Of a DNA stretch of 64,000 nucleotides, positions 1 through 64,000 are shown in pieces (position 1 is the first letter of the stretch; each line of letters begins with the position of its first letter). The notes beneath the pieces were generated by a model. It ran no database searches. It was not told the DNA's origin and saw only the letters and a program-made list of their open reading frames with translations. A program made the position numbers and the translations under genes. The stretch is taken from contig NZ_CP042243.1 of NCBI RefSeq assembly GCF_008152325.1, forward strand, positions 2,299,026 to 2,363,025, read 5' to 3'. This DNA is from Crassaminicella thermophila. GTDB lineage: Bacteria > Bacillota > Clostridia > Peptostreptococcales > Thermotaleaceae.

Positions 1-137
1 AGAAAATGACTTCGATAACTTTTTTGTTGTTGAATTTTAAAACAATTTATTATTTTCTAAATTGTGCATTTTACTTGGAGGAAAATTCAGAATAATGTTG
101 AAACATGTATATAATAAATTTTATAGGAGGATTAGAT

Positions 138-1814
138 ATGAAATACCTAGATAAACTATTAAATATAATTTCAATAGGCATTCTTATAATAGATCATAAA
201 GGAAATATTTATTTTTCAAATTCAAAAGCAAATAAATTTTTAGATACATATCGCAATCATTTTAAACATACTCAACCTATTATGAATCTTTTAGAAAAAA
301 TAAAAGAAAACACCTCCCTTGAAATAACACTAGCTACCAAACAATTTGTCTTAAAAAATTCTATTCTAGATGATACCAACAAAACCTATGGCATTATTAT
401 TTTTGATATAAAAGATTTGTCCAAATTTTTTCCTAACACCAATTTAGAAGAATTTCGAACTATTTTAGACTCTGCTCAAGATGCCATTTTTATCGATGAT
501 ATGTTTGGAAACACAGAATGGGTTAATAAAGCCTGTGAAGATCTTTACCAAATTAGAAAAGAAGATATCATTGGCAAAAATATTGATTTTCTAGAAAAAC
601 AAGGAATATTCTCTCCATCTGTAGCAAAACTCGTCTTTCAGAAAAAGCAAGAAGTTAGTATTCTTCATAGCAATAAGCAAGGTAAACAACTTCTTACTAC
701 AGGTACACCTATATTTGATAATAAAGGAAAAATAAAAAAAGTAATTAGTACCTCTAGAGACATTACAGAACTTATTCATCTAAGAAATCAATTAGAAGAT
801 ATTCAAAATGAATTGATAGAATTAAAAGAAAAAGAACAAGAAAACCTAGGCGATTTGATTGTTAAAAGCCATAAAATGAGAGAAGTTATTCAACTTGCTA
901 AAAGATTAGCTCAAATAGATTCTACCGTTTTAATTACCGGTGAATCTGGTGTAGGTAAAGGTGTTATTTCTAAATATATCCACGAATTAGGAAATCGATC
1001 TGATAAACCCTTTGTTAAGGTCAATTGTGGGGCTATTCCTGAAGCTTTGCTTGAATCAGAATTATTTGGCTATGAACACGGTGCTTTTACTGGCTCAAAA
1101 CGACAAGGAAAAATAGGGTTATTTGAATTAGCAAATAACGGTACTATTTTTTTGGATGAAATTGGTGAATTGCCATTACATCTTCAAGTAAAAATTTTAC
1201 AAGTTATACAGGATAAAACTATTCAAAGAGTTGGAGGAGTAAAAACTATTCCTATTGATGTTAGAATTATTACAGCTACTAACAAAAATTTAAGAGAAAT
1301 GGTTGAAAAAAAACAGTTTAGAAAAGATTTATTTTACAGATTAAATGTTGTCCCTATACACATCCCTCCTCTAAGTGAAAGAAAAGAAGATATTTTCCCT
1401 TTAGTTCGTCATTTTTTACGAAAATATAATGAAAAGTTTAATGAAAAGAAAAGAATTGATCCAAATGCAATGGCTTATTTAATTAAATATTCTTGGCCAG
1501 GGAATGTAAGAGAATTAGAAAATATTATAGAAAGACTCGTTATTACAACTAAAGGCACAACTATTTTACCTCAAAACTTACCAAATTACATTGTTCACAG
1601 TGAAGAAAATTCTTGTGATGTTAAAATCCCCTCAATGATGAATTTAAAAAAAGCCCTTGAAGAAGTTGAAAGACAAATTATACATAATGCAGTAATAAAA
1701 TATAAAACAACAAGAAATATAGCTAAAGCCCTAGGCGTTAGCCAACCAACAATTGTAAGAAAAATGAGCAAATACAATATGACCGATACTGAATTGAATC
1801 ATATAGATACATGA
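138..1814 (+). CDS. PAS-domain sigma-54-dependent transcriptional activator
   Basis: A 558-aa enhancer-binding activator. Seen: two N-terminal PAS-like sensor segments (about residues 5-90 and 105-220), a short coiled linker, then the AAA+ sigma-54 interaction domain with Walker A GESGVGKG at 268-275, the loop motif GAFTGS (usual form GAFTGA) and Walker B-type FLDEIGE, and a C-terminal Fis-type helix-turn-helix. The start at 138 has AGGAGG just upstream; an in-frame ATG at 105 lacks a ribosome site. A terminator follows, then a -24/-12 promoter for the aldehyde dehydrogenase and aminotransferase genes, which are its probable targets (inference). The effector is unknown; taurine or a related sulfonate is a guess from context. 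Confidence 0.93.
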   Translation: MKYLDKLLNIISIGILIIDHKGNIYFSNSKANKFLDTYRNHFKHTQPIMNLLEKIKENTSLEITLATKQFVLKNSILDDTNKTYGIIIFDIKDLSKFFPNTNLEEFRTILDSAQDAIFIDDMFGNTEWVNKACEDLYQIRKEDIIGKNIDFLEKQGIFSPSVAKLVFQKKQEVSILHSNKQGKQLLTTGTPIFDNKGKIKKVISTSRDITELIHLRNQLEDIQNELIELKEKEQENLGDLIVKSHKMREVIQLAKRLAQIDSTVLITGESGVGKGVISKYIHELGNRSDKPFVKVNCGAIPEALLESELFGYEHGAFTGSKRQGKIGLFELANNGTIFLDEIGELPLHLQVKILQVIQDKTIQRVGGVKTIPIDVRIITATNKNLREMVEKKQFRKDLFYRLNVVPIHIPPLSERKEDIFPLVRHFLRKYNEKFNEKKRIDPNAMAYLIKYSWPGNVRELENIIERLVITTKGTTILPQNLPNYIVHSEENSCDVKIPSMMNLKKALEEVERQIIHNAVIKYKTTRNIAKALGVSQPTIVRKMSKYNMTDTELNHIDT

Positions 1815-1881
1815 ATGAATCAACGCTATTTTTTATAGAACACTATTTGGAATATTTGTGTTTTTAATTTTCTTAATTTTT

Positions 1882-1923
1882 AAAAATGATTTGCGATACA
1901 AAAAATTATCGCAAATCATTTTT
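1882..1923 (+). terminator. Intrinsic terminator after the sigma-54 activator gene
   Basis: A 16-bp perfect stem (1882-1897 with 1908-1923) around a 10-nt loop, followed by a T-rich run. It separates the activator gene from the downstream operon, which therefore needs its own promoter. Confidence 0.85.
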
Positions 1924-1985
1924 AATTTCTGTTTTTTATTGTTGGAAAAAATGAATAATAGCTCTTCTTCTTCAAAAAAATTATT

Positions 1986-1999
1986 GGCACAGAAGTTGC
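1986..1999 (+). promoter_or_regulatory. Sigma-54 (-24/-12) promoter of the taurine-type operon
   Basis: TGGCAC-N5-TTGCA with exact GG-N10-GC spacing (GG at 1986-1987, GC at 1998-1999), matching the RpoN consensus. Transcription should start near 2011, about 65 nt before the aldehyde dehydrogenase gene. A sigma-54 activator gene lies directly upstream. I could not identify the upstream activator site with confidence. Confidence 0.88.
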
Positions 2000-2075
2000 A
2001 ATAATATTTAGTGTTTCATTAAAACAAAAATTAATTTAATAAATTAATAATTAAATATTTAAAGGAGGAATTATA

Positions 2076-3485
2076 ATGAGTAAAGAATTAGCTAAAGAAT
2101 ATGTAACAGAACTTGTAAAAAGAGCTAGAAAAGCCCAAGAATCTATTGAAGATTACACACAAGAACAAGTTGATAAATTAGTTGCTGCTGTTGTATGGAA
2201 CATAGTAAAAGATGGTCCTGCACAAGAAATATCAAAATTGGCTGTTGAAGAATCTAAAATGGGTAATTATGAAGGAAAATACAATAAACTTATGGCAAAA
2301 GCAAAAGGTGCTATGCGTGATATGATCGGCAAAAAATCTGTCGGCGTAATCGAAGTGGACGATGAAAAACAAATAATGAAAATAGCTAAACCAGTTGGCG
2401 TTATCGGTGCTCTTGTTCCTTGTACAAATCCAGAAGCAACTCCTACTGTAAAAGTAGCTCATGCTTTAAAAGGAAGAAATGCTATCATATTATCTCCTCA
2501 TCCAAGAACTAAAAAAACAAATACTTTTATTGTAAAATTAATAAGAGAAACCCTAAAAAGATATGGTGCTCCTGAAGATTTGGTAATAGGAATAGAAAAT
2601 CCTACTATGGAAATTAGCAATGAACTTATGAAACAAGCTGACTTAGTATTAGCTACTGGTGGAGCAGGTCTTGTAAAATCTGCTTATTCATCTGGTACTC
2701 CAGCTTATGGTGTAGGTGCTGGTAATGCAGTAATCGTTGTTGATGAAACTGCTGATTTAAATGATGCTGCTCATAAGATTATGCTTAGTAAAACATTTGA
2801 TTTTGCTACAAGCTGTTCTGCTGAAAATTCATTGATTATTCAAGAAAGTATTTATGATGAATTTGTTGAAGCTCTTAAAGCTGAAGGTGGTTACTTAGCT
2901 AATGCGAAAGAAAAAGAAAAGCTTCAAAGTACTTTATGGGTTGATGGACATCTAAATTCAAAAATTGTAGCACAATCACCTCAAACCATTGCAAATTTAG
3001 CTAATATTGATCTTCCTGATGACAGAAAATTTATTATGGTTGAAGAAACTGGCATAGGTAAAGATTATCCTTTCTCTGGAGAAAAACTTTCTGTAGTAGT
3101 AACTCTTTATAAGTATAATAGATTTGAAGAAGCAATAAATAAAGTAAATGAAATTACAAGATATCAAGGAATGGGTCACTCTTGTGGTATTCATTCTTTC
3201 AATGAAGATCATATTATGGAGCTTGCTCTTAAGACAAAGGTAAGCCGTATGAATGTTAACCAAGGTCAAGCTCTTGCTAACACTGGAAACTGGTTTAATG
3301 GTATGCCATTTACTACAAGCCTTGGTTGTGGAACTTGGGGAGGAAATATTGTTTCTGAAAATATTACTTGGAAACACTTGATTAATACAACTTGGGTATC
3401 TAGGCATTTTAAGCCTGTAGTTCCAACAGATGAAGAATTATTTGGCGATGTTATGTATGATGATATATCAAAATCTTCTTTATAA
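2076..3485 (+). CDS. CoA-acylating aldehyde dehydrogenase, probable sulfoacetaldehyde dehydrogenase
   Basis: A 469-aa member of the acylating (CoA-dependent) branch of the aldehyde dehydrogenase superfamily, which makes acyl-CoA and NAD(P)H from an aldehyde. Seen: the EutE/AdhE-like NAD-binding region, catalytic Cys247 in FATSCSAEN, and the typical C-terminal GCGTWGGNIVSEN motif. The start has a strong AAAGGAGG site. The partner aminotransferase lies 83 nt downstream and a sigma-54 promoter lies upstream. An amine transaminated to an aldehyde and then captured as a CoA thioester fits taurine via sulfoacetaldehyde to sulfoacetyl-CoA (SauS-like). Malonate semialdehyde from beta-alanine is the main alternative. 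The family is sure; the substrate is inferred. Confidence 0.8.
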   Translation: MSKELAKEYVTELVKRARKAQESIEDYTQEQVDKLVAAVVWNIVKDGPAQEISKLAVEESKMGNYEGKYNKLMAKAKGAMRDMIGKKSVGVIEVDDEKQIMKIAKPVGVIGALVPCTNPEATPTVKVAHALKGRNAIILSPHPRTKKTNTFIVKLIRETLKRYGAPEDLVIGIENPTMEISNELMKQADLVLATGGAGLVKSAYSSGTPAYGVGAGNAVIVVDETADLNDAAHKIMLSKTFDFATSCSAENSLIIQESIYDEFVEALKAEGGYLANAKEKEKLQSTLWVDGHLNSKIVAQSPQTIANLANIDLPDDRKFIMVEETGIGKDYPFSGEKLSVVVTLYKYNRFEEAINKVNEITRYQGMGHSCGIHSFNEDHIMELALKTKVSRMNVNQGQALANTGNWFNGMPFTTSLGCGTWGGNIVSENITWKHLINTTWVSRHFKPVVPTDEELFGDVMYDDISKSSL

Positions 3486-3568
3486 AAAATTTAACAAAAA
3501 CCTTTAGCAACTTTTCTATATGGGTATAGTAATTGATACATAAATTTAAAATTGAGGAGGAGTTTCAA

Positions 3569-4912
3569 ATGTCTACTACTTCTACTACTTTATCTGAAGT
3601 TCGTGAAAAAGATTTAAAATATAACCTTCACTCTTGGAGTGCTCAAGCTGGATTAAAGCCTGAAGTTATTACAAAGGCTGAAGGAATTTATTTTTGGAAT
3701 GAAGAAGGTAAAAGATTTTATGATATGTCTTCACAATTAGTTAATGTAAATATTGGTCATGGAAATAAAAAAGTTATTAAAGCAATTAAAGACCAAGCAG
3801 ATAAAATTCCTTTTATTGGACCTGCTTTTGCTTTAGATGTTAGAGCAGAAGCTGCAAAAAAAATTGTAGAAATTGCTCCTGATAATATGGCTAAGGTATT
3901 CTTTACAAACGCTGGAGCAGAAGCTAATGAAAATGCCATTAAGATTGCTCGCATGGTTACTGGAAAATATAAAATATTATCTGCTTATCGTTCTTATCAT
4001 GGTGCAACTTATGGTGCTGCTAACTTGACTGGTGAACCTAGAAGATTTGCAAGTGAACCAGGAATCCCTGGATTTGTTAAATTCGTTGGACCATATCCAT
4101 ATAGAGGACCTATTGAATTTAAAAATGAAGAAGAAGCTACAAAATATTATCTTACTCTTTTAAGAGAACAAATAGAATATGAAGGTCCTGAAACAATTGC
4201 TGCAATATTCCAAGAATCAGTAGTTGGAAGTAATGGTATCCTTATTCCTCCAAAAGGTTGGATGCAAGGAGTAAGAGATCTTTGTAATGAATTTGGTATT
4301 ATGATGGTTTGTGATGAAGTTATGGCTGGTTGGGGACGAACTGGCGAATGGTTTGCAATAAATAACTGGAATGTAGAACCTGATATGATTACATTTGCTA
4401 AAGGTGTAACTTGTGGATATACACAATTAGGTGGTGTAATCGTAAGCAAAAAAATTGCAGATTACTTTGAAAAAAATACCCTTTGGTGCGGATTAACTTA
4501 CAGTGCACATCCTATGGGTTGTGCCGCAGCTTGTGCTACAATTGATGTTTATAAGGAAGAAAATTTAATCGAAAGATCTAAAGAAATGGGTGCTGTTTTA
4601 GGAGAAATATTAGAAGATATAAAAGCAAAGCATGCATGTGTTGGTGATGTCAGATATATCGGCTTATTTAGTGCCATTGAATTGGTAAAAGATAAAGAAA
4701 CAAAAGAACCTTTAGTTCCTTATGGTAAAGATCCAGAAGGAGTTATGAAGAAAATCCTTAATATGCTTAGATCTGAAGGTTTTTGGAACTACAGTCATGA
4801 AAACATTTTAATTGTAGCACCCCCTCTAATCATTAAAGAAAATGAACTTAGAGATGCAATGAATATTATGGATAATGTATTAGATTTTGTTGATAATGTA
4901 ATTGGCAAATAA
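3569..4912 (+). CDS. Class III (omega-amino acid) aminotransferase, probable taurine aminotransferase
   Basis: A 447-aa PLP fold-type I class III aminotransferase. Seen: the phosphate-binding NAGAEANE, the CDEVMAGWGRTG motif that positions PLP, and the Schiff-base lysine K278 in FAKGVTCGY. The start at 3569 has GAGGAGG 9 nt upstream; the longer reading frame from 3533 has none. Its pairing with an acylating aldehyde dehydrogenase and a nearby Na+ symporter suggests taurine:pyruvate or taurine:2-oxoglutarate aminotransferase (Tpa/Toa type) producing sulfoacetaldehyde. Beta-alanine or another omega-amino acid remains possible. No xsc, sulfoacetaldehyde reductase or isethionate lyase gene is visible nearby, so the fate of the sulfonate is open. 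Confidence 0.8.
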   Translation: MSTTSTTLSEVREKDLKYNLHSWSAQAGLKPEVITKAEGIYFWNEEGKRFYDMSSQLVNVNIGHGNKKVIKAIKDQADKIPFIGPAFALDVRAEAAKKIVEIAPDNMAKVFFTNAGAEANENAIKIARMVTGKYKILSAYRSYHGATYGAANLTGEPRRFASEPGIPGFVKFVGPYPYRGPIEFKNEEEATKYYLTLLREQIEYEGPETIAAIFQESVVGSNGILIPPKGWMQGVRDLCNEFGIMMVCDEVMAGWGRTGEWFAINNWNVEPDMITFAKGVTCGYTQLGGVIVSKKIADYFEKNTLWCGLTYSAHPMGCAAACATIDVYKEENLIERSKEMGAVLGEILEDIKAKHACVGDVRYIGLFSAIELVKDKETKEPLVPYGKDPEGVMKKILNMLRSEGFWNYSHENILIVAPPLIIKENELRDAMNIMDNVLDFVDNVIGK

Positions 4913-4936
4913 GTATATAAACAGCTCACCTTCTTT

Positions 4937-4959
4937 CCCCCTACTTTTATAAGTGGGGG
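4937..4959 (+). terminator. GC-rich hairpin between aminotransferase and transporter genes
   Basis: Stem CCCCCTACTT pairs with AAGTGGGGG with a single bulged T and a 4-nt loop. The following T run is weak, so this may reduce rather than stop read-through into the DUF3311/symporter pair. Confidence 0.55.
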
Positions 4960-4991
4960 CTACTTGCATTTTTATATAAGGGGGTTTTTGC

Positions 4992-5264
4992 ATGATTCAT
5001 AGAAAAAAAAACACTTCTATAAAAAAACTCCTATGGTCACTTATTATTTTAGGTTTCTTGATCATGGAATTTCCTGGTGTTTTTTTTATTAATCGTATTG
5101 ATCCTATTATTTTGGGATTTCCTTTTATTTATGGCTTTATGCTTATCATGTGGCTTTATATGTGTATTATTACTTTTATAGGTTATAAAACAAACTGGGG
5201 AAGCAATAAAAATTTTCAAGAAAAAAATGATATTACACATATGAAAGGAGATCATGCAGAATGA
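4992..5264 (+). CDS. DUF3311-type small membrane protein, symporter partner
   Basis: A 90-aa protein with two predicted membrane helices (about residues 13-35 and 40-65), a basic N-terminus and the aromatic-rich look of DUF3311. Genes of this family usually sit directly upstream of sodium:solute symporters, as here: its stop overlaps the start of the symporter gene (ATGA overlap at 5261-5264), so the two are probably translationally coupled. It is likely an accessory subunit of the transporter (inference). Start supported by AAGGGGG upstream. Confidence 0.7.
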   Translation: MIHRKKNTSIKKLLWSLIILGFLIMEFPGVFFINRIDPIILGFPFIYGFMLIMWLYMCIITFIGYKTNWGSNKNFQEKNDITHMKGDHAE

Positions 5265-6730
5265 ACCAAAATATATTAGCACTTCTCATAATCGGTACAT
5301 ATATGTTCATTCCCCTTTGGATTGGATCTAAAGCAGGAGAAAGAGAACTTCAAACACCAGAAGATTTTTTTGTTCAGAGCAGAGCCATGGAGTCTATAGC
5401 TGTATTCTTTACTGTACAAGCTACTTGGTGGAGTGCTTTTGCTTTTTTGGGGTCAAACGCATATTTTTACTCAAAAGGACCCGTTTATTGGACTACCATT
5501 GCATGGGACTTTCTTTTTGGAATATTATTCTTTATTGTTGGTAAACGTATATGGTTCTATGGCAAAATAAATAACTATATTACAGCATCTGACTTTTTTC
5601 GAGATATGTATGACTCAGAAAAACTTGGCAATCTCATTACCTTTATTATGTTGCTTTTCACTATGCCCTATCTTCAAATTCAACTTGCTGGTGGAGCTTA
5701 TTTGATTGAAGTAGCATCTCAAGGGCTTATACCTTGGAAAATGGGTTGCTTAATTTTTTGTATTGTCATTGTTATTTATGTATGGACTGGTGGTTTAAGA
5801 GCTGTTGCATGGGTGGATATCTTTTATGAAATTTTGATACTCTTCGGAATAATTTTGGCCGGATTCTTTATTGTTTCAAAAGTAGGAGGTATCTCCTCAT
5901 TATTTGAAAGCTTAAGACAAGTTGCACCAGAAACATTAACTCTTCCAGGTCCAACTGGAGCAGCTGGTCCAATGCTATGGATATCTATGTTTCTTATTGT
6001 ACCTATGGGTGCAATTATGGGACCTCCATTATGGACAAGAATATATGCAGTAAAATCTCCAATTTTTTTCAACTTAATGCCTTTCCTTTTGGGATTTATT
6101 GCAATTGTAAACATTGCTCCCATGCTTGTTGGCAATGCAGGCATCCTCCTAGAACCAAACATACAAAACGCTGATGCTTTGCTTCCAATTATGTTATTAA
6201 AGTATGCTCCCTTTGCCCTAGCATCCCTTATTTTAACTGGTGGAGCAGCAGCAGCAATGTCAACTTCGAATTCTCAAATTCATTCTCTCTCTGCTATATA
6301 TGCTATTGATATTCACAAAAAATATATAAATAAAAATATTAATAATAAAAGTTTGATTCGTATTGCTCGATGGTCTATATTGATCTTTACAACTTTTTCA
6401 TATCTTATGACTATATGGATTCCTGGTTTATTAGTACAAATCGGAATGGTTGCCTTAAGTGGAACTGCACAAGTAATTGTCCCTACAATCGGCGTACTTT
6501 TTTGGAGAAAATCAACTGCTCAAGGTGCTATTGCAGGTTTGTTAAGTGGTGTCATATTTCTAGGTATATTTACTATTTTTCATTCACATTTTCCTATAGA
6601 TCCAGGGTTTATAAGTTTACTGATCAATACAATTGTTTTTATTTTTGTAAGCAGTATAACACCAAATCGTAATCAAACTATTTTAGATAGATTTGATAAG
6701 CAAAATAAAATTTTTAATCATTACTACTAG
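5261..6730 (+). CDS. Sodium:solute symporter (SSS family)
   Basis: A 489-aa polytopic protein of about 13 membrane helices with SSS features: the early helix with QATWWSAFAFLG, the YVWTGGLRAVAWVD segment typical of helix 5-6, and GGAAAAMSTSNSQIHSLS near residue 325, corresponding to the Na+-site helix 8. It begins inside the stop codon of the DUF3311 gene. Placed after the taurine-type enzymes, it may import their amine or sulfonate substrate (inference). It converges on the response regulator gene and their 3' ends overlap by 17 nt with no terminator between. Confidence 0.88.
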   Translation: MNQNILALLIIGTYMFIPLWIGSKAGERELQTPEDFFVQSRAMESIAVFFTVQATWWSAFAFLGSNAYFYSKGPVYWTTIAWDFLFGILFFIVGKRIWFYGKINNYITASDFFRDMYDSEKLGNLITFIMLLFTMPYLQIQLAGGAYLIEVASQGLIPWKMGCLIFCIVIVIYVWTGGLRAVAWVDIFYEILILFGIILAGFFIVSKVGGISSLFESLRQVAPETLTLPGPTGAAGPMLWISMFLIVPMGAIMGPPLWTRIYAVKSPIFFNLMPFLLGFIAIVNIAPMLVGNAGILLEPNIQNADALLPIMLLKYAPFALASLILTGGAAAAMSTSNSQIHSLSAIYAIDIHKKYINKNINNKSLIRIARWSILIFTTFSYLMTIWIPGLLVQIGMVALSGTAQVIVPTIGVLFWRKSTAQGAIAGLLSGVIFLGIFTIFHSHFPIDPGFISLLINTIVFIFVSSITPNRNQTILDRFDKQNKIFNHYY

Positions 6731-7448
6731 ATATCTTTTTTTCAAATAACGAATGATTAAATTTATAACCTACTCCCCTTATATTAATAATATATTTAGG
6801 ATTAGAAGGATTTTTTTCAATTTTTTTTCGCAAATTACTAATATAAACCATTATCGTTCTTGAATCCCCATCTAAACTATGCATTTTCCATACCATTTGG
6901 AACAATTGATCCATACTATAAATTCTTTTTGGATTTTTGGCTAATATCGATAAAATTTCAAATTCCTTACTCGAAAGATTTACAAGCTGATGATCTACCC
7001 ACACTTCATGACTATCTAAATTGATTTCAAGCCCCGGATAACGAATAATATTGGGTTGTTTTTTTACTTGCATAAGCAATCGATTTCGACGAAGATGTGC
7101 TTTAATTCTTGCAACCAATTCTCCCGGCAAAAAAGGCTTTGTCAAGTAATCATCACCACCAACAGAAAGGGCTAAAATTTTATCCATTTCTTCTGATTTA
7201 CAGCTTAAAAAAAGAATAGGTGCATTGCATTGTTTTCGAATTTCTAGACATAATTCAATTCCATCTATATCAGGAAGCATAATATCCAGAATAATAAGAT
7301 CCGGTTTTTCAAGCCCAATAGCTTCAAGGGCATCTTTTCCGTTCTCAACCACATGTACTTGAAACTCCTCTTTTATCAAATAGGATTGAATCAATTCACT
7401 TATTTCTTTCTCATCATCAATTACCAAAATTTTTTCTCTAGCCATCAT
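6714..7448 (-). CDS. OmpR/PhoB-family response regulator
   Basis: A 244-aa response regulator. Receiver domain (residues 5-117) with the acidic pair D11/D12, phospho-acceptor D55 in LIILDIMLPD, and the conserved K in YLTKPF. A winged-helix DNA-binding domain follows (about 140-235) and ends in the typical IRGVGYKF. AGGAGG precedes the start. It is cotranscribed with the histidine kinase gene (37 nt gap) and divergent from a second SSS operon, whose upstream region carries 11-nt-spaced direct repeats of the kind bound by this family. Likely target: that transporter operon. Confidence 0.95.
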   Translation of the reverse strand: MMAREKILVIDDEKEISELIQSYLIKEEFQVHVVENGKDALEAIGLEKPDLIILDIMLPDIDGIELCLEIRKQCNAPILFLSCKSEEMDKILALSVGGDDYLTKPFLPGELVARIKAHLRRNRLLMQVKKQPNIIRYPGLEINLDSHEVWVDHQLVNLSSKEFEILSILAKNPKRIYSMDQLFQMVWKMHSLDGDSRTIMVYISNLRKKIEKNPSNPKYIINIRGVGYKFNHSLFEKKISSSND

Positions 7449-7485
7449 TTATTCCTCCTATTCCAATCAGTAATAGAGATCCTTT

Positions 7486-9207
7486 TTAAAGAGAATATAT
7501 AGGAAGTGTAAAGCAAAAAGTACATCCTTCTCCCAAACTGCTTTCAGCCCAAATCTCTCCTTTATGAAATTCAACAATCTCTTTTGAAATGGTCAATCCA
7601 AGACCAGTTCCCTTAAGTACATTATTTTTTGCATTCTTTCCCCTGTAAAAACGGTCAAAAATATGTTTTAAATCCTTCTGTGCAATGCCCTCACCCGTAT
7701 CTTTTATTTTGATAAGTACATACTTTATATCGTTCTTTTTTTTCTTTTCAAAATCAATAAAAATGGTACCTTCTTTAGGAGTATGTTTTATAGCATTAAA
7801 AATTAGATTAGACAATACTTGATCAATCCGTTCAATATCAATAATCAACTCTTCATCCATATATTTCTCAATATTTGATAGTATTAATTCAAATTTTATC
7901 CCTTCCCTATGTATATCCCATTCATATTTCTTTACAAGCTCAAAAACAAGTTCACGGATAGACACTTGAGAAAAATTAAAAGATATTTTTCCTGATTCTA
8001 ATTGGGTTAACTGAAATAAATCTTGAATAAGTCTTTGTAAGGTTACTGCTTTTGAACGAATCAAGTTAAGACATTCTTCTTTTGAATCATTTTCATAAAT
8101 TGTTCCATCTATCATAGCTGTAACATATCCGAGTATAGAGGTAATAGGTGTACGCAATTCATGAGAAATATTTGCTAATAATGATTGTCTAGACTTTTCT
8201 GATTGAATCATATTCTCTTCCACGCGTTTTCGATCTGTAATGTCTCTTAATATTCCTTCAACTGCAATAACATCTCCTACTTCATCTACAATGACCGTAT
8301 TATGGTGTTCTGTCCAAATATAATGTCCATTTTTATGTAGCCATCTCATAGTAATAGGTTCTGACAAAAGTGTTTTTGATTCTTTTAAAATATTTACGAG
8401 TGGCCGATCATCAGGATGTGCTAACTTTTTTAAAAACATAGGATCTCTATAAAATTCTTCTGGTGTATACCCAGTAATATTTATACATGAAGGACTAACA
8501 TATTCAAAACCTAATATAGGACGAAATCTGTAAAGATAAATCAAATCTTGTGCATTTTCTGCTAGTAGACGAAACCGCTTTTCACTCTCTGTCAATTCAT
8601 TACGTATCTTTTGAAAATAAATGATGAGTATACCAAAATTAAGAATATTTGCAAGGATAATTTCACTCATATAACCCAAAGGGGAGTTCCAAAATTCTGG
8701 ATAAATATAAGGATAATATGCTTTATGTACTCCCCAAACAAGAAAGATAGTTACAATAATTACCTTTTCAAATTTATTCATTTTCCAATATTTTAAAAGC
8801 ATAACCCCTGTTACAACAGCAATAATATTAAAAAATATAGAAGCAAGTAAGGTAATCGTAATAAAAGATAAATCATAATAAACAGCAAGCCCAATCCATA
8901 GCAAATTTACAATAGTAAATTGAATCCAATAATTTGGCATTTTTTTATCTATAAATACATACGTTCCAGCTAATAAAAAAAGACTACTAAAAAGATCACA
9001 AACTTGTCTTAGGGCTGCAAAGAACTTTACACTAGGATATTTTAAAATGAAAATGCTAAATCCAAGACTTATTGCATACAATGTCCAGCTAAGTCCCCAA
9101 AAATGGATATATTTCTCATGATTCTTCGTAAAAATATGAAAATAAAATAGAGAAATCGCAAGGGTTAGAATTGTAAGGATGATCAATAAATAATTGGTTT
9201 GAAACAT
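7486..9207 (-). CDS. PAS-domain membrane sensor histidine kinase
   Basis: A 573-aa sensor kinase from the start at 9207, which has GGGGTGA 7 nt upstream; the open frame extends to 9270 without a ribosome site. Seen: about seven membrane helices (residues 1-205), a PAS/PAC domain (about 215-335), HisKA with phosphorylated H349 in NISHELRTPI, and a HATPase domain with the N box (LIFNAIKHTP) and G boxes (DTGEGIA, GTGLGLTISKEIV). The signal is unknown. The multi-helix membrane sensor plus PAS suggests detection of a membrane-exposed or intracellular ligand, perhaps the substrate of the divergent symporter (inference). Confidence 0.93.
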   Translation of the reverse strand: MFQTNYLLIILTILTLAISLFYFHIFTKNHEKYIHFWGLSWTLYAISLGFSIFILKYPSVKFFAALRQVCDLFSSLFLLAGTYVFIDKKMPNYWIQFTIVNLLWIGLAVYYDLSFITITLLASIFFNIIAVVTGVMLLKYWKMNKFEKVIIVTIFLVWGVHKAYYPYIYPEFWNSPLGYMSEIILANILNFGILIIYFQKIRNELTESEKRFRLLAENAQDLIYLYRFRPILGFEYVSPSCINITGYTPEEFYRDPMFLKKLAHPDDRPLVNILKESKTLLSEPITMRWLHKNGHYIWTEHHNTVIVDEVGDVIAVEGILRDITDRKRVEENMIQSEKSRQSLLANISHELRTPITSILGYVTAMIDGTIYENDSKEECLNLIRSKAVTLQRLIQDLFQLTQLESGKISFNFSQVSIRELVFELVKKYEWDIHREGIKFELILSNIEKYMDEELIIDIERIDQVLSNLIFNAIKHTPKEGTIFIDFEKKKKNDIKYVLIKIKDTGEGIAQKDLKHIFDRFYRGKNAKNNVLKGTGLGLTISKEIVEFHKGEIWAESSLGEGCTFCFTLPIYSL

Positions 9208-9472
9208 AATCAGTTCACCCCATTTTCTCTTATTTAAAAATAAAATATCTATTCTCAAATGAAATATCATTCTCTTATCTTTTTATATTTTTTTTTCAAA
9301 TATTTAAGTTAGTTATCCATATATAACTTATTATTCACTTCTTATGTTAATAATGCAAAAAATTCTAATATTTGTACAGTTCTAATGTTCATATTATAAA
9401 ACATCTTATACAAAAATTAAGTTGCATTATTAAATAATCTTTATATAATTTTTTAAAAAAATTTTAGATTTC

Positions 9473-9492
9473 TTTAAGTTTATTTTAAGTTT
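9473..9492 (+). promoter_or_regulatory. Tandem direct repeats, probable response-regulator binding site
   Basis: TTTAAGTTT occurs at 9473-9481 and 9484-9492, a period of 11 bp, the spacing used by OmpR/PhoB-family dimers. A poorer third copy (TTTAGATTT) starts at 9463. The repeats lie immediately upstream of a weak -35-like element (TTAATA, 9499-9504) and a TATACT -10 (9522-9527), in the divergent region between the two-component genes and the transporter operon. Binding is inferred. Confidence 0.55.
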
Positions 9493-9514
9493 GATTTGTT
9501 AATATAGATTAAAA

Positions 9515-9530
9515 TTCAGAATATACTGAA
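9515..9530 (+). promoter_or_regulatory. Inverted repeat over the -10 region of the second symporter operon
   Basis: TTCAG-N6-CTGAA forms a perfect 5-bp dyad that encloses the candidate -10 TATACT. It could be an operator. Further down, 9558-9581 forms a bulged hairpin in the leader, close to the AAGGAGG site. Confidence 0.35.
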
Positions 9531-9606
9531 TATTTTATCGTGATTACTTTACTTGATGTAACTACTGCTTTTAGCAGTTACAAATAAAAAATAAGGAGGT
9601 ATACAA

Positions 9607-9753
9607 ATGATCTTTGGTATGCCAGCTGTAAGTTTTTTCTCATTTGCATCATGGCCAATTCTATGGACTGTTCTTGCAATACTCATCTATATGAAAATGG
9701 CTAAGGATGATGCAATGGAAGAAATATCTGAAATGGAGGTGAATAATGAATGA
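9607..9753 (+). CDS. 48-aa single-span membrane protein upstream of SSS symporter
   Basis: A small gene with a strong AAGGAGG ribosome site; its TGA overlaps the ATG of the symporter gene (ATGA at 9750-9753). The product has one hydrophobic helix (about residues 6-30) followed by an acidic tail rich in Glu and Asp. The coupling and the analogy with the DUF3311/SSS pair at 4992-6730 suggest a small subunit of the transporter. I do not recognise a named family. Confidence 0.78.
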   Translation: MIFGMPAVSFFSFASWPILWTVLAILIYMKMAKDDAMEEISEMEVNNE

Positions 9754-11327
9754 CAACTGCCCGCATCGTATTTTTTTGTTATCTTTGTTGTCTTATAGGA
9801 GTAGGGTTTTATTTTTCAAAACGTACAAAAACAGTAGAAGGCTATTTATTAGGCGGTAGAAGCTTAGGTCCTGCTGTTACTGCTCTTACCATGCAAGCTA
9901 CTGCAATGAGTGGTTATATGTTCATGGGTGGGCCTTCATATGCTTTTAGTATAGGTTGGTTTAGTTTGTTCTATGCAGTAGGTGATGCAGGTGGAAGTAT
10001 CGTAAATATTTCTATACTTGGTAAAAAAATGAGGCGTTTATCTGAAATACTAGGATGTCTCTCTCCTATAGAATACCTAGAAAAAAGATATGAATCCTCT
10101 ACAATTAGAGTTGTTGGTTCTGCTATTGCTTTGGTATTTTTATCTGCATATGTTATCGCACAGTTTATCGCAGCAGGGAAAGCATTATCATCACTATTAG
10201 GAATCTCTTATTCAGTAGCTCTTATAGGTGGTGTTACTGCAATCTTATTCTATACTGTAACAGGAGGCTATTTGGCAGTTGCTTGGAACGATTTCTTTCA
10301 AGGAATTATAATGGTTACAGGTATGATTGGCGTTTTAATTTTAGCTCTTTTAAAAATTGGTGGTCTTACAAGCTTAAATCAAAAATTAGCAGCTATTGAT
10401 CCTACCTATTTGAGTGTATGGGGAAAAGGATTAATATATCAAAATCAATGGGGTGTCATTTTAGGAGCTATACTAATATATCTAGTGGGATATATGGGCC
10501 TTCCTCATGTAGTTGTTCGTCATATGTCAATGAAAAGTTCTAAAACTGCAAAAAGTGCACTTCTTTATGCAACTTTTTGGAATCAATTATTTGTATTTAC
10601 CCCTTATATTTTAGGATTAATAGGTATTGTAATGCTTCCAAACTTATCAGATCCTGAAATGGTTGTACCAGAACTTGCCTTTATGTTATTCCCTGGCGCA
10701 ATTGCTGCAATTATTCTTTCAGCAGTTATGGCAGCCATTATTACAACAGCAGATTCATTACTTATGCAAACAGGTTCAATTTTATCTAGAGACGTATATG
10801 AGCGTTTCATCAATCCTAATGCATCTGAAAAACAATTAGTCCTAGCATCTCGTATCATGGTTTTTGGAACGGGTATTATAGGTATTGCTATCGCTCTTAT
10901 ACAACCTCCTGGTGTATTTACACTAGTTGTCTTTGCATTCGGAGTTTTAGCAAATTCATTCTTAGTACCATATGTTGCAGCAGTTTATTGGGATAAAGCA
11001 AATAATATGGGAGCCTTAGGTGCAATGATCGGCGGTGGTTTAACTAATTTTATTTGGACTGTAGCAAAACTTGAAATCATTACGTATATGCATCCATTCT
11101 TTGCAGGCTTACTTGCTTCTATTGCATGTTTATTTATTTTTAATAGATTTGGTAATAAACCTTCTCAAAAAATTATTGATGCTGTACATAAAGCACAAGG
11201 TAAAAATTCTAGCAATGTTTCTAAGGGAATACAAAATAGTACTTGTAAAATGCTAGCACCAGAAGCAAATGCTGTTTCAATCTTTATTGCTTCTAGACCG
11301 AAAAAAACATTCCAAATTCAGCAATAA
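9750..11327 (+). CDS. Sodium:solute symporter (SSS family)
   Basis: A 525-aa polytopic symporter with about 13 helices. Seen: the SSS start (VEGYLLGGRSLGP, then ALTMQATAMSGYMFMG), the VTGGYLAVAWNDFFQG signature, and SAVMAAIITTADSLLMQTGS, the Na+-site helix of the PutP/PanF subgroup. It is therefore closer to proline or pantothenate-type carriers than the symporter at 5261. The C-terminal 50 residues are hydrophilic. It is coupled to the 48-aa gene upstream and followed by a 163-aa unknown gene; regulation by the divergent two-component system is likely. The substrate is not readable from sequence. Confidence 0.9.
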   Translation: MTTARIVFFCYLCCLIGVGFYFSKRTKTVEGYLLGGRSLGPAVTALTMQATAMSGYMFMGGPSYAFSIGWFSLFYAVGDAGGSIVNISILGKKMRRLSEILGCLSPIEYLEKRYESSTIRVVGSAIALVFLSAYVIAQFIAAGKALSSLLGISYSVALIGGVTAILFYTVTGGYLAVAWNDFFQGIIMVTGMIGVLILALLKIGGLTSLNQKLAAIDPTYLSVWGKGLIYQNQWGVILGAILIYLVGYMGLPHVVVRHMSMKSSKTAKSALLYATFWNQLFVFTPYILGLIGIVMLPNLSDPEMVVPELAFMLFPGAIAAIILSAVMAAIITTADSLLMQTGSILSRDVYERFINPNASEKQLVLASRIMVFGTGIIGIAIALIQPPGVFTLVVFAFGVLANSFLVPYVAAVYWDKANNMGALGAMIGGGLTNFIWTVAKLEIITYMHPFFAGLLASIACLFIFNRFGNKPSQKIIDAVHKAQGKNSSNVSKGIQNSTCKMLAPEANAVSIFIASRPKKTFQIQQ

Positions 11328-11353
11328 TTTATGAAAATAAAGAGGTAATATTT

Positions 11354-11845
11354 ATGAAAATCATTTCTTTAAAAAATGAAATAAGCTCTGATACAGCTAT
11401 AAGTATATTAAAGCAAAAAGACTCTACAGTTAACGTAAATCTTATAGAGCCTATTTATTATCCATATTATAGACTCATTGCATCTGTAAAAACAAAAATA
11501 TTCGCTCGCTCTTTTGATGGTACTCTCTCTTGCTTAATTGATCTAGTAAATGGTGTAGAAGCTATAACAGGAGAAGAATGTCAAACAGAACAAATTTTTG
11601 TTGATGGTAGTAGTATACTACCAATCTCTATAGAAAATGAAAAAGCTAGAAAAAAAGCATTAGGATGTATCCGTCATACCATTATCCAAAAAATGAAGGT
11701 ATTAAGCATACCTAAAATTATCCCTGTAGATGAAGATTTTTTCTATAGACCATTTTGGATTATACATTGTCTGTCTAATAAAGATAATCATTTTTATGTA
11801 ATGATGGATGGTATTAGTGGGCAATATCAGTTGCTTGATCTATAG
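11354..11845 (+). CDS. Hypothetical protein of the second symporter operon
   Basis: A 163-aa soluble protein with no signal peptide, lying 26 nt after the symporter gene with AAAGAGG upstream and closed by a strong terminator, so it is the last gene of the operon. The sequence is mixed alpha/beta with a YYPYYR motif near residue 38 and repeated short hydrophobic strands. I do not recognise a family. The position suggests a role linked to the transporter or its substrate, but no function can be assigned. Confidence 0.6.
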   Translation: MKIISLKNEISSDTAISILKQKDSTVNVNLIEPIYYPYYRLIASVKTKIFARSFDGTLSCLIDLVNGVEAITGEECQTEQIFVDGSSILPISIENEKARKKALGCIRHTIIQKMKVLSIPKIIPVDEDFFYRPFWIIHCLSNKDNHFYVMMDGISGQYQLLDL

Positions 11846-11890
11846 ACTTATTAAACATAATCGTTTAAAGATATACTGATTTATATTTAA

Positions 11891-11928
11891 ATAGATTCAT
11901 GTAATTTTTAACAATTACATGAATCTAT
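11891..11928 (+). terminator. Intrinsic terminator of the second symporter operon
   Basis: A 16-bp perfect stem (11891-11906 with 11913-11928) with a 6-nt loop, followed by a T-rich tract. Confidence 0.88.
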
Positions 11929-11959
11929 CTTTTATTCGTTAGATAATATCAAAAACAAA

Positions 11960-11996
11960 ATAAAAGCAGAACTTTATCCTTTCATTCTGCTTTTAT
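11960..11996 (-). terminator. Intrinsic terminator downstream of the Cys-rich micro-genes
   Basis: A 12-bp stem ATAAAAGCAGAA paired with its complement at 11985-11996; its A/T-rich ends let it work in both directions. It follows the 50-aa gene on the minus strand. Confidence 0.7.
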
Positions 11997-12051
11997 CATG
12001 TGAATTTTCCCCTTTTCATATCTACTTCTCCATATGTTTTTTATTTATATA

Positions 12052-12204
12052 TTAATTTTCCTGAAATAGAGTTCTCTCATATAAATCACATTTGTCACAG
12101 CGATCACAATAACCAGCTATATAATGAATACATGTAACTACTCCACATTTTTTTAAATTGTTCATTACTTCTTCATTATAATTATTTTTTAAATTATTTT
12201 TCAT
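12052..12204 (-). CDS. 50-aa cysteine-rich protein (tandem paralogue 1)
   Basis: A small gene with AGGGAGG 6 nt before its ATG. The product has five Cys residues: C20, C25, C33, C36 and C39, arranged as C-X4-C-X7-C-X2-C-X2-C, plus His27, which could bind a metal or Fe-S cluster. It is about two thirds identical by eye to the protein from 12247-12390 directly upstream; the shared core includes MNNLKKCGV, TCIH and KCDLYER. Function unknown. The motif pattern and conserved length support a real gene; a zinc-ribbon-like regulator or metal-binding adaptor is only a guess. Confidence 0.72.
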   Translation of the reverse strand: MKNNLKNNYNEEVMNNLKKCGVVTCIHYIAGYCDRCDKCDLYERTLFQEN

Positions 12205-12246
12205 ATTAATCCTCCCTCATTTTATACAGTTACTTATTTCATACTT

Positions 12247-12390
12247 TTAGTCTTCCTGAATAAGTACTCTTTCATACAAATCACATTTTTTATAATTATT
12301 GCAAAAACCTGCTACACAATGGATACATGTAATTACACCACATTTTTTTAAATTGTTCATTACCTCTTCATTATAATTGTTTTTTCTCAT
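12247..12390 (-). CDS. 47-aa cysteine-rich protein (tandem paralogue 2)
   Basis: A paralogue of the gene at 12052-12204, 42 nt upstream of it on the same strand. Cysteines: C17, C22, C25, C30 and C36. Compared with the neighbour, the C-X2-C-X2-C run is reduced (Asn and Tyr replace two Cys) while a new Cys appears after His24, so the metal site has changed. The ribosome site is only moderate (GGGGGCGG). Strong protein-level conservation, with many changes at third codon positions, argues that both copies are translated. Confidence 0.68.
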   Translation of the reverse strand: MRKNNYNEEVMNNLKKCGVITCIHCVAGFCNNYKKCDLYERVLIQED

Positions 12391-12635
12391 CTCTACCGCC
12401 CCCATATCAGAATATCTGTATTTATTTATATTATAATACTAGTATGCAATTTTGTCAATTGTATACAATTGTTTTTTTGAATTTTTTCTCTATTTCTATT
12501 TGCTTTTAAGAAAAATATACTTTTAGCAGGTATTTACATATTAAAAAGCGAATATACTTTAGTAAATTATTTAAATATTCAAAATCTTTATATAGAAGTT
12601 CTGTTTTTGATCTAATCTAGGAGGAGGAAAAACTT

Positions 12636-14171
12636 ATGAGAAAAAGTTTATTTTACATAGTATTTTTTCTATGTATCGGACTATCCATTCTTGGATTTTA
12701 TTCTATTGAAAAACACATTATTATACTTCCTTTCTTAGGTGAAAAATTAATCGCAATATGCATGACAATTGTGTTTATTCAGTCCTTTTATCTTTTCACA
12801 AAAAAAGATAATTCAAAAGCTTATGCCAATGTTCCAAAAAATAATCAAAAAAATGAAAAAAAAAGCTTAAAATCTTCTGTAAAGTTAGAAGATGTAGCAG
12901 GCCTTGAAGAAGTAAAAGAAGAAATTATGGAAATTGCTGATTTTATTGTAAACACTGAAAAATATAAAAAAATTGGAGCAAAGGTTCCAAAAGGCATATT
13001 GCTTTATGGTCCTCCTGGTACAGGTAAAACTTTATTAGCATCTGCTTTAGCTGGAGAAACAAATACAGAGTTCATCGTTGCAAGTGGTTCAGAATTCATG
13101 GAAAAATATGTAGGAGTAGGTGCAAAAAGAGTAAGAGAATTGTTCGAAAAAGCAAAAGAAAAATCTCCCTGTATCATATTTATTGATGAAATTGATGCTA
13201 TTGGAACAAAAAGAAGTGAAGAAGGCCAATCAGAAGTTAACCAAACCCTCAATCAATTACTCACTGAAATGGATGGATTCAAACTTGAAGAGGAAGAAGT
13301 AATCCTAGTAATAGGTGCTACAAACCGAATTGATATATTAGATACTGCCCTTTTAAGACCAGGAAGGTTTGATAAACACATATATATAGGCAACCCAAAC
13401 AAAATAGCAAGAGAACAAATATTAAAAGTTCATACAAAAAATAAACCCTTATCAAAAGATGTCAATTTAGAATCGATCGCAATAAAAACCCATGGATTAT
13501 CAGGAGCTCATATATCTAGTATTGTAAATGAAGCTGCCATATTAGCAGTGAGAAATCATAGAGATCAGCTTATACAAGAGGACTTTGATAATGCCATTGA
13601 AAGGGTTATTGCTGGATTAAAAATAAAAAATTCAACTGTCACAGAAAATGAAAAAAAAATTGTTTCTTTTCATGAAGCAGGACATGCTCTTGTAGGAAAC
13701 CTCCTTAATATACATGCTATTGAAAAAATATCTATTATCCCTACTAGCCAAGCCTTAGGATATGTCCTTAATGCATCATCAGAAGATAAGTATTTGTATA
13801 CAAAAAATGATTTATTAAAAAAGGTACAAAGTATTTTAGCAGGAAGAGCCGCAGAAGAAGTTGCTTTTGGAGAGGTTACAACGGGAGCAAAAGATGACTT
13901 AAGTAAAGCAACAGATATCATATTAGGAATGATCTGCGAATATGGTATGAGTGATTTGGGAAATAGAACCTTCAATACTAAAATGATTTATGGAAATATG
14001 AAAGAAATAAACAAGGAATTAAAAAAAATTATTGATCAGTGTTATGAAGATACCCTTCAGCTTCTTCATGAACATAAAACTTGCCTTATAGCTATTGCTG
14101 AGTATCTATTTATAAATGAAACCTTAACAGGTGAAGAATTAAATAAAATTATACAAAAATACAGCAATTAA
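12636..14171 (+). CDS. FtsH-like membrane AAA+ zinc metalloprotease without extracytoplasmic domain
   Basis: A 511-aa ATP-dependent protease of the FtsH/M41 type. Seen: two N-terminal membrane helices (about 5-22 and 35-55) with only a short loop between them, the AAA+ domain with Walker A GPPGTGKT at 125-132, Walker B IIFIDEIDA, the second region of homology (ATNRIDILDTALLRPGRFD), and the peptidase HEAGH at 346-350 with a downstream Asp ligand in GAKDDLSKAT. Canonical FtsH is about 600-650 aa and has a roughly 70-residue periplasmic domain, absent here, and the C-terminus is short. It is probably a second, specialised copy rather than the housekeeping FtsH. It starts after GGAGGAGG and is monocistronic. 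Confidence 0.9.
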   Translation: MRKSLFYIVFFLCIGLSILGFYSIEKHIIILPFLGEKLIAICMTIVFIQSFYLFTKKDNSKAYANVPKNNQKNEKKSLKSSVKLEDVAGLEEVKEEIMEIADFIVNTEKYKKIGAKVPKGILLYGPPGTGKTLLASALAGETNTEFIVASGSEFMEKYVGVGAKRVRELFEKAKEKSPCIIFIDEIDAIGTKRSEEGQSEVNQTLNQLLTEMDGFKLEEEEVILVIGATNRIDILDTALLRPGRFDKHIYIGNPNKIAREQILKVHTKNKPLSKDVNLESIAIKTHGLSGAHISSIVNEAAILAVRNHRDQLIQEDFDNAIERVIAGLKIKNSTVTENEKKIVSFHEAGHALVGNLLNIHAIEKISIIPTSQALGYVLNASSEDKYLYTKNDLLKKVQSILAGRAAEEVAFGEVTTGAKDDLSKATDIILGMICEYGMSDLGNRTFNTKMIYGNMKEINKELKKIIDQCYEDTLQLLHEHKTCLIAIAEYLFINETLTGEELNKIIQKYSN

Positions 14172-14175
14172 AATA

Positions 14176-14202
14176 ATGCCAAGAATCTAAGTTTCTTGGC
14201 AT
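14176..14202 (+). terminator. Intrinsic terminator of the FtsH-like gene
   Basis: A 10-bp stem (ATGCCAAGAA with TTCTTGGCAT) directly after the stop codon. The T run is weak but the position is typical. Confidence 0.7.
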
Positions 14203-14241
14203 ATTCTAAAGTGTAAAAATTATTTCCCTGGAAACATATAT

Positions 14242-15363
14242 CTACAATTTACTATTTTTTTGTTCCCATTTATCAATTTCTTTTAATCGTTCTATAATAG
14301 GAAGATGCTGCGTACAAGCTTCTTCACATTTTCCACACCTTATACAATCCTTAGCACTTGCTTTTCGCCCAACCAATAATCCCCATTCATGCTCTCTTTT
14401 AATATCTTTTATCATCTTTTCATCGCTCTTTCCAAACATTTGCTTTTCATTATAAAACTGCATATATGCAGGAACTGGAATTTCTTTTGGACAATCCCAA
14501 CAGTAACCACATCCTGTACATACAGCATTCATATTTTCTCCAAGACGTTTTTGAATTCTTTCTAAGTCTTTATCATTAAAGGTAGTAGCTTCATCTGCAA
14601 TACGACAAGCCATATCAATCTGATCTTTTGTGCTAAATCCATTTAAAGTTACTGTAATCTGTTTAGATGCAATAGTAAACCTAAGTGCAGCCTCTGTAGG
14701 TGTTTCTCCATTTGATCCAATAAAAGAAAGTTCTTTCTCATATTTTGGAATAGCACCTCCTGCTAAAGGATTCATTGCTACTACACCATAACCACTATTA
14801 TATGCACTCACAACCCCATCCCATCGATAAGGGAAGTTTAAGATATTAACGCCTAAAAGTACTCCTTCCATTTTTCCTTCATCTAAAATTTTCTTAATTT
14901 CATGACCTGGCTGATGAGATGAAAAAACAATATGCTCAATTAAGCCTTCTTCTTTACATTCTAAAAGACCTTCATATTGTCCCCTAGGCTTCATCGCCAA
15001 CTCGTAGTGTTCCATCTTTCTAAGACACCATATATGATAAAAGTGAATCTTATCTACCCCTAATTTCTCTAGGGATCTTTTCACTGCATCTTTAGCTTTC
15101 TCTTTTGTATCAAATCTTGTAGGCATACCTTTTGTAGAAACATAAAAGTTATTAGGCATATTCTTAAAAGCAATTCCATAAATATCTTCACTTCTATTCT
15201 CACAATAAGTCGGAGCTGTATCAAAATAATTAATCCCTTTACTACTTGCATATATTAATAGTTCTGCATTTTCTTCATTACTCTTAGAAAGATCAAAACG
15301 CATCCCTCCAAATCCTACTGCAGAAACCATTTTTCCTGTTTTTCCATATTCCTTGTAAATCAT
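14242..15363 (-). CDS. Aldo/keto reductase fused to a 2[4Fe-4S] ferredoxin domain
   Basis: A 373-aa protein. An aldo/keto reductase TIM barrel (about residues 1-270) has the tetrad candidates Asp and Tyr in NYFDTAPTYCE, Lys in VSTKGM and His in YHIW. It is followed by a C-terminal ferredoxin part with CTGCGYCWDCP and CIRCGKCEEACTQ. This is a common clostridial oxidoreductase family that probably couples NAD(P)H or ferredoxin to reduction of a carbonyl or related substrate; the substrate is unknown. The ATG at 15363 is preferred over the in-frame GTG at 15372 because GAGGAG lies 8 nt upstream of it. Confidence 0.88.
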   Translation of the reverse strand: MIYKEYGKTGKMVSAVGFGGMRFDLSKSNEENAELLIYASSKGINYFDTAPTYCENRSEDIYGIAFKNMPNNFYVSTKGMPTRFDTKEKAKDAVKRSLEKLGVDKIHFYHIWCLRKMEHYELAMKPRGQYEGLLECKEEGLIEHIVFSSHQPGHEIKKILDEGKMEGVLLGVNILNFPYRWDGVVSAYNSGYGVVAMNPLAGGAIPKYEKELSFIGSNGETPTEAALRFTIASKQITVTLNGFSTKDQIDMACRIADEATTFNDKDLERIQKRLGENMNAVCTGCGYCWDCPKEIPVPAYMQFYNEKQMFGKSDEKMIKDIKREHEWGLLVGRKASAKDCIRCGKCEEACTQHLPIIERLKEIDKWEQKNSKL

Positions 15364-15481
15364 CCTCCTCACTCCTCTTTTGCATCATTCTATAAAACTC
15401 TTTACTTTATTATTTTCTTATTTCTACATCTAATTCCAATCCCCTTTATTTTTATAATGTAGTATTTAAGCTCAAAACAAA

Positions 15482-15507
15482 GAGATGCTCTTTACAAAGA
15501 ACATCTC
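15482..15507 (-). terminator. Hairpin terminator after the 44-aa gene
   Basis: GAGATG pairs with CATCTC, extended by TCTTT/AAAGA with one mismatch; on the minus strand it is followed by TTTGTTTTG. Confidence 0.6.
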
Positions 15508-15637
15508 CTATTTTATAAAATAAAAAAATACAATTTTTTAAACATTTGTCCTTGAAAAACCTATAAATATTTTAAAACAAAGGTCCAAGTAATTTTTTGG
15601 AGGTTATTTTTTACACATAGTCATTAAATTTATATTT

Positions 15638-15772
15638 TTAATTCAAAAACAGCATTTCATTCTCTTTATTAACTGATTCTATATTATTCCAACATTGATC
15701 ATCCCCAACATTTTCTAATAACTTAAGAATCTTTTCAAGTATTTGGATCGTTCTTTTATCTAGTTTATCCAT
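15638..15772 (-). CDS. 44-aa hypothetical protein downstream of the PHA genes
   Basis: A small gene with an excellent GGGAGGG ribosome site 8 nt before its ATG and a hairpin terminator downstream. The product is helical and charged, with a leucine-rich first half (LDKRTIQILEKILKLLENV) and one Cys-Trp pair. No family recognised. It could form a coiled coil, as small PHA-granule or sporulation proteins do, but there is no direct evidence. A terminator separates it from phaC. Confidence 0.55.
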   Translation of the reverse strand: MDKLDKRTIQILEKILKLLENVGDDQCWNNIESVNKENEMLFLN

Positions 15773-15883
15773 CTTTCATCCCTCCCTTTTTATATTACTT
15801 CGACAAATAGTTCAGAATTCCTACATAAATCATTCGACAAATGTGAAATTTTTACTACTTTTTTCCGAAAATATACAATAGAA

Positions 15884-15905
15884 AAAAGAGCCTTTCAGCT
15901 CTTTT
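15884..15905 (-). terminator. Intrinsic terminator of the phaJ-phaE-phaC operon
   Basis: AAAAGAGC pairs with GCTCTTTT around a 6-nt loop; a T-rich tract follows on the minus strand. It lies about 30 nt after the phaC stop codon. Confidence 0.8.
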
Positions 15906-15936
15906 CATAAATATCAGAGGGATTAAATAACTCATT

Positions 15937-17007
15937 CTATTTTGAATGATCTTTTATCCATTTAGCCATTTTAGGAGCTATTTCCTTTTGGGACTTAGAA
16001 CTTACATACATACCAATATGTCCTACAGAAAAAGAGAATAACTCTTTATCTTTACTAGATACCAAATCATTCAAAGCTTTACTAGATGTAGGAGGTACTA
16101 AATGATCATATTCTGCATAAATATTAAGCAATGGCATATCTATATTTTTCAGATTAACCTTTTTTCCACCTACTTCAAGGGTTCCTTTTACCAGTTTATT
16201 TTCCTTATATAAATCATTCACAAATTGACGAATGGTTTCCCCTGCCTGGTCAGGACTATCAAATATCCACTTCTCCATTCTCATAAAGTTCTTCATAACT
16301 TCTGGATTATCCATATTATCTAACATCCCAACATATTTATCTAACATTAACTGAAATGGTTTAAGCATCATGTAACCATAATTCATCATAGAACCAGGTA
16401 TAACACCATAAGCATCTACCATATTATCTATATTTAAGTATTTACCCCATTTAAATAAAAGTCCCTCTTCTATATCAAAGTCAATAGGAGTAACCATCGT
16501 AGTTAAGCTATTTACCTTCTTTGGATAAAGGGATGAATATATTGTAGAAAATGTTCCTCCCTGACACACCCCTATAAGATTTACTTTTTCAATATTTCGT
16601 GACTGTAATATATAATCAACAGCATCATTGATGTATCCATTTATATAATCATCCATCGTAAGAAACATATCTTCTGACGTAGGATATCCCCAATCAATAA
16701 TATATAGATCAAGTCCTAATTCTAGTAAGTTTTTTATAACACTACGGTCAGGCTGAATATCCATCATATACGGACGGTTAACTAAAGCATAAACAATTAA
16801 AGTTGGTACTTTACAAGGTCTTTTTGTAAATGGTTTATAGTGATATAGCTTCATTTTATCTTCTTCAAACACAAGATCCTTTGGTGTTGCATCTACATCT
16901 ATTTCTTCTAAATTTTGAAGTATCTCTATCCCTTTCAAAAATTTTTTTTGTATATCAAACATCTCTTTCATTGATTTTTCAATATCTATTCCAAAAGTTG
17001 AATACAT
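15937..17007 (-). CDS. phaC: Class III poly(3-hydroxyalkanoate) synthase, subunit PhaC
   Basis: A 356-aa alpha/beta hydrolase-fold polymerase that joins 3-hydroxyacyl-CoA units into polyester on granules. Seen: the lipase-like box GVCQGG with nucleophile C148, D301 in YDHLVPP and H330 in SVGHIGMY, forming the expected triad. The length of about 355 aa is that of class III PhaC, which works only with PhaE, and phaE lies 45 nt upstream in the same operon. Class III synthases usually prefer short-chain monomers. Confidence 0.95.
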   Translation of the reverse strand: MYSTFGIDIEKSMKEMFDIQKKFLKGIEILQNLEEIDVDATPKDLVFEEDKMKLYHYKPFTKRPCKVPTLIVYALVNRPYMMDIQPDRSVIKNLLELGLDLYIIDWGYPTSEDMFLTMDDYINGYINDAVDYILQSRNIEKVNLIGVCQGGTFSTIYSSLYPKKVNSLTTMVTPIDFDIEEGLLFKWGKYLNIDNMVDAYGVIPGSMMNYGYMMLKPFQLMLDKYVGMLDNMDNPEVMKNFMRMEKWIFDSPDQAGETIRQFVNDLYKENKLVKGTLEVGGKKVNLKNIDMPLLNIYAEYDHLVPPTSSKALNDLVSSKDKELFSFSVGHIGMYVSSKSQKEIAPKMAKWIKDHSK

Positions 17008-17052
17008 AATTCAATACCCCCTTATTTATTCTTTTCTAAACATTAGACAAAT

Positions 17053-18150
17053 CTACTCGCCCTTTTCTTTTAATCTTTTTTCTAACTCATTAAGCTCTTT
17101 TCTTGTCTTTCTAACTGATTTTTTTAGTTCATAAACTGTCTTATAAAGACTATTCATATCTGTCTTAGTTGGGAAAGGTAAAAAAGCTAATTGCTGCTCA
17201 AGTAATTTATCATAATTTTTCTTAAAAACAACACTAGCATCAACGACTTGAGCTAACAAACTTGAAAAATCATCTGTTTGAAAAAGATTTTTATAAGCCT
17301 CTTCATTTTTTCTCCACCAATACTCATAAAACTCTTTAAAAGTCTTTGGATGACTTTCATTCTGCATCATATTTTGTAAATCTTGTGCTATTTTTTCCAT
17401 AGTTTCAAGTCCTACGCTAAAAATAGTAGCAGAAAATTCACTTAAAGTATTTGTATATTTCATAAAGGAATCTATACTTTCCATTTGTTTTTCAAAATAT
17501 TCTCTATTGATTCCCATAATAGGAGTATCAAAGAATTTTCCAAATGTTTTTTCATAATTTTCTCCCCAAAGCTTTACATAATTAAAGAAAGCATCTTTAT
17601 CTTGATAAATATTTGTACCCATTAACTTTTGAAACTCCTTAGCATTTTCTAACCATGGCTGAGAAAATTTTTTAACATTATCAAAATACATTTGATAAAT
17701 TTCCATAGACTCTTTAAATATATTTTGTGTAGGTTCAGGTAAATATGATACAAAATGATTCGAAAAAGTTTTTATATATTCGTTTTGCCACTTACTAAAA
17801 ACTTTTTGTACATAATCTGTAGGATTTGCTGTAGCCTGTTTATTTAGCTCGTCCCAAAAACGATACAAATATGAATAAATATTTGCACTATTCATCATTT
17901 TATCTAATACCTCTTTAGTAGGCCCTCCTCCAAATAAGCTAATATTTTTCGTAAACATATCGCTCATCATTTCAACCCACTGATTAAAAATTTCCATTTG
18001 ATTTTTCATAGCCTCTTCCATATTATTCACTTTAGCTGAATCTTTTTTTTCATCTTTAGGTGCAAAGCTTTCTTGCCACATATCTATAACTTTCTTTTGT
18101 GAATCAACCCATTGTCCCATGAAATTATTATATGCATCTAGAAAAAACAT
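17053..18150 (-). CDS. phaE: Class III PHA synthase, subunit PhaE
   Basis: A 365-aa subunit that activates PhaC. Seen: no enzyme motifs, many aromatic-rich amphipathic helices (repeated W, F and Y), and a charged C-terminal coiled coil (about 325-365) with heptad leucines ending in KRLKEKGE, the expected profile for PhaE. It lies between the R-hydratase gene (25 nt upstream) and phaC. Sequence conservation in this family is low, so the call rests on composition, length and gene order. Confidence 0.88.
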   Translation of the reverse strand: MFFLDAYNNFMGQWVDSQKKVIDMWQESFAPKDEKKDSAKVNNMEEAMKNQMEIFNQWVEMMSDMFTKNISLFGGGPTKEVLDKMMNSANIYSYLYRFWDELNKQATANPTDYVQKVFSKWQNEYIKTFSNHFVSYLPEPTQNIFKESMEIYQMYFDNVKKFSQPWLENAKEFQKLMGTNIYQDKDAFFNYVKLWGENYEKTFGKFFDTPIMGINREYFEKQMESIDSFMKYTNTLSEFSATIFSVGLETMEKIAQDLQNMMQNESHPKTFKEFYEYWWRKNEEAYKNLFQTDDFSSLLAQVVDASVVFKKNYDKLLEQQLAFLPFPTKTDMNSLYKTVYELKKSVRKTRKELNELEKRLKEKGE

Positions 18151-18175
18151 TTAAAATCCCCCTTATATTTAATGA

Positions 18176-18592
18176 TTACATTTTTTTTACTACAGCTTCT
18201 CCACTTACAATCTCAGTACCTGATTGATTTCTAACAATTGTTTTTAATATCAGAATCCTTTTTTCATCTCTTTTTTCTTTTACTTCTACAACAGCCGTCA
18301 ACTGATCTCCTATATAAGCAGGTGCTAAAAACTTCATATTTTGAGATAGATAAAGAGTATTTGCACCTGGTAATTCTGTTCCTAAAACAGCAGAAATCAA
18401 AGAACTAGTAAGCATTCCATGTGCAATCCTTTTTTTAAACATTGTCTTAGAAGCAAAATCAGTATCAAGATGTATCGGATTGTAATCACCTGTAACATTA
18501 GCAAATCCAGTAATATCTTCTTCTGTTATAATCTTAGAAAGACTAGCTGTATCACCGATCTTTATTTCCTCATATTTTTTATCTATTACCAT
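18176..18592 (-). CDS. phaJ: MaoC-family (R)-specific enoyl-CoA hydratase
   Basis: A 138-aa single hot-dog domain protein. The hydratase 2 motif is visible with D36 and H41 in GDYNPIHLD, as in PhaJ enzymes, which hydrate crotonyl-CoA to (R)-3-hydroxybutyryl-CoA. As first gene of the operon it would feed PHA synthase directly from fatty-acid or butyrate-type intermediates, explaining the lack of phaA and phaB here. The ribosome site GGGGTGGG is 6 nt from the ATG. Confidence 0.88.
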   Translation of the reverse strand: MVIDKKYEEIKIGDTASLSKIITEEDITGFANVTGDYNPIHLDTDFASKTMFKKRIAHGMLTSSLISAVLGTELPGANTLYLSQNMKFLAPAYIGDQLTAVVEVKEKRDEKRILILKTIVRNQSGTEIVSGEAVVKKM

Positions 18593-18949
18593 ATTCCCAC
18601 CCCTTCATTTTTTATATAAGCTTTATAAAGATCCAGTCTTCTATTCCCGGGAAGCTTATCACTGGATAATATCTATATTTTTGAAACTAACAATGCTTAT
18701 TTTACACGAATAGCTATGGAAATTTTGTCACAACCTGATAGGAGTATATAATTTTTTATATGCAAAAATGGCTAAATTTCATAACCAAATTATTACAAAA
18801 AAAGAAGCCTTTTAGCTTCTTTTTTTCTTTTCTTTCTTTTTTCCTTATAAGATACTATATTTTGATAAGAATCATTTTCAATTTCTTGTGTCGAATATTC
18901 TATAATCCCATATGTCTTTTTCTCTGTTAATTTTTTTTAATATTTCTAT
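18593..18949 (-). other. Intergenic leader region upstream of phaJ
   Basis: No gene found. It holds the DUF4392 terminator (18797-18826) and, close to phaJ, a possible leader structure: ATCCAGT (18631-18637) can pair with ACTGGAT (18661-18667), with an inner CTTC/GAAG stem. I could not place a convincing promoter, although a TAAAAT -10-like box lies about 40 nt before the structure on the minus strand. Confidence 0.35.
18797..18826 (-). terminator. Intrinsic terminator downstream of the DUF4392 gene
   Basis: A 12-bp stem (18797-18808 with 18815-18826), a 6-nt loop, and A/T runs at both ends, so it can act in either direction. Confidence 0.8.
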
Positions 18950-19861
18950 CTATATAACTCGTTTATTGGTCTTGTATTCACGGATTCCAAATTCTACTAT
19001 TGTTCTTAATTTTTTAAGAATTTTAAGATTCTCTTTTAAACTTAGACCATCTACAGTTAATTCTCTTTTTTTGCTACATCCATCTACACCTCCAGCTTCT
19101 ATTATGCTCTTTAATATAAGGATTTCTGTTTTTATATCATGAAGCAGCATTGTATTCGTAAGAAGTGAAAGTGCTGCCGTTAGAGCATGACCTCCCCAAT
19201 TAGATACCCCTGCAACAATAAGATAATCTGTACTGATAGCCGCACATATTTTTTCCCCATGCTTTACAAAATCTACAATAAATGTTGAAACTTTTCCCAT
19301 TCCTACTTCATTTCCTCCATCTCCAACAGCTAATGTAATAATGCCAAGCTCTTTTGCTTTTTCAAACAATATATCTGTATTTGGAACAACATCACTAATA
19401 TCCTCTCCTCTCATGGAATAACAGCGGCCATCCTTTGCTCTTCCGGGTCTTTCTATAGCTACTATATGAGATGGTCTATAAGTATTAAATAGTTGATCAC
19501 AAAATTTTTTTTCATTTTTATAAGGAACAATTTCTATGGGTGCAACAACATTTTTTATCAAGCAACACTTATATAACATTTCTTTAGAATAGTTATCTGT
19601 TATGAGTACCACTTTTTTCCCTAATTGTTCTAATGCACTAGCCAAAGCTATAGCTCCAATAGGCCCATCTGTCTCACCGGTAAGGGTATCTCTTATACAA
19701 AAACCTGTAACGATAAAAACTGTAGAACTTTTTAAAAGTTCTGCTGCTGCTCTTTGTATTTCTCCTGGCAATTTAATCTTATGCATTCCTCTTTGATGTA
19801 AATTTTTTCTTATAACATGATCTATTTTTTCAAAAATTTCTTCGGAATTTTTTTTATTCAA
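18950..19861 (-). CDS. DUF4392 (glutamate cyclase-like) protein
   Basis: A 303-aa soluble protein whose pattern matches DUF4392, the domain shared with the mammalian D-glutamate cyclase (DGLUCY). Seen: a glycine-rich VTGFCIRDTLTGETDGPIGA segment near residue 53, AIERPGRA near 155, and AVGDGGNEVGMG near 197. A role in D-amino-acid or lactam metabolism is possible but unproven. The start is a TTG at 19861, chosen because AAGGAGAT lies 9 nt upstream and the nearby ATG runs into a stop. It follows the DUF3870 gene after two hairpins. Confidence 0.78.
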   Translation of the reverse strand: MNKKNSEEIFEKIDHVIRKNLHQRGMHKIKLPGEIQRAAAELLKSSTVFIVTGFCIRDTLTGETDGPIGAIALASALEQLGKKVVLITDNYSKEMLYKCCLIKNVVAPIEIVPYKNEKKFCDQLFNTYRPSHIVAIERPGRAKDGRCYSMRGEDISDVVPNTDILFEKAKELGIITLAVGDGGNEVGMGKVSTFIVDFVKHGEKICAAISTDYLIVAGVSNWGGHALTAALSLLTNTMLLHDIKTEILILKSIIEAGGVDGCSKKRELTVDGLSLKENLKILKKLRTIVEFGIREYKTNKRVI

Positions 19862-19907
19862 TTTTTCTCATCTCCTTGTATATAATTTATTTTTTCAAAA
19901 ATATAGA

Positions 19908-19941
19908 AAGACCCAGCGCAAGTAAATGCAAACTGGGTCTT
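19908..19941 (-). terminator. Second hairpin of the DUF3870-DUF4392 junction, terminator-like
   Basis: On the minus strand AAGACCCAG pairs with CTGGGTCTT and is followed by TTCTATATTTTT. It lies between the stop of DUF3870 and the ribosome site of DUF4392, so it could attenuate the second gene. Confidence 0.6.
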
Positions 19942-19984
19942 ATTTACCGATATATACAGAGGCAAATCTATATACTGGGTAAAT
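19942..19984 (-). promoter_or_regulatory. First hairpin of the DUF3870-DUF4392 junction, possible anti-terminator element
   Basis: ATTTACC pairs with GGTAAAT at the base and a TATATA-rich upper stem follows. Its 5' arm on the minus strand carries ACCCAG, the same six bases as the 5' arm of the next hairpin, so it could pair instead with CTGGGT at 19911-19916 and prevent the terminator. Mechanism inferred. Confidence 0.35.
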
Positions 19985-20006
19985 AAAACTTTATATAAAA
20001 TTATCT

Positions 20007-20330
20007 TTATTGATTTCTAATCATCATGTACTTATTGCGTGCATCTTTTATAGCAGCAATAACTGCCTTTTGTGCCATCCCATAAAATCTATCCTTTATT
20101 TCATCTATAATTTCATCTATATCATCTAATAGCTGATAGCCTACCAATATAGATTTAATAAAATCACTCGTAACATCTCTTACCATATTACAAGTAGAAT
20201 CAATAATTTTACCACTATCTCTTTCTAATATAATCCCTATAAACAGTATATCATATAAAGCTGCAATAGGATCATTTTTACTAATTTTTGAGGTACCTAA
20301 AACATAGATTGTATTCTTTTCATATACCAA
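20007..20330 (-). CDS. DUF3870 domain protein
   Basis: A 107-aa protein matching the DUF3870 pattern: an initial strand, then ERDSGKIIDSTCNMV, then DFIKSILVGYQL and a helical end with FYGMAQKAVIAAIKDARNKY. The family has no established function. The start is TTG at 20330, set by AAGGGGGAT 7 nt upstream; the only nearby ATG is followed at once by a stop codon. It shares a strand and probably a transcript with the DUF4392 gene. Confidence 0.75.
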   Translation of the reverse strand: MVYEKNTIYVLGTSKISKNDPIAALYDILFIGIILERDSGKIIDSTCNMVRDVTSDFIKSILVGYQLLDDIDEIIDEIKDRFYGMAQKAVIAAIKDARNKYMMIRNQ

Positions 20331-20449
20331 CTACATATCCCCCTTATACATAATCATATATACTCTAATTTCTATCGAATGATACTTTTTTCCTTCTTTT
20401 TATATCATATTTTACAAGCATTTACTATGTTATTTGTATGTATTTAGAA

Positions 20450-20483
20450 AAAATACCTCTGCTTTCATCAACAGAGGTATTTT
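20450..20483 (-). terminator. Intrinsic terminator of the CobN-like/ExbBD-like operon
   Basis: A 12-bp stem AAAATACCTCTG with its complement at 20472-20483 and a 10-nt loop, directly after the CobN-like stop codon. Confidence 0.88.
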
Positions 20484-20488
20484 AACAA

Positions 20489-23400
20489 TTATTTCTTCAT
20501 TATATATCCTTTCAGTACAAGTCCTACAAGAGCCAAAGCCATCATAATTGCTGATAAGGATACAGCACTGCTAACATTTCCCTTGTTTTGATCATTTTTC
20601 TCAATTTCATAAGCCCGTACACTACATTCCTGAGTTTCTTCCTTACTTTCTGATTTTTCTGGCTGTAGCATTTCACCTTTTTGTGTCCCAACATTATTCT
20701 TTGAAATAACTGTTTCTTTCTTATCATTCTTATTTCCTACATTACTGTTATTCGGTTCAGATTTTATTTCTTCTACAGTAGCTAAAGGTATGTCCTGTTC
20801 TTCTACCACTTGTTTTAAACTATCTTCAACTTTTTCTACTTTTTGTTCTTGAATTTCTTGTTGCTGTTTTACTTTTTCTTGATCTTCAACAGGTATTACC
20901 ATTTCTTCTTTTGTAACAGGAATAGTTTCTTTTACAATATCTTTATCTTTTTTAGATGAACTGCTATTTGTAGAAGTATTCTTATTGTTTGAATTTTTAA
21001 TTTTTATATCTTCATCAGTAGCTTCTTTGAAAATATCCTTAAATTTATTCAATATATCTTTATCTAGTGTAGAAAAATTTGCTGCCAATTCATTTAATTT
21101 AATATTAGCACATGTATGATGACAGCAGACAACCCCATAATCAACAGCCGTTTCAATATAAATATTAGATAGTTTTTCCATTGCCTTATCATCCGCATTC
21201 CACATATCACGTCTTGCAGCTTCTAAATTCCATCCAATAATGGCTTGAATTACATAAGGGTCTAGCTGAGAACGGATTGTTTCATCAAATATAAAGGTTT
21301 CAGCTACCTTTTGCCAACCCCAATCATCAATAGCATCTAATGTTGCATCCATTAAAAACATATTTCCTATATGTTTACCAATTTCTACAGAACCAGAAAA
21401 ACCTTCTTTCAACATACCTTCAATCCATTTATGATTAAATACTCTTGTTCTTAATTCTGTTGATACAAACTCTGATAATGATTGAACTCGTGGATCTCCA
21501 GCTTTTCGCGTATTTACAATGTATGATACTATATCTTCACCGGAAGCTGCCTTAGCAGCCAAACTTAGTCCCCCTAAATATTGTGCTACATCATCATTAT
21601 CCATTGTTCCCCATATAGAATCTCTTATTTGGGTCACAATATCTACATTACTTAACATATCTTTAAAAACTTCTCTTGCTTTTTCATCAAAATTTTCACC
21701 CAAAATATCTTTTCCATAAATAAATGACATACGCTTCATGTAAACATCAACAAGATCTTCTTGAGAATCCCATGAGTTTGTAGCCGAAGCCATTTCTGAA
21801 ACACCAGTTCCATAAGTTCCTGGTGCATCACCAAAAATCCTTGCCCCTGCTAAAGTATCTGCTGTTTCTTCATCTATACCTTTATCTTTTAGTTTTTCCT
21901 TTATTGTATCATAATGTTTCTTTAGATAGTTATCATTACTAGATTCATCAAGGTTTTGTACTAGTCTAAACGCTTCATCTAGAATTTCTGCTGTATATAA
22001 GAATGTATCTCTGAATAATCCTGATATAGTTACTACCACATCAACACGAGGTCTTCCAAGCTCATCTATTGGCGTAACCTTTACAGAATCAACGCGTCCA
22101 TATTTATTGTATACAGGTTCTGTACCAATTAATCTCATAATCATTCCAACAGTTTCACCATTTGTTCTCATGGTTTCAATAGCCCATAAAACAACCCCTA
22201 CAGATTCCGGGTATTTTCCATATTCTTCCTTGTATTTTTCAATCAATTGATCTGCAGCTTTCTTTCCTGTTTCCCATGCTGCTTTATCAGGAATTTCCCT
22301 TGGATCAAATGTAACAATATTTCTACCTGTAGGTAATGCATCTGGTATTCTTACCGGATCTTTTCCTGGTCCTGGTTCAATATATCCGCCATTAAGGGCT
22401 CTTAGGATATTTGTGATTTCTTGAGTTGCTAATGCTAAGTTATCTTCAATAGTACTTCTATCACTTTCTCTATTTTCCTTATCATAATTTACGATAGAAT
22501 CTACCATTTTATCAAATAATTCTCCTTTAGGTGGCTCCCCTAGTGTATGCAATCCGTAAGGCATCAATTCTTCTGTAAATGCTTCAAGATATTCATGTAA
22601 TTTTTCTGCTGATTCATAAAATTTATTTGTCAAATCTAAATCAATTTCTTTATCAAGATTATTTTTTTGAACAATTTCTACAATCTGGTTTTGTAGTTGT
22701 ACAGCTCTTTCATTGTTTCCTTTATTGATTTCATCTAAATATTTTATAATTAAGTCTTGTAAATTTACCAAATCTCCATAAAGTTCAGGTTGAATCATTG
22801 GAGGAATCAAATGGTCAATAGTTATTCCATAACCTCTCCTTTTTGACTGCGTTGCTTCACCTGGATTATTCATAATATAAGGGTTAATATTTATCATATT
22901 TCCAATCAATTGATCTGGCCAATCATCTTCACCTAAACCTACACTACGACCTGGTAACCATTCTAAGGTACCATGTGTTCCCAAATGAATCACTGCATCT
23001 GCTTCTAATTCATTTTGTAACCATAAGTAAAAAGCTATATATTGATGTGTCGGTGGCAATTCAGGAGAGTGAGCTATTTTGCTAGGATCATCTCCCCATC
23101 CCCGCATTGGCTGTGGTCCAATGAAAATATTTCCCATCTTCATGCCTGGTATAATAATTTTATCATCTACAACCATAACATTTCCTGGAGCTTTTCCCCA
23201 TTCCTTTTCTACATCTTCTTTTAGCTTTTCTGGCAGCTTATTATACCACTGAAGATATTTTTCTACTGGTATTGTTATAGCACCTGAATCTACTAGTTTT
23301 TCCATCTCTCCTGGTGCCCAGCTCCCCACATTTCGTCCTCTTTCATCATACATTCTCTTTATTGCTTCAGGATCTATTTCACCTTCAACCTTATAACCAT

Positions 23401-25171
23401 CTTTCTTTAATGCTTCTAAAATATTTGATGCGCTCTCTATTGTATTTAGGTAAGATGCTGAAAAATCATCTTTTCCACCATGGTGACTATAATAAATCAA
23501 AGCAATCTTCTTATCTTCATTTTCTTTATTCTTAAGATCTGCCCAAGACTTTACACGCCCTGCTAAACGCTTTATATTATAATCTAGTGGTACTTTTTTT
23601 ATAAGAGGTGCACCAGTAATAGGATCAGTTCCTATTTCCTTTGTTCCTCCCATAAATACTGGCTCAATTCTTCCATCCATTTCAGGCATAGCAATCTGCC
23701 AATACATTGCATTCATAATTCCAGCAGAATTTTGTTCCCAATCATCAAGGTCTCTACTATATGTAGGCGTAATTACTGGTACATTTAATTTATTAAAAAT
23801 CTCAACAGCTACTTCAGGTTTGCCATATTTATAATTAAATCCAAATCCCGCAATATAAGCATCAATGATACTTTTACCATTTCGCATGAAATATTCATCT
23901 ATTATATTTATTCTATTTCTAGAATTTGTAAATACAAGCATCACATTAGCATTATTTTGTTCTAACTCCTTCAATAATGCTAAATACATATCAATATCAT
24001 TATTCTTATATGCACTATCATAGGTTGAAATTCCTATCCATGAACCATTTTCCTTAAAATGACCACTCTTTTTATACCAAGCTTTATACGCCTCTAAATT
24101 TTCAAAGATTCCTGGGAAAGCTGGTTTCGTTTCTAAGCAATTTTTTACTTGGTTAAATAAAGTACTTGTATCCTTAGAACTTTTTAAAGCATCTGTAATA
24201 GTCTTTGATAATTCCTTAAATTCAATATTTTTATCTCCTTTTTCATAAAATACATGATAGGATGCATCAATTACAATAGGTGTTGTAGGACCTTCATCAG
24301 AATATACTGAGTTATAAACTGCATCTGCAACAGAAGCAATAAAATCATTTGAGTCCCTTAATGATAAAAATATATCATTCCAATCCTTTTCATCTGATTC
24401 TGAATAAATAATATTTTCCTTCAATATATCTTGTGCCAAAGGTATTCTTCTATCATCATACACAGCTTCATATACAGCTTCATAAACGGCATGATGTGCT
24501 GTATTTGTCACCAAAGCAAGATCTATTTCTTTTGTTTCTTCGTTTATAGCTTCATAAAAAACTTTCCCTAACTCCCCTGCATTAAAAGAAAGTTCTTTTG
24601 CATCAGGATGATAAATAAAGCAACTTGGCATACCTGAAGGTTCTATAGGTTCAGCTACTTTTAGTCCTCCTAGGTCACCTAAATAAAGAAGAAGTCTACG
24701 CATATTTTCTACTCCACCTTTTGTGAAGTAAGCTTTTATTTCTTCATCTTTACTATAATCAATGTTTGGATACTGTCCTGAAAAATCACTACTCCTTGTA
24801 GAATATATATGACAAGATTCAGGTGCTTCTGAAATAATAGGACCTAATAAAGAAATTCCTCCTGAACCAATCATTTCCATTAATAATACATCTGTATCTT
24901 TTAAATTATCCTTTAACTGTTCAGCAACATCAGAATTCTCTAAAAATGTTGTACTAAATATTTTTACATCTAAAGGATATTTATTTTGTAGCTCTTTATA
25001 TGCATCCACCATAGAAGCAATATAACTGTCACTACCTAGAACTAAAACAACTTTTATTTTGTCTATACTCTCCCCCTGTGCAATAGGTATATTGACAATA
25101 TAAGTCATCATCATACATAAAAAGATTGTAATAGCTACTAATCGTCTGCATAAACTTTTGGAAAGATTCAT
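20489..25171 (-). CDS. Secreted, membrane-anchored CobN/magnesium-chelatase H-like protein
   Basis: A 1560-aa protein homologous to the large chelatase subunit CobN/BchH, which binds a tetrapyrrole and a metal ion. Unlike cytoplasmic CobN it has an N-terminal signal peptide (basic start, hydrophobic 10-28, then AQG) and, after the chelatase domain ends near residue 1370, a long Lys/Glu/Asn/Ser-rich disordered stalk, a membrane helix (about 1535-1555) and a KK end. It should therefore face the cell exterior. The CobN signature HLGTHGTLEWLPG is intact at 729-741. A short AVYE repeat sits near residue 228. It is the last gene of a cobalamin-riboswitch operon with ExbB/ExbD-like genes; no ATPase partner (CobS/CobT or ChlI/ChlD) is present. 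Role in corrinoid or metal-tetrapyrrole handling outside the cell is inferred. Confidence 0.9.
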   Translation of the reverse strand: MNLSKSLCRRLVAITIFLCMMMTYIVNIPIAQGESIDKIKVVLVLGSDSYIASMVDAYKELQNKYPLDVKIFSTTFLENSDVAEQLKDNLKDTDVLLMEMIGSGGISLLGPIISEAPESCHIYSTRSSDFSGQYPNIDYSKDEEIKAYFTKGGVENMRRLLLYLGDLGGLKVAEPIEPSGMPSCFIYHPDAKELSFNAGELGKVFYEAINEETKEIDLALVTNTAHHAVYEAVYEAVYDDRRIPLAQDILKENIIYSESDEKDWNDIFLSLRDSNDFIASVADAVYNSVYSDEGPTTPIVIDASYHVFYEKGDKNIEFKELSKTITDALKSSKDTSTLFNQVKNCLETKPAFPGIFENLEAYKAWYKKSGHFKENGSWIGISTYDSAYKNNDIDMYLALLKELEQNNANVMLVFTNSRNRINIIDEYFMRNGKSIIDAYIAGFGFNYKYGKPEVAVEIFNKLNVPVITPTYSRDLDDWEQNSAGIMNAMYWQIAMPEMDGRIEPVFMGGTKEIGTDPITGAPLIKKVPLDYNIKRLAGRVKSWADLKNKENEDKKIALIYYSHHGGKDDFSASYLNTIESASNILEALKKDGYKVEGEIDPEAIKRMYDERGRNVGSWAPGEMEKLVDSGAITIPVEKYLQWYNKLPEKLKEDVEKEWGKAPGNVMVVDDKIIIPGMKMGNIFIGPQPMRGWGDDPSKIAHSPELPPTHQYIAFYLWLQNELEADAVIHLGTHGTLEWLPGRSVGLGEDDWPDQLIGNMININPYIMNNPGEATQSKRRGYGITIDHLIPPMIQPELYGDLVNLQDLIIKYLDEINKGNNERAVQLQNQIVEIVQKNNLDKEIDLDLTNKFYESAEKLHEYLEAFTEELMPYGLHTLGEPPKGELFDKMVDSIVNYDKENRESDRSTIEDNLALATQEITNILRALNGGYIEPGPGKDPVRIPDALPTGRNIVTFDPREIPDKAAWETGKKAADQLIEKYKEEYGKYPESVGVVLWAIETMRTNGETVGMIMRLIGTEPVYNKYGRVDSVKVTPIDELGRPRVDVVVTISGLFRDTFLYTAEILDEAFRLVQNLDESSNDNYLKKHYDTIKEKLKDKGIDEETADTLAGARIFGDAPGTYGTGVSEMASATNSWDSQEDLVDVYMKRMSFIYGKDILGENFDEKAREVFKDMLSNVDIVTQIRDSIWGTMDNDDVAQYLGGLSLAAKAASGEDIVSYIVNTRKAGDPRVQSLSEFVSTELRTRVFNHKWIEGMLKEGFSGSVEIGKHIGNMFLMDATLDAIDDWGWQKVAETFIFDETIRSQLDPYVIQAIIGWNLEAARRDMWNADDKAMEKLSNIYIETAVDYGVVCCHHTCANIKLNELAANFSTLDKDILNKFKDIFKEATDEDIKIKNSNNKNTSTNSSSSKKDKDIVKETIPVTKEEMVIPVEDQEKVKQQQEIQEQKVEKVEDSLKQVVEEQDIPLATVEEIKSEPNNSNVGNKNDKKETVISKNNVGTQKGEMLQPEKSESKEETQECSVRAYEIEKNDQNKGNVSSAVSLSAIMMALALVGLVLKGYIMKK

Positions 25172-25281
25172 AAAAGCTACCCCCTTTGGTCTTTGGTTTT
25201 TGTTTGCTAAAATATTTTAATAGTTAAATTATAATTTGATTACATAAGACTTCCTTTCATCCATATTTTCATTCTTATCAG

Positions 25282-25650
25282 CTATTGGTCATCTTTATGA
25301 AATTCTCCTTCAATTAAAATCAACTTTCCTGTTTTAGGATCTTGAAAAACAGTTCCCATTTCATTGTAACCTTCTCCAGATCCATTATGAACATCAGGAA
25401 TCTCTTTAAGTTCTTTTCCCTTATTTACAGATGTTATCTTCTGTAATTGCTGCTTCATCTTTTTCCTTTCTTCAGGAGTCTTATTAGAAAATATAACATT
25501 CTGCAGATTCCATGAAAGAACCAATGCAACCATTAATCCACAACAAAATACCATCATCACATCCATTAAATTTGCCATTCCTGATAATGGATCAATTTCC
25601 CGTTCTTCTGACAGTGTTCTTTTTCTCCTCCTGCTCAACAATTTCTTCAT
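25282..25650 (-). CDS. DUF2149 protein, ExbD/TolR-like single-span subunit
   Basis: About 122 aa: a basic cytoplasmic N-terminus, one membrane helix containing NLMDVMMVFCCGLMVAL with an acidic Asp at its start (D30 from this start), and a hydrophilic outer domain. This layout mirrors ExbD/TolR/MotB, where the Asp carries protons. The gene overlaps the ExbB-like gene, as in energiser pairs. The start is uncertain: ATG at 25650 has GAAGGGG too close, an in-frame TTG at 25659 has no site, and a TTG slightly further in is also possible. Family DUF2149 is known to sit beside CobN-like genes in methanogens and clostridia. Confidence 0.78.
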   Translation of the reverse strand: MKKLLSRRRKRTLSEEREIDPLSGMANLMDVMMVFCCGLMVALVLSWNLQNVIFSNKTPEERKKMKQQLQKITSVNKGKELKEIPDVHNGSGEGYNEMGTVFQDPKTGKLILIEGEFHKDDQ

Positions 25651-26281
25651 CCCCTTCAATTAATTCTAAAAGTACTTCCATACGGTTTATATCTTTTTCA
25701 TACCATCTTCTTCTTATCTTAGAAATCAGTGATGCAATAGCACCAACTGCAACCCCTACTACTGTAGTATCAAAAGCAATGATTACTGCCTCAGAAAGTC
25801 CCACTACATCTCCTTGTCCAAGATGTGCTAGCCCTGGCCCTAATGGAATCAGCGTACCCATTAATCCTAGCACAGGTCCAAGTTTTGTAATTAAGTCTGT
25901 TTTATCAAGCGTCTTTTTCATGCGAAATTCTTCCTGATCTAAAATATCTCTTGCAAGAATTTTTCTTGAGCTTTTTCCTATGTTTTCTTTACTCATAAAA
26001 TCATAAATTAAATCTTTTTGCCTTTGTGTTAGACCATTATTCTCAATTACCTGATAAATATTATTTTTTTGCCATGGCAAATTTTCTTTAACGTCACTAA
26101 ATATTTCAACTAGATCAACTTGCTTTGCTTCTTTTCTTTTTTGCCTTTCAGCAATAAAATTTCCTAGTTCCATAAAAACGATCAATATCATTAAGAGCAA
26201 TCCTACTACTACTGGAATCAAAAAACTTTGTGCAATAGCGTGTAAAACAATAGTTAAATATTCAGACCCTGGAATACTCAC
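25592..26281 (-). CDS. MotA/TolQ/ExbB-type proton channel protein
   Basis: About 229 aa with the ExbB topology: an N-terminal membrane helix (about 15-37), a long cytoplasmic segment, then KLGPVLGLMGTLIPLGPGL and AVIIAFDTTVVGVAVGAIASL, the two conserved helices including the Thr-rich proton path. The start is taken as GTG at 26281 because GGGGGG lies 7 nt upstream; the open frame reaches 26332 without a site. The start overlaps the preceding DUF2162 gene by 20 nt and the end overlaps the DUF2149 gene, implying translational coupling of a complex. It probably energises the CobN-like surface protein (inference). Confidence 0.88.
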   Translation of the reverse strand: MSIPGSEYLTIVLHAIAQSFLIPVVVGLLLMILIVFMELGNFIAERQKRKEAKQVDLVEIFSDVKENLPWQKNNIYQVIENNGLTQRQKDLIYDFMSKENIGKSSRKILARDILDQEEFRMKKTLDKTDLITKLGPVLGLMGTLIPLGPGLAHLGQGDVVGLSEAVIIAFDTTVVGVAVGAIASLISKIRRRWYEKDINRMEVLLELIEGDEEIVEQEEKKNTVRRTGN

Positions 26282-26990
26282 TTTGCTTTCCCCCCTTTTT
26301 ATTATTTTGTAATCTATATTGTATAAAACCAATAAAACTTACGATAATTAAGCTAATCACTACTACTACTAAAATTTCTAGAGAATCAATAACTATTGGC
26401 GTAAAAAACATTTGCGCTGAGTTCACAAAATTAGGAATGAACAATCCTAGTGCCACAGTAATCATTCCAAAAAACAGCAGTAACTTATTGAATATTCTCC
26501 CCGGATTCATATGCATATGTTCAATCATCCATTTTGTCCCAAAACCGATTATGATTAGCAAAATCATAAAAAGTATAGCTATTCCTAACTCAAATAACCT
26601 ATTAAATCCTTTTAGCTTTTGTTGAAAAATCATTACACTAATTGCCATAGCAATCAGACAAAAAGGACAAGGTAAAAATGCAAGCATTTGACGACTCAAT
26701 TTATTACTAGAAAAAATTTCATCTCTACAAGATGCCTCTTCATGTAATCCAAGATAAATGAAAAATCCTGATAAAGCCATCGAACCTATAAACGTATAAC
26801 GATCAATAAAATCACTAAGAACATGCATGTAAGAAGCAAGCAGTAAAGTCATTCCATATAAAATACTTCCAAAACAAAATGAAATAAAAACAATCATTTT
26901 TCTACTTACTCCTGCTACCCCAAGAATAATCCCTGTTTTCAAGCTTAAAATAATAAGGGCAAAGACCATGCTTATAAATGCTAAAAACAT
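26262..26990 (-). CDS. DUF2162 polytopic membrane protein
   Basis: A 242-aa protein with six or seven membrane helices and a CPFCLIA motif within the third or fourth helix. The pattern fits DUF2162, described as a putative transporter and found with ExbB-like, DUF2149 and CobN-like genes. It is the first gene after the cobalamin riboswitch and its attenuator, with AGAGGTGAT upstream of its ATG. It may move a metal ion or corrinoid precursor across the membrane; the substrate is unknown. Confidence 0.75.
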   Translation of the reverse strand: MFLAFISMVFALIILSLKTGIILGVAGVSRKMIVFISFCFGSILYGMTLLLASYMHVLSDFIDRYTFIGSMALSGFFIYLGLHEEASCRDEIFSSNKLSRQMLAFLPCPFCLIAMAISVMIFQQKLKGFNRLFELGIAILFMILLIIIGFGTKWMIEHMHMNPGRIFNKLLLFFGMITVALGLFIPNFVNSAQMFFTPIVIDSLEILVVVVISLIIVSFIGFIQYRLQNNKKGGKQSEYSRV

Positions 26991-27020
26991 TTATATCACC
27001 TCTTTATTTTTATACATAAA

Positions 27021-27048
27021 AAACCTCTCAATTTAAATTGAGAGGTTT
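27021..27048 (-). terminator. Riboswitch-controlled terminator ahead of the DUF2162 gene
   Basis: A perfect 28-nt palindrome (AAACCTCTCAATTT and its complement) followed on the minus strand by six T. It lies between the cobalamin aptamer and the first gene, so control is probably by transcription attenuation. Confidence 0.85.
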
Positions 27049-27171
27049 AATATACTCAGAAATACACAACTTTCTTGTATAAAGGAAATACCTACTTTCA
27101 TTCTATATACAAAGAAAATTCTAACGATATCCACACCTCCCTATGACCCGTAGGGCTTTAGTGTTATCATA

Positions 27172-27322
27172 CAGGCAGGTCTTCTGACTTAAGGTTCATC
27201 GTCCTTTACTTCCTTCCCAGTTTCCCAGTGGACATTTGTAAGGACTTCCCTATTACAGCGGCGGGACCGTGCAGGATTCTCACCTGCTTCCCTTTTCACC
27301 AATTCTATATAATTGGCACCTG
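27172..27322 (-). ncRNA. Cobalamin riboswitch
   Basis: On the minus strand all hallmarks of the B12 aptamer are present in order: GGTGCC at the 5' end, GAAGCAGGTGAGAATCCTGC (paired P3-P4 region), GGTCCCGCCGCTGTAA core, a variant B12 box, and the 3' closing GTCAGAAGACCTGCCTG. It precedes an attenuator and the DUF2162-ExbB-DUF2149-CobN operon, showing that the operon answers to cobalamin. Confidence 0.96.
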
Positions 27323-27451
27323 TAGACATTAATATTTACTTTTCTTTACATATTATAGCATATGCCATATGAAATTTGTAACAAAATTTCCTTTTTTGTT
27401 CTATAATAAATATTATTACCAGTAAATCATCCTTTTCATAAAGCAAATGAT

Positions 27452-28486
27452 TTATGCTGTTATATACTTAATCAGTAATTTTATAGTTTCTTCTATTGCT
27501 TTTATATGGGTTCTTTCATAATGATGTGTAGCATCTACTCCAGGGCCAATGCATGCAAAATTCACATCAAATCCTTGAAGGACACTTACACTAGCATCTG
27601 AGCCATATCGAAAATAAACATCTACTACATAATCTATATTATTCAACTTGCAGATATCAACAAGTTTTTTTCTAAATCCAAAATCATATGGCGTACGACT
27701 ATCCCTTGCACATATTGTAACCTTTGTTTCATCTGACTGTTGATTTGGTGCAACAAGCCCAATATCAAGAGCCAAAAATTCCTTTGTTTTCTCTGGTATA
27801 TAGGATATACCGTGTCCTGTTTCCTCATAATTGCTTATGTAAAAATGAGTTGTATATTTAGGCTCTACATTGTGATCTTTTAAATATTTTACCAAACCAA
27901 AAACAATAGCTACACAAACCTTATCATCAAGGAACCTTGATTTAATAAAGCCTCTTTGAGTTATAACTGTTCTTGGCTCAAAATAAACAAAATCACCAAC
28001 ATTGATTCCTAAATTTAATACATCCTCCTTATTCTTAACAAATTCATCTATACGAATTTCCATATTCTCATCCGTTCTAAGGGTTTCTCTAACTTCCTCA
28101 GAGTAAACATGAATAGAAGCCTTTTCTGGTAAAAGACTACCTGTATATGTTTCTCCTTTTAAGGTCTTAATTATTACATTTTCTCCTTCAAAGGCAGTCC
28201 ATGCAAACCCACCGATTGGAAGTATTTTCAATCTACCATTTTGCTTAATTTCTCTTACAATTGCCCCTAAAGTATCTATGTGAACAGCAATTGTTTTTTG
28301 ATTTTCATTATCTTCCCCTTCTATTGTCGCAATCAAAGCTTTTTTATTGGTCATTCTAGTAGAAACGCCAAGCTTTTCAAATTCTCTTTTTACATAATCC
28401 ATAGCCTTGTCTGTGTCTCCACTAGGACTAGGAATTTCAAGTATTCTAAGCATTGTCTCTTTCATATATGCCATATCAATATTCAT
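27452..28486 (-). CDS. M42-family metallo-aminopeptidase
   Basis: A 344-aa cytosolic peptidase of the M42 (PepA/TET, formerly CelM) family, which forms large particles and trims N-terminal residues from short peptides. Visible metal-site motifs: H69 and D71 in AVHIDTLGAI, LDDKV, the catalytic and binding EE in NYEETGHG, ALDIG, and a late His (HHYERTH). It lies 33 nt after oppF on the same strand, so imported peptides and their degradation share one transcript. Start supported by GGGAGGAAATATCC upstream. Confidence 0.9.
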   Translation of the reverse strand: MNIDMAYMKETMLRILEIPSPSGDTDKAMDYVKREFEKLGVSTRMTNKKALIATIEGEDNENQKTIAVHIDTLGAIVREIKQNGRLKILPIGGFAWTAFEGENVIIKTLKGETYTGSLLPEKASIHVYSEEVRETLRTDENMEIRIDEFVKNKEDVLNLGINVGDFVYFEPRTVITQRGFIKSRFLDDKVCVAIVFGLVKYLKDHNVEPKYTTHFYISNYEETGHGISYIPEKTKEFLALDIGLVAPNQQSDETKVTICARDSRTPYDFGFRKKLVDICKLNNIDYVVDVYFRYGSDASVSVLQGFDVNFACIGPGVDATHHYERTHIKAIEETIKLLIKYITA

Positions 28487-28519
28487 GGATATTTCCTCCC
28501 TCTATATCAATAACTTTAT

Positions 28520-29491
28520 TTAATAAGATAATTTCTTAGCAAAATGACATGCTACATATCTGCCCATTTCAATTTCCCTTAATTCAGGGGTTTGTTGCTT
28601 ACATATATCTTTACGGTATCTGCATCTTCCATAAAATCTACATCCATTAGGCGGATTAATAGGACTTGGCACATCTCCTTCAAGAATAATTCTTTTTCTT
28701 TTTACATCAACCCTTGGAATAGGAATAGCAGATAATAAAGCTTGTGTATATGGATGCAGCGGATCTACAAACATCGTTTTATAATCAGAAAGCTCAACAA
28801 TCTTTCCTAAATACATTACTGCAATTCGATCACTAACATGCTTTACAACACTTAAATTGTGCGCAATAAAAAGATATGTAAGTCCAAATTCTCTTTGCAG
28901 ATTCTTCATAAGGTTTAATATTTGTGCTTGTATACACACATCTAATGCTGATACAGGCTCATCCTGTACGATAAATTCAGGATTAAGGGCTAATGCTCTT
29001 GCAATTCCAACTCTTTGACGTCTTCCTCCATCTAGCTCGTGTGGATAAGCATTTACAAGTCTTTCTGCTAACCCTACAATTTCCATAAGTTCTTTTATTC
29101 TTTTGTTCATATCTACACTATTACTATATACTTTATTTACATAAAGTGGTTCCGCAATAATTTCTGATATGGTGAGTCTTGGATTTAAACATGAATAGGG
29201 ATCCTGAAAAACAATTTGTGCATTTTTTCGAAAATTTCTCATTTTTTTATTGTTAAATTTTAATATATTTTCTCCTTTGAAGATCACTTCTCCACTCGTT
29301 GCTTCAAGTAAGCGGATTAATACTCTTCCAGTAGTAGATTTCCCACATCCTGACTCACCAACTAATCCTAAAGTTTCACCTTTATTGATAAAAAAATCTA
29401 CATCATCTACCGCATGAAGCATTCCTTCTTTTGTTTTAAAATACTTTTTTAACCCCTTTACTTCTATTAGTTTTTCCCCTACGTTTACCAT
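28520..29491 (-). CDS. oppF: Oligopeptide ABC transporter ATPase OppF-type (operon 1)
   Basis: A 323-aa ATPase. Walker [10 protein letters not shown], Walker B with IVQDEP, and the C-terminal oligopeptide-type tail with the Cys cluster ([14 protein letters not shown]), which often binds a 4Fe-4S cluster in this family. The ABC signature reads LDGGR instead of LSGGQ, a variant I have seen in related transporters. Fourth of the ABCDF set and followed by the M42 peptidase. Confidence 0.9.
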
Positions 29492-29508
29492 TTTTTATCC
29501 CCCTAACT

Positions 29509-30480
29509 TTATCCTTCATATAAAAAACATGCAACAAAATGTCCTGGTGTTACTTCATGCATTTTAGGTTTATGAACAAAACATTTCTCAGAAGCGTTCG
29601 GACATCTTGGATGAAAGGTACATCCAGATGGGAGATTCATCGGATCTGGCGTTAAGCCTTTTATCACTTTTAATTCTTCCTGTTCCTCTTCTAAATCTGG
29701 AATAGAATCAAAAAGTCCTAAAGTATATGGATGTTTTGGATTTAAATATAAGCTGTTTTTATCTGCATACTCTACAATATTTCCAGCATACATAATGGCA
29801 ACTTTATCGCAAATTTCTGCCACTACCCCCAAATCATGGGTAATCATAATCATAGAAGTATCATATTCCTTCTTTAATGCTTTCATCAATTCTAATACCT
29901 GTGCCTGTATAGTTACATCTAATGCAGTTGTTGGTTCATCCGCAATAATTAATGAAGGGTTACAAGCAAGAGCTATTGCTATAACTACCCTTTGTTTCAT
30001 CCCTCCACTAAACTGATGAGGATAATCATTGATTCTTTCTTTTCGAATTCCTACCTTTTCAAGCATAATTTCTGCTTTTTTCATAGCTTCATTCTTTGTT
30101 ACATTTTGATGGAGCTCTATCATTTCAGCAATTTGTTTTCCCACTGTAATGACAGGATTTAGGGATGTCATAGGATCTTGAAAAATCATTGCAATTTTAT
30201 CTCCTAATATATTCCTCATTTCTTCTTGCGATTTTTTTAATAAATCTTCTCCTTCAAAGAATATCTCTCCACTAACAATTTCCCCTGGTGGATTAGGAAC
30301 TAACTGCATGATTCCTAAAGCAGTAGTAGTCTTTCCAGCTCCTGTTTCTCCTACAAAACCAAGTGTTTCTCCTTTTCCTAATTGTAAGTTTAAATTTTCA
30401 ACTGCATGAACAATTCCATTATCTGTTTTATAGTGAATTGTTAGATTTTTAATATCTAACAATTTATCTGTATTGCTCAT
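29509..30480 (-). CDS. oppD: Oligopeptide ABC transporter ATPase OppD-type (operon 1)
   Basis: A 323-aa ATPase with Walker A GETGAGKTT, signature FSGGMKQR, Walker [13 protein letters not shown], and the C-terminal Cys motif CTFHPRCPNASEKC. It pairs with OppF to drive peptide import. Gap of 17 nt to oppF. The Walker A reads GETGAG in place of the usual GESGSG, which is tolerated in the family. Confidence 0.92.
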   Translation of the reverse strand: MSNTDKLLDIKNLTIHYKTDNGIVHAVENLNLQLGKGETLGFVGETGAGKTTTALGIMQLVPNPPGEIVSGEIFFEGEDLLKKSQEEMRNILGDKIAMIFQDPMTSLNPVITVGKQIAEMIELHQNVTKNEAMKKAEIMLEKVGIRKERINDYPHQFSGGMKQRVVIAIALACNPSLIIADEPTTALDVTIQAQVLELMKALKKEYDTSMIMITHDLGVVAEICDKVAIMYAGNIVEYADKNSLYLNPKHPYTLGLFDSIPDLEEEQEELKVIKGLTPDPMNLPSGCTFHPRCPNASEKCFVHKPKMHEVTPGHFVACFLYEG

Positions 30481-30503
30481 TTTATCACACTCCTAAGTAT
30501 AAA

Positions 30504-31403
30504 CTAATTTTTCAACTTCGGATCTAAAGCATCTCTTAAACCGTCTCCTAGAAAGTTTAATGCTAGTATTGTAATCATAATAGCTAACCCTGGGAACAAT
30601 GTCATATAAGCATAATCCCTAATATAGCCTCTTCCTCCAGATAGCATAGCTCCCCATTCAGGCGTTGGAGGTTGAATCCCTAAACCGATAAAACTAAGTC
30701 CAGCAGCAGTCAATATTGCAAAAGCAACCCCTAGTGTAGCTTGTACAATAATAGGCGCTAAGCAGTTTGGTAATATATGCTTAAATATGATCCGTATATC
30801 GCTAGAACCCACAGACCTTGCTGCTTCAATAAACTCTTGTTCTCTTATAGAAAGAACAGAAGCACGAACTAATCTTGCATACTGTGGTATAGAAGATATT
30901 CCTACAGCAATCATTAAATTGATAAGCCCTGGTCCTAAAGAAGCAGCAATAGAAATAGCCAAAAGAATTTGAGGAATAGAAAGCAAAACATCCATACACC
31001 TCATAATAAAATTATCTACCATTCCACCATAATAGCCTGCTATAGCCCCTAAAAAACCTCCTATAACTACAGAAATACTCACTGCAATAAACCCTACTTC
31101 TAATGAAATCCTTGAACCATAGATAATTCTACTAAAAATATCTCTTCCAAATTCATCCGTTCCAAATAAATGCTTAAAAGATGGACTTTTAAAAGCATTA
31201 CTAAGTTCTTGATCATCATATCCATAAGGTGCAATCACATCTGCAAAAATAGCTGTAAGTATTAATAAACAAACAATAAAAAGTCCAATCATAGCCATAT
31301 GACTTTTTCTTAATCTCCTAATAACTTCCCAAAAATTGCTTTTTCTCTTTTTTATTACATTCTCTTGTTTTTGACTTTTAGCTTCTAAAGTTTTTGTACT
31401 CAA
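30504..31403 (-). CDS. oppC: Oligopeptide ABC permease OppC-type (operon 1)
   Basis: A 299-aa permease with six membrane helices, the N-terminal OppC extension, FGTDEFGRDIFSRIIYG at the start of the core, and the EAA loop EAARSVGSSDIRIIFKHILPN. The start is TTG at 31403, chosen from AAAGGAGG 9 nt upstream. Between oppB and oppD. Confidence 0.92.
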   Translation of the reverse strand: MSTKTLEAKSQKQENVIKKRKSNFWEVIRRLRKSHMAMIGLFIVCLLILTAIFADVIAPYGYDDQELSNAFKSPSFKHLFGTDEFGRDIFSRIIYGSRISLEVGFIAVSISVVIGGFLGAIAGYYGGMVDNFIMRCMDVLLSIPQILLAISIAASLGPGLINLMIAVGISSIPQYARLVRASVLSIREQEFIEAARSVGSSDIRIIFKHILPNCLAPIIVQATLGVAFAILTAAGLSFIGLGIQPPTPEWGAMLSGGRGYIRDYAYMTLFPGLAIMITILALNFLGDGLRDALDPKLKN

Positions 31404-31421
31404 TTTTTAATCCTCCTTTCC

Positions 31422-32351
31422 CTATCTATACTGAGCTCTTATTCTTGGATCAACATATGCATATAATAAATCAACCAATAAATTTACCACACTAAAAGCA
31501 ATCGCTATATATAACACCCCTCCTTGGACAATTGGATAATCTCTCATTTTTATAGCCTCTACCATTAATCTTCCAACGCCAGGTACAGAAAAAATCACTT
31601 CAGTAAGTACTGCTCCTCCAAGTAAAATTCCAAACTGTATACCTGCAATAGTAATAACTGGAATAAGTGCATTTCCTAATGCATGTCTCAAAATAACCAG
31701 TCTCTCTTTTTGTCCTTTTGCTCTTACAGTTCTTATGTAATCTTGACGAATAACTTCTAACATACTTGAACGTGTCATACGTGTAATAATAGCTATTGAC
31801 TGTGCTCCTAAGGTAAGTGCTGGCAAAATCATATGTTTGAAACTATAAAATCCTGAAGAAGGAAGCCAGCCAAGTTTTACAGCAAAAAATAATATAAGTA
31901 ATAATCCTAACCAAAATACAGGCATAGATATTCCAATAAGAGCAAATACCATCACTACCGAATCAAATACAGAATACTGCTTTATAGCAGATATAATCCC
32001 AAAAGGTATACCAATAATAACTGCAATTACCATTGATAAGGATGCAAGTTTTAAAGTTGTTGGAAATACATTTAGTAGTTCTTGTGTTACTGGTCTTTTT
32101 GTTATATATGATCTTCCTAAATCATGCTTTATAGTTGCTTTATAAACATATCGTCCAAATTGCACAAAAAAAGGATCATTTAATCCCATCTCTTCCCTTA
32201 ATTCATCTACAGCTTCTTGTGGTGCTTGTTCTCCAAGAACCATTCTAGCAGGATCTCCAGGTGTTAAATATAATAATGTAAAAACAATGAAGGCAACACC
32301 AATCAAAACAGGAATCAACAACAATACCCTTCGTGAAACATACTTTAACAT
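31422..32351 (-). CDS. oppB: Oligopeptide ABC permease OppB-type (operon 1)
   Basis: A 309-aa permease with six helices; N-terminal VSRRVLLLIPVLIGV and LTPGDPARMVLGEQAP, the OppB/DppB hallmark, and the EAA loop RAKGQKERLVILRHALGNA. Starts 77 nt after the binding protein gene. Confidence 0.92.
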   Translation of the reverse strand: MLKYVSRRVLLLIPVLIGVAFIVFTLLYLTPGDPARMVLGEQAPQEAVDELREEMGLNDPFFVQFGRYVYKATIKHDLGRSYITKRPVTQELLNVFPTTLKLASLSMVIAVIIGIPFGIISAIKQYSVFDSVVMVFALIGISMPVFWLGLLLILFFAVKLGWLPSSGFYSFKHMILPALTLGAQSIAIITRMTRSSMLEVIRQDYIRTVRAKGQKERLVILRHALGNALIPVITIAGIQFGILLGGAVLTEVIFSVPGVGRLMVEAIKMRDYPIVQGGVLYIAIAFSVVNLLVDLLYAYVDPRIRAQYR

Positions 32352-32428
32352 TTATACCCCTCCTTTTAGCTATGCCAAAAATCTATACTAGATAAGAGCA
32401 TAGTTTCCTATGCCCTTATCAAAAGTCA

Positions 32429-33985
32429 TTATTGTTGATCTTCAAAATAAACATTATAAAGTTTGTGATATCCAAATGGACTTGGTGTAAATCCTTTTAC
32501 ATTCTTTCTCACACCTACGACTTGCTCTCCATTGTTTAAAAATACCCATGGAGATTTTTCTCTAATAAGCTTTTGAATTTCATAGTATACTTCTTGTCTT
32601 TCTTTAGAATCCTCTAATAGTCTTCCTTTTTCAATAAGTTCATCAACTTTTTCATCTCCAAAGAAAGTAAAGTTATTATTTCCTTTCATAGAAGAATGAA
32701 ATGGACCATATAAAGCCATATCAGGATCTGGTGTTTGACAAGTCCATCCAACAATAAACATATCTTGTTGTTTTTGCTTTAGGCCCTCTAAATAAGCACT
32801 CCATTCAAGTACTTGTATCTCAACCTCAATACCGATTTGCTTTAATTGATTTTGAATAATTGTTGCCATATCAATTCTTTCTTTTTTATCATTTGTCCAA
32901 AGAACAGTCTTAAATCCATCTTTATATCCTGCTTCAGCTAAAAGTTTTTTTGCTTTCTCTACATCATAGTCAGGTTTTCCTAAGTTTGCATTATAATAAT
33001 TTACATTTGGAGCAACAGGTCCTATAGCAACTCCGCCAACACCTCTAAATACAGATTTTACAATAGATTCTGTATCAAGTGCATAACTAATAGCTTGACG
33101 AACTCTTTCATCATCAAATGGTGCCTTTTCACAGTTAAATCCAAGATAGGTTGTTGAGTTATCTATTTTTCTCAAAAGCTTTAAATCAGGATTTTCCTCT
33201 ACTCTACTTACATCATTTGGTGTAATAGAGTATGCAATATCTACCCCACCGCTTTCAAGCTCTATAGTTCTGTTTGTAGCCTCAGGAATTGCTCTAATTA
33301 CTAATTCAGAAAACTTCGGTTTTTCTCCATAATAATCCTCATTTCTCTTTAAAACAATTTTGTCCCCTTTTGCCCAACTTACAAATTTGAAAGGACCTGT
33401 GCCAACTGGATTCATTCCATAATCATCTCCAGCTTCTTTTACTGCTTTTTCATTTAATATACTTCCTCCACCCACGTGAATTAAAGATGGCAAAAATGCT
33501 GTAGATGGTACTTTTGTTCTAATAATAATTGTATAATCATCTACAATTTCAAATCCATTCGGATCAATATCTCCAACAATATGTTTAATAGATCCTCCTT
33601 TTGCTAAAGCTCTTTCAAATGTAAACTTAACATCACTAGCTTTTAGCTCCTCTCCATTGTGAAACTTAACTCCTTTTCTTAAATAAAATTTATAAGTTTT
33701 ATCATCTAATTTTTCAAACTTCTCAGCAAGCTGTGGAATAACTTGATTATTTTCATCTAAAGTAACTAAGTTTTCATAAATTTGCTGCATAACATTTGAT
33801 GAAGCTACATCATTTGTTGCATGTGGATCTAAAGATTTTGCATCATAAGTAGTAGCCACCACTAAAGAATCTTTCACTTCTGCCGTAGCAGCCTCATTGC
33901 TAGATTGTCCACATCCAGAAAGTCCCGCTACTAAAAGCATAATCGTAAGGAACATAGCTAGTAGCTTATAATTTTTCTTAAACAT
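32429..33985 (-). CDS. oppA: Peptide ABC transporter substrate-binding lipoprotein (operon 1)
   Basis: A 518-aa extracellular solute-binding protein of family 5. A lipoprotein signal peptide ends in LSGC (lipidated Cys26), then the family-5 motif YEKFEKLDDKTYKFYLRKGVKFHNG. It captures peptides for OppBCDF, whose genes follow on the same strand. It is one of two such systems in the window and is not a near-identical copy of the other (50315-51931), so the substrates probably differ. Confidence 0.9.
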   Translation of the reverse strand: MFKKNYKLLAMFLTIMLLVAGLSGCGQSSNEAATAEVKDSLVVATTYDAKSLDPHATNDVASSNVMQQIYENLVTLDENNQVIPQLAEKFEKLDDKTYKFYLRKGVKFHNGEELKASDVKFTFERALAKGGSIKHIVGDIDPNGFEIVDDYTIIIRTKVPSTAFLPSLIHVGGGSILNEKAVKEAGDDYGMNPVGTGPFKFVSWAKGDKIVLKRNEDYYGEKPKFSELVIRAIPEATNRTIELESGGVDIAYSITPNDVSRVEENPDLKLLRKIDNSTTYLGFNCEKAPFDDERVRQAISYALDTESIVKSVFRGVGGVAIGPVAPNVNYYNANLGKPDYDVEKAKKLLAEAGYKDGFKTVLWTNDKKERIDMATIIQNQLKQIGIEVEIQVLEWSAYLEGLKQKQQDMFIVGWTCQTPDPDMALYGPFHSSMKGNNNFTFFGDEKVDELIEKGRLLEDSKERQEVYYEIQKLIREKSPWVFLNNGEQVVGVRKNVKGFTPSPFGYHKLYNVYFEDQQ

Positions 33986-34307
33986 TTCCCTTTCCCCCTT
34001 AAAAATTTCATTATATTTTTATAAAAACCCTAAACCCATTAAGTTTTCAGGTTTCAATCAATAGATTCCATATAAAAAATAAACAATCATCTTATATCCA
34101 TTCATTTCTTCAATGAAATTATGTATATATTTGTAATTATTGTTATTTCTTGCAATGATGTAATATTCTATATTTTTTTACTTTTCCCTTCTTTTTAAAA
34201 ATTTTTTATAAAAACAGTCTTTAATTTTTTAAATTTCTGTATAAAAATATCCCCTCTGATTATATACGTTTTATTCAATCATCAGAGGAGATATATCCAT
34301 TCCATAA
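33986..34307. other. Intergenic region, promoter area of opp operon 1
   Basis: AT-rich, no gene found. It must hold the promoter for the minus-strand opp operon, but no box pair stood out. The terminator of the DUF6765 gene lies at its right end. Confidence 0.4.
34247..34294 (-). terminator. Terminator of the DUF6765 gene
   Basis: CCTCTGAT pairs with ATCAGAGG, extended by ATAT/ATAT on the outside, with a long loop. Confidence 0.6.
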
Positions 34308-35324
34308 CTATGTGATTATCCCGTATTTAGGTAATAATTCATGCTTTATATAAAATTTGTGCAGTGTCAATGCATCATGAAAATACTTCCAATCAGATTT
34401 ATGAAAGTTTTCTTTTTTATCAAATATATTACGATCCTTATTAATAACTTTCACTGCTTCCTTAAACCATTCTCTATCATCGTATTGAATTTGTGCTTCA
34501 AATCCGAAGAAACCCGTTTTCAATTTTTCTTGCCAAAGTTTTATTCTCGATTCTATTTGCCTCTTTGCTAAAACAACCTGTCTCAAATTATCCTTAATGT
34601 CCTCCCATTTTTTTGCATCTTCATTATAAATTTCAGGTTTTATTTTTTTCACGTCATTTACCAAAAAATTATATATATGATAAATAGCATCAATCGTTCT
34701 TATTTGGTTATTTACCATTAGCTTTTCTTTCATATTATTTGCTCTATATTTCCAAATCAAATATGGCTCATCAGGATAAATATATGCTTGCCCATGCCCA
34801 ATAGGTGGAATAAATTTAGCTCGAAACCATGTGATTTTTTCTGAATCGTTCTCTATATCATTTTGAAGTTCTATATCTTCTACATTATTATGCTTTTTTA
34901 ATAGTCCATGAAAATTTTGATGAGACCATGTATCTGCATATACATGCAATGATATTCCAAGTCTATGAATTCCATATGGTTTATTTAATGTATGAAGAGT
35001 ATCTTCTAACATCTCTTTAGCTGTTTTACTATTTTGCCTACACAATAATTTTTCGTAAAAATCTTCTCCTTCTATTCCAGGTAAAAAATGAAATGGTATA
35101 AATATATCATATCCAGTATTTTTACTAAAAACACCTAGGTCAAGAAATTTATGAGCAGACATCTGCTGCTGAAATCTTCCTCCACTACTAAATTCAAGTA
35201 CATGATCATACTTTGCATCATCCGTATGCTGTGATGCATATGCAATCTTTTTACTAAATTTATCCTTCATCCCCGATAACCTACAAAGTGTATAAATAGC
35301 ATAAAAATGAAAATCGATTCTCAT
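34308..35324 (-). CDS. DUF6765-like protein
   Basis: A 338-aa soluble protein beginning MRIDFHFYAIYTLCRLSG and containing AYASQHTDD, HFLPG and a HVYADTWSHQNFHGLL segment rich in His and Asp, a pattern I associate with the uncharacterised DUF6765 family. The His/Asp spacing suggests a metal-dependent hydrolase-like active site resembling HD or phospholipase C/S1-P1 folds (inference). It has its own terminator and stands alone. Confidence 0.6.
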   Translation of the reverse strand: MRIDFHFYAIYTLCRLSGMKDKFSKKIAYASQHTDDAKYDHVLEFSSGGRFQQQMSAHKFLDLGVFSKNTGYDIFIPFHFLPGIEGEDFYEKLLCRQNSKTAKEMLEDTLHTLNKPYGIHRLGISLHVYADTWSHQNFHGLLKKHNNVEDIELQNDIENDSEKITWFRAKFIPPIGHGQAYIYPDEPYLIWKYRANNMKEKLMVNNQIRTIDAIYHIYNFLVNDVKKIKPEIYNEDAKKWEDIKDNLRQVVLAKRQIESRIKLWQEKLKTGFFGFEAQIQYDDREWFKEAVKVINKDRNIFDKKENFHKSDWKYFHDALTLHKFYIKHELLPKYGIIT

Positions 35325-35505
35325 AATAATCCCCCTTTAGATAAAAATCGATTCTATTATACTGCCTCCCCTCATTTTTCCCCTGTGTTATAATAGTTGT
35401 TATAGTATACAAAAAAATGATATAGTTAAATATCAAAACTTGCAGCATATTATAAAAAACTAAAGAGAAAAGAAAAAATATTAGCTGAAACTAGGATGTG
35501 AAGTA

Positions 35506-35844
35506 ATGAATAAAATTATTGAATTTATTAATATGCAAATAGCTTTTTTTATGGGAGAAATAGATTATATTGAGTATTCTAAATTTTTCAGAAGAAAAGA
35601 TAATATTATAATACAATTTACGATTCTTTTCATATTTCTTGTCGTAATGGGGACAATATATGATATTCCTATGTATATGATAATTTGGAGTACTATAATC
35701 ATGATTTATGGCTTCTTAATGCAAACCAAAGCCACAACCTTAAAACAACAGATGCTTTATAGCTTTATTTGGGCTACCACTTCTTTTTTAATTAGCGTTA
35801 TAATGCTATTTTTAGCAGTTGAAGTTTTTGGGTATTTCAAATAA
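35506..35844 (+). CDS. Small membrane protein, hypothetical
   Basis: A 112-aa protein with three likely membrane helices (about 33-52, 55-72 and 83-108) after an amphipathic start. No family recognised. The AGGATGTGA ribosome site is modest. It stands alone between two minus-strand genes, so the call rests on length and hydrophobic pattern. Confidence 0.5.
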   Translation: MNKIIEFINMQIAFFMGEIDYIEYSKFFRRKDNIIIQFTILFIFLVVMGTIYDIPMYMIIWSTIIMIYGFLMQTKATTLKQQMLYSFIWATTSFLISVIMLFLAVEVFGYFK

Positions 35845-35880
35845 AAACCAATCCACATAACATATTATATTCTATCATAA

Positions 35881-36177
35881 TTATTTTAATCTCAACTTTC
35901 TCCACTTAACAATACAAATAATAGTACTAATAAAAAAGACAGTTGCAAATATATACCTAAAAATCGCAGATCCGCTTGTTGCTAGATAAACAGCAGTAGG
36001 CCCATCTGCTCCACCAATAATTCCAACTGAAGATGAACTATTTATATTTAGCTCAATTCCTGCCATTAATTTGATTATATATTCAATAATTAAATTAAAT
36101 GTAATAAGTAGTACAGTCATTAAACCACTAAAAATCATTCCAAATTTATATATCCTTATTTTTGTCTTATGATTCAT
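35881..36177 (-). CDS. Mini-protein with the Na+-decarboxylase beta-subunit GGADGPT motif
   Basis: A 98-aa protein with two membrane helices flanking SSSVGIIGGADGPTAVYLAT. This stretch is the signature of the beta subunit (OadB/MmdB/GcdB) of sodium-pumping decarboxylases, where it forms part of the Na+ site, but the full subunit is about 375-430 aa with many helices. Here only the motif with one helix on each side remains. It has its own ATG and is not followed by further homology, so it is either a remnant or one of the small stand-alone proteins with this motif. Function unknown. Confidence 0.6.
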   Translation of the reverse strand: MNHKTKIRIYKFGMIFSGLMTVLLITFNLIIEYIIKLMAGIELNINSSSSVGIIGGADGPTAVYLATSGSAIFRYIFATVFFISTIICIVKWRKLRLK

Positions 36178-36335
36178 ATTTCTTTTCCTCTTCCTTTCCT
36201 TAATTTATATTTTAAAGTATTCAGCTTTATATACCCACAATATTATACTAACATCACTACAGTATCTTGACACTATCTATGTTATAATATCTTTGTACTA
36301 AATGTGTATTTAAAGTATATTTAAGGAGATATATT

Positions 36336-37205
36336 ATGAATTTCGAAAACAATTTTAACCGTAATCAGTGGATTGATTTTGTAAGAAACTTAAAACTTAC
36401 ACAGTATCATAAATTAAATACTTCAACCTTTGGATTAGCGGGTATATTAATCTTTATAGCAGTAACTTCAAACAAATTAGTAATTAATTTTCCAAAATAT
36501 CAATCAAAAATAATAATTCTTACTTTATTTTATGCTACAATATACCATTTTTTGGATTTAGTAGTTTTTAAGGCTTTTAATTTTATTTTTCGTAGAAATA
36601 CTATAATGGATATAGCAAAAAATAAGTTTACAGATCTAGATAAGCAATGTTACTTATTTGGTTATTTAACGGAAATATTATTTGCAGGATTAGCTCTAAT
36701 TGCCAATATAATAATTTTTTATAATTCATCAACATATGACATTAACTCTTTCCCATACAAATATTTTTCAATTATTTATTTTATTTGTTTTTTAACTCGC
36801 TTAAGAATTTTGTATAATAATTACTTTAAAAAAAATATTGCTTTAATCAATAATCAGGTAAAAAAACGTATTAAAATTATTTTTTATATAGTATATGTTC
36901 CCTTTTTTCTTTATTTTCCTTATCCATTATATGTTTCACTTTCTCAAGTTTTTATACATAATAACCTATTATACGCAAACTATGAACTTTTTTTGTACGC
37001 AATATATATATTGCTTATATTAGGCTCTTTACAACTAATAGCACTACACATGTCAAATAGAATAAAATATTCATGGCTTGAAAATTTCGAAAAAGATATA
37101 TTTATAAATAATTTAACTTCTGAACAAATAAAATATAGATTGAAAAATGAATTCTTAAATTCTATAAACATTGAATGGTTCTATTATAATACAAAAAATA
37201 ATTGA
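36336..37205 (+). CDS. Hypothetical polytopic membrane protein
   Basis: A 289-aa protein with about six predicted membrane helices and a lysine- and aromatic-rich composition. AAGGAGA precedes the ATG. Very AT-rich, with heavy use of Ile, Asn and Tyr, more so than neighbouring genes, which can indicate a recently acquired or fast-evolving gene. No family recognised. Confidence 0.6.
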   Translation: MNFENNFNRNQWIDFVRNLKLTQYHKLNTSTFGLAGILIFIAVTSNKLVINFPKYQSKIIILTLFYATIYHFLDLVVFKAFNFIFRRNTIMDIAKNKFTDLDKQCYLFGYLTEILFAGLALIANIIIFYNSSTYDINSFPYKYFSIIYFICFLTRLRILYNNYFKKNIALINNQVKKRIKIIFYIVYVPFFLYFPYPLYVSLSQVFIHNNLLYANYELFLYAIYILLILGSLQLIALHMSNRIKYSWLENFEKDIFINNLTSEQIKYRLKNEFLNSINIEWFYYNTKNN

Positions 37206-37246
37206 TTTTCAAATTTCTATAACCAAATATTATGCTCAATAACATA

Positions 37247-37271
37247 ATCCCACTAGTTATCTTGGTGGGGT
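37247..37271 (+). terminator. Weak hairpin after the 289-aa membrane protein gene
   Basis: CCCAC pairs with GTGGG and is extended by outer A-T and T-G pairs; the T run is short. Confidence 0.4.
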
Positions 37272-37349
37272 ATTTAATATGCAATATTTAATGAAAAGCG
37301 TTACCTTTAGACTACAAAAACAAAAATGAGTCGAACATTTTCAAAACAA

Positions 37350-37374
37350 AAAACCGTTGAAAATCAACGGTTTT
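37350..37374 (-). terminator. Terminator of the tRNA-Arg(UCG) unit
   Basis: AAAACCGTTGA pairs with TCAACGGTTTT, with a T run on the minus strand, 6 nt beyond the tRNA 3' end. Confidence 0.85.
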
Positions 37375-37379
37375 ATTTT

Positions 37380-37456
37380 TGGCACGCCCTGAGGGACTCG
37401 AACCCCCGACGAACTGATTCGAAGTCAGCCACTCTATCCAACTGAGCTAAGGGCGC
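37380..37456 (-). tRNA. tRNA-Arg (anticodon UCG)
   Basis: 77 nt including an encoded CCA. Acceptor stem GCGCCCT with AGGGCGT, loop CTTCGAA giving anticodon UCG, and a standard T arm (GGGGGTTCGAGTCCC). It is a separate unit: promoter at 37483-37511 and its own terminator. Confidence 0.95.
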
Positions 37457-37482
37457 ACGGTATTATTTTTTAAGCATTATTT

Positions 37483-37511
37483 ATTATACACTATAACAGT
37501 TTATTTTTCAA
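37483..37511 (-). promoter_or_regulatory. Promoter of tRNA-Arg(UCG)
   Basis: TTGAAA, 17-nt spacer, TATAAT with a TG just before the -10 box: a strong sigma-A promoter ending about 27 nt upstream of the tRNA. Confidence 0.8.
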
Positions 37512-37591
37512 GTTGATTCTTCACTCAGTATCAAAATACGTTCTATAATAAATGCTATGGAACCCACCTCGACATCTATCATACAACCAAA

Positions 37592-37635
37592 AATAAACTC
37601 TAAATCAGTTATTCAAAACTAATTTAGAGTTTATT
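37592..37635 (-). terminator. Terminator of the tRNA Gly-Arg-His-Gln-Lys-Gly unit
   Basis: A 19-bp stem with one mismatch (37592-37610 with 37617-37635) directly after the last tRNA-Gly. Confidence 0.85.
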
Positions 37636-37637
37636 AC

Positions 37638-37711
37638 TGGAGCGGATGATGGGAATCGAACCCACGCTACCAGCTTGGAAGGCTGGAGTTCTACCATTGA
37701 ACTACATCCGC
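37638..37711 (-). tRNA. tRNA-Gly (anticodon UCC), copy 1
   Basis: 74 nt with encoded CCA; anticodon loop CTTCCAA. Identical over its whole length to the tRNA at 38045-38118. Confidence 0.95.
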
Positions 37712-37718
37712 ATATATA

Positions 37719-37794
37719 TGGTGACCCATCCGCGGCTCGAACGCGGGACACCTTGATTAAAAGTCAAGTGCTCTACCAACTGAGCTAATGGGTC
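37719..37794 (-). tRNA. tRNA-Lys (anticodon UUU)
   Basis: 76 nt with encoded CCA; acceptor GACCCAT with ATGGGTC; anticodon loop CTTTTAA. Confidence 0.95.
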
Positions 37795-37799
37795 TTATT

Positions 37800-37875
37800 T
37801 GGCTGGGGTAGCAGGACTCGAACCTACGAATGCCAGAGTCAAAGTCTGGTGCCTTACCGACTTGGCGATACCCCA
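37800..37875 (-). tRNA. tRNA-Gln (anticodon UUG)
   Basis: 76 nt with encoded CCA; acceptor TGGGGTA with TACCCCA; anticodon loop CTTTGAC. Confidence 0.95.
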
Positions 37876-37882
37876 ATATGTA

Positions 37883-37958
37883 TGGGGTGGCTGATGGGAT
37901 TCGAACCCACGAATGCAGGAGCCACAATCCTGTGTCTTAACCGCTTGACTACAGCCAC
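37883..37958 (-). tRNA. tRNA-His (anticodon GUG)
   Basis: 76 nt with encoded CCA; acceptor GTGGCTG with CAGCCAC, discriminator C, and the extra G(-1) of tRNA-His encoded at 37959. Anticodon loop TTGTGGC. Confidence 0.95.
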
Positions 37959-37963
37959 CATAA

Positions 37964-38040
37964 TGGCGGGTCCACAGGGATTCGAACCCCGGACACACGG
38001 CTTAGAAGGCCGTTGCTCTATCCAGCTGAGCTATGAACCC
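37964..38040 (-). tRNA. tRNA-Arg (anticodon UCU)
   Basis: 77 nt with encoded CCA; anticodon loop CTTCTAA. The acceptor pairs GGGTTCA with TGGACCC, with one G-U pair. Confidence 0.95.
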
Positions 38041-38044
38041 ACAT

Positions 38045-38118
38045 TGGAGCGGATGATGGGAATCGAACCCACGCTACCAGCTTGGAAGGCTGGAGTTCTA
38101 CCATTGAACTACATCCGC
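38045..38118 (-). tRNA. tRNA-Gly (anticodon UCC), copy 2
   Basis: 74 nt with encoded CCA, identical to copy 1. First tRNA of the six-gene unit, 26 nt after the -10 box at 38144. Confidence 0.95.
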
Positions 38119-38143
38119 ATATTTTTTGTCTCAACAATATAAT

Positions 38144-38172
38144 ATGATAGCACACCTTTAAAAGCTTGTCAA
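38144..38172 (-). promoter_or_regulatory. Promoter of the six-tRNA unit
   Basis: TTGACA (perfect -35), 17-nt spacer, TGC-TATCAT (extended -10). Confidence 0.85.
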
Positions 38173-38188
38173 CTCTTTTTTTGTTTTT

Positions 38189-38265
38189 TGGTCGGGGTGG
38201 CAGGATTTGAACCCGCGGCCCTCTGGTCCCAAACCAGATGCGCTACCAAACTGCGCTACACCCCG
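38189..38265 (-). tRNA. tRNA-Pro (anticodon UGG)
   Basis: 77 nt with encoded CCA; acceptor CGGGGTG with CACCCCG; anticodon loop TTTGGGA. A T-rich tract follows, and the next promoter lies immediately after it. Confidence 0.95.
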
Positions 38266-38282
38266 TCCAACTGACAAAGAAT

Positions 38283-38311
38283 AGTATAAAGGATACGACA
38301 CATAAAATCAA
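38283..38311 (-). promoter_or_regulatory. Promoter of tRNA-Pro
   Basis: TTGATT, 17-nt spacer, TATACT, ending 17 nt upstream of the mature tRNA. Confidence 0.7.
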
Positions 38312-38433
38312 AATCCATAATCCTTTTTTAATAAGCATTATATATCGTTTACATAAAATTTCTTTATTTTTTTACGTTTTTCTCTATATATCAATACGAA
38401 AGAATGACTTAGATAACTATTCGTTATCTATAA

Positions 38434-38904
38434 TTATATTTCAATAATTTCACTTTTTATATTTTCTTCTTCAATCTCAATTATCCCATAAGAAGCCTTA
38501 GCTCCTCCCCGAGGTTTGCTAAGACTTCCTGGATTCATTATCAGTATATCATCATACTTCATATTTACAGGCATATGCGTATGCCCAAACAATGCAACAT
38601 TGCAGCCTAATTCTAATGCCTTATAATAAAGTCTTGTTAAATTCAGTTTAACGCCATATTGATGCCCATGTGTCAAAAAAATCTTATGCTTGCCTAATTC
38701 TAATATTATTTCCTCTTCAACATTTTCTCTATCACAATTTCCTTTTACAGCTCTCACTTTTATATTCTTAAGCTTACCTAAATACAAAGCATCTTTATAA
38801 TGATCCCCTAAATGAATCAACAAATCCATTTGATCAATTTTTTCTAAAATCTCTTTATCTAAATCTATCATTCCATGGGTATCACTCATAACCAAAATCT
38901 TCAA
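38434..38904 (-). CDS. YfcE/MJ0936-family metallophosphoesterase
   Basis: A 156-aa calcineurin-like phosphodiesterase. Metal-binding motifs in order: MSDTHG (D8, H10), HLGDH, VKGNCDRE, THGH and FGHTHMP. Small members of this family act on phosphodiesters such as cNMPs. The start is TTG at 38904 with GGAGG 8-9 nt upstream. Last gene of the conserved gerM-rph-rdgB-yfcE block. Confidence 0.9.
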   Translation of the reverse strand: MKILVMSDTHGMIDLDKEILEKIDQMDLLIHLGDHYKDALYLGKLKNIKVRAVKGNCDRENVEEEIILELGKHKIFLTHGHQYGVKLNLTRLYYKALELGCNVALFGHTHMPVNMKYDDILIMNPGSLSKPRGGAKASYGIIEIEEENIKSEIIEI

Positions 38905-38916
38905 GTTTGATTCCTC

Positions 38917-39513
38917 CTACAATACTTCTCCTAGCTTTTCTTTTAATTTTTCTAAAGCTTTTGCTCTGTGACTTATTTTATTTTTTATTTCTGCTCCTAG
39001 TTCTGCAAAAGTTTTATTATATTTAGGCACAATAAATAATGGGTCATATCCAAATCCACTTTCTCCTCTTTTTTCAAATCCTATAAAACCTTCACATTCT
39101 CCTCTTACATGAATTTTTCTGCCATCTGGAAATGCTACAGAAATAACTGATACAAATCTAGCATTTCTTTTTTCCATAGGAATATCTTTTAGCATATCTA
39201 ATAATTTTTTATTGTTTTTTTCATCTGTTGCATTTTCTCCTGAAAATCTTGCTGAATATACACCTGGTTTATTCCCTATGGCTTTAACTTCAAGTCCTGA
39301 ATCATCAGCAATTGCAATATTTCCTGTTTCTTTCATTACAGCTACTGCTTTTTTCATAGAATTTTCTTCAAAGGTTTCTCCATCCTCTACAATCTCTAAA
39401 TGTTCTAATCCCACTTCATCCATACTTTTAATCTCTAATGGAAAACCTTTAAGAATCTCTTTTATTTCTTCTAATTTATGTTTATTCTTTGATGCAATTA
39501 CTACTTTATTCAT
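38917..39513 (-). CDS. rdgB: XTP/dITP diphosphatase (RdgB/HAM1)
   Basis: A 198-aa house-cleaning pyrophosphatase that removes (d)ITP and XTP. Seen: N-terminal [12 protein letters not shown], the IADDSGLEV motif with catalytic Asp, ARFSG, and GFGYDPLF, ending in the RAKAL region. The start at 39513 has AGGAGAG upstream and lies inside the rph 3' end (8-nt overlap), so the two are coupled; a longer frame to 39552 lacks support. Confidence 0.95.
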
Positions 39514-40282
39514 CTGATTTCTCTCCTGTCTCTTCATTGATTGATTTGCCAATTAAATCTCCTACTTCACCTAGTACATCCTTTTGCATTTGTATTAATT
39601 CCATATTCCCTTTTTCGGCTAATTCTAATAGCCTTAGCAGTTCTTGTCTACTAAAAGGTGCTTCTTCACCTGTCCCTTGAATTTCTACAAATTCCTTTTT
39701 ATCAGTCATTATTACATTCATATCTACTTTTGCATTTGAATCTTCTTGATAGCATAAATCTAGGATTGGATTGTTGTCTACCACACCAACACTTACAGCT
39801 GAAACATAATTTTTTACAGGCAAACTACTTATTTGCTTATTCTCATATAATTTATGTAATCCATCTACTAATGCTATAAAAGCACCTGTTATAGATGCTG
39901 TTCTCGTCCCTCCATCAGCTTGTATTACATCACAGTCTATCCATATAGTCCTTTCTCCTAAAGCGCTTAAATCAACTACTGAACGCAATGCTCTTCCAAT
40001 CAATCTTTGTATTTCTTGAGTTCTTCCATCTACTTTCCCTCTACTTGATTCTCTTATCTTTCTTGTTTGAGTAGATCTTGGAAGCATTCCATACTCTGCT
40101 GTTATCCAACCAGTACCTTTCCCCTTTAAGAATGGGGGTACCTTATCCTCTATAGAAGCAGTACATATTACCTTTGTATTTCCCATTTCTATAAGTACAG
40201 AACCTTCTGCATAGGCTAAATAATCTTTTGTAATTTTTACTGGCCTTAACTCACTTTCTTTTCTGCCATCAAATCTAGTCAT
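39506..40282 (-). CDS. rph: Ribonuclease PH
   Basis: A 258-aa phosphate-dependent 3' exoribonuclease that trims tRNA 3' ends. Seen: RFDGRK at the start, the GxxR phosphate-site region ([13 protein letters not shown]), and [17 protein letters not shown] with the catalytic Asp. The length is slightly above the usual 240-250 aa because of a hydrophilic C-terminal tail. It is followed by rdgB, a common clostridial pairing. Confidence 0.95.
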
Positions 40283-40405
40283 ATTCCTCTTCCTCTCTTG
40301 GTAATTTACTTATAAATTATTTTACCACACAATTATATCGATTACACCTTTGATTATTTTATCCTTTCAAAACACTATTTATTTTAAAGATTTCTATAAG
40401 TTAAA

Positions 40406-40429
40406 AAACCAGTGGTTTTCCACTGGTTT
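40406..40429 (-). terminator. Terminator after the GerM-type gene
   Basis: AAACCAGTGG pairs with CCACTGGTTT with a TTTT loop and flanking A/T runs. Confidence 0.85.
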
Positions 40430-40432
40430 ATA

Positions 40433-41455
40433 TTAATATTGATTTGCAAATGTCGGTATAGCAATAGGATCTTCTTTCTTTTCTTCTCCTATTTTTAGCT
40501 CTTTTCCATCAACAAATAGCTTAACGCCTACCACATTTGGATATTGCTCTTTTATCGTTAATCCAAATGATTTTGCTACACTATTTGCAGCAGTCTGATT
40601 ATCTACAATGTCTAATATTTCTTCACTCAAATTAATACAAGCTACACTATCATTTACATCTACACTTACAACACGTGTTCCTTCTGGTATTTCACTATAT
40701 AATCCAAGTCCTTTTGGTGGACCTTCAACTAAAGCATCTAATGCATCTAATACATTTACAGAAGAATCATTTTTCTCTATAGCCTTTGTAACAGGTACAA
40801 AATATGTCTCTAATCCATTTACCGTTCCTTCATAATATACAACAACCTTATTATCACTTGGTGTTTTACCTACATAATTAATATCTTTTCTTGTAACTGC
40901 ATTTGCTATAGTTGTACCATACTGAAGTCTATTTTGAATTTTTCCATCCACCATAAATTGTACACGATCAATAGTTGGAAATTCTGTCAATGTATAAACA
41001 ACTGCTTTTACTAATGCTTCTTCTTCTTCCTTACTAAAACAATTCAAAAAATCACTGGTAAAATCTACTTTACATAATCCTTCATGAATACTCATTCCTC
41101 GAATTTCTGTATTTGCTGGAATAACTGGTGATAAACCAAGCTCTGCAATATCTTGCCTATTTGCTGGATTATCAATCATTGCTCTTAATGCTGCTTTTGC
41201 TATTCCTCTTCCTTCTGTCCAAGGAATTTTCCTCATAACAGGTACCAAAAATCCTTTATCATCTTTATAATATAATACAGTATTTCTCAATCCATCATCC
41301 TGTTGTGTACCATCATTACTTTCAACAAGATTTGAAGCAGCCTTATCTTCATCTCCAAATAATCCCGTTACTAACTTAATAGGATTTGCACAGCCAACAA
41401 GGCTTATCATCATGCATAGTACTAGAATTAATACAACTACTCTATTCCTTTTCAA
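40433..41455 (-). CDS. GerMN-domain lipoprotein
   Basis: A 340-aa secreted lipoprotein: the signal peptide ends in the lipobox LVGC, followed by two GerMN domains (about 60-190 and 200-325), the repeated module of the spore germination/cortex protein GerM. The start is TTG at 41455 with GGGGGG 6 nt upstream. It supports a spore-forming host. Upstream of rph, as in many clostridia and bacilli. Confidence 0.9.
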   Translation of the reverse strand: MKRNRVVVLILVLCMMISLVGCANPIKLVTGLFGDEDKAASNLVESNDGTQQDDGLRNTVLYYKDDKGFLVPVMRKIPWTEGRGIAKAALRAMIDNPANRQDIAELGLSPVIPANTEIRGMSIHEGLCKVDFTSDFLNCFSKEEEEALVKAVVYTLTEFPTIDRVQFMVDGKIQNRLQYGTTIANAVTRKDINYVGKTPSDNKVVVYYEGTVNGLETYFVPVTKAIEKNDSSVNVLDALDALVEGPPKGLGLYSEIPEGTRVVSVDVNDSVACINLSEEILDIVDNQTAANSVAKSFGLTIKEQYPNVVGVKLFVDGKELKIGEEKKEDPIAIPTFANQY

Positions 41456-41524
41456 TCCATTCCCCCCTAACAAATATCTTTATAAAATTATATTACTTAG
41501 GGAGGCATACTATGTCTATTTGTA

Positions 41525-42046
41525 TTATTTTCTTTTCATTCTTTTTAAATAACCACCTTGAATATGCTTTGTATCCATTATAGTAACAAATGCATTTTTA
41601 TCGAAATTATCTAATAAACTATGAAATTTGGGAAGCATATTCCTTTGTAGCGCTATATGCAATATATTTCTAATCCCATCTTTTCCATATCCTTGCACTA
41701 CTGTAACCCCAAATCCTTCACTTCTTAGTAATTCCACCAAATCATCTTCATTTTCCTTTGTAATTACTTGTGCCGTTACATTTCCAATTGCCATTTTTTG
41801 TTCTAAGAATATACCTACAATCTGTCCTGTTCCAAATCCTAATGCATAAGCAATTAAATTCCCTATATTATTTAATTGCCCCATAATCCTTGTAAGCACT
41901 GTAATATATATAAATACTTCTAAAACTCCCAAAGCTGCAGCTTGAAACTTCTTCCCTCTAACCATTAAAATTGTACGAACTACACTAATTGATACATCCA
42001 TAATCCTTGAACAGAAAATTAATAAATAACCTAAAAAAAATTCCAT
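41525..42046 (-). CDS. UPF0316/DUF2179 membrane protein
   Basis: A 173-aa protein with three N-terminal membrane helices (about 5-85) including VSIRTILMVRGKK-like VVRTILMVRG, and a C-terminal DUF2179 domain (about 90-165) with a GYGKDG element. Family function unknown; DUF2179 domains are thought to bind small ligands. Confidence 0.85.
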   Translation of the reverse strand: MEFFLGYLLIFCSRIMDVSISVVRTILMVRGKKFQAAALGVLEVFIYITVLTRIMGQLNNIGNLIAYALGFGTGQIVGIFLEQKMAIGNVTAQVITKENEDDLVELLRSEGFGVTVVQGYGKDGIRNILHIALQRNMLPKFHSLLDNFDKNAFVTIMDTKHIQGGYLKRMKRK

Positions 42047-42243
42047 TAATTCTCCCCCTTAAGCCTTTAATTTATTTCTAACCCATTATATCTCCCTTTT
42101 CATTTTTCGAAAAGCCTATTTACGAAAATTCGTATCTTTTTCCAAAATTTATACAAAATAAAATTTATGACTTAAAAATAAAAGCAAATAATTACAAAGC
42201 TTTAGCAAAGAAAACTTGATGAAGAATTTCAGAAAAATCCATA

Positions 42244-42265
42244 GGCTTAGCATAGACGCTAAGCC
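42244..42265 (-). terminator. Hairpin downstream of the intact amidase gene
   Basis: GGCTTAGC pairs with GCTAAGCC, 30 nt after the amidase stop; the following T run is weak. Confidence 0.5.
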
Positions 42266-42294
42266 AGCATATAAATTTATTAACGGGCTCTTTC

Positions 42295-44388
42295 TTATCT
42301 TTCATCAAAATATCTTTTAATTCCATTAAATAATGCTTGTGCTGCTTTTTGTCTGTATGCTGGTGTAGCAGCTAATCTAGCTTCTCTAGGATTTGATAAG
42401 AATGCAACTTCTGCTATTACAGCAGGCATTTTAGTTTCTCTTATGACAACAAACTGTGGTTTGTTTTGAATCTTTCTATCATTAGCTTTTAAACCTTTTA
42501 CCATTTCTTCTTGTATCATTGTTGCAAATCTTTTACAATCCCTTACTGGATCATCTGCATATAAAGTTTCTACACCTGATACCCTTTTATTGTCCACATA
42601 ATTATAATGAACACTTACAAAAGCATCTGCATTCAAACCATTAGCTATTTCTGGTCTTTCGTACAATCCAACATATGTATCATCATCTCTTGTTATAAAA
42701 GTATCAAATCCAGCTTCTTCTAATAATTCTTTTAGTCTCATTGCTGTATCTAAGGCTAAATCTTTTTCGAGTAGTTTTAGTTCTTTATTACTTGTACCAG
42801 GATCTTTTCCTCCATGTCCTGGATCTATTACAATTAATTTTTTAGTATACTTAGAAGGTCCAATTTTTCTATTTTGAAGTCTTATAATAATTTCATCTGT
42901 AATTATTCCATTTGCTTCAATGCTATAATCTGTTCCATCTGTAAGTTTTATTGTTATGTAGTAATATATATCATCTATTTCATCTTCAATATTTATGGCT
43001 TTTACCATATTATCATCAATATTTAATTCTGTACTTGTTAATTCTATTTTATCTTTTGGCACTTTTAATACAATAGCATTGCTAACAGGAGCATAATCTA
43101 TATAATATTCCCCTTGATCGTGTAATGATAATTTTAACCTTGATTGATTAATATCTTCTTTTTGATAGTCTAATTCCTGCATTGGCTTGTCATTTATATA
43201 AACTAAAATATCTGTTCCTTCATGATCAACAAATATATTTTCAAAGCTTTGTCCTTCTTCTAAATCAAGTACAACACGAACAATCTTATCATCCTTATCA
43301 TAATTAGCATCTGGAGCAAATTGTGCTGTTCTAATTTTTTTTATTCCCTGCTTGCCAACAAATATTTCATTCTTATTAAACTTTAATTTAGCATTTAATA
43401 CATCTACAACTACTTTATTCCCAAAATCCATAATATTATATACAGGAGATTCTTCTGTATGAATAACAACTGCATTCACATGATTTCTTTCTTCTAGTTT
43501 TATATTTCTTACATTATTTAAAAAGGCTACACTAAGTTCATTGCTTTCCTCATCAAAAGACACATCATATCCTTTTGGCTTGTTTAAATCCAATACAATT
43601 CTGCTTACTTTCCTAGGCTTTGTCTCAAATAAAGATCCTCTAATTGTTTTAATACCATCCATATTCACTTCTTTCTTAAAAAGGCCATTGTTTTCTTCAA
43701 AATATGAATCTTTTATATTGATATTAGTATTTGGAATATCAATAATCAAACGATCATTTCCTCCAAATTTACTTCCTGGCAAATACATTGTTGTAAAATT
43801 TACTGCTCCTGTGGTTTTAATAATCATCTTCGAAATATTTCCTGTATTTTCATATGCAATATTAGTTATATATTGCTCAGGTAAATCAACCATAGCAGTA
43901 GTCGTTTCTTGTTTCCAATTTACATCCATTCCAAGCTGCTCTGCTATGAATCTTAAAGGCACCATTGTTCTATAATTCCCTTGATATCCTAATAATTTTG
44001 CAGGAACATTATTAGGAAGTTTATACTTTTTTCCATTTACAATAGCTATTGCACTATCAATTTTTAATATTATCTTCTTTTCTTTAGCAACAATAGTAGC
44101 TTCACGTCTTTCTTGATTCCATTCTATATTAGCACCTAAACCCTCTACTACAAATCTTATTGGAACTAAAGTACGGCTCTTATTATTTATAGTATAAAGA
44201 ACAGGTGGTACATCAGTATATACATCTTTTCCACCCATTAAAAGATTTACACGATGGACTTTTTGCACTTTAGCAGATATACCATCCTTAATTTCTATAA
44301 TACTTTGTTCTGCTTCTAATCCAAAAATAGTACTGCTCATTCCAAAAAATATACATATTACAAATATAATAGCTAACAAACGTTTCAT
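42295..44388 (-). CDS. Secreted N-acetylmuramoyl-L-alanine amidase with Cu-amine-oxidase-N and AMIN domains
   Basis: A 697-aa cell-wall hydrolase. Order: signal peptide (about 1-23), a copper amine oxidase N-terminal-like domain (about 45-165; LMGGKDVYTDVPP to VNWKQETTTAM), two AMIN-type domains (about 170-300 and 310-420), a further beta-rich region, and Amidase_3 (about 515-695) with zinc-site motifs VIDPGHGGKDPG, the catalytic-loop Glu in LEKDLALD, VSVHYN and AEVAFLSN. It cleaves the peptide-glycan amide bond, probably in cell separation or sporulation. A closely related, frameshifted copy lies 198 nt upstream. Confidence 0.92.
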   Translation of the reverse strand: MKRLLAIIFVICIFFGMSSTIFGLEAEQSIIEIKDGISAKVQKVHRVNLLMGGKDVYTDVPPVLYTINNKSRTLVPIRFVVEGLGANIEWNQERREATIVAKEKKIILKIDSAIAIVNGKKYKLPNNVPAKLLGYQGNYRTMVPLRFIAEQLGMDVNWKQETTTAMVDLPEQYITNIAYENTGNISKMIIKTTGAVNFTTMYLPGSKFGGNDRLIIDIPNTNINIKDSYFEENNGLFKKEVNMDGIKTIRGSLFETKPRKVSRIVLDLNKPKGYDVSFDEESNELSVAFLNNVRNIKLEERNHVNAVVIHTEESPVYNIMDFGNKVVVDVLNAKLKFNKNEIFVGKQGIKKIRTAQFAPDANYDKDDKIVRVVLDLEEGQSFENIFVDHEGTDILVYINDKPMQELDYQKEDINQSRLKLSLHDQGEYYIDYAPVSNAIVLKVPKDKIELTSTELNIDDNMVKAINIEDEIDDIYYYITIKLTDGTDYSIEANGIITDEIIIRLQNRKIGPSKYTKKLIVIDPGHGGKDPGTSNKELKLLEKDLALDTAMRLKELLEEAGFDTFITRDDDTYVGLYERPEIANGLNADAFVSVHYNYVDNKRVSGVETLYADDPVRDCKRFATMIQEEMVKGLKANDRKIQNKPQFVVIRETKMPAVIAEVAFLSNPREARLAATPAYRQKAAQALFNGIKRYFDER

Positions 44389-44547
44389 AATTTTCCTCCT
44401 AATATAATAACTTTCCTGCTATTACAAACATATTTTTTATGAAATATACATAAATATTACATTTTCGACAACTTTATCCTACATACATTTATATCATCTT
44501 AATAAAACTTACGTCAACTTCCTTCTCTTAATTGTAACTTATATGTA

Positions 44548-44586
44548 ATAAAAGAGAGATGCTAAATTTTTAGCATCTCTCTTTTA
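44548..44586 (-). terminator. Terminator between the two amidase copies
   Basis: A stem of about 16 bp (AAAAGAGAGATGCTAA and its complement) directly after the stop codon of the upstream copy. Confidence 0.8.
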
Positions 44587-46690
44587 TTACTTTAACAAAA
44601 CTTCATCAAAATATCTTTTAATACCATCAAACAAAGCCTTTGCACATTTTTGTCTATATTCTTGTGTAGCTACTTTTGCTTCTTCTGTAGGATTTGATAT
44701 AAACGCCATTTCTGCTAATATTGCTGGCATTTTTGTCTCTCTTATTACAACTAGCTTAGGTCTATGAACAATCCCTCTATCTACTGCATTCAATTCTTTT
44801 ACCATTTCATTTTTTACAATTCTTGCAAAAGTTTTATTATCTCGTGTTGGATCATCTCCATTATAAAGAACTTGTACACCACTCACTTTTTTATTCGGGT
44901 GCCAGTTGTAATGTATGCTTACAAATGCATCTGCATTTAATTCATTTGCCATAGAAGGTCTTTCATACAATCCAATATAAGTATCATCTTCTCTTGTCAT
45001 GAATGTATTAAATCCAGCTTCCTCTAACAGTTTATTTAATCTTATTGCTGTATCTAAAGCTAATTCCTTTTCTTGTAAATTTAACCTACTACTATGGGCT
45101 CCAGGGTCCTTCCCTCCATGACCTGCATCAATTACAACCATTTTTCCTTTATACTTAGAATTTTTAATTTTTTTATTTTCAAATTTTATTATAATTTCAT
45201 CTGTCACACTATATTTTGTCTTATCAACATAATCTGTTCCATCTTTTAATTTTATATTTATATAATAATAATCACTATCTTTGTCATCAATATCTATTTT
45301 CTCTATCATATTGTCATTCATATTTAGCTGAGCATTTGCTAATTCTATTTTATCCTTTGGAACTTTTAAAATAATTAAATTACTATTATCAACATAATCT
45401 ATATTATACTTTCCCTCTTTTTCTAAAGATATTTTCAGCGTTGAACTATTAATCGTTTCTTTTTTATAATTAAATCCTTGTAACGGTTTATCATTTACAT
45501 AAACAAGAATATCCATTCCTTCATGATCAACAAATACATTTTTAAAACTTTGTCCTTCTTCTAAATCTAGTACAACACGAACAATCTTATCATCCTTATC
45601 ATAATTTTGATCTGGCTTAAATTGAGCTGTTCTAATCCTTTTAATTCCGTTTTTTCCAACAGAAATCTTGTTATTATTAAATTTTAATTTTGAATTTAAT
45701 ACATCAACTACAACTCTATCCCCTAAATCCATAACATTATATACAGGAACTTCATCAGTCTGAATAACAACAGCCTCTGCATTATTTCTTTCCTCTAATT
45801 TTATATTTTTTACAGTATTTAAAAAATCCACTTTAATTTTATTGCTATCTTTGTCAAAAGAAATATCATATCCTCTTGGCATAGCTAAATCAATTACAAT
45901 TCTAGTTACATTTCTAGGGGTTGTTTCAAAATTAGAAGCTCTAATAGCCATAATACCATTATCATATACTTTTTTCCTTATACCTTTCCCATCTTTTATA
46001 AAAGATGAGTCATTAATTTTTAAATCAGCATTTGGTATATCTAAAATCAAACGGTCGTTTCCTCCAAATTTACTTCCTGGAAGATACATAGATGAAATAT
46101 TTACATTTCCTGTAGTCTCTATAATTACTTGAGGAATACTCTTATATTTACTACATTCAATAGCTGTTATAGATTGTTTTTGGTAAATCCACTATTGCTG
46201 TAGTAGTTTCTTGCTTCCAGTTTACATCCATTCCAAGCTGCTCTGCTATGAATCTTAAAGGCACCATTGTTCTATAATTTCCTTGATATCCTAATAATTT
46301 TGCAGGAACACCATTTGGAAGTTTGTACTCTTTACCATTTACAGTAGCTATATCACAATCAATCTTTAGCACAATCTTCTTTTTATCCGTAAGAATTGTA
46401 GCTTCTTTTTTCTGTTGGTTCCATTCTATATTAGCACCTAAATTTTCAACAACAAATCTTATAGGTACTAAAGTACGGCTTTTGCCATCGATTGTATAAA
46501 GAAGTGACGGCACATCTGTATATACGTCTTTTCCACCCATCAAAAGATTGACACTAGGTACTTCTTTAGTATCTCCATTTGTTCCATCTGTAATTTCTAC
46601 AGTGCTTCTTTCAAATTTTGCACCAAAGGCAGTAATACCCATTCCTATAATCATAATGCATACAAGTAAAATCGACAGTAACCGTTTCAT
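44587..46690 (-). pseudogene. Frameshifted second copy of the AMIN-domain amidase
   Basis: The same domain order as the gene at 42295-44388, but broken. 46157-46690 encodes the signal peptide and copper-amine-oxidase-N domain and stops soon after VDLPKTIYNSY; 44587-46089 encodes the AMIN region and Amidase_3 with all zinc motifs intact (VIDAGHGGKDPG, VSIHYN, AEMAFISN). Removing one A from the five-A run at 46177-46181 restores one frame of 700 codons without stops, matching the sister gene through the junction. The lesion may be a real single-base insertion, a phase-variable tract or a sequencing error; the intact catalytic end argues for a recent event. Confidence 0.85.
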
Positions 46691-46841
46691 TATTTGTCCC
46701 CCTAATTCCTTTTCTCATAGTTATGTAAATAAGTACTTTTTTCGACAGTTTCTTTCTTCTATCTTTATATCATTTTTATAAATCTTAAGCAATATAATAA
46801 ACACAATTGTAATTGATATTTAATACTATCCATTAAATACC

Positions 46842-46885
46842 ACAAAGTAATGTAGGCTCGTATATACGAGCCTACATTACTTTGT
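46842..46885 (-). terminator. 44-nt perfect palindrome overlapping the AIR-synthase-like stop codon
   Basis: Two perfect 22-nt arms with no loop, centred at 46863/46864, GC-rich in the middle. The CDS end at 46872 lies inside it, so the last codons are part of the right arm. Probably the gene's terminator, though no T run follows. Confidence 0.6.
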
Positions 46886-47855
46886 ATAATTCATCACTTT
46901 CTGGAGGAGTGATTTCTATTTTTTCTATACCATCTACTAAGTATTTTCCTTTTTCTGTTATTTCCCCTATTGCAGCTGCTTTTACACCTTTCTCTTTAAG
47001 ACTTTCTAGTAATATATTCTCCTTTTCTTTTGACACTGTCATAATCATACAGCCACTCGAAATGAGTTTAAATGGATCAATTTTAAAATATTTACAGATT
47101 TCTTCCGTTTCATGAGCAATATTTACTTTGTTCTTAAAAATAACTGCACCCACATTAGAAGCCTCACATAATTCCCATATTGCACCTAATAGCCCGCCTT
47201 CTGTTATATCATGCATACTGGTTACGCCAACTTGGCCAGCAACAACCCCTTCTGTTATGACACTCATATCTTCCATCATTTTTTTTGCATTATATACAAT
47301 ATCTTTTCCTAAATCTTTTATCAACTTTTCTTCAAAATCATGGGCAATTATAGAAGTGCCTTCTAATCCAACATTTTTTGTCATAATAATAATATCCCCT
47401 GGATTTGCTTTACTTTGAACTACTTTTTCTTTAAATTGTCTTCCTATGGCTGTGGAAGAAACAATAACTTTATTTACAGCAGAAGTAATCTCCGTATGTC
47501 CACCAATGATTTCTACATTTAACTTCTCAGCTTCCTCACCTGCCTGCCTCATAATTTGCTCAATTTCTTCTGCCGTCGTCCCTTCTGGGGCCATAATTGT
47601 TAGCATAAGTCCTAGAGGTTCTACACCATTCGATGCAATATCATTGCATGATATATGTACAGCAAGTCTTCCTACTTCATTTGCAGCTCCTGTAATTGGA
47701 TCAGTTGATAATACACATGCGTATTCACCAAAATCTAGCACTGCACAATCCTCACCAATTCCTGGTCTTACAATAACTTCCTCTCTATGATTTTTTATAT
47801 GCTCAAAAACAATATTTCTTAACAGCTCACTATCTAATTTTCCCACCTTCATCAT
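46872..47855 (-). CDS. AIR synthase-related (HypE/PurM-like) protein
   Basis: A 327-aa ATP-binding protein of the PurM/HypE fold: GIGEDCAVLD near the start, STDPITGAANEVGRLAVHISCNDIASNGVEPL, MHDITEGGLLGAIWE and a late SSGCMIM segment. This family includes HypE, ThiL, SelD and PurM; the variant here lacks the C-terminal Cys of HypE, and no hyp genes are near, so a hydrogenase role is unlikely. It is a common clostridial orphan with no known substrate. Confidence 0.82.
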   Translation of the reverse strand: MMKVGKLDSELLRNIVFEHIKNHREEVIVRPGIGEDCAVLDFGEYACVLSTDPITGAANEVGRLAVHISCNDIASNGVEPLGLMLTIMAPEGTTAEEIEQIMRQAGEEAEKLNVEIIGGHTEITSAVNKVIVSSTAIGRQFKEKVVQSKANPGDIIIMTKNVGLEGTSIIAHDFEEKLIKDLGKDIVYNAKKMMEDMSVITEGVVAGQVGVTSMHDITEGGLLGAIWELCEASNVGAVIFKNKVNIAHETEEICKYFKIDPFKLISSGCMIMTVSKEKENILLESLKEKGVKAAAIGEITEKGKYLVDGIEKIEITPPESDELYKVM

Positions 47856-47930
47856 AAATCCCCCTCATTTCACAACTCTTTCTTTTCTATATTAATTATA
47901 CATTAATTCTTTCTAAATAGATAAGCAACA

Positions 47931-48524
47931 TCAACCTCTACAAGAACAAAATATTTTTTTCCATTCCTCTACATTTAACATTCTATGATCTGAAACAATA
48001 TACTTAATTTCTATATCCTCTGGTGCAATAGTATGATTTATAAGCACTTCTGCATCATAGCCATCTATTTTATCCATTCTTACCTTTAAATTTTCTTCAA
48101 AGCTTAATGATGTTTCCCAATATTTTTTCAGCAGCATCTTTCCCTCTTTTTTTAGATAATCTTTGCATTCGTAAAATTCTTCAACATTTTGCAGCATGTA
48201 TGGTTCATATATTTGATTTGCATAATTTTCATTTGCTACCCAACACCTCTTTGGATCTATTTTAATAGAAAGAACTGCACTATGAGAGTGAAACTTATGA
48301 TTTTTAGGGTAGTTTATACTTGCAAAAATTGATTTACTTCTTATTACCCAGCTTGGTATCCAATCAGGTTTTTGTGCATCTATCAATTGATGAAATCCAT
48401 CATATTTTGTTTTATAAGTCACTTTATCATCAAAAGCAATTCCATATTTTAATGCTTTCTTTAAATCTGGTAAGCTAATAATATGATAAATAACACCTGT
48501 TTTTTCATAATCTTGAAAAATCAT
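47931..48524 (-). CDS. Hypothetical protein, possible ADP-ribosyltransferase-like fold
   Basis: A 197-aa soluble protein. The opening VIYHIISLPDLKKALKYGI and later PSWVIRSKSIFASINYP recall the first strand-helix and aromatic strand of the DarT/Tpt1-type ADP-ribosyltransferase group, but I cannot identify a full catalytic set. It ends in a CSCRG. Alternatively an unrelated family of unknown function. The terminal Cys pair could bind metal. No antitoxin-like gene is adjacent. Confidence 0.45.
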   Translation of the reverse strand: MIFQDYEKTGVIYHIISLPDLKKALKYGIAFDDKVTYKTKYDGFHQLIDAQKPDWIPSWVIRSKSIFASINYPKNHKFHSHSAVLSIKIDPKRCWVANENYANQIYEPYMLQNVEEFYECKDYLKKEGKMLLKKYWETSLSFEENLKVRMDKIDGYDAEVLINHTIAPEDIEIKYIVSDHRMLNVEEWKKIFCSCRG

Positions 48525-48663
48525 GCTATATACCTCCTATATAGTTTCTAGAAGACAATTTTATGGTATGAATTTTTTCTATATTCTATACTTATATACA
48601 TTATTTTCAATACATGAATTTTATCTTATCTTCAGATACTATGAACAGGAGGCGATGAATCGG

Positions 48664-48825
48664 ATGATAAACATTAACTGTTGTCTACCCTGCTTCTATG
48701 AAAATGATGGAAAATGCACACTTACCCATATCACATCTTTGTCTTCAACTCCTCATCCACAATGTGTATATTTTGTACCTAAAGAACAAAATATAAAAGC
48801 AAAAAAAAATATAACCGAGCACTAA
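48664..48825 (+). CDS. Small Cys-rich protein
   Basis: A 53-aa protein with CCLPCFYENDGKCTL near the start and a second CVYF, four or five Cys in a metal-binding spacing. Similar clostridial micro-proteins exist and are often mis-named as dehydratases; no function is known. The ATG at 48664 is 11 nt after AGGAGG and is preferred over the ATG at 48655, which is too close. Confidence 0.65.
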   Translation: MININCCLPCFYENDGKCTLTHITSLSSTPHPQCVYFVPKEQNIKAKKNITEH

Positions 48826-48834
48826 GCTCGGTTA
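48812..48834. terminator. Bidirectional terminator between convergent genes
   Basis: TAACCGAGC pairs with GCTCGGTTA. It overlaps the stop codon of the Cys-rich gene and abuts that of the permease gene. Confidence 0.8.
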
Positions 48835-50217
48835 CTAAATAATAAACATTGCTACAATAGTTGTAATAATCAGTCCTGTAACAACAGGAACAAAATTTCT
48901 TCTTGCTAGATCCATAGGCAATACTCTACAAATTGCTGCAGCAGGAATTAATCCCCAAGGAACAATAGTTCCACCACCTATCCAAATAGCACCAATTTGC
49001 CCTAATGCTGCAAGTTTTGGAATACTTGCACCAATTGCAGTTCCAAAAACTTTTGCTAACGACCCAGCTAAAGACATACCTGAAAATCCTGATCCATCTA
49101 ATCCTGTTATTGCTCCTACTACCATCTCCATTGTAGCGACTACTGGTCGGTTCATTGGTGCAATAGAGGCTATTGCACTGCCCATATCTGATAAAATTCC
49201 TTGAGAACCAAGAGGTAGTGCTGCTTCTCCTAAAACAGATTGTATTGGAGAAACTTCTCCCATATAGAAAAAAGCTGCAATAGGTATGATTGGACCAAAA
49301 ATTTCCATACCAAACATAAATCCACCACGAACATATTCTGTTATTTTATCAAGGGCATTTACTTTATATTCTATAATACAAATAATCATAAGAATAAGTA
49401 TGGCTGTTCCTCCAATGAGTGCTGTAGCATCTCCTCCTCTTAACTTAAATACAAACATAGCAATAATGTCTAATACAAATGCTATAGGAACTAAAAATGC
49501 AGCTAATTTTGCAACTGGTTTAATTCTTGTATCCTCCACTATATTAAATTTATCTATATTAGGCTTTTTTATTTTACCATTTTTCATATCTCTTTTTAAT
49601 AAAACAAAGGCCGTTATAATAGTAACAATCCCCATAACCCAAAACAATATACTTCCTTTACTCATAACAGCTTCCACTGGTATACCTGCAGCAGTTGCTG
49701 TAATTGTTGGTGCTCCTTGAATAACATAATCAGTAGATAATGCCAAACCATGTCCAAATAAATTTATAGACATAGCAACACCAATAGCTGGCAATCCAAC
49801 ACGCAAAGCAACTGGAAGTAGTACTGCCCCTACTAATGCTGTAGCAGGTGATGGCCAGAAGAACCAAGATACCACAAGCATAATAATGCCTATAAACCAA
49901 AAAGCAATATCAGGTGTTTTGATAAACTTTCTAAATGGTTCTACCATTAATCGATTTGCACCGATTTCTTCCAAAAGCTTAGACATTGCCACAATACATG
50001 AAATAACAATAATAATCCCCAATAATTCCATACCTGCAACAATAAGTGAATCAAATACAGCTTTTGTTGCTCCAAGCATGGTTTTTTTCACCACTAACCC
50101 CATTAAAAATACCCCTAAAATACATGGGATAATGGTATCCTTCCTCATAACCATAACAACTAATACAACGATTACCATTAAAACATATACCCAATGCAAT
50201 AGTGTTAATTCAACCAT
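48835..50217 (-). CDS. Putative permease of the ion-transporter superfamily
   Basis: A 460-aa protein with about 11-12 membrane helices, with characteristic re-entrant SPATALVGAVLLPVALRVG and a matching FGTAIGASIPKLAALGQ in the second half, resembling GntP/DcuC/CitMHS-type carriers with two inverted repeats. The substrate is unknown. It starts after GGAGGTTTTTGA and lies downstream of the second oppA after a terminator; a related role in uptake of peptides or organic acids is possible. Confidence 0.75.
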   Translation of the reverse strand: MVELTLLHWVYVLMVIVVLVVMVMRKDTIIPCILGVFLMGLVVKKTMLGATKAVFDSLIVAGMELLGIIIVISCIVAMSKLLEEIGANRLMVEPFRKFIKTPDIAFWFIGIIMLVVSWFFWPSPATALVGAVLLPVALRVGLPAIGVAMSINLFGHGLALSTDYVIQGAPTITATAAGIPVEAVMSKGSILFWVMGIVTIITAFVLLKRDMKNGKIKKPNIDKFNIVEDTRIKPVAKLAAFLVPIAFVLDIIAMFVFKLRGGDATALIGGTAILILMIICIIEYKVNALDKITEYVRGGFMFGMEIFGPIIPIAAFFYMGEVSPIQSVLGEAALPLGSQGILSDMGSAIASIAPMNRPVVATMEMVVGAITGLDGSGFSGMSLAGSLAKVFGTAIGASIPKLAALGQIGAIWIGGGTIVPWGLIPAAAICRVLPMDLARRNFVPVVTGLIITTIVAMFII

Positions 50218-50283
50218 TCAAAAACCTCCTTTTTAAATGACTTACATTCATAATATTCATCAAAGGAGATTTGGGTTACTAAA

Positions 50284-50311
50284 AAAAGATGGTGATTTCT
50301 CACCATCTTTT
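50284..50311. terminator. Terminator after the second oppA
   Basis: AAAAGATGGTGA pairs with TCACCATCTTTT with a TTTC loop. Confidence 0.88.
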
Positions 50312-50314
50312 TGA

Positions 50315-51931
50315 CTATTCTATTGATGCATTTCCAAAGAACCAATGTCCCATTTTTGTTTTTTCCCAATTTTTCACACGTTCACTTACCATTTGAGGTC
50401 TTGTGTAGTAATAAATTGGCATAACAATCATTTCATTCATTAATAAATCTTGTGCTTTATAAAGTAAGTCAAATCTCTCTTTTCCTGTTAATAATTTTGA
50501 ATCTTCGATTAATTTATCATATTCAGGACTGTTCCATTGTGCGTCATTGTTTCCAGAGTATGATAACCATAAATCAAGCATTGTCATAGGGTCAGCATAA
50601 TCTCCTAGCCAACCTGCTCTAGCAATAGTAAAGTTTCCATTATGTCTTGTATCTTGGAATACTGCCCACTCTTGGTTTGTAAGCTTTACTTTAATACCAA
50701 GATTTTGCTTCCACATTTCTTGAATTGCCTCTGCAACTGCTTTATGACTTTCAAGTGTGTTATAAACTATTTCAATTTCTGGGAATCCCTTTCCATCAGG
50801 ATATCCAGCTTCTGCTAATAGTTTTTTTGCTTCTTCTACCTTTGCACCATTTGGATCAATACCATAATCTCCAGCAACTTCATGGAACTCTTTTCCATCT
50901 GCATCTAGTAATCCTGGTGGTGTAAATCCTGTAGCAGGAATTTGTCCGCCTTTTGTTACTTTCTCAACAATTGCTTTTCTATCGATTGCAAGTGTTAAAG
51001 CTTTTCTAACTCTTACATCATTTGTAGGTGATTTTGTAACATTAAATATATAGTAGTATGTTCCTATTTCTGGCCATATCATAAATGTAGGATCTTCAGC
51101 TTGTAATCTTGGTATTTCTTGTACTGGAATTTTATCGATTACATCAATTTCTCCTGATTCATAAGCAGTCAAAGCTGTTGATTCTTCAACAATCATAAGT
51201 GCTTCAATTCTATCAATATTTACTTTATCTGCCTTCCAATAGTTTTCATTTTTCTCAAGAACAATTCTATCTCCCATAGCATACTCTACTAATTTAAATG
51301 GTCCATTTGAAACAGCTGTTTCAGGGTTTCTAGCCCATCCTTCTGGGTCTTTTTCTACCATATCTTTTCTTACTGGCATATAAGTATAGAATGCAGTTAA
51401 GTTAAGAAAATATGGTGTTGGTGCTTTTAATGTAACCTCTAACGTCTTATCATCCTTAGCTACAATAGCTACATCATCTAATGATCCTTTTCCTTCATAA
51501 GCTTCCTGTGCACCTTTAATATAGAATAATTGGAATGCATACTCAGATGGCTCTGGAACTAGATTTGGATCTAGAGCTCTCTTCCAAGCATACACAAAAT
51601 CTTGAGCTTTTACTGGTTTTCCATCTGACCACTTTGCATCTCTTAAATGGAAAGTATAAGTTAATCCATCTTTAGATACTTCATAGCTTTCTGCCATAGC
51701 AGGCTCAAGTTTTCCATCTTTTTCTCTCATTAATCCTTCAAAGGTATTATTAATTACATGACCACCATCAGAAGCACTATTTAATTGAGGATCTATTGTC
51801 TTTGGTTCTGCTCCTAGATTCCATCTTAATACTTTCTTTTCTGGCTCTGCTGGAGCTTTTTGTCCACATCCTGCTAAAGCCGTAACAAACAACATAATTA
51901 CTAATATAAAGGCTAAACTTTTCTTAAGCAA
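50315..51931 (-). CDS. oppA: Peptide ABC transporter substrate-binding lipoprotein (operon 2)
   Basis: A 538-aa family-5 binding protein: lipobox LAGC, then LRWNLGAEPKTIDPQLNSASDG typical of Gram-positive OppA, and the DGLTYTFHLRDAKWSDGKPV core. The start is TTG at 51931, chosen because GGGAGGG is 6-7 nt upstream. It follows oppF on the same strand after a 240-nt gap that contains a terminator, suggesting separate dosage of the binding protein. Confidence 0.92.
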   Translation of the reverse strand: MLKKSLAFILVIMLFVTALAGCGQKAPAEPEKKVLRWNLGAEPKTIDPQLNSASDGGHVINNTFEGLMREKDGKLEPAMAESYEVSKDGLTYTFHLRDAKWSDGKPVKAQDFVYAWKRALDPNLVPEPSEYAFQLFYIKGAQEAYEGKGSLDDVAIVAKDDKTLEVTLKAPTPYFLNLTAFYTYMPVRKDMVEKDPEGWARNPETAVSNGPFKLVEYAMGDRIVLEKNENYWKADKVNIDRIEALMIVEESTALTAYESGEIDVIDKIPVQEIPRLQAEDPTFMIWPEIGTYYYIFNVTKSPTNDVRVRKALTLAIDRKAIVEKVTKGGQIPATGFTPPGLLDADGKEFHEVAGDYGIDPNGAKVEEAKKLLAEAGYPDGKGFPEIEIVYNTLESHKAVAEAIQEMWKQNLGIKVKLTNQEWAVFQDTRHNGNFTIARAGWLGDYADPMTMLDLWLSYSGNNDAQWNSPEYDKLIEDSKLLTGKERFDLLYKAQDLLMNEMIVMPIYYYTRPQMVSERVKNWEKTKMGHWFFGNASIE

Positions 51932-52133
51932 TGTACTCCCTCCCATTTTAAAATTTTTATTTTTGTAAATTTCTTACAAAATATTTAATGTTAATTAACC
52001 ACCTCCCTTAAAATGACCATAATTGATATTTTAAAAAATATTCAAAATTCTATTACAGCTTCTTAATAAGATTAAATAGTCTGAAACTTTTTGTTAAAAA
52101 AATATAAATACTATGAAGCTGTGTAATTTATTA

Positions 52134-52170
52134 TATATGTGATATATCATAAGAAGATATATCACATATA
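52134..52170 (-). terminator. Terminator between oppF and oppA of operon 2
   Basis: A 15-bp perfect stem (52134-52148 with 52156-52170), directly after the oppF stop. Confidence 0.8.
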
Positions 52171-52173
52171 CTT

Positions 52174-53178
52174 TTATAACAAGTGGCAAGCAGCCATATG
52201 TCCTCCACCAATATCCTTCATTTGAGGTTCTATTTCTGAACATTTTTTCATAGCATGCGGACATCTTGTACAGAATCTACAACCAGAAGGTGGATTAAGT
52301 GGACTTGGAACATCTCCTTCTAGTAAAATTCTATTCTTTGTTTTTGATATGTCTGGATCTGGAATCGGAATAGCTGATAAAAGTGCCTGTGTATAAGGAT
52401 GTGCAGGCTTTTCATAAAGCTCTTCACTATCAGCAATTTCTACTAGTTTTCCAAGATACATAACTCCTACTCTATCAGATATATATCTAACCATTGAAAG
52501 ATCATGCGCAATGAATAAATAAGTTAGACCTAATTCTTGTTGTAAATCACCTAACATATTAACTACCTGTGCTTGTATAGAAACGTCTAATGCTGATATA
52601 GGTTCATCACATATTATAAATTCAGGTCTTACTGCTAAAGCTCTTGCAATCCCTATACGCTGTCTTTGACCTCCACTAAATTCGTGTGGATATCTTATAG
52701 CATGATCAGGATTAAGTCCAACTTTAGATAACAAATCATGAATAATCTCTGTTCTTTCTTTTCCCGATGCTAATTTATGAATATCTAAAGCTTCCCCTAT
52801 AATATCTCCTACAGTCATACGCGTATTTAAAGATGCATATGGATCTTGAAAAATCATCTGCATTTTTTTTCTGAAAGGAAGCATTTCCTTTTCACTCATC
52901 ATACCAATCTCTGCACCATCAAATATAATTTCCCCATCAGTAGGTTCATATAAACGAATAAGTGTTCTTCCAGTCGTTGATTTTCCACATCCTGATTCTC
53001 CAACAAGACCTAATGTTTCGCCTCGTTTAATATAAAAGCTTACATCATCTACTGCCTTTACATATTGGATATCCTTACCAAAAAATCCTTTTCTAATTGG
53101 AAAATATTTCTTTAGGTTTTTTACTTCTAGTAAAATATCATCCTCTTTTTTTAATAAATTTGCATTATTTTTATTCAT
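52174..53178 (-). CDS. oppF: Oligopeptide ABC transporter ATPase OppF-type (operon 2)
   Basis: A 334-aa ATPase with Walker [10 protein letters not shown], signature FSGGQRQR, Walker [13 protein letters not shown] and the C-terminal Cys group ([14 protein letters not shown]). Its start codon overlaps the oppD stop, so they are coupled. Confidence 0.93.
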
Positions 53179-54200
53179 TATACCCTCCCCCTTTTCACAC
53201 CAGTATCTACATCAACTTGAGGAGCGTCTTTATGCAATAACCAACACATAGAGCGATGATTTTCTTCTGTCTCAAAATATGGAGGCAGCATTTCTTGACA
53301 TACTTTCATTGCATAAGGACATCTTGCAGCAAATGGACATCCCTTCGGAGGTTTAAGTAAATCTGGAGGAGTTCCTTCTATTGGAACTAATCGTTGATTT
53401 TCTCCTAAATCAAGTCTTGGAATTGACTTTAATAATCCCATTGTATAAGGATGCTTTGGATTATAAAAAATTTGCTCAGTCGTTCCTTCCTCCATAATCA
53501 ATCCACCATACATAACAATAATTCTACTACATACATCTGCTACAACACCTAAATCATGTGTAATAAGAATAATAGATGTATTAATTTTTTCCTTTAAATC
53601 CTTCATAAGCTCAAGAATTTGCGCCTGTATAGTAACATCTAATGCAGTTGTAGGCTCATCTGCAATTAATAGATTCGGTTCACAAGATAAAGCCATGGCA
53701 ATCATTGCTCTTTGTCTCATTCCTCCACTAAATTCATGTGGATAGTTATCTACACGTTTTTGAGGAGATGGAATCCCCACCAATTTAAGCATCTCAATTG
53801 CCTTTTTTCTTGCTTCTTTTTTATTTAAACCTTGGTGTTTTCTTATAGCTTCCATAATCTGATCTCCAACTGTATATACAGGGTTTAAAGATGTCATAGG
53901 ATCTTGGAAGATCATAGCCATTTCATTTCCTCGAATACTTTGCATTTCTTTTTCTGATAAATTTACAATATCTTTTCCTTTAAAGGTAATTTCTCCATCT
54001 ACAATTTTTCCGGGATACTGAAGTAATCTCATAATAGACATAGATGTAACACTTTTTCCACTTCCTGATTCTCCAACAAGACCAACTGCTTCTCCTTTAT
54101 CTAAATGAAAACTTACACCTCTTATTGCCTTAACTTCACCCACATGGGTAAAAAACGAAGTTCTAAGATTTTTTACTTCTAATACTCTATCGTTTTTCAT
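53178..54200 (-). CDS. oppD: Oligopeptide ABC transporter ATPase OppD-type (operon 2)
   Basis: A 340-aa ATPase with Walker [10 protein letters not shown], signature FSGGMRQR, Walker [13 protein letters not shown], and the Cys motif [14 protein letters not shown] near the end. Third gene of the oppBCDF set. Confidence 0.93.
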
Positions 54201-54215
54201 ATTGTCACCCCTTTT

Positions 54216-55139
54216 CTACTTACGCAAGCGTGGGTCAAGAGCATCTCTTAAACCGTCACCTAAGAAGTTAAATGCAAGCATTGTAATACATATTGCTGCT
54301 GCTGGGAAAAATAACTGATATGGATATGACCTAAGTCCTCCTAATGCATCACTAGCTAATGATCCCCATGAAGCCATAGGTGCTGAAACTCCTAGTCCTA
54401 TAAAGCTTAAAAAAGATTCAGTAAATATAGCACTTGGAATTTGCATAGTCATTGTAACAATAATTGGTCCCATAGCATTTGGAATCAAATGTCTAAATAA
54501 TATCCTCCATGTACCAGCTCCCAAGGTTTTAGCTGCTAGAACATATTCTTGTTCTTTTAAACTTAAAATTTGTCCACGCACAATCCGCGCCATTCTTACC
54601 CAATATATAGTTCCTAAAGTAATGATTATACTCTTAAGACCTGAACCAATTACAACCATCAGAATAATTGCATATAAAACCAATGGAATAGTAGAAATAA
54701 TATCTACAATACGCATCATAATATTATCAACTTTTCCACCTATATATCCTGAAATTCCTCCATAAATGATCCCAATAAAAAAGTTAACCAAAGTTGCTAC
54801 TACTGCAACAATAAGAGAAATACGTGCACCGTACAATACCCTTACATATAAATCTCTACCATGTGCATCCGTACCAAATATATGATCAGCACTAGGTGCT
54901 TCATTCCCTCTTAAAAGATTTTGCTCTGAATAACTATATGATGAAAGCCATGGTCCAACAATTGCTAATGCGAAAATAAAGGCAATCATTACAAGTCCTA
55001 ACATAGCTAATTTGTTTTTCTTAAGTCGTCTCCAAGCATCTTGCCAATAAGTCATACTAGGACGAGCAATTTTTTCTTTTTCTCGATCTTTTGTGCTTAT
55101 CGGCTGCCACATTTCCTGTGGAATATTTTTAATGTCCAT
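54216..55139 (-). CDS. oppC: Oligopeptide ABC permease OppC-type (operon 2)
   Basis: A 307-aa permease with six helices: FGTDAHGRDLYVRVLYGAR core start and EAA loop LAAKTLGAGTWRILFRHLIPN. Gap of 15 nt to both neighbours. Confidence 0.93.
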   Translation of the reverse strand: MDIKNIPQEMWQPISTKDREKEKIARPSMTYWQDAWRRLKKNKLAMLGLVMIAFIFALAIVGPWLSSYSYSEQNLLRGNEAPSADHIFGTDAHGRDLYVRVLYGARISLIVAVVATLVNFFIGIIYGGISGYIGGKVDNIMMRIVDIISTIPLVLYAIILMVVIGSGLKSIIITLGTIYWVRMARIVRGQILSLKEQEYVLAAKTLGAGTWRILFRHLIPNAMGPIIVTMTMQIPSAIFTESFLSFIGLGVSAPMASWGSLASDALGGLRSYPYQLFFPAAAICITMLAFNFLGDGLRDALDPRLRK

Positions 55140-55154
55140 CCTTTCATCCCCTTC

Positions 55155-56084
55155 CTATTCATCAACTTTAATTCTTGGATCAATGAATCCATAAGCAACA
55201 TCTACAACCAATACCATAACGACTAAAAATAATGCATAAAATATAGTCATACCCATCAATACTGTATAATCTCTATTTCCAACGCTCTCTACGAAATGTT
55301 TACCCATTCCTGGAATAGCAAAGATTCTCTCAACTACAAATGATCCTGTTAATATAGCCGCAACAAGAGGTCCTACATAGGTTACAACAGGAATCAATGC
55401 ATTTTTCAAGGCATGTTTTCCAACTACTACAAATTCAGACAATCCCTTTGCTCTTGCTGTTCTAATATAATCTTGCTGCAATACTTCTAACATACTAGAA
55501 CGTGTCAGTCTTGCAACAAATGAAAGTGAAAATCCACTAAGAGCAATCACAGGTCCAATATAGTGTTTCCAGCTTTTTAATCCATAAGAAGGAAGCCACC
55601 CAAGTTTTGAACTAAATATATAAATAATTAATGTTCCTAATACGAAGCTAGGTATGGTTACACCTAATGTTGCCATAAACATAGCTAATTGATCCTGCCA
55701 TTTGTTTTGTTTTAATGCTGAAATAATACCTATTGGAATCCCTAAAACAAGTACTAACAGTACTGATAACCCTCCGATTTTCGCTGAAACAGGAAATCCT
55801 TCTTCAATCAGTTTATTTACTGTAATACCTGTACGTTGGAATGAAGGTCCTAAATCACCTTTTATAACACCACCAAGATAATCTATATATTGCTTCCATA
55901 ATGGTTGATCAAGCTTGTACTTAGCCTCTAAAGCCTTAATAACTGCAGGTGGTAAAGCTTTCTCTCTTGTAAAAGGTCCTCCTGGTATAGCATGCATTAA
56001 AAGAAAAGTAATCGTAATAACTAATAATAGCGTAATAACCATAGAAACTATTCTATTTGCAATGAATCTACCCAAAACATTCAC
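55155..56084 (-). CDS. oppB: Oligopeptide ABC permease OppB-type (operon 2)
   Basis: A 309-aa permease with the OppB N-terminus (IANRIVSMVITLLLVITITF, then AIPGGPFTREKALP) and EAA loop RAKGLSEFVVVGKHALKNA. First gene of the second opp operon; a sigma-A-type promoter lies about 160 nt upstream. Confidence 0.93.
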   Translation of the reverse strand: MNVLGRFIANRIVSMVITLLLVITITFLLMHAIPGGPFTREKALPPAVIKALEAKYKLDQPLWKQYIDYLGGVIKGDLGPSFQRTGITVNKLIEEGFPVSAKIGGLSVLLVLVLGIPIGIISALKQNKWQDQLAMFMATLGVTIPSFVLGTLIIYIFSSKLGWLPSYGLKSWKHYIGPVIALSGFSLSFVARLTRSSMLEVLQQDYIRTARAKGLSEFVVVGKHALKNALIPVVTYVGPLVAAILTGSFVVERIFAIPGMGKHFVESVGNRDYTVLMGMTIFYALFLVVMVLVVDVAYGFIDPRIKVDE

Positions 56085-56545
56085 CCTCCTTTAATCATTT
56101 TAATTAATCTTTTAGATTAATATAAATAACGGATATCCACCTCCTATTAATTGAATATAAAATTAAAATGAATTTTATTTTATTTATCATTCATTTTTCA
56201 GATAATTTTATTCATTGTAACTTTTCCATAATGTATTATTAATAATAACCAAATTTTTTTTACAATTCAACTTATTAAAGCGAATCTATTTCTTAAATAT
56301 TTGTAACATTTTCTAAAGCTATTGATTTTACTGGATTTGATTCACAACTCAAAAACCTGCAGTAACATTTTCATGATTCAAAAATTGTTCAAAACAGATG
56401 AATAATTATGCTTAATTGTTTTAAGTTATTCAATTGCTATATGGAAGAAAATATAATATTGTGCATGATTCAAATACATTTTTGTCTTTCTGTACGCTAT
56501 ACATATACAGTTGTAAATTCCATTCATACCCATTTTGTTCAAAAA
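56085..56545. other. AT-rich intergenic region between gatB and opp operon 2
   Basis: No gene is supported. It contains the promoter of opp operon 2 at 56242-56270 and little else recognisable; a short open frame at 56408-56590 has no ribosome site and is rejected. Confidence 0.5.
56242..56270 (-). promoter_or_regulatory. Probable promoter of opp operon 2
   Basis: TTGAAT, 17-nt spacer, TATTAT on the minus strand, leaving a leader of about 155 nt to oppB. Confidence 0.55.
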
Positions 56546-56566
56546 AAAGAAGGAATATCCTTCTTT
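56546..56566 (-). terminator. Terminator of the gatCAB operon
   Basis: AAAGAAGGA pairs with TCCTTCTTT, with a T run on the minus strand, overlapping the gatB stop. Confidence 0.85.
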
Positions 56567-57989
56567 AAGTGTCTAAATATTTTTTTATAATTTTGTTCAC
56601 CATTTGTGGATTTGCTTTTCCTTTTGATACCTTCATTACCTGTCCTACTAAAAATCCTAATGCACGACCCTTCCCATTTTTATAATCCATAACAGACTCT
56701 GGATATTCCTCTAAAACCTTCAGTACCATCTCTTTAATCACATCTACATCTGATATTTGCATAAGTCCTTTTTCTTTTACAATTATTTCTGGATCTTTTC
56801 CTGAATTATACATTTCTTTAAATATTCTCTTACCTATATTATTACTAATAGTTCCTCTTTTTATTAATCTTAATAGCTTTGCAAAATCTTTTGCACAAAA
56901 CTTAATATTTTCTATATCACTTTCACTTTCTTTTAAACTTCTATAAAATTCTGTCATCACCCAATTGCTTACCATCTTTGCATCTTGAAATTCTTTCACA
57001 ACCTCTTCAAAAAAGTCTGCCATCCCTTTTGAAGAAGTTAAAATCTCTGCATCATATAAAGGTAACCCATAATCCTTTATAAATCTTTCTTTCTTATGAT
57101 TTGGCATTTCAGGCAAACTTGTCCTTATTTTTTCTACCCAATCACTATCTATTTCAATTTTAACTAAATCTGGTTCTGGAAAATATCTATAATCCTCAAC
57201 ATTTTCTTTCATTCTCATAATGACTGTTTTATTTTTTGATTCGTCCCATCTTCTTGTTTCTTTATTTGTATTTTCTCCTTTTTTCAACAAATCAATATGT
57301 CTTTTTTCTTCGTATTCTATAGCTTTAGCTGCTGCCTTGAATGAATTTAAGTTTTTTACCTCAACAATATTACTCACAAAACTAGAATCTTCAGATTTTA
57401 CATTAATGTTTATATCACATCTTAATGAACCTTGTTCCATCCTACAGTCGGAAACTTCTGTATATTGTAATATGGATTTTAGTCTTTCAAGAAATTTATA
57501 TGCTTCTTCTGAAGAAGTCATATCTGGTTGTGTAACAATTTCAATCAAAGGAACCCCACATCTATTGTAATCAATAAGAGACACGCCATCTTCAGCATGC
57601 ATTGTTTTTCCTGCATCTTCTTCTATATGTACTCTTTTTATTCTAATTTTTTTCTTTTTTCCACAGTCTATTTCTATATACCCATTTGTACAAATTGGCA
57701 TATCATACTGAGAAGTTTGAAATGCCTTTGGCAAATCTGGATAAAAATAATTCTTTCTGTCCATCTTACAAACAGATGCAATGTTACAATTAAGAGCTAA
57801 ACCTGCCTTCACAGCAAATTCTACTACTTTTTTATTTAGTACAGGCAAAGCACCAGGAAGTCCCAAACATACAGGACAACAATGGGTATTACTCTCTCCT
57901 CCAAAAGCAGTACTACATCCGCAAAATATCTTTGAAGCTGTTAATAACTCAACATGGATTTCTAAACCAATTAATGTTTGATATTTCAT
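56565..57989 (-). CDS. gatB: Asp/Glu-tRNA amidotransferase subunit B
   Basis: A 474-aa kinase/tRNA-binding subunit that activates misacylated Glu-tRNA(Gln) or Asp-tRNA(Asn). Seen: LIGLEIHVELLT, the FCGCST and CCPVCLGLPG metal-binding Cys pairs, PLIEIVTQPD, and a C-terminal YqeY-like helical domain ending in LVGQVMKVSKGKANP. Follows gatA with a 12-nt gap. Confidence 0.97.
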   Translation of the reverse strand: MKYQTLIGLEIHVELLTASKIFCGCSTAFGGESNTHCCPVCLGLPGALPVLNKKVVEFAVKAGLALNCNIASVCKMDRKNYFYPDLPKAFQTSQYDMPICTNGYIEIDCGKKKKIRIKRVHIEEDAGKTMHAEDGVSLIDYNRCGVPLIEIVTQPDMTSSEEAYKFLERLKSILQYTEVSDCRMEQGSLRCDININVKSEDSSFVSNIVEVKNLNSFKAAAKAIEYEEKRHIDLLKKGENTNKETRRWDESKNKTVIMRMKENVEDYRYFPEPDLVKIEIDSDWVEKIRTSLPEMPNHKKERFIKDYGLPLYDAEILTSSKGMADFFEEVVKEFQDAKMVSNWVMTEFYRSLKESESDIENIKFCAKDFAKLLRLIKRGTISNNIGKRIFKEMYNSGKDPEIIVKEKGLMQISDVDVIKEMVLKVLEEYPESVMDYKNGKGRALGFLVGQVMKVSKGKANPQMVNKIIKKYLDT

Positions 57990-58001
57990 CTTTTCACCCC
58001 C

Positions 58002-59459
58002 TTATAGCTTAACTCTTTTTTTATGATAGTCTGTATTCTGTTCAAATGTATAAGCAACTCTTAGAATTGTACTTTCATCAAAATGTTTTCCTATTATTTG
58101 AAGCCCTATAGGAAGCCCATCCTTAAATCCACATGGAATCGAAATAGCTGGAAGCCCTGCCATATTTATTGGAACAGTACATACATCTGACATATACATC
58201 CCTAATGGATCATTTATTTTTTCCCCTATTTTGAATGCAACAGATGGTGTGGTAGGAGCTATTAATACATCAAAATTTTTAAATGCTTTTTCAAAATCCT
58301 GCTTAATTAACGTTCTTACCTTTAAGGCTTTTTGATAGTAGGCATCATAATAGCCTAAACTCAATGAAAAGGTTCCTAACATAATTCTCCTTTTTACTTC
58401 TTCTCCAAAACCTTCTGTTCTTGTCTTTATAAATAAATCTTTTAAACTATCATAGTTTTTTGCTCTGTATCCGTATCTAATTCCATCAAAGCGTGCTAAG
58501 TTTGAACTACACTCTGATGAAGCAATAATATAATAAGCAGATAAGGCATATTCTGTATGAGGAAGTGATACTTCTTCAACTATAGCACCCATAGATTCAA
58601 ATAACTTTAAACTATCAAATATTGCTTTCTTTATATCTTCATCTACTCCTTCTTCAAAATATTCTTTTAAAATTCCAATCTTAAGCCCCTCTACATCATT
58701 TATCAATGCTTTTTTATAATCTACTCCTTTAAAGCTTACAGATGTAGAATCCATATTATCATGTCCTACAATTGCATTTAAAACTAATGCACAATCTTCT
58801 ACATCCTTTGTCAAAGGTCCAATTTGATCTAATGATGATGCATAAGCAATTAATCCGTATCTTGAAACCAATCCATATGTGGGCTTTAATCCTACAATTC
58901 CACAAAATGAAGCAGGTTGCCTAATAGAACCTCCTGTATCTGAACCCAAAGAAAAAAAGGCCTCTCCTGCTGCAACAGCTGCAGCAGATCCCCCACTCGA
59001 ACCTCCGGGAACCCTTTCTAAATCCCATGGATTTTTTGTTGCTTTAAAAACTGAAGTTTCTGTAGAAGAGCCCATAGCAAATTCATCCATATTTGTCTTT
59101 CCAAGCAAAATGCTTTTTTGTTCATAAAGCATTTTTGTAACTGTCGCATTATATGGAGGTATGAAGTTTTCGAGGATTTTTGATGCACAAGTAGTAAATA
59201 TTCCTTCTGTACATATATTATCTTTTAAACTCATAGGAATTCCTACTAGATCAGACAGTATCTCACCAGCATGAATTCTATTATCTACTTCCTCTGCAAA
59301 GGAAACAGCATTTTCATCATTTATATAAACATAAGCCCCTACCTTAGACTCAACATTTTTCATTCTTTTTAAAATCAATTCTGTTAATTCCTTTGCACTT
59401 ATTTCTTTATTTTGTAGCTTGTCCCTTATTTCATGGGCTGTCAAATGATAAATTTCCAT
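58002..59459 (-). CDS. gatA: Asp/Glu-tRNA amidotransferase subunit A
   Basis: A 485-aa amidase-signature glutaminase/transferase that makes Gln-tRNA(Gln) or Asn-tRNA(Asn). The catalytic triad is intact: K79 in SLKDN, S154 in [10 protein letters not shown] and S178 in [12 protein letters not shown]. Between gatC and gatB in one operon. Confidence 0.97.
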
Positions 59460-59471
59460 ATTCCCACTCCC

Positions 59472-59759
59472 TTATTCTATTATTTTAGGTACTCTAAAGC
59501 ATCCATCCTGTTGATCAGGTGCATTCATAAGTACCTTCTCCTTCTCCATAGAAATTTTTATTTCATCTTCTCTAAATATATTTTTTAATGGAATGATATG
59601 ATTATTAGGTTCAACCCCTTCAACATCTACTTTATTGAGTTTATCAATATATTCAATAATAACTTTAAACTGATTTATAAATCTTATCTTTTCTTCTTCA
59701 GTAAAACTTAATCTTGCCAAATCTGCTATATGCTCTACATCTTTTATGCTAATTGCCAT
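59472..59759 (-). CDS. gatC: Asp/Glu-tRNA amidotransferase subunit C
   Basis: A 95-aa stabilising subunit with the usual pattern: VEHIADLARLSFTEEE, then VDVEGVEPNNH, and LMNAPDQQDGCFRVPKI at the end. First gene of gatCAB; GGAGGAG precedes the ATG. Confidence 0.95.
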   Translation of the reverse strand: MAISIKDVEHIADLARLSFTEEEKIRFINQFKVIIEYIDKLNKVDVEGVEPNNHIIPLKNIFREDEIKISMEKEKVLMNAPDQQDGCFRVPKIIE

Positions 59760-59790
59760 ACCTTTCTCCTCCTTTATCCTTAAAATTAAA

Positions 59791-59813
59791 TAAGAATCAG
59801 CAGCTGCTGATTC

Positions 59814-59816
<3 letters not shown>
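59791..59816 (-). terminator. Terminator between ligA and gatC
   Basis: A perfect 26-nt palindrome (TAAGAATCAGCAG and its complement) overlapping the ligA stop codon, followed by a T-rich stretch. Confidence 0.8.
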
Positions 59817-61817
<2,001 letters not shown>

Positions 61818-61821
61818 TTAT

Positions 61822-64000
61822 CTATATAACAGAAATTGGTGCAAATTCTTTAATAAGCTTTTTTATTCCTGCATTATCAAAAGCAATTGTCAACTCTGTA
61901 CCACTTGTACTTTTCTTTACAGAAATTATTGTCCCTATGCCAAATTTGTCATGTTTTACTTTGCTTCCTGGCCTAACATCCTTTGAGCCTGTATTAATAG
62001 GTTTTGGTGTCTCTTTTAAGGTTGCTCCCCGATATATCCCTATGTTTGGTGCTAAAGCCTTTTGATCTCTCTTCTTCATTTCCTCTTTATCCATATCAAT
62101 CAAACGCTCTTCAATTTCATCAATAAATCTAGACATTGGATTGTAGTTGGTTCTTCCATATAATGTTCTCATTCTTGCATGGGTTAGGAATAACATCTCT
62201 TCTGCTCTAGTAATTCCTACATAACAAAGTCTTCTTTCTTCTTCCAAATCTCGATCACTCTCTAAAGCCCTTGAGATTGGAAATATCCTCTCCTCCATCC
62301 CTATAAGGAAAACAACTGGAAACTCTAAGCCCTTTGCACTATGAAGAGTCATAAGCACTACTGCATTTTCCTCATCATCCATCGTATCTAAATCTGATAC
62401 TAATGATATATTGGATAAAAATTCTTCTAATGTATTTACTTCACTACTTCTTTCAAAGTCCATAGCAACCGATAAAAATTCTTGCAAGTTTTCAATTCTC
62501 GCTTCAGCCTCTACTGTATTTTCATTACGAAGCTCATCCATATATCCCGACTCTTGCAATACATTTTTAATAAGTTCTGTTATGCCTATTTCTTCCTTCA
62601 TTATTCCATATTTCGTAATCAATAATGCAAAGTCCTTTATTCCTGCTTTCACTCTTTTTGAAAAACCTTGAATAAGTTCATCATCTAGGATTACACTAAA
62701 TATACTTTCTCCTGTTTGATTAGCCATTTGTTCTAATTTTTCAACAGTTCTATCTCCAATCCCTCTTTTAGGAACATTGATTACTCTTTTAAAGCTTACA
62801 TCATCTACAGGATTTTGAATCAATCTCAAATAAGCAATAATATCTTTTATTTCTTTACGATCATAGAACTTTAATCCTCCATAAATCCTATAAGGAATCC
62901 CTGCTTTCATGAGCATTTCTTCAACTACACGAGACTGGGCATTTGTTCTATAAAGAATAGCAAATTCTGAATAGTTTCTTCCATCCGTTTCTACCATGTC
63001 TTTAATTTGTTTTACAACAAACCCTGCTTCATCATGTTCATTCATAGCACGATAATATCTTAATATTTCTCCACTTTCTTGAGAAGTCCATAATTTTTTG
63101 TTTTTTCTACTTCTATTATTTTTAATAACACAGTTCGCAGCATCTAATATATTTTGTGTCGAACGATAGTTTTGTTCGAGTTTTATTACAGTTGCATTTT
63201 TAAAATCATCCTCAAAATTTAGGATATTTCTTATATCTGCACCCCTCCAGCTGTAAATAGAGTTATGGACAACAATTCCTTCACATATATATTGTCTAAA
63301 ATGAGGAACTGATAAATCATATACATATCCATCATACTCTTCAAAAACAACTTCTTCTATAATGTCTTCTATGATTTTTCCATCTTCATATACTGCTACA
63401 TGCATTGTAGGCTTCATATGAGCTAACGGCATATAATAAAAACTCTTTTTCTCTGTTAATCTTGCTTTTTTTACAATATCAATAGTATCATCTAGTTGTG
63501 CTAATTCTCTTGCATATAAATAAGCTTCATCATATTCTTTTCTTTCTGTTTCTATTCTCCACGTATTTCTTTGTCCATCCCTTACAGGAAAATCTTTGCT
63601 AGCTTTTTCCTTTAAATCTTCTCCTGATGTATTCAAACATATTCTATGTCCATGCCAACCAGCATCTAATCCAGTTTCTCTTCCTCCAAAGGAAGTAACA
63701 TTTACAATTCTTCTTATAGACTGACCGCGAACAACTGCATTACACAAATGCTGTGGATATTCTTCAAAAATACATAAATCATTCATTAAATTAATTGCAG
63801 CTTTTTCTGTGTTAATTTCCTTATAAATTGCATCAATATGTTCCTGTAATAATGTCATTTTTCTTCCATTTGCATGAAATACAGTTGTAGGAATCCCATA
63901 TTTAAAAGCATATAATTGTTCATAAAAGTGTGCTTCATCTTTACTAAAGCATACTTTTAGAATCCACATCTTATCTGCATGTTCTTGATTAAGCCTTACG
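61822..64000 (-). CDS. pcrA: ATP-dependent DNA helicase PcrA/UvrD, intein-containing, 5' end outside the window
   Basis: The visible part (726 codons, open to the window edge) has the C-terminal portion of an intein (246 residues), then, from SIYSWRGADIRNIL, helicase motif III onward: QNYRSTQNIL (motif IV), TLHSAKGLEFPVVFL (motif V), RRLCYVGITRAEE (motif VI), and the PcrA-type C-terminal Tudor-like tail (GSKVKHDKFGIGTI). Motifs I-II and the N-extein lie beyond 64000. The in-frame ATG at 63969 is internal to the intein, not a start. Acts in DNA repair and replication; without splicing motif III (GD-x-Q-S) would be broken. Confidence 0.92.
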   Translation of the reverse strand, partial: VRLNQEHADKMWILKVCFSKDEAHFYEQLYAFKYGIPTTVFHANGRKMTLLQEHIDAIYKEINTEKAAINLMNDLCIFEEYPQHLCNAVVRGQSIRRIVNVTSFGGRETGLDAGWHGHRICLNTSGEDLKEKASKDFPVRDGQRNTWRIETERKEYDEAYLYARELAQLDDTIDIVKKARLTEKKSFYYMPLAHMKPTMHVAVYEDGKIIEDIIEEVVFEEYDGYVYDLSVPHFRQYICEGIVVHNSIYSWRGADIRNILNFEDDFKNATVIKLEQNYRSTQNILDAANCVIKNNRSRKNKKLWTSQESGEILRYYRAMNEHDEAGFVVKQIKDMVETDGRNYSEFAILYRTNAQSRVVEEMLMKAGIPYRIYGGLKFYDRKEIKDIIAYLRLIQNPVDDVSFKRVINVPKRGIGDRTVEKLEQMANQTGESIFSVILDDELIQGFSKRVKAGIKDFALLITKYGIMKEEIGITELIKNVLQESGYMDELRNENTVEAEARIENLQEFLSVAMDFERSSEVNTLEEFLSNISLVSDLDTMDDEENAVVLMTLHSAKGLEFPVVFLIGMEERIFPISRALESDRDLEEERRLCYVGITRAEEMLFLTHARMRTLYGRTNYNPMSRFIDEIEERLIDMDKEEMKKRDQKALAPNIGIYRGATLKETPKPINTGSKDVRPGSKVKHDKFGIGTIISVKKSTSGTELTIAFDNAGIKKLIKEFAPISVI
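63262..64000 (-). mobile_element. C-terminal part of an intein in pcrA
   Basis: Reading inward from the edge, 246 codons of non-helicase sequence end with YVYDLSVPHFRQYICEGIV and VHN, the classic C-terminal splice block (block F/G), followed by Ser as +1 residue (63259-63261). The junction falls before the S of the conserved helicase motif III GDDDQ-S-IY. No LAGLIDADG motif is visible in this part; a homing endonuclease, if any, and the N-terminal splice block would lie outside the window. Confidence 0.88.

Follow-up and report, generated by a model that had tools for sequence, protein, structure and literature searches.

A cobalamin riboswitch and a terminator, followed by four genes encoding a DUF2162 membrane protein (T), an ExbB-like channel (U), a DUF2149 protein (V) and a CobN-like protein (S), were identified on the minus strand of a 64,000-nt window of Crassaminicella thermophila DNA (contig NZ_CP042243.1, positions 2,299,026 to 2,363,025; coordinates below are those of the window). 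We see about an even chance that, in this monoderm bacterium, these products assemble into a surface chelatase complex that is driven by protons, repressed by B12 and serves to acquire cobalt or corrinoid when the vitamin runs short. An exported CobN-like group, and the T-U-V-S order behind cobalamin riboswitches in Trichlorobacter (Geobacter) lovleyi, are already known; new are T-U-V-S in a host without Omp85, TonB or a TonB receptor, a Firmicute clade of riboswitch-linked S proteins, the cobaltochelatase-like MDNDDVAQYLGG of S and the constant pairing of U with V.

Operon layout and the membrane partners of S

The aptamer (27157..27338, minus strand) matched RF00174 over the full model (1–189 of 189) at 121.5 bits, compared with a gathering threshold of 31.5, and the attenuator (27021..27048, minus strand) consists of a 12-pair stem with a T tail; the leader stretch 27160–27015 gave a better fold than 200 of 200 shuffles (z = −3.2). 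The riboswitch and all four Pfam matches (PF09930, PF01618, PF09919 and PF02514) lay far above their cut-offs, which argues against chance, and all four reading frames were intact. The aptamer with its attenuator and the four close genes had been proposed in a first-pass annotation and were both recovered here, while its further claim of B12 control over the four-gene unit is supported by the riboswitch and terminator upstream. The interval assigned to the unit in that annotation, 20489–27322, starts at the stop codon of S and ends 16 bases inside the outer edge of the riboswitch.

T (26262..26990, minus strand; PF09930, 110.8 bits, cut-off 34.4) is a membrane protein of 242 aa with approximately 6–7 helices (six hydrophobic segments), carrying a PCPFC motif at residues 107–111 (26658..26672, minus strand). 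Among aligned T proteins, PCPxC was present in 20 of 20 from T-U-V-S loci (window included) and in 9 of 17 from loci without S, and it was not found in HmuT of Aureibacter and Prevotella. The AlphaFold2 model of T (mean pLDDT 82.4) had no Foldseek hit reaching E = 0.001, and a PDB profile search returned nothing convincing. The best VIA-align rows were halves of MFS carriers, e.g. NorA (Z = 9.1, rmsd 3.2, 142 aligned residues), but matches of this sort are so frequent among helical proteins that they do not indicate kinship.

U (25592..26281, minus strand; PF01618, 39.7 bits, cut-off 22.9) is an ExbB/TolQ/MotA-like channel of 229 aa counted from a GTG start at 26281, favoured by eye from its ribosome-binding site within an open frame extending to 26332; TolQ, MotA and ExbB were matched in a PDB profile search (best E = 0.00045), and Thr160 and Thr190 (longer-frame numbering) were conserved in 78 of 78 aligned proteins. 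V (25282..25650, minus strand; PF09919, 78 bits, cut-off 27.1) has an ExbD-like layout with one hydrophobic segment, residues 31–49; its ATG start at 25650 was likewise favoured by eye, with a less clear ribosome-binding site, in a frame open to 25659. All 78 aligned V proteins carry both Asn30 and Asp33, the latter (25561..25563, minus strand; numbered from 25659) standing at the start of the helix. With the PF01618 match and this single helix led by an invariant Asp, the ExbB/ExbD-like layout first suggested for the pair was borne out, and V matches the topology of ExbD, although the HHalign probability for ExbD was just 1.2%, over 12 columns centred on the Asp. Neither HHalign nor the PDB profile search, which returned no ExbD, supported homology in sequence; ExbD was also absent among the 25 of 45 families listed, and the structure model of V was poor (mean pLDDT 64.5). 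The resemblance to Ton/Tol ExbB-ExbD motors lies in the PF01618 match of U and in the layout of V with its invariant Asp, and the present system differs from them in having no TonB and no outer membrane.

S and its comparison with HmuS

S (20489..25171, minus strand; PF02514, 1069.5 bits, cut-off 24.5) is a 1560-aa protein of the CobN/ChlH/HmuS type, its PDB relatives being ChlH (4zhj), CobN (7c6o) and HmuS (9d26). As had been claimed, it is predicted from hydrophobicity to be exported and membrane-anchored, not cytoplasmic, with an N-terminal hydrophobic (signal) segment at residues 8–26 (25094..25150), a charged, Glu/Lys/Asn-rich low-complexity stalk at approximately residues 1386–1530 (20582..21016) and a C-terminal anchor at residues 1535–1553 (20513..20569), all on the minus strand; a further, weaker hydrophobic segment covers residues 95–113. 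The terminal segments were missing from 12 of 13 CobN/BchH comparison rows, the thirteenth, from Cupriavidus, having both. The CobN equivalog model TIGR02257 gave 689.1 bits, below its cut-off of 822.05, and S fell below the cut-off of each other CobN model listed. No match over cut-off to the ChlI/ChlD-type cobaltochelatase model TIGR02442 was obtained in the genome (four weak, scattered matches lay below it), and the earlier statement that no ATPase chelatase partner is present may hold for the ChlI/ChlD type, the one covered by this search. Collectively, S is homologous to the CobN/ChlH subunits of the class I chelatases CobNST and ChlHID and shares the Asp motif of CobN, but it differs from them in its predicted export, its sub-threshold equivalog scores and the lack of a ChlI/ChlD-type partner over cut-off.

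The motif first reported as intact was found as HLGTHGTLEWLPG (residues 729–741; 22949..22987, minus strand), in which His733 falls in the column of the catalytic His538 of HmuS; the HmuS signature HFG(T/A)HG reads HLGTHG here, differing at the second residue. In contrast, LSLDHxxEFMGG of HmuS (His1209, Glu1212) is replaced by MDNDDVAQYLGG (21569..21604, minus strand), as in cobaltochelatases, with Asp1194 and Gln1197 in the two columns. An Asp-Asp motif precedes GG in S, as in Sinorhizobium CobN, and the His1209 column holds Asp in S and in CobN of Sinorhizobium, Deinococcus, Spirosoma and Halococcus, and His in HmuS and BchH. His was also found there in Azospirillum S, with nikR within the same 18 kb, and in two clostridial CobN-like proteins, which weakens the Asp/His difference alone as a readout of the metal. 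The heme ligands Met79 and His254 of HmuS align with Ile and Gly in a poorly conserved region, and the Met-rich insertion in domain IV is missing from S (at most 8 Met per 120 residues, compared with 30 in HmuS of P. nigrescens). Aureibacter S, from an hmuY operon, is also without Met79 and without the Met-rich insertion (9 Met). We infer that S belongs to a corrin/cobalt-type branch of the exported CobN group, distinct from HmuS.

Features common to the window's operon and the hmu operon of Bacteroidota (B. thetaiotaomicron HmuS, PDB 9d26) are a CobN/ChlH-fold protein that is exported and has a membrane segment at each end, an ExbB-like U, a DUF2149 V and a polytopic T. The hmu operon differs in gene order, S-T-U-V as against T-U-V-S here, and the window's operon is set apart by its B12 riboswitch, the PCPFC of T and a host with no TonB receptor and no outer membrane. 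No hmuY-like neighbour was seen by eye among the ORFs of 18000–30000.

Related loci, known systems and host genome

Seventy-nine loci were fetched through U, a sample outside which any S without U lies. They came mainly from methanogens and Clostridia, and U was accompanied by V in every one, no more than 186 bases away in 77. The co-occurrence on which the first-pass annotation had staked its proposal was found in 19 loci containing T, U, V and S; S was absent from the other 60, and T was present in 19 of 19 fetched loci having S. Cobalt importer CbiM was adjacent to 4 of 17 T-U-V loci without S, several Clostridia had U-V without S next to BtuF/FecCD-type transporters and surface proteins, and 29 of the 60 loci without S adjoined metal-uptake or surface-protein families. 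Each of the five other Firmicute T-U-V-S loci that were fetched is preceded by a B12 riboswitch, and their S proteins form one clade with that of the window, outside HmuS. Exported S relatives occur in nickel and zinc contexts as well as in iron/heme hmu operons. Across 391 genomes of the host's class, DUF2149 was detected in 5 and CobN in 12, both together only in the window's own genome; the combination is rare within its class (1/391).

The rule that exported S always travels with T-U-V was weakened by a Cupriavidus plasmid, where S with both terminal segments had no T, U or V match within the 13 kb seen, and by six of six Gram-negative plasmid loci (L143–L148) with U, V and S in which the T profile, whose seeds include two HmuT proteins chosen by position, found no match; for this reason T is not general. 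The class of loci scored as U-V may hide divergent T proteins, as a frame before U in L089 matches DUF2162 below cut-off. One DUF2149 match (genome G284, locus L026), below cut-off and within a 631-aa frame, was set aside.

Describing the system as new to science was an overstatement, since the literature already has exported CobN-like proteins with partners of this kind, under the names HmuS-T-U-V and BtuS (PMC12583661 and PMC6460266, both in part; PMC10100974). The published cobN locus of T. lovleyi plasmid pSZ77 (PMC3403914) shares the T-U-V-S order, cobalamin riboswitches (two, in tandem), a DNDD motif and PCPxC in T, but is Gram-negative, with flanking TonB receptors, a separate ExbB-ExbD-TonB and S in another clade. 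BtuS1 and BtuS2 are exported CobN-like proteins (PMC6460266, in part), BtuS being the third CobN type of Rodionov 2003 as given there, and a cobalamin riboswitch has been reported before an hmu-like operon in Bacteroides fragilis NCTC 9343 (PMC10100974). Likened by description only, these share the exported CobN-like proteins and, for NCTC 9343, the riboswitch, and differ in having outer-membrane receptors. In Pseudomonas aeruginosa, PA1922–PA1925 of the Zur regulon bring together CobN-like, 'ExbD'-annotated and DUF2149 proteins (PMC4542158, PMC9431628, both in part); also compared by description only, this locus differs in zinc-starvation control and a TonB receptor, and those parts of the two papers name no DUF2162. 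PMC11481552 makes no mention of PA1922, PA1923, PA1925 or CobN.

Profile searches of the host genome gave no Omp85, TonB_C or TonB-dependent receptor match, and Gram-negative controls gave matches. This agrees with the Gram-positive-type cell assumed earlier, and a role of U-V as TonB energiser was rejected for C. thermophila because a genome showing no Omp85, TonB or such receptor offers them nothing of the kind to power. The earlier idea that proton flow has to act on something besides an outer-membrane receptor is likewise supported. Other B12 riboswitches in the genome control BtuCD-like genes (by eye) and an SLH-anchored Peripla_BP_2 (BtuF-type) protein, and the sole CbiK/CbiX-type chelatase found also looks exported and is B12-controlled.

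Candidate mechanism and rival explanations

The known role of ExbB/ExbD-type motors is to energise the outer membrane. In the mechanism we propose for C. thermophila, transcription would end at the terminator when adenosylcobalamin is plentiful, and the four proteins would be made when it is scarce. U and V would together make up a cytoplasmic-membrane motor in which proton flow moves V, and V would act directly on S (and T). On the ATP-free outer side of the membrane, this would take the place of the AAA+ subunits (CobST, ChlID) that serve the cytoplasmic relatives of S. The central cleft of S would be opened or reloaded; in the version that we prefer, S would free the cobalt bound in a cobalt-tetrapyrrole or another cobalt chelate outside the cell, and alternatively it would release a captured corrinoid. 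Cobalt could then enter via T or a CbiM-type importer, and corrinoid via BtuCD. We infer cobalt/corrinoid acquisition as the substrate and direction of S. Should U-V indeed drive S, it would stand as the proton-powered equivalent of the ATP-driven chelatases that act in B12 and chlorophyll synthesis. The Asp/His difference in the active site yields a specific prediction for substrate choice, corrin/cobalt versus porphyrin.

This surface chelatase reading draws on the riboswitch and terminator, with riboswitches at all five other Firmicute loci and a tandem pair in T. lovleyi; on the lack of Omp85, TonB_C and TonB receptors, and the T. lovleyi T-U-V-S beside a separate ExbB-ExbD-TonB; on V with every U, T at every fetched S locus and Asp in the His1209 column; and on PCPxC in all S-linked T proteins, CbiM beside some T-U-V loci without S and no ChlI/ChlD-type ATPase over cut-off. 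Against it stand the great chemical difficulty of taking cobalt out of a completed corrin and the lack of S at 60 of the 79 U-V loci, which shows that U-V does not serve chelatases exclusively; the Cupriavidus S without T-U-V, the unmatched T in L143–L148, the unsupported V-ExbD homology and the His of the Azospirillum and two clostridial proteins also count. Isolated, heterologously expressed HmuS is reported to convert ferroheme to protoporphyrin (PMC12583661, in part), so the chemistry may not be powered by the motor. HmuU-HmuV are drawn there as the power source of the TonB receptor HmuR, and the T. lovleyi operon, having both T-U-V-S and a full ExbB-ExbD-TonB, is relevant to the question of what HmuT, HmuU and HmuV do; a possible effect of the three on HmuS activity is left open in print (PMC13227078, in part). 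More broadly, and only tentatively, U-V could be a proton-driven motor in general use among monoderm bacteria and archaea, working mechanically on surface-anchored proteins to capture metals or metal cofactors (cobalt/corrinoid here, heme, molybdenum cofactor, others); in the CobN branch it would replace the ATP-driven AAA+ motor to give a proton-powered chelatase outside the cell, and HmuU-HmuV would likewise act on HmuS and HmuT, not TonB, contrary to drawn models.

S might instead retain only tetrapyrrole binding and serve as a receptor for extracellular cobamides or their precursors, which U-V would release to BtuF/BtuCD with no metal moved, a monoderm counterpart of BtuB with TonB-ExbBD. 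The riboswitch before the operon, the BtuCD-like genes and SLH-anchored BtuF-type protein under other B12 riboswitches, and the clostridial U-V beside BtuF/FecCD-type transporters all suit such a receptor, yet S keeps the catalytic His of the chelatase superfamily, T-U-V adjoins CbiM in 4 of 17 loci, and the nickel, zinc and iron/heme hmu contexts of its exported relatives indicate metals; we consider it somewhat unlikely. Insertion is the normal direction of class I chelatases, and the exported-looking, B12-controlled CbiK would be a conceivable companion if S acted extracellularly to load metal-free corrinoids or tetrapyrroles with cobalt, as insertion or cofactor remodelling. We nevertheless find this improbable, as no ChlI/ChlD-type AAA+ partner exceeded cut-off and no extracellular supply of metal-free corrinoid is known.

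A heme/iron system, with S as a de-chelatase like HmuS, shares the fold family and the partner families U and V, and HmuS is reported to take iron out of heme (PMC12583661, in part). It is nonetheless very improbable here, given that S has neither His1209/Glu1212 nor Met79/His254 nor the Met-rich insertion, that the S clade is separate from HmuS, and that the operon has a B12 riboswitch in a genome with no TonB receptor; it was rejected on the active-site motif, with added support from the ligands, the insertion (Aureibacter being a caveat on Met79 and the insertion) and the clade. Monoderm Ton systems have been termed likely non-functional (PMC12204202, in part), a view that can be tested on this operon, where a cell lacking an outer membrane has a conserved putative motor under riboswitch control together with a candidate surface chelatase. 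That the present operon is such a relict seems scarcely credible, as its four frames are intact, key residues are invariant in 78 of 78 aligned proteins and the riboswitch is kept at 5 of 5 other Firmicute loci.

Operon structure and envelope type

On the minus strand, a complete cobalamin riboswitch (27338–27157, 121.5 bits) is followed on its 3' side by an intrinsic terminator (27048–27021, same strand) and then by four genes encoding, in this order, a DUF2162 membrane protein (T), a channel protein of the MotA/TolQ/ExbB family (U), a DUF2149 protein (V) and a 1560-aa protein of the CobN/Mg-chelatase family (S). T overlaps U and U overlaps V, with a gap of 110 bases between V and S. By its sequence, S is marked for export, with a signal-like N-terminal segment and a hydrophobic C-terminal segment preceded by a charged stalk. 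The solved structures nearest to S by sequence were ChlH, CobN and the heme de-chelatase HmuS, and its scores fell below the curated cut-off in nine out of nine listed NCBIfam CobN/BchH models. No outer-membrane system is present in the host genome (3.08 Mb, two contigs): Omp85, TonB_C and the TonB-receptor barrel gave zero matches, and Gram-negative controls were positive in each search. The window also holds eight tRNA genes in a row (37383–38265).

Distribution and riboswitch linkage of T-U-V-S loci

DUF2149 was matched in 5 of 391 genomes of the class (three above cut-off) and CobN in 12 (ten above cut-off); the two occurred together only in the genome of the window. A search of named genomes with a U alignment gave at least 590 confirmed matches, the best 80 of which were fetched, leaving 79 loci after removal of one duplicate. 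These best-matching loci comprised 19 of type T-U-V-S, 17 of type T-U-V and 43 of type U-V; within this same set V accompanied U throughout (79/79; distance of 186 bases or less in 77), and T was present in every S-bearing locus (19/19). A divergent T may have been missed in some of the 43 U-V loci, L089 being an example. Six Gram-negative plasmid loci (L143–L148) carry U, V and S, with T not found by a custom T profile. On a Cupriavidus plasmid (L131), which has two CobN-family frames, the first encodes an S that bears a hydrophobic segment at each terminus, and T, U and V were unmatched within the 13 kb seen.

A cobalamin riboswitch lies directly upstream in all five other Firmicute T-U-V-S loci (99–138 bits), namely those of Anaerophilus nitritogenes, a Peptococcaceae MAG, Dethiobacter (gene order U-V-S-T), Firmicutes UBA2598 and Carboxydocella thermautotrophica. 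None was found in the four non-Firmicute T-U-V-S loci examined (L052, L053, L062 and L063) or in the hmu (heme) loci L045 and L046. A Trichlorobacter lovleyi plasmid shows two cobalamin riboswitches, a TonB receptor, T-U-V-S, separate ExbB, ExbD and TonB genes and a second receptor, in that order; an earlier report (PMC3403914) notes cobN without cobST on this plasmid and leaves its biochemical role open. The C. thermautotrophica locus (L051) has tandem S genes: the product of one belongs to the riboswitch clade, and that of the other groups with an actinomycete S.

Conserved residues and the clade of S

The de-chelation site of HmuS is described in PMC12583661 as His538 in HFG(T/A)HG together with His1209 and Glu1212 in LSLDHxxEFMGG. 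The S protein of the window keeps the first of these histidines (His733), and its second motif reads MDNDDVAQYLGG, with Asp and Gln. Asp at the second motif is found in all six riboswitch-linked Firmicute S (window included), in T. lovleyi, in the aligned archaeal S and also in CobN of Sinorhizobium, Deinococcus, Spirosoma and Halococcus; His is found in HmuS and Roseobacter BchH and, exceptionally, in two clostridial CobN-like proteins and Azospirillum S. Compared with HmuS, the window protein further has Ile and Gly in place of the heme ligands Met79 and His254, and lacks the Met-rich insertion. However, S of Aureibacter, encoded in an hmuY operon, likewise lacks Met79 and the insertion, which makes these two features weaker criteria for HmuS likeness. 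A 39-row tree grouped the six Firmicute S together (SH-aLRT 100) and, in a clade of their own (100), three S rows from hmu operons; its root is arbitrary, and it does not settle how the two clades branch relative to cytoplasmic CobN.

Pro153, Gly156, Thr160 and Thr190 of U, and Asn30 and Asp33 of V, were conserved in 78/78 sequences; we take Thr160 and Thr190 to correspond to ExbB/TolQ channel residues. A profile search of the PDB with U matched TolQ, MotA and ExbB. Profile comparison of V with ExbD returned a probability of 1.2%, the 12 aligned columns being exactly the Asp motif, and the predicted structure model of V was of poor quality; judged by sequence, V resembles ExbD in layout only. 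A PCPxC motif in T occurred in 20/20 S-linked proteins (window included) versus 9/17 from loci that lack S (Fisher p = 0.0006, ignoring relatedness) and is missing from HmuT of Aureibacter and Prevotella; it might constitute a metal-binding or thiol-redox site.

In the proposed mechanism V would act on S and T, proton flow would stand in for ATP-driven partners, and the cargo would be cobalt or a corrinoid. Two observations weigh most against this reading: HmuS, expressed heterologously and isolated, is reported to be active (PMC12583661), and most of the fetched U-V pairs (best 80 of at least 590 matches) are without S. The openly accessible literature searched yielded no mention of DUF2162 and five papers naming DUF2149, and in the same kind of material, mostly titles and abstract beginnings, no description of a T-U-V-S system in a monoderm was found. 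Relatives of HmuV in Methanomicrobia and of HmuS in archaea are already mentioned in PMC10100974 and PMC12583661, and the system, which the first-pass annotation had called undescribed, is therefore taken as a variant related to known Hmu-type systems rather than a wholly new one.

Metal-related contexts of U-V and of the host

Among the loci from the best 80 of at least 590 U matches, the cobalt importer CbiM lay within 6 kb in 4 of the 17 T-U-V loci without S, and at least one queried metal-uptake or surface family lay within 6 kb in 25 of the 43 U-V loci. Nine of these 25, all Methanobrevibacter, had FecCD and FmdE, and twelve, all Bacillota, had surface or secreted-protein relatives with an Oxidored_molyb-domain match. 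Of the 27 examined loci without S, four have Moco riboswitches (that of L107 lying about 9.6 kb upstream of U) and one has a cobalamin riboswitch. L107, L117, L119 and L114 combine Moco riboswitches and U-V with surface proteins of the Big_2 or SLH type. Weak Oxidored_molyb or Shr-like heme-interacting domains are present in some of these proteins, and such loci may serve clostridia in an energised capture of molybdenum cofactor or heme. On a Runella plasmid (L143), U-V-S sits inside a hyp nickel-hydrogenase maturation cluster, and on an Azospirillum plasmid (L147) about 7 kb from nikR; both are possible nickel versions of the system. Pseudomonas aeruginosa PA1923–PA1925 (CobN-like, 'ExbD'-annotated and DUF2149) belong to the zinc-starvation regulon according to PMC4542158 and PMC9431628. 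The theme shared by these U-V contexts is a metal in short supply, with a motor that apparently works on an exported partner.

The host genome contains eight cobalamin riboswitches, none of them directly followed by its single CbiM; NicO was not found, nor was any ChlI/ChlD-type cobaltochelatase subunit above cut-off. Outside the operon they stand in front of anaerobic cobalamin-pathway cbi genes, cobT and BtuFCD-like genes (all three by eye). Others lead into a BtuCD-like cluster that also includes CbiK and an SLH-anchored binding protein, into an ECF-like cluster accompanied by SLH surface proteins, and into the gene of an Asp-Al_Ex family permease (PF06826; L017:625–4837), beside which an acyl-CoA transferase-like gene (by eye) is also present and a B12 function is not obvious. 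A further strong riboswitch (L019:14894–15071, i.e. 2246393–2246570 of host contig C1) has no obvious downstream gene, with no same-direction frame of at least 80 aa over more than 1.3 kb and a frame on the opposite strand. In the B12 riboswitch-controlled BtuCD-like cluster named above, the CbiK protein (L020:11050–12804; C1:2170549–2172303) has two CbiK domains and, by eye, a lipoprotein-like signal. This signal-bearing protein is the sole CbiK/CbiX match in the host genome despite its many cbi genes, leaving a cytoplasmic cobalt-inserting enzyme unaccounted for. In the ECF-like cluster (L023:956–11335), the B12 riboswitch leads into an SLH protein of 1338 aa that contains prenyltransferase-toroid and DUF4430 domains; a second toroid SLH protein accompanies it, as do transporter genes that look ECF-like by eye, and the cluster resembles a transcobalamin-like capture system.
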